Positions 1 through 32,884 of a stretch of 32,884 nt of DNA are shown one piece after another. The DNA comes from Gammaproteobacteria bacterium (GTDB lineage: Bacteria > Pseudomonadota > Gammaproteobacteria > Thiohalospirales > Thiohalospiraceae): NCBI GenBank assembly GCA_024277575.1, contig JAJRUX010000096.1, forward strand, positions 1 to 32,884, given 5' to 3'. Within the stretch, counting starts at the first letter, position 1; every line of letters begins with the position of its first letter. Position numbers and translations under genes: made by a program. The notes below the pieces were generated by a model that had not been told where the DNA came from, searched no databases, and worked only from the letters and a program-made list of their open reading frames with translations.

Positions 1-1488
1 AGGATTTTTGGTCTCCTCCCTGTAGCTGTAACCCAACTCATCCAGGAAACGTAGAAACGCTCCCCGTTCGGGCGGAGGCACCTGAATTCCCACCAGGATG
101 CGCCCAAAATCCGCACCATGATTGCGGTAGTGAAACAGGCTAATATTCCAGCTCTGCCCCATTCGGGTAAGAAAGCGCAACAGGGCTCCGGGGCGTTCGG
201 GAAATTCAAAACGATACAACAGCTCATGATCCGCCTGTCTTGCATGCCCGCCGACCATATAACGCACATGCATCTTGGCCATTTCATTGTCGGTCATATC
301 CACAACAGGATAGTCTGCAGCCTGCAAGCGAGTTATCAGGTCATCTTTTTCCGAATCACCGGACTGCATCTGAACACCCACAAATACATGCGCAGCATGG
401 GGGTCGGAGTAGCGATAGTTAAACTCTGTTATCGCCCGCAGCCCGATAATACCGCAAAACTGCCGGAAGCTGCCGGGCCGCTCCGGAATGGTGACACCGA
501 TAAGCGCTTCCCGGCGTTCACCCAGTTCAGCCCGCTCCGCCACGTGGCGCAGACGATCAAAATTCATGTTGGCACCACTGAGTACCGCAACGATATTTCT
601 GTCTCTGACTCCTTCCCGCTGCACATATTTTTTGACTCCGGCAACGGCTAGAGCTCCGGCTGGCTCGGCAATGGAACGGGTATCATCAAAGATATCCTTG
701 ATGGCTGCACAGATCTCATCCGTACTGACCAGAATCATCTCATCTACACACTGGCGCGCGATCCGGAACGGCTCCTCCCCCACCTGACGCACAGCCACAC
801 CATCGGCGAAAATGCCCACATGCTCAAGACAGACGCGCTCACCGTAAGCCAGAGCATGGTGCATTGAGGGGGCATCATCTGGCTCAACTCCAATTACCCG
901 TATGTCGGGACGCAGGTTCTTCACGTAGGCCGCCATACCGGCAATCAATCCACCTCCACCAACAGGAACAAACAGCGCATGAAGCTCTCCGGAGTGCTGC
1001 CGCAGGATCTCCATCGCCACTGTGCCCTGTCCGGCAATCACCTCTCTGTCGTCATAGGGATGGATAAAGGTCATGCCCTGTTCACGGGCCAGCTTGATGG
1101 CGTGGCTGTACGCATCATCATAACTGCTCCCGTGCAGCACCACTTCCCCACCCATATTGCGTACTGAACTTACCTTGATATCCGGCGTGGTCTTGGGCAT
1201 GACGATCAAACTGCGAATTCCCAGCTTGCGCGCTGATAACGCAACTCCCTGGGCATGGTTACCCGCAGAGGCAGCAATAACCCCCTTTGCCCGTTCACTC
1301 CCGGACAAGGCTGAGATCTTGTTGTAGGCGCCGCGAAGCTTGAAGGAAAAAACCTGTTGCAGATCTTCCCGCTTGAGCAAAATGCGGTTTTCAAACCGCC
1401 TGGACAAAGCAGGAGCATGCTCAAGGGGGGTCTCCCTTGCTACATCGTAGACCCGGGAGGTAAGAATGTCTTTGGTATATTGTTCCAT
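1..1488 (-). CDS. ilvA: Threonine ammonia-lyase (biosynthetic threonine dehydratase), 3' end truncated by the window edge
   Basis: Reverse complement from ATG at 1488 reads MEQYTKDILTSRVYDVARETPLEHAPALSRRFENRILLKREDLQQVFSFKLRGAYNKI..., with PLP-lysine context SFKLRGAYN, glycine-rich VGGGGLIAG and C-terminal ACT-like repeats; open through position 1. Not in the supplied ORF track because it runs off the window. Confidence 0.95.
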   Translation of the reverse strand, partial: MEQYTKDILTSRVYDVARETPLEHAPALSRRFENRILLKREDLQQVFSFKLRGAYNKISALSGSERAKGVIAASAGNHAQGVALSARKLGIRSLIVMPKTTPDIKVSSVRNMGGEVVLHGSSYDDAYSHAIKLAREQGMTFIHPYDDREVIAGQGTVAMEILRQHSGELHALFVPVGGGGLIAGMAAYVKNLRPDIRVIGVEPDDAPSMHHALAYGERVCLEHVGIFADGVAVRQVGEEPFRIARQCVDEMILVSTDEICAAIKDIFDDTRSIAEPAGALAVAGVKKYVQREGVRDRNIVAVLSGANMNFDRLRHVAERAELGERREALIGVTIPERPGSFRQFCGIIGLRAITEFNYRYSDPHAAHVFVGVQMQSGDSEKDDLITRLQAADYPVVDMTDNEMAKMHVRYMVGGHARQADHELLYRFEFPERPGALLRFLTRMGQSWNISLFHYRNHGADFGRILVGIQVPPPERGAFLRFLDELGYSYREETKNP

Positions 1489-1600
1489 TATCAGATTAAG
1501 TTAACAGTTCATGAGATGAATGTCAGCGTCCATCTGGTGATATACAATGAACAGGCTTATACTTCACGAATATTCCTGAATAATACAGCTGGAGTTTCCG

Positions 1601-2257
1601 ATGAACCAGAATGAAATGAAAAAAGCAGTTGCCGAAGCCGCACTGGACTATGTCGAAGCCGGAACTATAATCGGTGTCGGAACCGGCTCCACCGCCAACC
1701 TCTTCATTGATGCTCTCGCTGACATCAAACATAAAATTGACGGCACCGTTGCCAGCTCGGTCGCCTCCGCCAAACGCCTCGAGAGCCACGGGATCGAAGT
1801 TTTTGAACTCAACATGGTAAACGAGATTTCGGTCTATATCGATGGGGCAGATGAGACCACCAAATATCTGCAGCTGATTAAAGGGGGCGGCGGCGCCCTG
1901 ACGCGCGAAAAGATTGTCGCTGCGGCAAGCCGGAAATTCGTCTGCATCGCGGACGAGAGCAAACTGGTGGACATCCTGGGTGCCTTCCCACTGCCTATTG
2001 AGGTCATCCCCATGGCGCGCAGCTATGTGGCACGGGAGTTGGTCAAGCTGGGTGGTGAACCGGTATTGCGTGAGGGTTTTACCACCGACAATGGCAACGT
2101 CATTCTCGATATCCACGGATTGCAGATTATGGAACCCACCAAACTTGAGGCTCAGCTCAACAATATCGCAGGCGTTGTCACTAACGGCCTGTTTGCCATC
2201 CGTCCAGCGGATGTGCTGTTACTCGGTACCAGTGAAGGTGTAAAGACTCTCGCATAA
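1601..2257 (+). CDS. rpiA: Ribose-5-phosphate isomerase A
   Basis: 218 aa with [22 protein letters not shown] and [14 protein letters not shown] motifs typical of RpiA. Confidence 0.96.
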
Positions 2258-2274
2258 TACCCATCAAGATGATA

Positions 2275-2302
2275 ATCCGGGGTTGTTAGGCCAACTCCGG
2301 AT
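2275..2302 (+). terminator. Hairpin just downstream of rpiA, possible terminator (no clear adjacent T-run)
   Basis: ATCCGGGGTTG - ttaggc - CAACTCCGGAT, 11-bp stem with one G-T pair, 18 nt after the rpiA stop. Confidence 0.45.
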
Positions 2303-2486
2303 CATTCATTTGGAACGGACAGATACAGATTCTTTTTTTGCTTCACGATGCTATCTCGCTCATTTACAAGGATGTTTGCCATGCCTATCTGTAGTGAGCT
2401 GAAACTATCCATCTCTCACTGGGTTATTTTCAGATACTGCATTCCCTGCGCTTACCCCGGCCAAAGCTGCAAGGAGAATTGAGTCC

Positions 2487-2655
2487 GGCTAGGAGGCTGT
2501 CGGATTTGGGAATAATCTACTGCGCTGATGGGAGAGCGGCCAAAATATCCCCGGTTTTTCGTTAAATAGATCCACTATTCGCCTCAAAACCGAAAACATT
2601 TTGACCCGCTCTCCCACCAGCTCGCTACGATTACCCAAACCCGACAGCCTCCAGC
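2487..2655. repeat. Full-length fold-back (MITE-like) inverted-repeat element
   Basis: Left arm GGCTAGGAGGCTGTCGGATTTGGG...GGGAGAGCGGCCAAAAT; right arm reverse complement GGCTGGAGGCTGTCGGGTTTGGG...GGGAGAGCGGGTCAAAAT. Symmetric about ~2572 (AATAG-atcca-CTATT at the centre). Confidence 0.75.
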
Positions 2656-2847
2656 CATAAATCATAAATAAATTAAAATTTATCTGTTCAGTTTGTGATG
2701 CACGTTCTGGCATTATTTGTAACACCATGTTTTCATTAAAAACAAACACCAATGCTACAGTTATTGATGGTTATTCATAACCTTGATCCCGGGTACTATA
2801 TAAGCCATCATTGGAATTAATTTAACTAGCCAAATTCAGAGGAAAAC

Positions 2848-3891
2848 ATGGCTCTATCCAGGCGCGATTTCCTGGCCGGTGTTGCTGCCCTGCCTTTATT
2901 ACCACTATCAACCCATGCAAACTCTGACGGGTCTCTCCACTTTCTGAATAGCAGCAACAGCGTAGACCGAGACGCATTGCAGACATTCAAAAAAAGGTCA
3001 GATATCAATGTCTTGATGGACATCTATAATGATGAAGCGGAGTTTATTGGGGGGTTTTTAGGTGACAACCCCCGTTATGATGCCGTTCTCGCCTCAGATG
3101 ACAGCATTGCTCATTTGGTTCAAACCGGATTACTCGATCCCCTGAATCGTTCATTAATTCCGAACATGCGTCAAATTGATTCGCATTTTCTGACTGCAGC
3201 ATTTGATCCAAATCGAAATTTCAGTTTGCCTTTTATCTGGGGAACCCTGGGTATCGCCTATCGAAAATCAGCGGTAGAAAGAATCCCCGACAGCTGGAAA
3301 TATTTGCTTAATTCAGGAAAATATTTTAATCGCATTGCGCTATTATCAGAAAAACTGACTGTACTTCAGATAGCTCAAAAATATCTTGGTTACCCAATTA
3401 ATTCCAGTGATGAAAAAGCACTCCAAAAAGCTGAGCAGTTACTCATAAAACAGAAACCTCACATCAAAATATTTTCCAATAATACCCAGAAGCTACTGCT
3501 GTCTGGCCAGGTTGATCTGGCCATGATATGGAGTGACGATTTTTTGAAAAACTTGAGCACCTCTTCTGATCTTGGTTATACCGTACCAGCAGAAGGAACA
3601 CTAACCTGGCAAAAATCCCTGTGTATACCAAAACATGCCGCCGATCCTGTAGCCGCCCACAAACTTATTGATTTTCTTCTGGAGAAAGGAATAGCGGCGA
3701 GATTGGCAAAAAAATTTCGCTACGCCACACCCAATAAGGATGCCCTGGAGCTGATGGATAAAAGCTACCTGAACAACCCCGCTCTCTCTCTGCCTCCTGC
3801 TGTGCTGAAAGAATCTGAAAGCAGAAGATTCCCAACAGGAAATCACAATCTACTATACAAAAAAGCGTGGGAACAAATTATGAAAAAATAG
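2848..3891 (+). CDS. Tat-exported periplasmic solute-binding protein, PotD-like (spermidine/putrescine type)
   Basis: 347 aa; N-terminus MALSRRDFLAGVAALPLLPLSTHA is a twin-arginine signal; FSLPFIWGTLGIAYRKSAV resembles the PotD core; AGAGGA ribosome-binding site upstream. Confidence 0.75.
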   Translation: MALSRRDFLAGVAALPLLPLSTHANSDGSLHFLNSSNSVDRDALQTFKKRSDINVLMDIYNDEAEFIGGFLGDNPRYDAVLASDDSIAHLVQTGLLDPLNRSLIPNMRQIDSHFLTAAFDPNRNFSLPFIWGTLGIAYRKSAVERIPDSWKYLLNSGKYFNRIALLSEKLTVLQIAQKYLGYPINSSDEKALQKAEQLLIKQKPHIKIFSNNTQKLLLSGQVDLAMIWSDDFLKNLSTSSDLGYTVPAEGTLTWQKSLCIPKHAADPVAAHKLIDFLLEKGIAARLAKKFRYATPNKDALELMDKSYLNNPALSLPPAVLKESESRRFPTGNHNLLYKKAWEQIMKK

Positions 3892-3931
3892 TTTTTTCAA
3901 TTGATTAATGCGGCTGAGCAATAAAAACGGG

Positions 3932-3963
3932 TTGTACAAGCAGCTTGAATGCTGCTTGTACAA
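3932..3963. terminator. Perfect inverted repeat between convergent genes, probable bidirectional terminator
   Basis: TTGTACAAGCAGC - ttgaat - GCTGCTTGTACAA, 13-bp perfect stem between the genes ending at 3891 (+) and 3995 (-). Confidence 0.6.
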
Positions 3964-3994
3964 ATCTCATTTTGCAAATTTATCAACCTGTTCG

Positions 3995-4819
3995 TTATAC
4001 CTCCATGACAGCGCTCAATGGCTTGGCAGCATTAATCCAGCTGGCGACAACAGCGAGTTGAGGCACTTCCTTGACTCTATGCTCCCGTTCGTTGACATCC
4101 TTCAACTTCGCTAAAAGTTGTTCCGCATCCCGACCCGCCAAATCCTGAACTGATTCAACACCAGAGAATTCAAGCAACTCTGCAAACTGCCCCATTATTC
4201 CCGGGATGCGCATCAAATCCGCCATACTTGCCCATTTTCTGACAACATAGCGCTCTTTCAGGCCAATCTTGTCCGCAACATCCTCCCAGCCCTCTTTGGT
4301 GTTACAGTACCGTAACAGATCTTCGGTAGTTTCGATCCCCAAAGTCCGCAGTTTTCTTCCAAAACCTTTACCAATACCCTCAACCTCCTCAACGGGATAG
4401 GGATAATCATCACCGACTAACCCTTCTCGGTATTCGTGCGTGGTAACCTGGTTTGCATCTTTGGCGGCCAATAGTGCATCGTATTTTTCTTTCCAGTCGT
4501 CACGCTCCTTTTGAAGCTCCGCCTGCTGAACTTTCAAATATTCATGGTCCTGTTTCAACTGCTCAAAACGGCCTGCCCAATCCTCACTCTCGGCCTCCGA
4601 TCTTGGTGCAACCGCCAATGCAGTGTACTTGGCTTTCCAGTCATCGCTTTCACTGCGCAGTTGAGCGTAATCACGCTTTAGACGCTCGTAACGGCTCGCC
4701 CAGTCAACATCATCAACGGATTCAGCGCGTTTGCAACGGCAAAACAGGCACCCAATAATAAATCCAAGTACAAACGCAACCAACAAACACAGCACTATCT
4801 GTCCAATTAAATAACCCAT
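3995..4819 (-). CDS. Membrane-anchored coiled-coil protein with C-terminal helix-hairpin-helix domain (DUF4332-like)
   Basis: N-terminal TM helix MGYLIGQIVLCLLVAFVLGFIIGCLF, duplicated DW-rich coiled-coil segment, then VEEVEGIGKGFGRKLRTLGIETTEDLLRYC (HhH). Confidence 0.7.
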   Translation of the reverse strand: MGYLIGQIVLCLLVAFVLGFIIGCLFCRCKRAESVDDVDWASRYERLKRDYAQLRSESDDWKAKYTALAVAPRSEAESEDWAGRFEQLKQDHEYLKVQQAELQKERDDWKEKYDALLAAKDANQVTTHEYREGLVGDDYPYPVEEVEGIGKGFGRKLRTLGIETTEDLLRYCNTKEGWEDVADKIGLKERYVVRKWASMADLMRIPGIMGQFAELLEFSGVESVQDLAGRDAEQLLAKLKDVNEREHRVKEVPQLAVVASWINAAKPLSAVMEV

Positions 4820-4821
4820 AA

Positions 4822-5889
4822 CTAACTCCCCTGAATATTGACGTTGAATTCGATACGACGGTTTTTTGCGCGCCCGGCTTCAGTTTCGTTGTCTGCAACA
4901 GGCTTTGACTCCCCATATCCAACAGCAGACAGCCGGTTCGCAGCGATACCTTTACGGATCAGATATTCAACCACCGATTCAGCGCGTGCCTGGCTCAGCT
5001 TCATGTTCATCTGCTCGCCTCCACGTGCATCTGTGTGCCCTTCAATTTCGATCTTTGCAGCGGGACACTCTGAGGCAACGCGTGCAAGCTCATCCAGCAA
5101 CGGATAGCTTTCTGGAGTAATTTGCGCACTGGCCGTTTTGAAATGAATCTTCCGCTCAACCAGTAACTTGTCGAATTGTTGCTGGCAGGTATTTGCTGCG
5201 GCCACAGGTGTCGGCACAACAATATCGTACCGATGCTTGTATCCGCCCGCGGATAAAGAACCGCTAATGGCCTGCTCTACATCCGTCCGCGTACCGGCGG
5301 AATCGACAACCCCGGTCAATCGAAGCTCTGAATCAACCAAAGCTGCATTCATGCGTGAAAACCGATCGAGGTTAGCTGCAATCCCCTCTGCAGCAGAACG
5401 CCAACCTGCCGGCGCACCAGCAACGATCTCCAGCCGATCCACAACTTTGTCAGTTCCAACGCGCTGCCTGGCTATCTCAACGACAGCCGCACGGGTTTCT
5501 TCGTCAGGCACCATACCGCTGATTACCACACCACTATTGCCCTTGGTGAAATTAATCTCATAGGGCGCGGACAACACAACGGGAGGCGGAGCAACAGTTG
5601 CGGACGGTTCTCCAACGGTAATACGGTTATCAACTGTACGTACACCATGAACACTACGGGCGGTCTCTCCTGCCTTATCCCGAAGGGACGCACTTGGCGC
5701 CGAGCCCGTTAATATGATGTCACGGCCATCAATACCAACACGGGACCAATCAATACCCGCAGACTTTAAAGCATCATCCGTGCGGGTGACCAGATCCTGT
5801 TCAATCGCCGGCGTATGCCTTCCCAGACACAGCCAGGCAAGTAATATCAGCGCAATAGCCCCAAGTAATAGAATGAGTATTTTTTTCAT
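4822..5889 (-). CDS. OmpA-family protein with BON-like domains
   Basis: N-terminal hydrophobic anchor; BON-like segments (GRDIILTGSAPSASLRDKA..VHGVRTVDNRITV); C-terminal OmpA domain IEIEGHTDARGGEQMNMKLSQARAESVVEYLIRKGIAANRLSAVGYGESKPVADN..RAKNRRIEF. Confidence 0.88.
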   Translation of the reverse strand: MKKILILLLGAIALILLAWLCLGRHTPAIEQDLVTRTDDALKSAGIDWSRVGIDGRDIILTGSAPSASLRDKAGETARSVHGVRTVDNRITVGEPSATVAPPPVVLSAPYEINFTKGNSGVVISGMVPDEETRAAVVEIARQRVGTDKVVDRLEIVAGAPAGWRSAAEGIAANLDRFSRMNAALVDSELRLTGVVDSAGTRTDVEQAISGSLSAGGYKHRYDIVVPTPVAAANTCQQQFDKLLVERKIHFKTASAQITPESYPLLDELARVASECPAAKIEIEGHTDARGGEQMNMKLSQARAESVVEYLIRKGIAANRLSAVGYGESKPVADNETEAGRAKNRRIEFNVNIQGS

Positions 5890-6500
5890 ATAACTCTCCG
5901 GTATATCCGGTTTGTTTTGCTAATAACGTATTTCAAACTGAAAAACCAAATCTTTAACTGATTAACAGCCAAACAACCAGGCATGTCGATTACCCGGCAT
6001 CCAGTAAAAATGTCAAATTACGGAAGGTTATTGTCGTCGCAAACCAAAATTCGTGTTAAAGGAACGGAGTACTGCTTGGCTTGGCTTGGCAAGTAAAAAG
6101 CTGTTAGCAGCAGCCAAATGCACAAGGATGCGTACCAGAAACACGAGATTTTGATTTGAAACGGGAAAGGCAAGAAAACAACAAGGCGAACCGCCCATAG
6201 TCCCCAATAGACGAAGGCCGTGGCTATCCTGCAAGGCCATGTTCCCACTGGCCTTTCTTGCCATGTGGAAAACCAGGATGTTGGGCCGTTTTCGAGCCAA
6301 AACAGCTAATTCATTCCCTAATCCAACAATCTCCGGGGAGACTTTATAACATAAATAAGCCATACAAGCCAAAAAGATAGATAGCAATTTTTGATCCAAA
6401 CGGCTGCGATAATTGGTAAACTGGCTATCAGGACAGCAGTTCCGGCTGTCAAAGGGACTGTAGTGCCGACACATGAATGGTTCACAGGAGTCTGATTCAA

Positions 6501-7052
6501 ATGCTTGAAGAGTATGCGCCGATAATATTGTTCATCTGTCTGATTGCCATTCTCTGGCTTGTCGGGACATATAACAACTTCATAAAACGCCGCAATATGA
6601 TTGAGGAGCAGTGGAGTGGTATCGATGTAGCCCTGAGACGGCGGTATAACCTGATCCCCAACCTGATTAAGGCCGTAAAGGGATATGGGAAACATGAATC
6701 AGAACTGTTGCAGAAAACCACGGAGCAACGAACCAATGGAGATAACATTGCACAGCGCGCGGCTAGCGAAAGTGAAATTTCCCGATCGCTGAATAATCTT
6801 TTGGCCGTCGCTGAGCAGTATCCCGATCTAAAAGCCAGCAATAACTTCCTAGCCCTGCAGAACAGCCTCAATGAAATAGAAAAAGAGGTTCAGCAGGCTC
6901 GTCAAGGTTATAATGCGGCAGTACGGAAATTCAACACGCTGGTTGAATCTTTTCCCAGCAATATCATGGCGAGAGTATTCAACTTTAAAACCTTTAATTA
7001 TTTTACACTTGAACTGGCAACACAACGCGAGTTCCCTGATGTTGATTTTTAA
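6501..7052 (+). CDS. LemA family protein
   Basis: Starts MLEEYAPIILFICLIAILWLVGTYNNFIKRRNMIEEQWSGIDVALRRRYNLIPNLIKAVKGYGKHE, the classic LemA N-terminus; AGGAG at 6486-6490 favours start 6501 over the upstream 6477 ATG. Confidence 0.9.
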   Translation: MLEEYAPIILFICLIAILWLVGTYNNFIKRRNMIEEQWSGIDVALRRRYNLIPNLIKAVKGYGKHESELLQKTTEQRTNGDNIAQRAASESEISRSLNNLLAVAEQYPDLKASNNFLALQNSLNEIEKEVQQARQGYNAAVRKFNTLVESFPSNIMARVFNFKTFNYFTLELATQREFPDVDF

Positions 7053-7081
7053 CCAACCCTGGTAATGAAGGAGCTTGATAG

Positions 7082-7603
7082 ATGGCAAACCAAAGTAAAT
7101 TCCCCACATCACTAGCTGTAGGTGCAGGCATTGCGCTGGCAGTGACAGCTTACCTGGTGCTACCCACGTTGGGAGGTGGACCAGATGTGGATATGAGTGA
7201 AGCTGCAGTACAGGAGAGGATAAAACCTGTTGGCACTGTTGCCGCAACCCCTGCACCTGCTGCACCAACCCCGGCTCCAGCCAAGTCAGAGCCGGCTGCT
7301 GCACCTGCAGCCGCTGAGCCTGCCGCACTCGCAGCGTCTGAAACCAAAGCAGCTTCATCAGCCCGTTCTGGAGAGGATATTTTCAATTCCACCTGTACGG
7401 CTTGCCACTCTACCGGAGCGGCAGGAGCACCCAAGGTCGGTGATAAAGAAGCATGGGCACCCTATATCGCAACGGGCATGGATACCATGTTGGAATTTGC
7501 CATCAAAGGAAAGAACGCGATGCCTCCACGGGGTACCTGCGGAAACTGCTCTGATGATGAATTGAAATCCGCTATTGAATATATGGTGTCAAAGAGTCAA
7601 TAA
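7082..7603 (+). CDS. Cytochrome c5-like c-type cytochrome, membrane anchored with Ala/Pro-rich linker
   Basis: Heme motif CTACH, downstream AMPPRGTCGNCSDDELKSAIEYMV typical of cytochrome c5; N-terminal TM and A/P-rich linker. Confidence 0.9.
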   Translation: MANQSKFPTSLAVGAGIALAVTAYLVLPTLGGGPDVDMSEAAVQERIKPVGTVAATPAPAAPTPAPAKSEPAAAPAAAEPAALAASETKAASSARSGEDIFNSTCTACHSTGAAGAPKVGDKEAWAPYIATGMDTMLEFAIKGKNAMPPRGTCGNCSDDELKSAIEYMVSKSQ

Positions 7604-7803
7604 CTTTCCATCCAGATTGAGTATCTGAAACAACTGCTTCCTCTCTTTCAAGAGAGGGAGCAATTATAAACATATCACTTTTTCCAATAACCCACTCTTT
7701 GTAGCACTGATATCCCATCCGGGTGCGGATTTTTTCTGTGACAAAAAGATTTACACGCTTCAAAAGCGAATAATCTGTGCGGATGAATTACTGCAAAAAA
7801 GAA

Positions 7804-7880
7804 TGGGGTGGACGATGGGACTCGAACCCACGACGACCGGAATCACAATCCGGGGCTCTACCAACTGAGCTACGCCCACC
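7804..7880 (-). tRNA. tRNA-His (GTG) with encoded CCA
   Basis: Reverse complement GGTGGGCGTAGCTCAGTTGGTAGAGCCCCGGATTGTGATTCCGGTCGTCGTGGGTTCGAGTCCCATCGTCCACCCCA; cloverleaf, G-1:C73 pair, anticodon GTG. Confidence 0.95.
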
Positions 7881-7914
7881 ATAGTGGAAAAAAGCGCCCT
7901 ATCAGGCACCAATA

Positions 7915-7991
7915 TGGCACGCCCGGCAGGACTCGAACCTGCTACCCTCGGCTTAGAAGGCCGATGCTCTATCCAGATGAGCTACGGGCGC
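7915..7991 (-). tRNA. tRNA-Arg (TCT) with encoded CCA
   Basis: Reverse complement GCGCCCGTAGCTCATCTGGATAGAGCATCGGCCTTCTAAGCCGAGGGTAGCAGGTTCGAGTCCTGCCGGGCGTGCCA; anticodon TCT. Confidence 0.95.
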
Positions 7992-8068
7992 ATAATTCAC
8001 AGGCCGGAATTCTATCACAAGCCCTCCCTCGACGTACCTGATACTCTTACGGTCGAGTATACAATATT

Positions 8069-8145
8069 TGGTCGGGGTAGAGAGATTCGAACTCCCGACA
8101 TCCTGCTCCCAAAGCAGGCGCGCTACCAGACTGCGCTATACCCCG
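8069..8145 (-). tRNA. tRNA-Pro (TGG) with encoded CCA
   Basis: Reverse complement CGGGGTATAGCGCAGTCTGGTAGCGCGCCTGCTTTGGGAGCAGGATGTCGGGAGTTCGAATCTCTCTACCCCGACCA; anticodon TGG. Confidence 0.95.
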
Positions 8146-8225
8146 ATTTGTGCTCTACTTCGCACGATTGCACGCAAGGCGACAAATAATACGCGGCAAG
8201 AGGAATTACGTCAACCTGGATTCAA

Positions 8226-11200
8226 CTATCCGGAACTATACCCCAGATTCGGCGCCAGCCACTGCTCTGCCTGCGCTACAGTCATGTTTTTGCGTCTGGC
8301 GTAGTCCTCTACCTGATCCCGGTTGATTTTCCCTACGGTAAAATATTTTGATTGCGGGTGGGAAAAACAGAATCCGCTTACTGCCGCGGTAGGCCACATG
8401 GCAAAGTGTTCGGTCAGTGAAATACCGCTTTTTTTCTCTACATCCAGCAGCTTCCACAAGATCCCCTTTTCTGTATGCTCCGGACAGGCGGGATAGCCGG
8501 GCGCGGGACGAATTCCCTGGTATTTCTCCTCGATAAGGGCATCGTTATCAAGCTGCTCCTCTGCCGCATACGCCCAGATCTCCTTGCGGATTTGTTCGTG
8601 CAGCAGTTCAGCAAATGCCTCTGCCAGCCGGTCTGCAAGTGCTTTCAGAAGAATGGCGTTGTAGTCATCATGCCTTGCCTCGAACTCGGCCACCTTTTCA
8701 TCAACACCGTGCCCGGTGGTAACGGCAAACAGTCCCAGCCAGTCCGCCTTGCCGGACTCTCGGGGAGCAACAAAATCCGCCAGGCACAGGTTGGCCCGGC
8801 CCGGTGGTTTCTCCTGTTGCTGACGCAGAAAGTGGAAGGTCGCCACTGTCTGATCCCGTGACTCGTCAGCGTAGATCACCACATCATCGTCGTGAATCGT
8901 ATTGGCCGGAAAAACAGCAGCCACACCGCTGGCCCGAAGCCATTTTTCATCGATGATGCGCTTGAGCATCGCCTGCGCATCGTCAAACAGTTTGCGCGCC
9001 TCCTCTCCCTGCTTCTCGTCCTGCAGAATCTTCGGGTAGATCCCGCGCAGTTCCCAGGCGTAGAAGAAGGGTGTCCAGTCGATATACCTTGCTATCTCCT
9101 GCAAATCAAAGTCATTGAACAGATGCACTCCCGGCTGCCCGGGTTCAGGTGGTTGATACTCCTGCCAGTCGATTTTTTCCTTGTTGGCGCGGGCCTTGTC
9201 GAGGGTAAGCCATTTGGTCTGGGCACTGCGATTGGCATGTTGCTCACGCACCTGCTGGTAATCCTTTTTCAGCGTGGCAACAAACTCGCTTTTCAGATCA
9301 TCGGAGATCAGGCTCTGCACCACGCCTACCGCTCTTGAGGCATCTTTCACCCAGACAACCGGCCCGGTGTAACCCGGATCGATTTTTACGGCAGTATGGG
9401 CGCGGGAGGTGGTGGCGCCGCCAATAATCAGCGGGATGTCAAAACCTTCCCGCTGCATCTCCCTGGCAATATAGGCCATCTCTTCGAGCGAGGGGGTGAT
9501 GAGGCCGGAAAGACCGATGACATCGACATCATGCTCCCGCGCCTTCTCCAGGATGGTGGCCGCGGGAACCATCACTCCCAGATCGATCACCTCAAAATTG
9601 TTGCACTGCAACACCACGCCGACGATATTTTTTCCGATGTCATGCACATCCCCCTTTACCGTCGCCATCAGAACCTTGGCCGCCGCCTCGGTATCTCCCT
9701 CCTTTTCCGCCTCGATATAGGGGATTAGCCATGCCACTGCCTTTTTCATCACCCGGGCGCTCTTGACCACCTGGGGCAGAAACATTTTTCCTTCACCAAA
9801 CAGGTCGCCGACGATATTCATGCCCTGCATCAACGGCCCTTCAATCACATGAATCGGGCGATCAGATTGCAGACGCGCCTCTTCCGTGTCCTGTTCGACG
9901 TATTGATCGACACCCTTGACAAGTGCATGTTCCAGCCGCTTCTCCACCGGCCATTCACGCCATGCCAGATCCTCTTTCTTCTCGGCGCTGCCACCATCAC
10001 CGCGGTATTTGTCGGCAATATCCAGCAGTCTTTCGGTTGCATCGGGGCGGCGGTTGAGCACCACATCCTCTACCCGTTCACGCAGCTCTTCGGGGAGATC
10101 ATCGTAGACCGCCAGTTGCGCCGCGTTGACGATGCCCATATCCATACCGGCCTTGATGGCGTGGTAGAGAAAGACCGAGTGGATCGCCTCGCGCACCGGA
10201 TTGTTGCCGCGGAAGGAGAAGGAGACATTGGACACCCCGCCGGAAACCAGCGCATGGGGCAGAGTCTGTTTTATATCGCGGGTGGCTTCGATAAAATCCA
10301 CTGCATAATTGTTGTGCTCCTCGATACCGGTGGCAACAGCGAAGATATTGGGATCGAAAATGATGTCTTCCGCCGGAAAACCAGCCTCTTCGGTAAGAAT
10401 CCGGTAGGAGTTGGTGCAGATCTCCAGCTTGCGCTCGCGGGTATCCGCCTGGCCCTCCTCGTCGAAGGCCATCACCACCACTGCTGCCCCGTACTGACGC
10501 ACCTTTCTGGCATGTTCGATAAAGGGCTGCTTCCCCTCTTTCAGCGAGATGGAGTTGACAATCCCCTTGCCCTGGATGCATTTGAGACCCGCTTCAATAA
10601 TGTTCCACTTGGAGGAGTCAACCATCACCGGGACTCTGGCGATATCCGGTTCCGATGCGATCAGGTTGAGAAAGGTGGTCATCGCCTTTTCGCCATCGAG
10701 CATCGCCTCATCCATGTTGATGTCGATGATCTGGGCACCGTTCTCCACCTGTTCACGGCATACATCCAGCGCCTCGTCATACTGCTCTTCCAGAATGAGG
10801 CGCTTGAAGCGGGCGGAGCCGGTCACGTTGGCACGCTCCCCCACATTGACGAACAGCGAGTCAGGGCCGATGTTGAACGGCTCCAGACCGGACAGCCGGC
10901 ACTGTTTTTCAATCCCGGGCAGCGCCCTGGGGGGATGTTTGCCCACCGCTTCGGCAATCGCCTGGATATGGGCGGGCGAGGTACCGCAGCAACCACCGAT
11001 AATATTCAGAAAACCGCTGGCCGCCCACGGCTCAATCTCGGCTGCCATCTGTTCGGGAGACTCGTCATACTCGCCGAACTCATTGGGCAGACCGGCATTG
11101 GGGTGGGCGCTGACGAAAGTCTCAGAGACGCGGGACAGCTCTTCCACATATTGACGCAGCTCGTTCGCCCCCAGCGCGCAGTTGAGACCGATGCTGAGCG

Positions 11201-11906
11201 GCTTGACATGGCGCAGGGAGTTGTAAAACGCCTCGGTGGTCTGGCCGGACAGTGTCCGGCCACTGGCATCGGTAATGGTGCCGGAGATCATGATGGGCAG
11301 GGTAACGCCGTGCCGTTCAAAATACTGCTCAATGGCAAACAGGGCCGCCTTGGCGTTGAGGGTGTCGAATACCGTCTCTACCAGCAGCAGATCGGCGCCC
11401 CCCTCCACCAGGCCGTGTATCGCCTCGTCATAGGCGCTGACCAGCTCGTCGAAGGTAACGTTACGGAAACCGGGATTGTTCACATCCGGCGAGATGGAAC
11501 AGGTGCGCCCCGTCGGCCCCAGCACGCCGGCCACAAAACGGGGGCGATCCGGATTTTTGGCCGTTACCGCATCGGCAGCCTCCCGCGCAACCCTGGCCGC
11601 AGCCCGGTTCAGCTCATCAACCAGAGACTCCATCCGGTAATCGGCCATGGAGATGGAGGTGGCGTTGAAGGTGTTGGTTTCGATAATGTCCGCACCGGCC
11701 TCAAGGTAGGCAGTGTGAATATCACGAATGATATCCGGCTGGGTCAGCACCAGCAGATCGTTATTGCCTTTCACCTCTGTCGGATGGTCGGCAAAACGCT
11801 CCCCCCGGTAATCCGCCTCATCCAGATTGTAACCCTGGATCATGGTGCCCATGGCACCGTCCAGTATGAGTATTCGCTGCTTGAGCAGCCCGGTTATATT
11901 TTTCAT
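8226..11906 (-). CDS. metH: Cobalamin-dependent methionine synthase
   Basis: [12 protein letters not shown]-terminus (start at 11906 preferred over 11987), GGCCGTSP zinc site, B12-binding motif [11 protein letters not shown]-terminal activation domain. Confidence 0.97.
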
Positions 11907-11949
11907 CAGGGCATTATGCCGTATCGAACAAACAGGATAAACTGGCAGC

Positions 11950-12861
11950 ATGGCGGAATCCGTTATTTCCAGACAGGCTGTACGCACCTTTTTTGCCAGG
12001 GGAACACTGCGGCTGTTCGCGCTGCTGCCGCTGCCGGTAACTCATGTGGCAGGCACCCTGTTAGGCTGGCTGGCCTGGAGACTGCCAACACGGGCCAAAC
12101 GGATCACGCTACGCAACCTGGAGCGCTGCTATCCCGAACTCTCCTCCCGCGAACAAAACAGACTGGCGCGAAACAGTCTGGTTGAAACCGGAAAAACGGC
12201 CGCTGAAACGGGACCACTCTGGTTGTGGCCGGAGCAGCGTATTCAACGGCTGATCCGCCAGGTCAGCGGCGAGCAGCATCTGCACGATGCACTGAACAGG
12301 GGCAAAGGGGTTATTCTGGCCATCCCCCACCTGGGCGCCTGGGAGATGGTTGGCCTGTACTGCTCGCTGAACCATCCCGTCACTTCACTGTACCGCCCGC
12401 CCCGGCTGCAGGGGATGGACGCCATGATACGCCAGAGCCGGGAGCGGTTCGGAGCCAGTCTGGTTCCGACTGATGCGGGCGGGGTGCGCGCACTCTACAA
12501 AACCCTGGGGCGGGGTGAAATCGTCTGCATCCTCCCCGACCAGGTTCCCTCTGCCGGCCAGGGAATTTTCGCCCCCTTCTTTGCCATCAGCGCAAACACC
12601 ATGACGCTGCTGTCACGCCTGGGCTGGAAGTTCGGCAGCGAAATTGTATTCTGTTATGCCGAACGCCTCTCCCGCGGACGCGGTTTCCATATCCACTTCC
12701 TACCCGCACCGGAACAGATCCACGATGCCGATCCGTTACGCTCGGCAACCGCCCTCAATCAGGGAGTGGAACAGTGTGTGCGTGCCCTGCCGGAACAGTA
12801 CCAGTGGAGTTACAAACGCTTCCGCAGCCGTCCGCCGGGAGAGTCTGGATTCTACAAATAA
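11950..12861 (+). CDS. Lysophospholipid/lipid A acyltransferase family protein (LpxL/LpxM-like)
   Basis: 303 aa; HLGAWEM (HX4E catalytic motif), [25 protein letters not shown] typical of the family. Confidence 0.88.
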
Positions 12862-13799
12862 GGGGAGGAAACCCCATCAGGACGGGTCTTGAACAACCGC
12901 AGTGACCACATGTACTGTTCCGGCTGCTGGCGGATCATCCTTTCCAGCTCAGCATTCATGCGCACCGTATCAGCCGCAATATCCCCGGAAGGAAAATTTT
13001 TCAGCGGCGCAGACAACGATACTCGATAACGCCCCTGTTCCGGAAGATACCAGGTCATGCACGGCACCACCGCTGCACCCGAAAGACGCGCCAGCTTGCC
13101 AAGTGCTGTGATGGTCGCGGTCGGCACACCAAAAAAGGGCACAAAAATCCAGTCGCCTCCCTTTACATGGGTCAGATCCTCATCGGGAAGATAGTAGAAT
13201 GCCTGCCCCTGGCGCAGTGCTCGCACCACAGGTCTCAAACCCTCCTTGCGCAAGTAGAGCCGCCCCCGGTACCGGGTACGGCCACGGCTCATCAACCACT
13301 CAATCACCGGATTGCGTACTGGTTTGATAAGACCAACAGTGGCAAACTGACGGGTAATGGCCGTAGCACCAAAGTCGAGTGCAATGCTGTGGCCAGTAAG
13401 CAGGATTACCGGCCTCCCCTCTTCCTGGCAGCGCTGCAGATACTCCATCCCCTCGATGGAGACCATCTGTTCCAGCCGTTCAGTCCTCCCCCACCACAGG
13501 ACACCGTAATCCAGCGAACTCTGGGCCAGACGACGGAAATAGTCACGCGCCATCTGTTCCCGTTGTGCTGCATCGAACTCAGGAAAACAGAGCTCAAGGT
13601 TAACCAATACAATATGGCGGCGACGTGCATTCATTCGATAGATCAGATCACCAATCCGGCGTCCCAAACCGGCACGCATCCGCCATGGCAAAACACTCAA
13701 CAATCCATACAGCCCCAGACCCAGCCAAGTGGGCCAGTAGCGTGGCGCCAGCAATGCAGGGGAGAAGTGCGGGCGATAGCTGTTATCCTTTTTCGTCAA
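12852..13799 (-). CDS. Lipid A biosynthesis acyltransferase, LpxL/HtrB-like
   Basis: 315 aa; HFSPALLAPRYWPTWLGLGLYGLLSVLPW N-terminus, GHSIALD (HX4D), YYLPDEDLT, VPFFGVPTATITALGKLARLSGA. Confidence 0.9.
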   Translation of the reverse strand: MTKKDNSYRPHFSPALLAPRYWPTWLGLGLYGLLSVLPWRMRAGLGRRIGDLIYRMNARRRHIVLVNLELCFPEFDAAQREQMARDYFRRLAQSSLDYGVLWWGRTERLEQMVSIEGMEYLQRCQEEGRPVILLTGHSIALDFGATAITRQFATVGLIKPVRNPVIEWLMSRGRTRYRGRLYLRKEGLRPVVRALRQGQAFYYLPDEDLTHVKGGDWIFVPFFGVPTATITALGKLARLSGAAVVPCMTWYLPEQGRYRVSLSAPLKNFPSGDIAADTVRMNAELERMIRQQPEQYMWSLRLFKTRPDGVSSPYL

Positions 13800-14680
13800 C
13801 GCAGTTCACTCAACAGCCGCTCCATCATCTGCTCCGCCTGACGCAGATATCCGCTACCAAACAGATTCAGATGATTGAGAATATGGTAGAGATTATACAG
13901 ATCGCGACGCACGGGATACCCGTCATCAAGCGGCCACTCTTCATTATAGGCCGCATAAAAGCGGGTTGGGAAACCACCAAACAGCTCAGTCATGGCAATA
14001 TCCGTTTCCCGATCGCCAAAGTAAACTGCAGGGTCAAAGATTACCGGCTGACCATAACGGGTCACTGCCTGATTCCCCGACCAAAGGTCACCATGCAGCA
14101 GGGAGGCAGGTGGCATATAACTGGAGAACAGCGCAGGAAAGAGTTGCAAAAGCAGCTCCCCCTTTCGTTGCAGACTCCCACCATAACCATTTTCTTCTGC
14201 CAGTTGCAGCTGATAACCCAAACGCTGTTCGCGCCAGAACTCCGGCCAATCGCTGCCGGGGATATTAATCTGGGGAGTGGAGCCAATGGTGTTGTCTCTC
14301 GACCATCCGTAATCGGATCGGGTGTGACGATGCATCCGGGCCAACTCATGACCCAGACGTTGTGAAGCATCTCCTGCCCTGAAGAAAAGATACTCCAGCA
14401 CCAGAAAGGCACGATTCTCCACCGAACCAAAGCAGACTGGAGCCGGGACAGCCACCGTACCGGTATCGATTATCTCCTGCAGACCTGCAGCTTCGGCGAC
14501 AAACATCTCCTCATTGCAGGAGCTATTTGTTTTTACAAAAAAGCACCGCCCGCCTGTCCCATCGAGCCGCCATGCTTCGTTAATGCAGCCACCGGTAACA
14601 GCTGAACGCTGTGCAACAATAAACGGAACCCCTGTCGCCTCGCTGATCTGTTGCGAAATTTGCCGCCAAATCATTACCAC
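13796..14680 (-). CDS. Fructosamine/ketosamine-3-kinase family protein
   Basis: 294 aa; FFVKTNS, LLHGDLWSGNQAVTRYGQPVIFDPAVYFGDRETDIAMTELFGGF (aminoglycoside-phosphotransferase-like fold, FN3K family). 4-nt overlap with the downstream acyltransferase. Confidence 0.88.
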   Translation of the reverse strand: MVMIWRQISQQISEATGVPFIVAQRSAVTGGCINEAWRLDGTGGRCFFVKTNSSCNEEMFVAEAAGLQEIIDTGTVAVPAPVCFGSVENRAFLVLEYLFFRAGDASQRLGHELARMHRHTRSDYGWSRDNTIGSTPQINIPGSDWPEFWREQRLGYQLQLAEENGYGGSLQRKGELLLQLFPALFSSYMPPASLLHGDLWSGNQAVTRYGQPVIFDPAVYFGDRETDIAMTELFGGFPTRFYAAYNEEWPLDDGYPVRRDLYNLYHILNHLNLFGSGYLRQAEQMMERLLSELR

Positions 14681-14748
14681 GATACCGCCATCCGGAATCC
14701 CAACGACTGTCTATATGCCGTAAATCCCGGGTAAACGGTAATACCGTA

Positions 14749-16209
14749 TCAGCGCCGGCTGCCGGAGGTCACCTGCAAACTGGGCGGCATCCGCTTGACC
14801 GACAAGTTGTCCCGAACAAAGGTCCGATAGGGCAGCTCACCAACGTAGCGAACCATCGCCAGGTAGGTCACAGCAAAGGTCAACAGGGTGCTGGCAAAAT
14901 AGCCGGCACCGTAGAAAGGAAAGCCCATATTCAAGCTGACAAAGGTAAATACAATATTGGTAACAAGAAACAACCCCTGCAACGCCAGAACCAGACGGCG
15001 GAAATCAAAGTAGGTAAGAATAATAAACTGCATTACCAACAACACATGGAAAAAAGCACCCAGCACCCCGAACCGGAACATCCCAATCTGGGTGTAACTG
15101 AAACCGATCAACTCATACAACCGCGGCGACAGCAGCAACAGTACAATAACAATACACCCCTGTAATACGATCATGCTGCGCAGCCCGCTAGTCAGGCTCG
15201 CCGTTATTCGGGTCAGATTTTGTTGAATTCGTTCAAAATTAACGTGTTTCTGGATATCCCGATAGAACCGCAGGTACTGCATGAAAAAGTTGGTTTCCAC
15301 GCTTATCACAAACATCGCCAGACCCGGAATAATCGAGAGATAAGCAAGAAACATGGCAGCATCATAGTCAGGATATGATGGCATACCGGGGATGATCATC
15401 TCCCGCTCCGGTGCATACAGCCACATAATCCACTTGTCCACCCAGATTGCCAGATTATAAAACAGACCGGCCAGCGCCAACTCCCAGTAACGGCGGAAAT
15501 AGCGGACAAAACCAAATGGCTCCCGCGCATCTGCCGTGTACTCGGAGAATATATAGGCAATCAACCCGAACATTATTACTGCAAGTCCGATGGAAAAACC
15601 CATCAACATCCCTGCCAGGGAATAATTGCCGGCAAACAGCCAGGCAAGCAACAGTGACAGTATCAAACCCACCAGGAATGTTGTGGAAATAACATGATAG
15701 GCCTTCAGCGCAGTAAGATATACCGCGACCACCCATAATCCCGCAACCAGAAAATAGTTAACCATCGCGGCCACACGAATAATCGGTTCAAGCTCTACGT
15801 ACCAAAGATAAAACACGGCAACAAGCGGAAACTGGGTCAGAAATACCAGCACTACCGAACCAAGCAGCATCCCCGGCACTTTATTGAGCGCAGCTCCGCC
15901 GGAGCGCTTTCTATCAGAAGATTCATCTCCTGCACTGAAAACGAGATCTGCCAGATAGCGCGTCACAACCATGAAAACAGGCGCGGTAAATGCCAGCGAA
16001 AAAGCAAAGTTATAAATAACGATCAGTCGGAATTCGGCAATGGTCTGGTAACCGGCAACGTCGCTTATCCATATAATCAAGAAAAGTGAAACAATGGTCA
16101 GTATCCATGGACCCGCCGTTACCCAGGTTGAATAGAAGAATCCTGTGATAATACCTAGCAGATCGTCCCGCTGAACCAACTTGCGTAAATTGAACCCAAC
16201 ACCGGCCAT
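14749..16209 (-). CDS. pelG: Pel polysaccharide inner-membrane transport protein PelG
   Basis: 486 aa multi-TM protein beginning MAGVGFNLRKLVQRDDLLGIITGFFYSTWVTAGPWILTI; next to pelF with 1-nt overlap. Confidence 0.92.
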   Translation of the reverse strand: MAGVGFNLRKLVQRDDLLGIITGFFYSTWVTAGPWILTIVSLFLIIWISDVAGYQTIAEFRLIVIYNFAFSLAFTAPVFMVVTRYLADLVFSAGDESSDRKRSGGAALNKVPGMLLGSVVLVFLTQFPLVAVFYLWYVELEPIIRVAAMVNYFLVAGLWVVAVYLTALKAYHVISTTFLVGLILSLLLAWLFAGNYSLAGMLMGFSIGLAVIMFGLIAYIFSEYTADAREPFGFVRYFRRYWELALAGLFYNLAIWVDKWIMWLYAPEREMIIPGMPSYPDYDAAMFLAYLSIIPGLAMFVISVETNFFMQYLRFYRDIQKHVNFERIQQNLTRITASLTSGLRSMIVLQGCIVIVLLLLSPRLYELIGFSYTQIGMFRFGVLGAFFHVLLVMQFIILTYFDFRRLVLALQGLFLVTNIVFTFVSLNMGFPFYGAGYFASTLLTFAVTYLAMVRYVGELPYRTFVRDNLSVKRMPPSLQVTSGSRR

Positions 16210-17726
16210 CAGCTTGCTTCCTCAAGAGCTGTATCATCAACAGATTGGTGACGATAACGTTCATAAAGTTCTCGGTAAGTCCGATCGAAATCGGATTTGT
16301 TGTAATAACGGCGTATTCGTTCACGGATACCATCACTGCCACTCTGGTACCAATGCTGGTCGGTAAGCAACCGTTCTACCGCCTGCGCCGTTGCAGCAGG
16401 ATTGGATAATGGCGTAACAGCGCCACCATGGGGCGGTGGATGAGTATCATGATGATCAGACAGCAGGATCTCCCGACAGGCACCGACGTTGGTCGCAACT
16501 ACCGGAATACCCGCCGCACCGGCCTCCAGAATAACCAATGGCTGACCCTCACTTATACTGGTCAACACCAGAACATCTATTTTTCCCAGATAATCTTCCA
16601 GCCGCACCTGCCCGGTAAAAGTAATGATTTTTTCCAGACCCATGTGATCCACCATCTCCTGGCATTCCAGAAAGTATTGCTCCTCTTCCTCAATGGATCC
16701 CATCACCAGAGCCTGCAAATCCGGGATGCTTTCCTGCAACGTAGCGCAGGCACGAATGAAGGTCTTTACGTCCTTGATCTGCACCACCCGACCAATGAGC
16801 GCAATAGTCGGCGGGCGGGGACTCTGCTCGCGCGGTATCGCCGCGAAACGGTCAACATCCACCCCGTTGGGAATAACCATCATCTTTCCGCGGTTCGCCC
16901 CATCCATAAGCTGAAACAGCTGATTGCCCTCAAACAGAGTGATAATCTTGTGAGCGGCGCTATAGCAACAGCGTGAGTAAGCGGTAAATGCCTTGACCCA
17001 CATGTCACTCAGCTGATGAGGAAGACGATGCACACTCAAACTATCCTCCTCCATCTCGTGAAACCAGCTCGCAAGGGCAATCTCGATACGTCGTTCGTTG
17101 GTATAGATACCGTGCTCGGTCAGCAGAACCGGGCATCCCGTTTCCAGACCCGCTCTGGCAGCAAACAGCCCGGCATAACCCGTTGAGGGAGAATGATAGA
17201 TCCGCGCCCGCGGCATCTCCGCCAGCAGTACTGAATAAATACCACCAAACAGAGCGCGCCATGACCAGAAATAATCAAGGAAAGAGGTTTCGGGATGGGT
17301 CTTGCCGTACATCCGCACCAGCATCTCCCAGGCATAACGTGAATCCAGCAGCACGTTTGCCCCGATTCTCCCCACATGGGGCGTTAATATTGCCCGCACC
17401 TCATCCAGGTCATCCAGTCCACCATCGGTAAGCAGTCGCAACAGCGGCTCCTCGAGACGCGCCAGTAACTGCTTTTCCCCAGACATCCGGGACTCGCCTT
17501 TTGGAATTCGCTGCAACACGATTTGGGTAGTCGCCAGGACATTATCCGGCAGCTCATACCGATAGGTCAGATCAGCATCAGGGGCTACCAGAAAAACCAG
17601 GTGAAAAGTCAAGTGAGACTGCGCCTTGATAAGCTCATGTGTCCAGGATGACACCCCTCCTGATACAAAGGGATAGCTACCTTCCAGGATGATACAAACA
17701 TCCGCCTGTGCCGTGGTTTTATCCAT
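16209..17726 (-). CDS. pelF: Pel glycosyltransferase PelF (GT4-type)
   Basis: 505 aa; VCIILEGSYPFVSGGVSSWTHELIKAQ, LIGRVVQIKDVKTFIRA, TSISEGQPLVILEAGAAGIPVVATNVGACREIL. Confidence 0.95.
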   Translation of the reverse strand: MDKTTAQADVCIILEGSYPFVSGGVSSWTHELIKAQSHLTFHLVFLVAPDADLTYRYELPDNVLATTQIVLQRIPKGESRMSGEKQLLARLEEPLLRLLTDGGLDDLDEVRAILTPHVGRIGANVLLDSRYAWEMLVRMYGKTHPETSFLDYFWSWRALFGGIYSVLLAEMPRARIYHSPSTGYAGLFAARAGLETGCPVLLTEHGIYTNERRIEIALASWFHEMEEDSLSVHRLPHQLSDMWVKAFTAYSRCCYSAAHKIITLFEGNQLFQLMDGANRGKMMVIPNGVDVDRFAAIPREQSPRPPTIALIGRVVQIKDVKTFIRACATLQESIPDLQALVMGSIEEEEQYFLECQEMVDHMGLEKIITFTGQVRLEDYLGKIDVLVLTSISEGQPLVILEAGAAGIPVVATNVGACREILLSDHHDTHPPPHGGAVTPLSNPAATAQAVERLLTDQHWYQSGSDGIRERIRRYYNKSDFDRTYRELYERYRHQSVDDTALEEAS

Positions 17727-17818
17727 ATTCTGTCCCTCAAATACTCCGACAATTTTTCATGACGGATTTATTAACTCGGCGCTGCAACGTGATCGGATTC
17801 GCAAAGCGCTGAACCTCA

Positions 17819-18931
17819 TCAACTTGACGAGGCGCTTCGCCCCAGCCACATCTGAATTGCATCAGCAATTCGTGGCCGCTGTTTGCCTGGCCCGTCAATA
17901 AAAGAGTTCCCGTGTTCACGCAAAAGTTTACGCAGCTCCTGGTAGTGCCCCAATTTGTACAAACATTCGGCATACCAGAGCATGAGTTGCGGCTCACCGT
18001 TTCGAAACTGCAACGTTTGACGCAACCGCTCAGCCGCCTCTTCCACCTCGCCCGTCCGTATCAACAGGCGACCCAGCCCTAGGGTCGCAGGATAGTTTTC
18101 CGGTTGCAATCTGATTATTTCACGATAAATCTGTTTGGCTTTCTCCAGGTTCACTTCCTCACGATCCCGCTCCAGCAAACCGGTAAAGGCGTAATCATCG
18201 TATAGCCTCGCCTGCCGAAGCAGTGTATCGATATCATCCGGAGCATTGGCAACGGCTCTATCCACCAGCATGGCTTTTTCCAGGAACTCGTTTTCTATCC
18301 GGGCTATTGACGAAGCAGCCATAACCCGAATCGAGTTGTCCGGATCCAGCAGGGCACTACGCAGGGCTGGGGCAAACTCAGGGCGAAAATGTTTACTCAT
18401 CAGCACAATGGCATCCCGCTTTTGCTGCAGGGTGCCATTGGCAAGAATATCTCTAAAGGAATCGGGAGCAGAAACTCCACCCAAGGCGCTGTGGACTTCA
18501 AGAAAATCGGCCAGTTCGGCAACTTCATCCCGTTGCTCTTTTGGAAACAGGCCGGTATACCAATCTTCAAAGCTTGTGGTCGTCCGTCGGTACCAGGCAT
18601 ACAGTGCAATAGTGAGTAGCGTCCCCATGACACCTATCGGACCAAACGCCGCCGTCGCAACCAGAAACAGATACACCGTGCGACGCTTTACCCCTCCCGG
18701 GCAATGAAACAGTTTCTGCTGCCAGAAAAGCAGTAGTGCCACCAGCAGAATGTGCAGTACAGCAGCCCACCCTATAGACAAAACATCCGCCGCCGTACCG
18801 TACAGGAGCATCAGCTCCAGCACCAACGTAATCAGCAACACGACAGCAAACTGAATACGGCAACCGGATGAGGTTTTGCGCCCCTTCACTGGTTGCTGGA
18901 TATATTTACTGCTTATTGTTGGGGCAGTCAT
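17819..18931 (-). CDS. pelE: PelE-like inner-membrane protein with cytoplasmic TPR/HEAT-like helices
   Basis: 370 aa; N-terminal TM helices, then helical repeats (AKQIYREIIRLQPENYPATLGLGRLLIRTGEVEEAAERLRQTL); located between pelD and pelF. Confidence 0.82.
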   Translation of the reverse strand: MTAPTISSKYIQQPVKGRKTSSGCRIQFAVVLLITLVLELMLLYGTAADVLSIGWAAVLHILLVALLLFWQQKLFHCPGGVKRRTVYLFLVATAAFGPIGVMGTLLTIALYAWYRRTTTSFEDWYTGLFPKEQRDEVAELADFLEVHSALGGVSAPDSFRDILANGTLQQKRDAIVLMSKHFRPEFAPALRSALLDPDNSIRVMAASSIARIENEFLEKAMLVDRAVANAPDDIDTLLRQARLYDDYAFTGLLERDREEVNLEKAKQIYREIIRLQPENYPATLGLGRLLIRTGEVEEAAERLRQTLQFRNGEPQLMLWYAECLYKLGHYQELRKLLREHGNSFIDGPGKQRPRIADAIQMWLGRSASSS

Positions 18932-18992
18932 AGTTTATACCTGGTGTCATGTCCAATAACAAAATAAACAACTAAGCGGGAGTATGAAGATC

Positions 18993-20375
18993 TTAAATCC
19001 TAACCGCCCACGATGCTTCTCGTAACTCCCCCCCCAACTCACTCTGGAGGGCCTGCAGCAACCGCTCTTCCACAATTCGGGCATTTCGCGTCGGTGTGGC
19101 CGGAAGAATGATGGTAAATTCCCGGCCATTATTGCGCCGGTCAAAGGCCAGATCCGTGGTACGCAACACCTGATCAACCGCCTTGCTCAACGCAACCGGC
19201 GCATGAGAGCGCACATCCTTTGGCAGTTCATCGTAGTTCTGAAGCGCTATATCGATCTGCGCAAGAGCAAAGTTATGTCGCCGGGCCAGAGATGTTAAAA
19301 AGGCCGTCTGGCGAGTGTAATAATTGGAAGACAAAAACAGTCCGCTGTCGTTGACGACACTGTTCTCTTTCGCGGTATGAAACCGCCGAGCATTACCATA
19401 GACCGTACCAATCCATTCACACACCACCTCGAAATTCTTGATGGTTGTCCAGCCCAGTTCGATAAAATCCAGCTCTTCGATTTTGAGCATACCGATAACC
19501 TCGCCGGTTTCGGCGTTGGTTAATGGTCCTGCCAGGATGCCCTGCCGGTCCAGTATATGCTCATCATTCTCGTTGGAGATACTCAAGATGCGGCGACGCG
19601 CAACCACCTCCTGAAACAAGGGATGTTCCGCTCCAATAACTCGCAGATACTCATCCTTTCCTGTCCAGCCGGTATGTACCGCCGCTTCCAGCACATCCTG
19701 GCTAAGAATAAATACCGAGGATTTCTGCGGATTCATCACGGCACGGACCATATCCATGATGCTGAACAAAACCTTGCCCGAATCGAGTTGCTCCAGTGAT
19801 TTTACCGCCTGATGCATGGAGATAACGGTACGCATCTGACCTGCAACACGCACCTCCAGATCGGTTTTGATCTCTTGCTGACGCTGATAGGCATCGGCAA
19901 TAACCTTCTCATTTCGACGTGCTTCTTCCAATTGTTTACGCAGCTGTTCACGTTCCCGCAAATGACGCATGCGCAACTCGCCCAAAAACACAGCAGCAAC
20001 AAACCACATCAGCGGACGACGCACTATGTTGAACAGATAATCATAGAGATCCTGATTCAGGGTCTGCTCGGGAATACCCACCGCCAGCAAAACAACCGTC
20101 GCCGCCAGGGCGGCAAGTACGCCTTCCGCTGTGCCGTACTGTACTGTAACCAAAAGTATGATTAGCCAGAACGGATGTGGTGTGACATACCAGAATGAAT
20201 CTGCATCAAAAACGAACTGATCCAGCAAGATAGCCAGCACAAAAAACAGGGCAATCTCCAGCAATGCTGAGCGTCTTACACCCAGAATCCGGACCGGTTT
20301 GTGCTCCAAATCCTTTGCGGCATTTTCCGCCGCATTATCTGCAAATTTCGGGCGCTGCAATATCTCGGTCTTCAT
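18993..20375 (-). CDS. pelD: PelD-like c-di-GMP receptor (TM + GAF + degenerate GGDEF)
   Basis: 460 aa; N-terminal TM helices, coiled coil, GAF-like region, then VLRTTDLAFDRRNNGREFTIILP: RxxD I-site next to a degenerate GGDEF. Confidence 0.9.
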   Translation of the reverse strand: MKTEILQRPKFADNAAENAAKDLEHKPVRILGVRRSALLEIALFFVLAILLDQFVFDADSFWYVTPHPFWLIILLVTVQYGTAEGVLAALAATVVLLAVGIPEQTLNQDLYDYLFNIVRRPLMWFVAAVFLGELRMRHLREREQLRKQLEEARRNEKVIADAYQRQQEIKTDLEVRVAGQMRTVISMHQAVKSLEQLDSGKVLFSIMDMVRAVMNPQKSSVFILSQDVLEAAVHTGWTGKDEYLRVIGAEHPLFQEVVARRRILSISNENDEHILDRQGILAGPLTNAETGEVIGMLKIEELDFIELGWTTIKNFEVVCEWIGTVYGNARRFHTAKENSVVNDSGLFLSSNYYTRQTAFLTSLARRHNFALAQIDIALQNYDELPKDVRSHAPVALSKAVDQVLRTTDLAFDRRNNGREFTIILPATPTRNARIVEERLLQALQSELGGELREASWAVRI

Positions 20376-20950
20376 TGTTTGCCTTCCATCATTTGTTGTG
20401 ACAGCTCTTGCACCAGGCGCATTACCACTCGCTGTGCGGCCTCAGTCATGCTATCCCTTCCCAGATAGGCACTACCCACTTCAGAAGCACTGGCCGCCCA
20501 CAAAACCGCTCCATCAGTACGAATCAGGCGAACACTGATGCCAACAACCGGTTGCTTGCGGAAACCATAGCGATAGCCATATTCCGTTACACTACCGATT
20601 AAAACAGCATCGGCTCCTGCAGCCCGTGCCATCGCTACAGGCTCATCTGTTGAATGATTTCCAACAGGCTGTGCAGCATTTAACAGTGGAGATTCCTGTA
20701 CCGAAAACAGGCCTTCTTTATACAGCTCTGTGGCTACAATCTTGGCAACAGCAACTCCCGCCTTGGGATGAACCGTAAGATTTTGGAAGGGAACAACAAG
20801 CACACTCCCATCGCGCTGAGGCGGCGGAGAGTTGCTGATAAAATTACGCTCCAGATGAGAGCCGGTAGTACACCCTGAAAGCCAGAGCGCCGCCACTGCA
20901 AACAAGACAAATGCGACAGCTTTATAGCGGCTGTTTATGCCTGTATTCAT
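20372..20950 (-). CDS. pelC: PelC-like outer-membrane lipoprotein, copy 2
   Basis: 192 aa; lipobox LSGC; VLIGSVTEYGYRYGFRKQPVVGISVRLIRTDGAVLWAAS; ATGA overlaps on both sides. Confidence 0.85.
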   Translation of the reverse strand: MNTGINSRYKAVAFVLFAVAALWLSGCTTGSHLERNFISNSPPPQRDGSVLVVPFQNLTVHPKAGVAVAKIVATELYKEGLFSVQESPLLNAAQPVGNHSTDEPVAMARAAGADAVLIGSVTEYGYRYGFRKQPVVGISVRLIRTDGAVLWAASASEVGSAYLGRDSMTEAAQRVVMRLVQELSQQMMEGKQ

Positions 20951-21633
20951 GATGGACTCCCCTCTGCCTCCCCGGCAACTGTACTACGCTGCCTAACCTG
21001 TTTATCACCGGCATTGTCCAGCAGCGAGGTTGAGCAACGCAGTTCATTCGCATCCAGCTGCTGCAGCTCTGTTGCCAGGGTATGTACAACCCGCTGCGCG
21101 GCCTGATTAAGGCTGTCACGATGTATAAAACCACGCCCGGTAACACTTTGACTGGAGGCCCAGACAACCTGTCCATCACAACCACGCACCATTCGCACGC
21201 TCAGGCCAACCACAGGCTCTTCGCGTAAACCATGTTGATAACGATACTCTGTCACGCTACCCAGCAGCACTGCATCCACACCGAGCTTGTGTGCCAACTG
21301 CTGGGCACGGGGTACGCTTCGAGTCTGCTTGTCCCCCTCCTTCTCATTGCGCAGCTGCTGGAGCAGCGCCGATTCCTCGCGAATCAGGAACGCCCCCTGC
21401 TGATACAGCTCAGTATTCATCAACTGAGTCAATATCTGACCCGCATTGGGGTGCTCGCTCAGGTTCTCAAACGGCAGAACCGCCACGTGAGGGGTATCCG
21501 GAGAAACAGTCCGGCTCTGTGCCCCATCTTTCTCTATTCCCTTGTTACTTGCACAAGCAGAAAGAGCGAACACAACAAGCAGAACCACCCCGAACAAACC
21601 TGTCTGTTTACTACCGAACTTTTTTTCCAACAT
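20947..21633 (-). CDS. pelC: PelC-like outer-membrane lipoprotein, copy 1
   Basis: Start at 21633 (MLEKKFGSKQTGLFGVVLLVVFALSACASN, lipobox LSAC) with upstream AAGGGA; VLLGSVTEYRYQHGLREEPVVGLSVRMVRGCDGQVVWASS. The ORF track start at 21813 would overlap the preceding gene. Confidence 0.82.
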   Translation of the reverse strand: MLEKKFGSKQTGLFGVVLLVVFALSACASNKGIEKDGAQSRTVSPDTPHVAVLPFENLSEHPNAGQILTQLMNTELYQQGAFLIREESALLQQLRNEKEGDKQTRSVPRAQQLAHKLGVDAVLLGSVTEYRYQHGLREEPVVGLSVRMVRGCDGQVVWASSQSVTGRGFIHRDSLNQAAQRVVHTLATELQQLDANELRCSTSLLDNAGDKQVRQRSTVAGEAEGSPS

Positions 21634-21704
21634 CACGATTTTATCCCTTGTCATAAATGCAACTAATGGGCGCTGATATACTCCACCCGGGAATTTCCGA
21701 AAAA

Positions 21705-23306
21705 TCAGAAACGCCACAACAGATAACAGCCTGCCCGCGTATAACGGGCGTACTCTCCACGATACGGACCTGCACTGTGAACAAACTTCAGACCGGTCTC
21801 CAGACCGAGCCACGGTTCGTAAGCCAGATTAGCTGTCACAAACGGTCCACCAGCCTCATTGCGCGGATCATAGCTGGCGCCAATGCCAGCCTCATAGCGC
21901 AAATAATCACTTAGTCGATCAAACCACATGGCATCCAGCGTATGTACCTGGCGGGACACCACCGGCAGCGGATGATAATCAATTCCCGCATACCGCCGCG
22001 TGTCAACAGAGGTTCGCTCTTCCAGATCCAGGTTGTAACCAACGCTCAGTCGCGGCGCCACTTCCTGCAACAACAGCCGGGCACCGAGCTTGACGCCATA
22101 ACTGCCGGCTACACTATTGTCATCCTTGACTCCGTAATTTCGCGCTGAAGCTGCAATATAAGTTGAGAGAGCTTCATCCACCGGCCGCCGCCAGCCATCC
22201 CGGCCCGGCCGTTCCCAACCCACGGTCAGGCTATCAACGGTACCACCATCCACCACCCCTTCGACATACTGCCATGCCGGCGCCTGATAGCTTGCATCTA
22301 TCCAGACCCGCGCAAGATCCAGACGCTGGGAGTATTCAGCTCGCAAGCCAACAGCACCTTCATTTCCGCCAGACAAGGTCAAACGCGTGTGGGCTGCCCA
22401 ATCAAAGTGCCGTTGCGCATGCAGTTCAAAATACTCTCTTTCACCACTAAATGAGCCCAGCGGACCATCGATACGACGTAACTCGTTGTCCCGTATTGAA
22501 CGTCGCTCATATGTAAAACCCAGTTGGGCTCTCTCCCCGAAAAGCTGATATCCCGACAACCGGGAAATCTGCTGCCAGTCAGCATCATGCAGTTGCTGCC
22601 AATCCATATCCAGACGCAGACGGGGACCGTACTCATACAACAAACCGGCCTTCGCCGCGATTACCGGCGCATCCTCCCGCCCCATATGCAGTGCCTGGTT
22701 ATAGTAGGTAACGGCCCGCTGCCACTGCCCAAGGCGCGCTTCAATACCGGCCATCTCCGGTAACAACTCTCCGCTGTCCGGATACTGCTCATGCAGCTCC
22801 GCCAATTTTCCACGGGCTGCAAACAACCTTCCGCTCTCCGCCAGCCAAAGCGCTCGCAACCGCTCGAGACGAAGTGCAGTTGCCTCTCGTTGCCGCAAGG
22901 ACAATCTGGACTGCTTTTCTGCATCAGCAACCTCCGGACGGGAGATTAATTCTAGAGCAATATGGGTGTCATCCTCCGCCTGAACACGAAAAATGACATC
23001 CCGCCCGGCGTGTATCAACAAACTGTCATAGCCGGTACTGCTCCAGTCAATCCACCCAGCCGCACGGCTAGTCATATCAGCAAGCAATGAGGGGAGGAGA
23101 GGAGAGGAAAACCGTAAAACCACCTCTCTTCCATCCACTTCATGCCGCACACTCACGGGTTCATTCCAGACGAAAACCAGTCGTAACCGCTCTGCACCAG
23201 AATCAACGTGCAGTTCAACACCATTATCGGCATGTACCATTGGGAGCGCAGATAACATTACCAGTAACATCAGCGCCGGTAACATGTTCCTGTGAAGCCG
23301 CATCAT
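21705..23306 (-). CDS. pelB: Outer-membrane beta-barrel protein corresponding to the PelB C-terminal porin
   Basis: 533 aa; cleavable signal MMRLHRNMLPALMLLVMLSALPMVHA, short TPR-like segment, alternating aromatic beta-strands, and C-terminal Phe (CYLLWRF) typical of an OMP beta-signal. Confidence 0.8.
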   Translation of the reverse strand: MMRLHRNMLPALMLLVMLSALPMVHADNGVELHVDSGAERLRLVFVWNEPVSVRHEVDGREVVLRFSSPLLPSLLADMTSRAAGWIDWSSTGYDSLLIHAGRDVIFRVQAEDDTHIALELISRPEVADAEKQSRLSLRQREATALRLERLRALWLAESGRLFAARGKLAELHEQYPDSGELLPEMAGIEARLGQWQRAVTYYNQALHMGREDAPVIAAKAGLLYEYGPRLRLDMDWQQLHDADWQQISRLSGYQLFGERAQLGFTYERRSIRDNELRRIDGPLGSFSGEREYFELHAQRHFDWAAHTRLTLSGGNEGAVGLRAEYSQRLDLARVWIDASYQAPAWQYVEGVVDGGTVDSLTVGWERPGRDGWRRPVDEALSTYIAASARNYGVKDDNSVAGSYGVKLGARLLLQEVAPRLSVGYNLDLEERTSVDTRRYAGIDYHPLPVVSRQVHTLDAMWFDRLSDYLRYEAGIGASYDPRNEAGGPFVTANLAYEPWLGLETGLKFVHSAGPYRGEYARYTRAGCYLLWRF

Positions 23307-25444
23307 ATTTTCTGCCCCCCTACTGCCAAAACCTCTCCCGCCTGATCGATATGGCCGGTCTCGATCAGGACAGTGGCAAAATCAGCCCGCAAATCAGGGT
23401 TGTCGGGATAAGCAGCCAGTAACTCTTGAAATGCGAGAATTGCGTTGTCTCGTTCACCGAGTCGATAAAGGCTCTGGGCCCGAACACTCGCCTTGCGCAT
23501 ATCCAGCTCCGGTTCTGCCGCAAGCAACTGAATAACCCGGCGGTAATAGGGTACTGCCAGTTGTGTCTTGTTCCGCCGCGTCAGTAGTTCAGCATAAAAA
23601 TAGTTGCTCTCCACATCACCACTGGTGGTGTTGAGATAACGCCCAAGCATGTCAAATGCATCTTCCCAGCGCCCTTCCTGATAAGCGAGCAAACCGAGCC
23701 TTCGAAGCATGTCGGGATCGCCAGGAGCGATAGCAAGAATGCGTCTGCTGGCCTCCAGTGCCAAATCTGTAAAACCAACCTGATCCGCTCGACGTATATG
23801 GCGACGCAGCTGTTCAACGCTCTGACTGTCTCTTATGGCTTGGCTCAGGACAAGACGCAAGCGAGGGTAATCCTCTTCCCGCTGCAGGATGTCCATCTGA
23901 AATTCAACCGGCTCGCCACTAAAACCGAGTGACACAAGATCACTCTCACCCATTTTCAGCACGCGCTCGGTAGCACCTATATCGAGTAACCGCTCCAACC
24001 ACGCCAGCCGTTGTTTACCCTGTGCGCTGCGAGCCCGCTCTTCCACCCACTGCAATCCAAGCGGTTCAGGCCGGGGACCCCAGATATAAAGCAATTGACT
24101 TACTTCAGGACTTTCGGCCGGTGCTTTTGCAGCCAGTTCCATATAGATCCTCTCTGCCAGAAGCTTGTCCCCCAACTTCAAAGCACGGTATGCCAAAGCC
24201 CGCTTCTCTTTCCGGCTCAGATTCGGCTGTTTTAGCTGCAGTCGCAACAGGGCGAGCAGCTCGTTATGCCGACCTGCTTTCTGCAGGGCTGTTTCATAGC
24301 GATAACTCATCTCCTTCCTTTCTTCATCACCGAGATCGGAACGCATCAGCTGCTGCTGCCAAAATGCAAGCAACTCTTCCTGCCGCTTTGCCTTGCGCAG
24401 CATGGATTCGTAGCGGTAGGTAACCGCCTCCCTCTCCTCTGGACTCAGACCTGGACGCTGAATCTGATCCAGCAGATAGGCAAGCAGCGTCTGCTGGCGG
24501 TTGTTCTCACGCAATGCCGCTTCATAGCGTTCACCCAGCTCCCGGCGCTGCTGTTCATCCAAATCGGAACGCAGCAATTGCTGGCGCAGGAAAGCCAGCC
24601 GTTTCTCCTCACGTCCCAGCTCACGCAGGGTAGTCTCATAGCGATAGCTGATTTCCCGCTTCTCCTTGTCGCTCACATCAGCTCGAGTAAGCTGACGATC
24701 CCAGAAGGCAAACAGTTCTGTATAACGACCCGCTCCAGCCAGTGCCCGCTCATAGTAAGCAGTCCATCTGCCACCGCGATTACCATAACCCTGGAGGTAA
24801 GTAATTGCCCCTTCATACTGCCCCAGATCCAGAGAAAGGCTTACCAGAAACTCCCGTGCCCGCATATCAAACGCAGCTGGGTGCTCACGCGCAAGCTTGC
24901 GCAGTATATCTGTCGCTTCAACAATATCCCCTTCTGCCGCCAGCAAATAGGCAAGATCAAGATAGTCATGCGGCTGTGCTTCATAGTCCTGCACAATACG
25001 CTTCAACACCTCGATCTGCTGGCGATAACGCCCCTCAGCATTGTAAAGTTGCGAAAGATTGCGCAAGGCTTGCTCCGAGGGCTGTACCTCCGTCCGTTTT
25101 TCCAGACTACCGAGATAATCATGAGGACGCTGGGTCTGCTGATAAAATTTACTCAGCCTCAACCGGGCTTCCATATTGCCCGGATTGTATTCAACAAAGG
25201 TTTCCATCAACTCTACCGCTTTGCCCATCTCTCCATAGATGAGGTATAGATCGGAAAGTGGCAGCACCACGTTGGCAGACGCATCTCCTTTCTCCAGCAA
25301 ATTTTCGTACTCTGCACGTGCCGCTGTATATTGCTGGTTTTTATAATGCATCAACGCCAACTCGGAGGGGCGTGGATAAACCAGATAACCGCCAACCAGC
25401 CCCAGCGCCACCACCAGCAAAACGATAAAATGCGCATTCCTCAT
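23303..25444 (-). CDS. pelB: TPR-rich scaffold protein corresponding to the PelB N-terminal region
   Basis: 713 aa; N-terminal TM anchor MRNAHFIVLLVVALGLVGGYLVYP, many TPR-like helices, ~37-aa tandem repeats; ATGA overlap with the barrel gene. Confidence 0.8.
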   Translation of the reverse strand: MRNAHFIVLLVVALGLVGGYLVYPRPSELALMHYKNQQYTAARAEYENLLEKGDASANVVLPLSDLYLIYGEMGKAVELMETFVEYNPGNMEARLRLSKFYQQTQRPHDYLGSLEKRTEVQPSEQALRNLSQLYNAEGRYRQQIEVLKRIVQDYEAQPHDYLDLAYLLAAEGDIVEATDILRKLAREHPAAFDMRAREFLVSLSLDLGQYEGAITYLQGYGNRGGRWTAYYERALAGAGRYTELFAFWDRQLTRADVSDKEKREISYRYETTLRELGREEKRLAFLRQQLLRSDLDEQQRRELGERYEAALRENNRQQTLLAYLLDQIQRPGLSPEEREAVTYRYESMLRKAKRQEELLAFWQQQLMRSDLGDEERKEMSYRYETALQKAGRHNELLALLRLQLKQPNLSRKEKRALAYRALKLGDKLLAERIYMELAAKAPAESPEVSQLLYIWGPRPEPLGLQWVEERARSAQGKQRLAWLERLLDIGATERVLKMGESDLVSLGFSGEPVEFQMDILQREEDYPRLRLVLSQAIRDSQSVEQLRRHIRRADQVGFTDLALEASRRILAIAPGDPDMLRRLGLLAYQEGRWEDAFDMLGRYLNTTSGDVESNYFYAELLTRRNKTQLAVPYYRRVIQLLAAEPELDMRKASVRAQSLYRLGERDNAILAFQELLAAYPDNPDLRADFATVLIETGHIDQAGEVLAVGGQKI
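24175..24720 (-). repeat. About five in-frame ~37-aa tandem repeats inside the PelB-like TPR protein
   Basis: ELFAFWDRQLTRADVSDKEKREISYRYETTLRELGRE / KRLAFLRQQLLRSDLDEQQRRELGERYEAALRENNRQ / TLLAYLLDQIQRPGLSPEEREAVTYRYESMLRKAKRQ / ELLAFWQQQLMRSDLGDEERKEMSYRYETALQKAGRH / ELLALLRLQLKQPNLSRKEKRALAYRALK. Confidence 0.85.
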
Positions 25445-27672
25445 CAGACCGTCTCCTGCCGGTAATCAATATGAATCTGTACCGTTTGATTAGGTACCTT
25501 GGAATCGATAGCAAAATGCAGCTGTTTTTCCTCGGAAACTGCAACTGTTTGGCGCCTGATTTCACCACTTTTATTGGTTACACTAATCACATAATCACCT
25601 GCCTGCGGCACCCGCCAGATCATTTTTCCCTTACCAAATCCCATTGTTTCAAAACTGAACGAACTTGGCCTGCGCTGCACTCCCCATACCCGCCAGTTTG
25701 AGCCGATCAGATAGGGAAAAGATGAGTCTGGCTCCCTGTCGCTGTCACCATAATCACGTAGAGCAACAACGGCATCAGACACTGTTTGATCAAGAGCCAC
25801 GTAAAGAGAACCCTGATAGTGATACTGACCCACCACACCATGCGAATCTCCAAAATCAACAGCGGAAAAAAGCGCGTGGTCAAAGCGCAATGTCTGCAGC
25901 GCCTGTCGATTATTGATACGCCACTGCCGTTCACCCGTCTGCTCTATCTGAGTGGTAAAAAAACCCTCAGCAATCGCTGCATAATGGCTGGTGGTAACCG
26001 GAATAATCGGCTGGCTACGCGCATAGTCCAGGTTCGCCCGTACTGCATTGAGACTGGAGAGTTTCTGCCCAGAGTACATGTGATAATAGACTCCCATTGG
26101 TTTGATCCGCACCGGAGTCTCCGTGTTATTGAGCGTTCGAGTCAGGTGCCTATAGCCAAAAAACTGCTCTGACCACTGGTCAGTGTATGTGTTTTCATTA
26201 CTATTGGAAGCATATATCTGTAACTGCCCCCCTGACATCTGGCCCAGAGGAGATACCCAGCCATACGATGGATACTTGCGATCCAGACGGGTATCTCCCC
26301 CATTGATATTACGAACGCCCAACTTCCGCGTAAGCTCTATTGCAGCAGGAAAAGGATTGGTATCACCAGACCACTGGTAAACCTGTACCTTTTTACCTTG
26401 TGGTAACAGGGAATTGACAAACCTGATTGCCCCTTCTATCTCCAGCTCCAAATCAAAGGGTTTAACCGCATAGGCGCGTGGTGTGACATAACCGGTTTTT
26501 TTGTAGTAGACGCTATCTGTCTTGCCGACCTTCCGCAAGGCACCCTTCCCTTGCCACGGTCTGCTATAGAATCTCAAGAAAGGCCGCTCCTTGTCAGGAT
26601 CACCGTCTGCAAAAAAGCCCCAGTCAAAAGGATGACTGTAGGTATGGCTGCCAGCCTCCACTTGCGGCAATGCCAAAATTTCTCGAGCAACCCGCAGACT
26701 TTTCCGGCTCCCATGCCATGCCGGATCAATATCACCGGCTATGGGAGCAACAGTGACCGGCAGCTCCGGATAAGCCTCGATGATCTCGTGCTCGACAATC
26801 TCCGAAGCGAGAATCCCTCTGTTCCTATAAGGATAAATCTCGGTAAGATTATTCCAGCCATCACCATCAATATGACTGAAGAAAATGCGCTTTCCGGCAA
26901 GCGTAGTGGTATCCGGTTTGGGCAGCTCATCTGTAGTCAGCGCCCGGCGGAAAAATTCAAACGGGTTGATATACCACTGAACGGTATCAGTGGATTCGTT
27001 ATGGAAATAGGCATATCCCGATGCAATCCATCCGCCTTTGCGGGTAATTACCACCAGGTCACTATCAGTGGCAGGATCGCCGGATTGACGCACTTTCAGA
27101 CCTGAGTAACCCTGTCCCTCGATTACACTCAACCGTTCGTAACCAGGCAACACGCCACCGACCCGGCGCTCGAAATCCACAAGTTCAGGATCCCTGAATA
27201 CGATTTTTGACTTGTAGGTAAGAGGTATCCAGTCATCCCCACTACGCAATCCCAGCTTCACCCAGAACTGATCAATCAGCTCCTCACGCGACAGCTGCTC
27301 CGAATCATCCTCACTGCCGAAACCACCGACCATGATCAACCGCTTGCCGCTATCCAGGATCTCTCCGGCCCACGCAATGAAATCGCCGGGATCCTCCATC
27401 TGCACGGCCTCCCAGACCAGAACACCTCTTACCTCCGGAATTGAAGCCGGTAGAGGCAATGGTTCATTGATATCGTGATAACGAACGACAAGCCCCAGAT
27501 GGTTAAGCGGCATCTCTGCCAACCGATGGATGGCAGAAAAGCGCGGCTCGGCAACACTCCTTCCGTCATACAGGGCCAAGATGGTGCGCGGAATAACCCG
27601 GGCACAAAGCGGCTGAACCTGAACAGCCAACAGCAAAAGCAGCCAGCAGGTAAAGAGGAGGCGTTTATTCAT
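25444..27672 (-). CDS. pelA: PelA-like polysaccharide deacetylase protein (lacks the N-terminal hydrolase domain)
   Basis: 742 aa; signal peptide; deacetylase motifs HIDGDGW (26854-26874) and SHTYSH (26632-26649, HxxxH metal site); C-terminal beta-rich region. Confidence 0.87.
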   Translation of the reverse strand: MNKRLLFTCWLLLLLAVQVQPLCARVIPRTILALYDGRSVAEPRFSAIHRLAEMPLNHLGLVVRYHDINEPLPLPASIPEVRGVLVWEAVQMEDPGDFIAWAGEILDSGKRLIMVGGFGSEDDSEQLSREELIDQFWVKLGLRSGDDWIPLTYKSKIVFRDPELVDFERRVGGVLPGYERLSVIEGQGYSGLKVRQSGDPATDSDLVVITRKGGWIASGYAYFHNESTDTVQWYINPFEFFRRALTTDELPKPDTTTLAGKRIFFSHIDGDGWNNLTEIYPYRNRGILASEIVEHEIIEAYPELPVTVAPIAGDIDPAWHGSRKSLRVAREILALPQVEAGSHTYSHPFDWGFFADGDPDKERPFLRFYSRPWQGKGALRKVGKTDSVYYKKTGYVTPRAYAVKPFDLELEIEGAIRFVNSLLPQGKKVQVYQWSGDTNPFPAAIELTRKLGVRNINGGDTRLDRKYPSYGWVSPLGQMSGGQLQIYASNSNENTYTDQWSEQFFGYRHLTRTLNNTETPVRIKPMGVYYHMYSGQKLSSLNAVRANLDYARSQPIIPVTTSHYAAIAEGFFTTQIEQTGERQWRINNRQALQTLRFDHALFSAVDFGDSHGVVGQYHYQGSLYVALDQTVSDAVVALRDYGDSDREPDSSFPYLIGSNWRVWGVQRRPSSFSFETMGFGKGKMIWRVPQAGDYVISVTNKSGEIRRQTVAVSEEKQLHFAIDSKVPNQTVQIHIDYRQETV

Positions 27673-28589
27673 ATGCGGGGCTCTGGAACAATACGATCCA
27701 ATGCGACTGTCGCCACGTACGGGACAAAACCGTTCGCCCGCTGCTCACGATAGATAGCGGCAATACCCGCGTGATCCTGCGGCTCCCAGTAGTCCAGGGT
27801 AAAGACCTTCAATGCCGGGTTATGTCGGACCGCCTCTTTCAAATAGGCCAGCTGCTGCTGATAGAGCTGTTTCGGAACGCGCTGGTAGGACTTGCTCTCG
27901 AAATCATAGTCGGCATACACCGATTCCCCCAACACGATATCGATGTCACCCGCGACCTGCGGCAAAATCTCATAGGCCCGATTCAGCATTATCTTGATAT
28001 GGGGGTAATGCTTGCGAATGGTGCGTACCAGACGGATAGCCGCATCAGTCATTCCCTGGTAACGTTGGGGATCTTGTCGCTCCAGATGCAGAGGGCTGTC
28101 CAGAGTATCAAGGAATACGCCATCGAATCCTTGATGTAACAGGGCAGGAATCAACTCATAAATAACCCGTTCAGTCCAGTTTCGATCGCGAATATCAATA
28201 CTGTGACTACCCGCCCAATTGGGATTCTCATCCAACAGGAGACCTTCTTTGCGCACCTCTCCAAAATAGTGGCGATGCTGCTCTGCCTCCCCCAAACTGA
28301 GATAACCCAGCAAAGTCTTTCCATGTTCAGACAAAGGAGCAAGCTCCGGGCGATAGTCGCTATCGAGAACCAGCAGCGCATAGGCGTTGAAATCCCTTGG
28401 CGAAGCCTTATCGGAGTAATACGCAAGCCACCGCTGGCCCTCTGCTGCACCCGCTTTCATCGCGAGGCCGTTTGGAAGTAGAGCAAAATACAAAGTAAAT
28501 AAAAGTAGACTACGCAGCATAGCTGGATAAACTTTTCCATGTAATTTAGTCTGGGACGGTCGGTGGCGCCATTTTTTTGTCATCGCCAT
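27669..28589 (-). CDS. PelA-like endo-hydrolase protein (GH114/GH166-like TIM barrel) as a separate polypeptide; start may be at 28520
   Basis: GQRWLAYYSDKASPRDFNAYALLVLDSDYRPEL, GFDGVFLDTLDSP (candidate catalytic Asp), IDIVLGESVYADYDF (candidate catalytic Glu). MLRSLLLFTLYFALLPNGLAMKAGAA starting at 28520 looks like a signal peptide. Confidence 0.82.
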   Translation of the reverse strand: MAMTKKWRHRPSQTKLHGKVYPAMLRSLLLFTLYFALLPNGLAMKAGAAEGQRWLAYYSDKASPRDFNAYALLVLDSDYRPELAPLSEHGKTLLGYLSLGEAEQHRHYFGEVRKEGLLLDENPNWAGSHSIDIRDRNWTERVIYELIPALLHQGFDGVFLDTLDSPLHLERQDPQRYQGMTDAAIRLVRTIRKHYPHIKIMLNRAYEILPQVAGDIDIVLGESVYADYDFESKSYQRVPKQLYQQQLAYLKEAVRHNPALKVFTLDYWEPQDHAGIAAIYREQRANGFVPYVATVALDRIVPEPRI

Positions 28590-28612
28590 AATTCCGACGC
28601 CGTATTTTTGTA

Positions 28613-28642
28613 ATTATATTGTTAACAAAGCAATTTTTACAA
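28613..28642 (-). promoter_or_regulatory. Putative sigma70-type promoter for the pel operon with a palindrome in the spacer
   Basis: Minus strand TTGTAA - 18 bp - TATAAT; spacer contains the perfect palindrome TTGTTAACAA (28619-28628). Confidence 0.45.
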
Positions 28643-28954
28643 TCGCGTTTGTGTTTTAATTACCACATCAAACTGGAATACAGATGTGCTGTTCAGCCTT
28701 TCTGGCACCTCTTCTCAACGCAATGGCCCAGAAACAGAGGTTCTCTGACAGTTTCCTTTATACACACCCTGTTTCTGAAAAGCGGGACTGATTACTCATC
28801 ACCCAAACATCCACGCACATGGATACCTGAAAAATCACAAAACGCCTTTAACTAACTGATCAATCTTTAAATAATATAATCGAGCAAGTTTTAACCAGAT
28901 GAACGCGACGCTTATGACTACAGCTGTTCAGCCAGTTCTTCCCCGTTTTTTCAC

Positions 28955-28985
28955 ATAGTTATCCACAGATTTTGTGAGTAACTAT
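28955..28985. promoter_or_regulatory. Inverted repeat containing a consensus DnaA box upstream of priA
   Basis: ATAGTTATCCACA - gattt - TGTGAGTAACTAT (11/13 symmetric); TTATCCACA at 28959-28967 matches the E. coli DnaA-box consensus. Confidence 0.5.
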
Positions 28986-29161
28986 ATTTATCCATTAAGC
29001 GACAAGAAGTTAGTCCCGGGTGTAAATTCCTGCTATCAACTTCAGAATATAAGCACCACATATATATTGTTAATTTTACCTCAACCGTCGCAATTTAGCG
29101 ACATCTAATTTTCATCAGGTTGCTTCATTCCACACCGGGCAGGCAGTACACTGACGGCAGC

Positions 29162-31378
29162 ATGTCGAAACCCTCTATTTTGCGTATAGCCATTCCCTCT
29201 CCACTTCGGCGCAGCTTCGACTATCTGCCTCCGGAACAGGACGGGGCTGCGCCGCAATCAGGAGTCAGAATAAAGGTTCCATTTGGGAAACGTACCGTTA
29301 TCGGCATCTTGCTGGAGTTTGTCACGGAGAGTACCATTCCTGTACGGCGCCTGAAGCGGGTTATTGAGATACTGGATGAAGAACCTGTTCTACCTCCGGA
29401 TCTGCTGACCCTGCTCAACTGGGGAAGCCGTTACTATCATCACCCTGTGGGAGAAGTGCTCATGGGGGCGCTGCCGCTACTGCTGCGTGAAGGCAAGCCG
29501 GCCCTTCTCCCCGGTAACCATATTTGGCAGCTCACCGAAGCCGGCAAGACAGTTACAACAAATGAGCTATCCAGGGCACCCCGCCAGAGAGTGCTGCTTT
29601 CAATGCTGAAAGAACATACGGGTGGACTGCACACCCGGCAGCTCAATCAGCACCAGCAAAACTGGCAGCCGGTAATGAAAAAACTGAAGGAAAAAGGGTG
29701 GGTTCAGTGTATTGAATCCTCTTTTCTGCCTGCCCGTGCAGAATCCCTTTCATCAACAGCGGAACACCGCCCGATACTTAACCAGGCTCAGCAGGCAGCC
29801 GTGGACAGCGTGCTGGAGTCGGCAGGACGATTCTCCGTGTTACTGCTGGACGGTGTAACGGGAAGCGGAAAAACCGAAGTTTATCTCCAGATTATCGAGC
29901 AGGTCATCAGCTCGGGCAAGCAGGCAATGGTGCTGGTTCCAGAGATCGCACTTACCCCGCAGCTACTGGATCGTTTCCTGCAGCGTTTTCCCCGGCCCGT
30001 TGCCCTGTTGCACTCATCCCTCTCCAGCCGGGAGCGGCTGGCGGCCTGGCTGGGCAGCCGCAGTGGCGAGGCAGCCATTATCATCGGCACACGCTCCGCC
30101 CTGTTCACTCCGGTAAAAAACCTGGGCATTATCATAGTCGATGAAGAGCATGATACCTCCTTCAAGCAGCAGGAGGGATTCCGTTACTCGGCTCGCGACA
30201 TGGCCATTATCCGCGCCCGGAATGCCAATGTTCCCATCGTATTGGGCAGTGCCACCCCCTCCCTGGAAAGTCTGTACAACGCGCAACAAAAACGATATTT
30301 GCATCTCTCCCTGCCGGAGCGCGCAGGCGGAGCGCAACCACCAACATTCCGGCTGCTGGATCTGCGCCGTCAGCCACTGCAAGAGGGGTTGTCACCCGAA
30401 CTGCTCGGCATCATGGAGCAACATCTGCAGACCGATGGACAGATCCTGCTGTTTCTCAACCGGCGCGGTTTCGCCCCTACCCTGCTGTGTCATGAGTGCG
30501 GCTGGGTGGGGCGGTGCCGGCGTTGCGACACCCATCTCACCTTCCATCAGCGGGAGCGCCGCCTGCGCTGTCACCACTGCGGCGCGGAGCGGCCCGTGGA
30601 TCCCCGTTGCCCCGATTGTGGCAGTATCGATCTCCGCGCCCTGGGAGCAGGAACGGAACGGATAGAGCAGGCCCTGCAGCAGCACTTCCCCGGCATCGGC
30701 GTTGCCCGGCTGGACCGTGACAGCACCCGCCGCAAGGGGAGTATGCAAAACGTGCTGAACGAGGTTCAGCAGGGTCATAAACGCATTCTCATCGGAACCC
30801 AGATGCTGGCCAAGGGGCACCATTTCCCCAATGTGACACTGGTGGGAATTCTGGATACCGACCAGGGGCTGTTCAGCGCCGACTTCCGCGCCAGTGAACG
30901 GATGAGCCAGCTCATCACGCAGGTAGCCGGGCGCGCGGGACGGGCGGAAAAACCCGGTCTGGTGGTTATCCAGACCAACCACCCGGAACACCCCCTGCTG
31001 CAGCAACTGATTACTCACGGCTATCAGCAGTTCGCCAACACAGCTCTCAAAGAGCGGCAGGAGGCCGAACTGCCGCCCTGCTGCTCCATTGCCCTGCTCA
31101 GGGCAGAGGCCACCGCGGCGGAAAAATCGCTGGACTTTCTGCGCCAGGCGCTGCAAACAGCCGCACCGTTCAACTCCGGCGAAGTCTTTCTGCTGGGTCC
31201 CGTACCCGCCCCGATGGAAAAACGGGCCGGACGTTACCGGGCGCAACTGCTGCTGCAATCCGCCAGCCGCGCCGCCCTGCACCGGCTGCTCGACCAGTGG
31301 ATGCCACAACTGGAAACCCTGAAAAGCGGCCGCAAGGTACGCTGGTCGCTGGACGTGGATCCCGTTGATCTGTTTTAA
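29162..31378 (+). CDS. priA: Primosomal protein N' (replication restart helicase)
   Basis: Start MSKPSILRIAIPSPLRRSFDYLPP; Walker A LLDGVTGSGKTEVY, DEEHD box, zinc-binding CHECGWVGRCRRCDTHLTFHQRERRLRCHHCGAERPVDPRCPDCGS. ORF track start 29120 is upstream of the likely start. Confidence 0.97.
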   Translation: MSKPSILRIAIPSPLRRSFDYLPPEQDGAAPQSGVRIKVPFGKRTVIGILLEFVTESTIPVRRLKRVIEILDEEPVLPPDLLTLLNWGSRYYHHPVGEVLMGALPLLLREGKPALLPGNHIWQLTEAGKTVTTNELSRAPRQRVLLSMLKEHTGGLHTRQLNQHQQNWQPVMKKLKEKGWVQCIESSFLPARAESLSSTAEHRPILNQAQQAAVDSVLESAGRFSVLLLDGVTGSGKTEVYLQIIEQVISSGKQAMVLVPEIALTPQLLDRFLQRFPRPVALLHSSLSSRERLAAWLGSRSGEAAIIIGTRSALFTPVKNLGIIIVDEEHDTSFKQQEGFRYSARDMAIIRARNANVPIVLGSATPSLESLYNAQQKRYLHLSLPERAGGAQPPTFRLLDLRRQPLQEGLSPELLGIMEQHLQTDGQILLFLNRRGFAPTLLCHECGWVGRCRRCDTHLTFHQRERRLRCHHCGAERPVDPRCPDCGSIDLRALGAGTERIEQALQQHFPGIGVARLDRDSTRRKGSMQNVLNEVQQGHKRILIGTQMLAKGHHFPNVTLVGILDTDQGLFSADFRASERMSQLITQVAGRAGRAEKPGLVVIQTNHPEHPLLQQLITHGYQQFANTALKERQEAELPPCCSIALLRAEATAAEKSLDFLRQALQTAAPFNSGEVFLLGPVPAPMEKRAGRYRAQLLLQSASRAALHRLLDQWMPQLETLKSGRKVRWSLDVDPVDLF

Positions 31379-31453
31379 TCCGGCCCGGTTCGATTGAGTT
31401 GTTTTCTTCGACCGTGGATAATGATCGTTTCAGCCAACAAAACCTCATGACAG

Positions 31454-32884
31454 ATGAAACATCACCTGCAACAACTGATCAGCTCGGCAGTAACAACCCT
31501 GCAGCAGGAGAACCTGCTGCCAGCAAAGATCCGGTTTACCGTTCAAATCGAAAACAGCCGTGACGCCAGCCACGGCGATTTTGCCTGCAATATCGCATTG
31601 ATGCTGGCAAAGGCCGCCCGCCGCAAGCCGCGGGAGCTGGCGGAGGATCTGGTCAGGGTTCTACCGGCATCCGGGCTGGTTGAGAAGGTGGAGATTGCCG
31701 GCCCCGGCTTTATCAACTTTTTCATGACCGCAGCCGCTTTCCAGAACGTTGTGCAGGACATCATGGCAGCCGGAGAGGCTTGGGGACACTCCACCATCGG
31801 CAACGACAAACGGGTACAGGTGGAGTTCGTCTCCGCCAATCCCACCGGCCCGCTGCATGTGGGGCACGGGCGTGGAGCCGCATACGGAGCCGCTGTTGCC
31901 GATCTACTGGCGGCGGCGGGTTTCCGGGTACACCGCGAATACTACGTCAACGATGCCGGACGGCAGATGAACATCCTCGCCACCAGCGTCTGGCTGCGCT
32001 ATCTGGAGCGGTGCGGGGAACAGTTCACCTTCCCTGAAAACGGCTATAAAGGCGACTATATCTACGCCATCGCCGAACAACTCAAGCAGAAATACGGGAA
32101 CAGTTTTTGCCGCAGCGCCGCAGCCCTGTTTGACAATATCCCGGCCGATGAACCTGACGGCGGTGACAAAGAGCAGCATATCGACGCCCTCATCGCACGC
32201 AGCCAGGAGTTGCTGGGTGACTATTATGAACATGTGTTCCAGACCGCATTGACCCACATCGTGGATGACATCCGCGAGGATCTGGAGCAGTTCGGGGTGG
32301 TATACGAAGAGTGGTTTTCCGAACGCTCCCTGACCACATCCGGAACCGTTGAAAAAGTGATCAGCCGCCTTGAAAAATCCGGCCACCTCTACGAAAAAGA
32401 GGGTGCGCTCTGGTTCCGATCCTCGGAATTTGGCGATGAGAAGGATCGGGTGGTAGTAAGGGAGAACGGTCAACCCACCTATTTCGCCTCGGATATCGCC
32501 TACCACGCGGACAAAATGGAGCGCGGCTTCGACAGGGTGATCGACATCTGGGGAGCCGACCATCACGGATATGTTCCCCGCATCCGGGCAGCCCTGAGTG
32601 CACTGGGATACGACAGTGACCGGCTGGACGTGCTGCTGGTGCAGTTTGCCAACCTGTACCGCAACGGTGAACGGGTGCAGATGTCCACCCGATCCGGTTC
32701 GTTTGTTACCCTGCGCGAGCTGCGTGAAGAGGTGGGCAACGATGCGGCCCGCTTCTTCTATGTAATGCGCAAATGCGAACAGCACATGGATTTTGATCTG
32801 GAACTGGCCAAGTCACAAAGCAACGACAACCCGGTCTACTATGTGCAATATGCCCATGCCCGTGTCTGCAGCGTCATGCGCCAG
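31454..32884 (+). CDS. argS: Arginyl-tRNA synthetase, 3' end truncated by the window edge
   Basis: From ATG 31454: [23 protein letters not shown]...[23 protein letters not shown] (class I HIGH-type motif HVGH). Not in the ORF track because it is open at the window end. Confidence 0.96.

Follow-up and report, generated by a model that had tools for sequence, protein, structure and literature searches.

A 32,884-nucleotide stretch of gammaproteobacterial DNA (the window) contains what we read, at a probability of roughly 0.8, as a complete c-di-GMP-gated operon for the exopolysaccharide Pel, which belongs to the second of two lineages of Pel systems, the 'split' one, and carries a tandem pelC duplication specific to its genus. 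The window is one entire contig (C53) of a draft metagenome-assembled genome (MAG) of 2.4 Mb in 221 contigs, and its named relatives in the genus are gammaproteobacterial MAGs.

Gene content and the division of PelA and PelB

The ORF list places ten tightly packed, co-directional genes on the minus strand, from 28589 down to 14749, in the following order.

pelA-H, 27669..28589, minus strand: secreted GH114-type alpha-1,4-N-acetylgalactosaminidase, the PelA hydrolase domain alone (GH114 and 5tcb matches)
pelA-DA, 25444..27672, minus strand: PelA minus the hydrolase, with mixed alpha/beta, CE21 deacetylase and beta-rich domains and its own signal peptide (9cgy match)
pelB-N, 23303..25444, minus strand: inner-membrane-anchored TPR scaffold of 713 aa (TPR_19, E 1.6e-21)
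pelB-C, 21705..23306, minus strand: signal peptide, extra beta domain, TPR-like helices with stalk, and barrel (AF2/Foldseek, hhalign)
pelC1, 20947..21633, minus strand: PelC-family lipoprotein with LSAC lipobox and C-terminal extension (PelC 9h80, E 9.1e-12)
pelC2, 20372..20950, minus strand: PelC-family lipoprotein with LSGC lipobox (PelC 5t11, E 3.9e-12; 9h80, E 4.6e-12)
pelD, 18993..20375, minus strand: membrane helices, GAF domain and degenerate GGDEF domain with an RxxD I-site (GAF_3, E 5.9e-8)
pelE, 17819..18931, minus strand: membrane and TPR protein (TPR_19, E 7.7e-12; position; homologs in other Pel loci)
pelF, 16209..17726, minus strand: GT4 glycosyltransferase (NCBIfam PelF, E 3.7e-127)
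pelG, 14749..16209, minus strand: membrane exporter (Pfam PelG, E 8e-125)

All ten ORFs were confirmed, in an arrangement beyond chance, which bears out an earlier sequence-only reading of this DNA as a ten-gene, co-directional Pel operon with mostly overlapping genes. The overlaps are of 4 nt (pelA-H/pelA-DA, pelB-N/pelB-C, pelC1/pelC2 and pelC2/pelD) or 1 nt (pelA-DA/pelB-N and pelF/pelG), and gaps of 71, 61 and 92 nt separate pelB-C from pelC1, pelD from pelE and pelE from pelF, respectively. The start of pelC1 was corrected from 21813 to 21633, and that of pelA-H is likely Met 28520, ahead of the signal peptide MLRSLLLFTLYFALLPNGLA, rather than 28589. Family, structure or profile matches or conserved sites back nine of the ten identifications, while PelE is assigned from its TPRs and synteny. 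The nine genes measured, both pelC genes among them, are under purifying selection (dN/dS 0.04-0.16). The operon is flanked by a divergent priA from 29120 onward and, on the other side (13796-14680), by a kinase-like gene that by eye resembles fructosamine kinases.

PelF scores 425 bits against the NCBIfam PelF equivalog (cut-off 100), and PelG, whose gene adjoins pelF, 418 bits against Pfam PelG (cut-off 29). The I-site of PelD reads RTTD, and an Arg further downstream occupies the second-Arg position, the two together forming a putative c-di-GMP site; across the aligned PelDs the RxxD columns are 96% Arg and 94% Asp. The Pfam PelD_GGDEF profile found no match in the window's own genome, and the control for this profile matched nowhere either. 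Phmmer and profile searches of the PDB returned no PelD match for this protein.

The hydrolase and CE21 deacetylase active sites of PelA are both kept. PelA-H matches Pfam GH114 (E 1.6e-24) and the PelA hydrolase structure 5tcb (E 1.8e-22) and retains the catalytic Asp (FLDTLDS) and Glu (GES). PelA-DA, which keeps the HIDGDG, SHTYSHP and YYHMYSG motifs, aligns with PelA 9cgy over chain residues 253 to 824 (E 1.1e-54); it is more than a deacetylase, containing three of the four PelA domains, and the hydrolase alone is detached. In Pseudomonas the isolated PelA hydrolase domain does not bind PelB, and an AF2 model assigns the PelB interface to the alpha/beta domain and the deacetylase domain (PMC12022489); the predicted PelA-PelB contact therefore remains in one chain.

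PelB-N has an uncleaved N-terminal helix, as in PelB, and corresponds by homology to the N-terminal region of fused PelBs of 1450 aa. The AF2 model of PelB-C comprises an extra N-terminal beta domain (residues 31-122), two TPR-like helix pairs with a stalk (residues 129-226) and a 16-strand outer-membrane barrel (residues 229-532, pLDDT 86.8) with a short helix resembling Plug-I, which lies between strands 7 and 8 at the site that Plug-I occupies in Pseudomonas. The best PDB match of the model is PelB 9h80_M (Foldseek, E 1.8e-15), and hhalign relates the protein to fused-type PelB (97.7%, E 1.8e-12); phmmer and profile searches of the PDB gave no PelB match, and the barrel's resemblance to PelB is structural and weak at the level of sequence. 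The TPR scaffold and 16-strand barrel by which a PelB is recognised are found here in two proteins jointly. A barrel-only Pseudomonas PelB loses PelC, the TPRs and stalk being needed to hold it (PMC12141448), and PelB-C retains both next to its barrel. By the published interface data (PMC12022489, PMC12141448), both fission points thus keep the predicted PelA-PelB contact and the barrel-PelC contact within single chains. The idea that PelA and PelB had been resolved into single-function polypeptides is an overstatement, given PelA-DA, with most of PelA, and PelB-C, with its TPRs and stalk.

In a draft MAG of so many contigs, the splits might be suspected to be sequencing or assembly frameshifts of an ordinary operon. 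We reject this explanation, whose probability we consider negligible: every piece has its own start and its own secretion signal or membrane anchor (PelB-C opens with a signal peptide and the extra domain), dN/dS is low, and identical boundaries recur in independently assembled MAGs as well as in other taxa. Within the genus, three further genomes carry the full layout and others carry part of it. The split PelA, the split PelB and the two PelCs are each real.

Two Pel lineages and variation within the genus

When Pel loci were surveyed across Pseudomonadota, PelG was detected (E <= 0.001) in 24 of 369 sampled genomes of the class and in 34 of 399 of the phylum. A tree of PelF and PelG falls into two lineages, a Pseudomonas-like one (type I) and the split one (type II), separated with 100% SH-aLRT support, and the genus of the window lies inside the latter. 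Hydrolase and deacetylase form one ORF in 22 type I loci; this fusion was never found among the surveyed type II loci. PelB is split in the window's genus and in L032 (Caenispirillum bisanense), L033 (a Lambdaproteobacteria MAG), L034, L090 (gammaproteobacterium G167), L107-L111 (all of one small class, with 48 genomes searched) and L113, and is fused in about ten Rickettsiales-like type II loci. The gene order of the window recurs with a single PelC in L032, L107, L108, L110 and L111, and with no recognisable PelC in L033 and L090.

The extra beta domain is a trait of the entire second lineage. In the fused 1450-aa PelBs of the Rickettsiales-type loci it occupies about residues 955-1065, after the long TPR scaffold and ahead of the ring TPRs; none of the Pseudomonas-type PelBs matched it. 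PelB is cut just ahead of this domain in most split members and after it in L113, which makes more than one splitting (or joining) of PelB probable.

The split layout is a trait of the lineage and not of one organism. Moreover, 'pelB fission' is already in print, in a 2020 survey (PMC7112194), and separate pelAH and pelADA are known in Gram-positives (PMC7112168). The claim to novelty shrinks accordingly: the splits are present, as first read, but they are not special to this organism, being found across taxa of the second lineage. Searches of four other genomes from the window's family detected no PelG; this absence and the tree together suggest that the operon was acquired by transfer.

The genus does not depend on the full gene set, since G003 (100% complete) has nine Pel genes and no pelA-DA anywhere, pelA-H being followed directly by pelB-N, and since G006 has only pelDEFG intact, with pelA-H, pelA-DA and pelC2 present as remnants. 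A deacetylase loss shared by these two sister genomes was considered and rejected because of the pelA-DA remnants in G006. Among the 14 genomes searched, G003 alone has a secreted polysaccharide-deacetylase-like gene, about 3.3 kb from the operon.

The PelC pair and the type II PelC subtype

Adjacent PelC genes are present in all six genomes of the genus in which the pelC region is fully assembled (the window, G001, G003, G004, G005 and G007); in G002 a contig end cuts the region, and in G006 the region is lost. Searches of 48 L107-class genomes and of 28 individually chosen genomes found no other adjacent pair, and G387 and G418 each have two PelCs on different contigs. The tandem pair is fixed in this genus, is peculiar to it among the genomes searched and appears to be new, as text searches of the open-access literature yielded no report of it. 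In L084 an additional PelC fragment lies downstream of PelG, truncated by the end of the examined stretch.

PelC1 and PelC2 are 36% identical, and each forms its own clade across the genus (support 99/97 and 97/92). Read from the alignment, a C-terminal extension and two Cys in addition to that of the lipobox mark PelC1 in 5/5 genus sequences and are absent from PelC2. In the tree PelC1 groups, with weak support (83/50), with the single PelCs, and an AU test does not reject PelC1-PelC2 monophyly (p 0.34); PelC2 may or may not be an in-genus copy of PelC1. The same AU result is compatible with a lineage-local duplication, and the 2020 survey describes within-operon duplications as common in EPS operons (PMC7112194), so the pair could be a neutral or dosage event that left the mechanism unchanged. 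We think this unlikely given the low identity of the two proteins, the separate conservation of each across the genus and the restriction of the extension and the Cys pair to PelC1.

These PelC1-specific features, a PelC1/PelC2 divergence that predates the radiation of the genus and the existence of type II loci with no recognisable PelC could instead mean that the two proteins do different jobs, one forming the ring on the barrel and the other a second ring, an adaptor to the TPR scaffold or an assembly factor. We take this as a serious possibility, though at clearly less than even odds, for both proteins keep the PelC core, the lipobox and the type II D-loop and are under purifying selection of similar strength. 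PelC1 and PelC2 would most likely share one mixed ring, an attractive reading, although a second ring, or a role for one PelC outside the ring, would suit the evidence just as well.

The type II PelCs form a clade (support 100/100) with a signature of their own at two positions. In the PelC alignment the Asp-119 column is Asp in 25/27 and Asn in 2/27 type I sequences, and Arg in 15/16 and His in 1/16 type II sequences. The Trp-149 column is Trp in 21/27 type I sequences and in none of type II, which has an adjoining 3-residue insertion. Both PelCs of the window have Arg at position 119; at position 149 PelC1 has Arg and PelC2 Ser, with the 3-residue insertion beside. In Pseudomonas, Asp-119 contacts PelB arginines, a charge change at position 119 abolished biofilm and W149A destroys the PelBC complex (published work including PMC12141448). 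With both residues replaced, type II would hold its ring, if one forms, differently. A simple charge swap, in which acidic barrel turns would offset the Arg at position 119, was examined through the periplasmic turns, whose arginine-rich counterparts meet Asp-119 in Pseudomonas: those of the window's barrel are close to neutral (net -1), the mean is -4.3 in type II vs +1.3 in type I, and the turns are equally acidic in the PelC-less members. Text searches of the open-access literature surfaced no report of the replacements at Asp-119 and Trp-149, and the type II PelC signature would be the new element that remains beside the tandem pair.

The suggestion of a mechanistically distinct secretion machine may possibly apply to the PelC ring, for which the evidence is at the level of sequence, and at most to it. 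More specifically, and only tentatively, the split lineage might build its exporter differently, through a PelC-barrel contact that dispenses with both key residues and, in this genus, a hetero-oligomeric PelC1/PelC2 ring in which a disulfide between its two extra Cys locks PelC1; we lean against this combination. Such a ring would be asymmetric and of two components, and no report of one was found in the open-access literature for any synthase-dependent polysaccharide system.

Known systems and the proposed working of the operon

With pelABCDEFG of Pseudomonas aeruginosa the operon shares the seven functions, the A-B-C-D-E-F-G order, the catalytic residues, the PelD RxxD motif and the 16-strand barrel with its Plug-I helix. 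It differs in having two genes each for PelA and PelB, two PelCs with Asp-119 and Trp-149 replaced, an additional beta domain ahead of the ring TPRs and a PelB-N that is not covalently joined to the barrel. L107, L108, L110, L111 and L032 have the same nine gene functions, split points, PelC subtype and extra domain in the barrel protein, but one PelC instead of two; in L109, also a split-lineage operon, pelA-H and pelA-DA are divergent. L033 and L090 share the split PelA and PelB, the extra domain and the order with D-E-F-G, but have no recognisable PelC. In the alginate system, scaffold and barrel are separate proteins as they are here (the TPR protein AlgK and the barrel AlgE), although polymer and fold details differ from Pel and there is no PelC ring. 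The Gram-positive pelDE-ADA-FG plus pelAH system of B. cereus resembles the window in having hydrolase and deacetylase on separate genes, but has no outer-membrane parts, its pelAH lies outside the operon and its PelADA is membrane-anchored (PMC7112168).

We infer the identity of the polymer, the scaffolding and the ring composition as follows. PelF would polymerise UDP-GalNAc, and PelD, with its c-di-GMP site kept, PelE and PelG would bring the growing polymer through the inner membrane. The inner-membrane-anchored TPR protein would scaffold PelA-DA, which would deacetylate the polymer; the chain would then thread a ring of PelC lipoproteins, held on the TPRs and stalk of the separate barrel protein, and exit via the barrel. 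The free, untethered hydrolase would trim the polymer or release matrix. Where Pseudomonas PelB bridges the inner and outer membranes covalently, a non-covalent contact would take its place here.

The product might be a related but non-identical polymer, with another sugar, linkage or acetylation, and hence Pel-like rather than Pel. Type II PelF and PelG are deeply separated from those of Pseudomonas, the PelC pore residues differ, and the PLoS Comput Biol survey cautions that the EPS produced by divergent loci may differ (PMC7112194). We nevertheless hold this to be improbable, since the catalytic residues of the hydrolase and the CE21 deacetylase are kept, PelF scores above the equivalog cut-off, and the polymer of the distant B. 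cereus system is cut by Pseudomonas PelAh (PMC7112168).

The present mechanism of Pel rests on Pseudomonas, with one PelB bridging both membranes, a bifunctional PelA and a homomeric, 12-membered PelC ring held via Asp-119 and Trp-149. A lineage with a severed bridge, an untethered hydrolase and other residues at both ring positions indicates that those features are not required. PelC is treated as a hallmark of Gram-negative Pel, and yet its copy number is 0, 1 or 2 within this one lineage. The split lineage also supplies ready-made separate proteins for reconstitution.

PelC in type II loci

PelC is said to be a hallmark of Gram-negative Pel. In contrast, the type II (split-lineage) Pel loci L090 (gammaproteobacterium G167), L033 (a Lambdaproteobacteria MAG), L034, L113, L035, L037 and L043 encode the outer-membrane barrel, yet no PelC can be recognised between this gene and that for PelD. 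At locus L096, a 1500-aa ORF (7748-12247) contains a PelC profile match, which suggests a natural PelB-PelC fusion.

Reduced and divergent Pel loci

The Pel operon of G006, a member of the window's genus, is decaying: remnants of the hydrolase gene, pelA-DA (PelA minus the hydrolase) and pelC2 lie ahead of an intact pelDEFG (L015, 10650-11110). Its congener G003 (L012, 13667-13765 and 18176-19273) has no pelA-DA gene at all, and a secreted polysaccharide-deacetylase-like protein is encoded close to the operon. This protein (DUF2334/Polysacc_deac_1, with a PEP-CTERM-like tail) was not found in other members of the genus and is a possible replacement for the missing pelA-DA.

Very divergent PelDEFG-only clusters, for which no PelA, PelB or PelC was found, occur in gammaproteobacterial family f52 (L092 and L093). 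In a Chlamydiae MAG (L036), PelF and PelG adjoin three tandem PelA-DA-like deacetylase genes.

PelD and PelE

A single reading frame of 722 aa at locus L071 matches both PelD and PelE, which suggests a PelD-PelE fusion. The PelD_GGDEF Pfam profile had no match in the window's own genome, although the PelD encoded at 18993-20375 of the window retains GAF, a GGDEF remnant and RxxD; type II PelDs may be overlooked by annotation.
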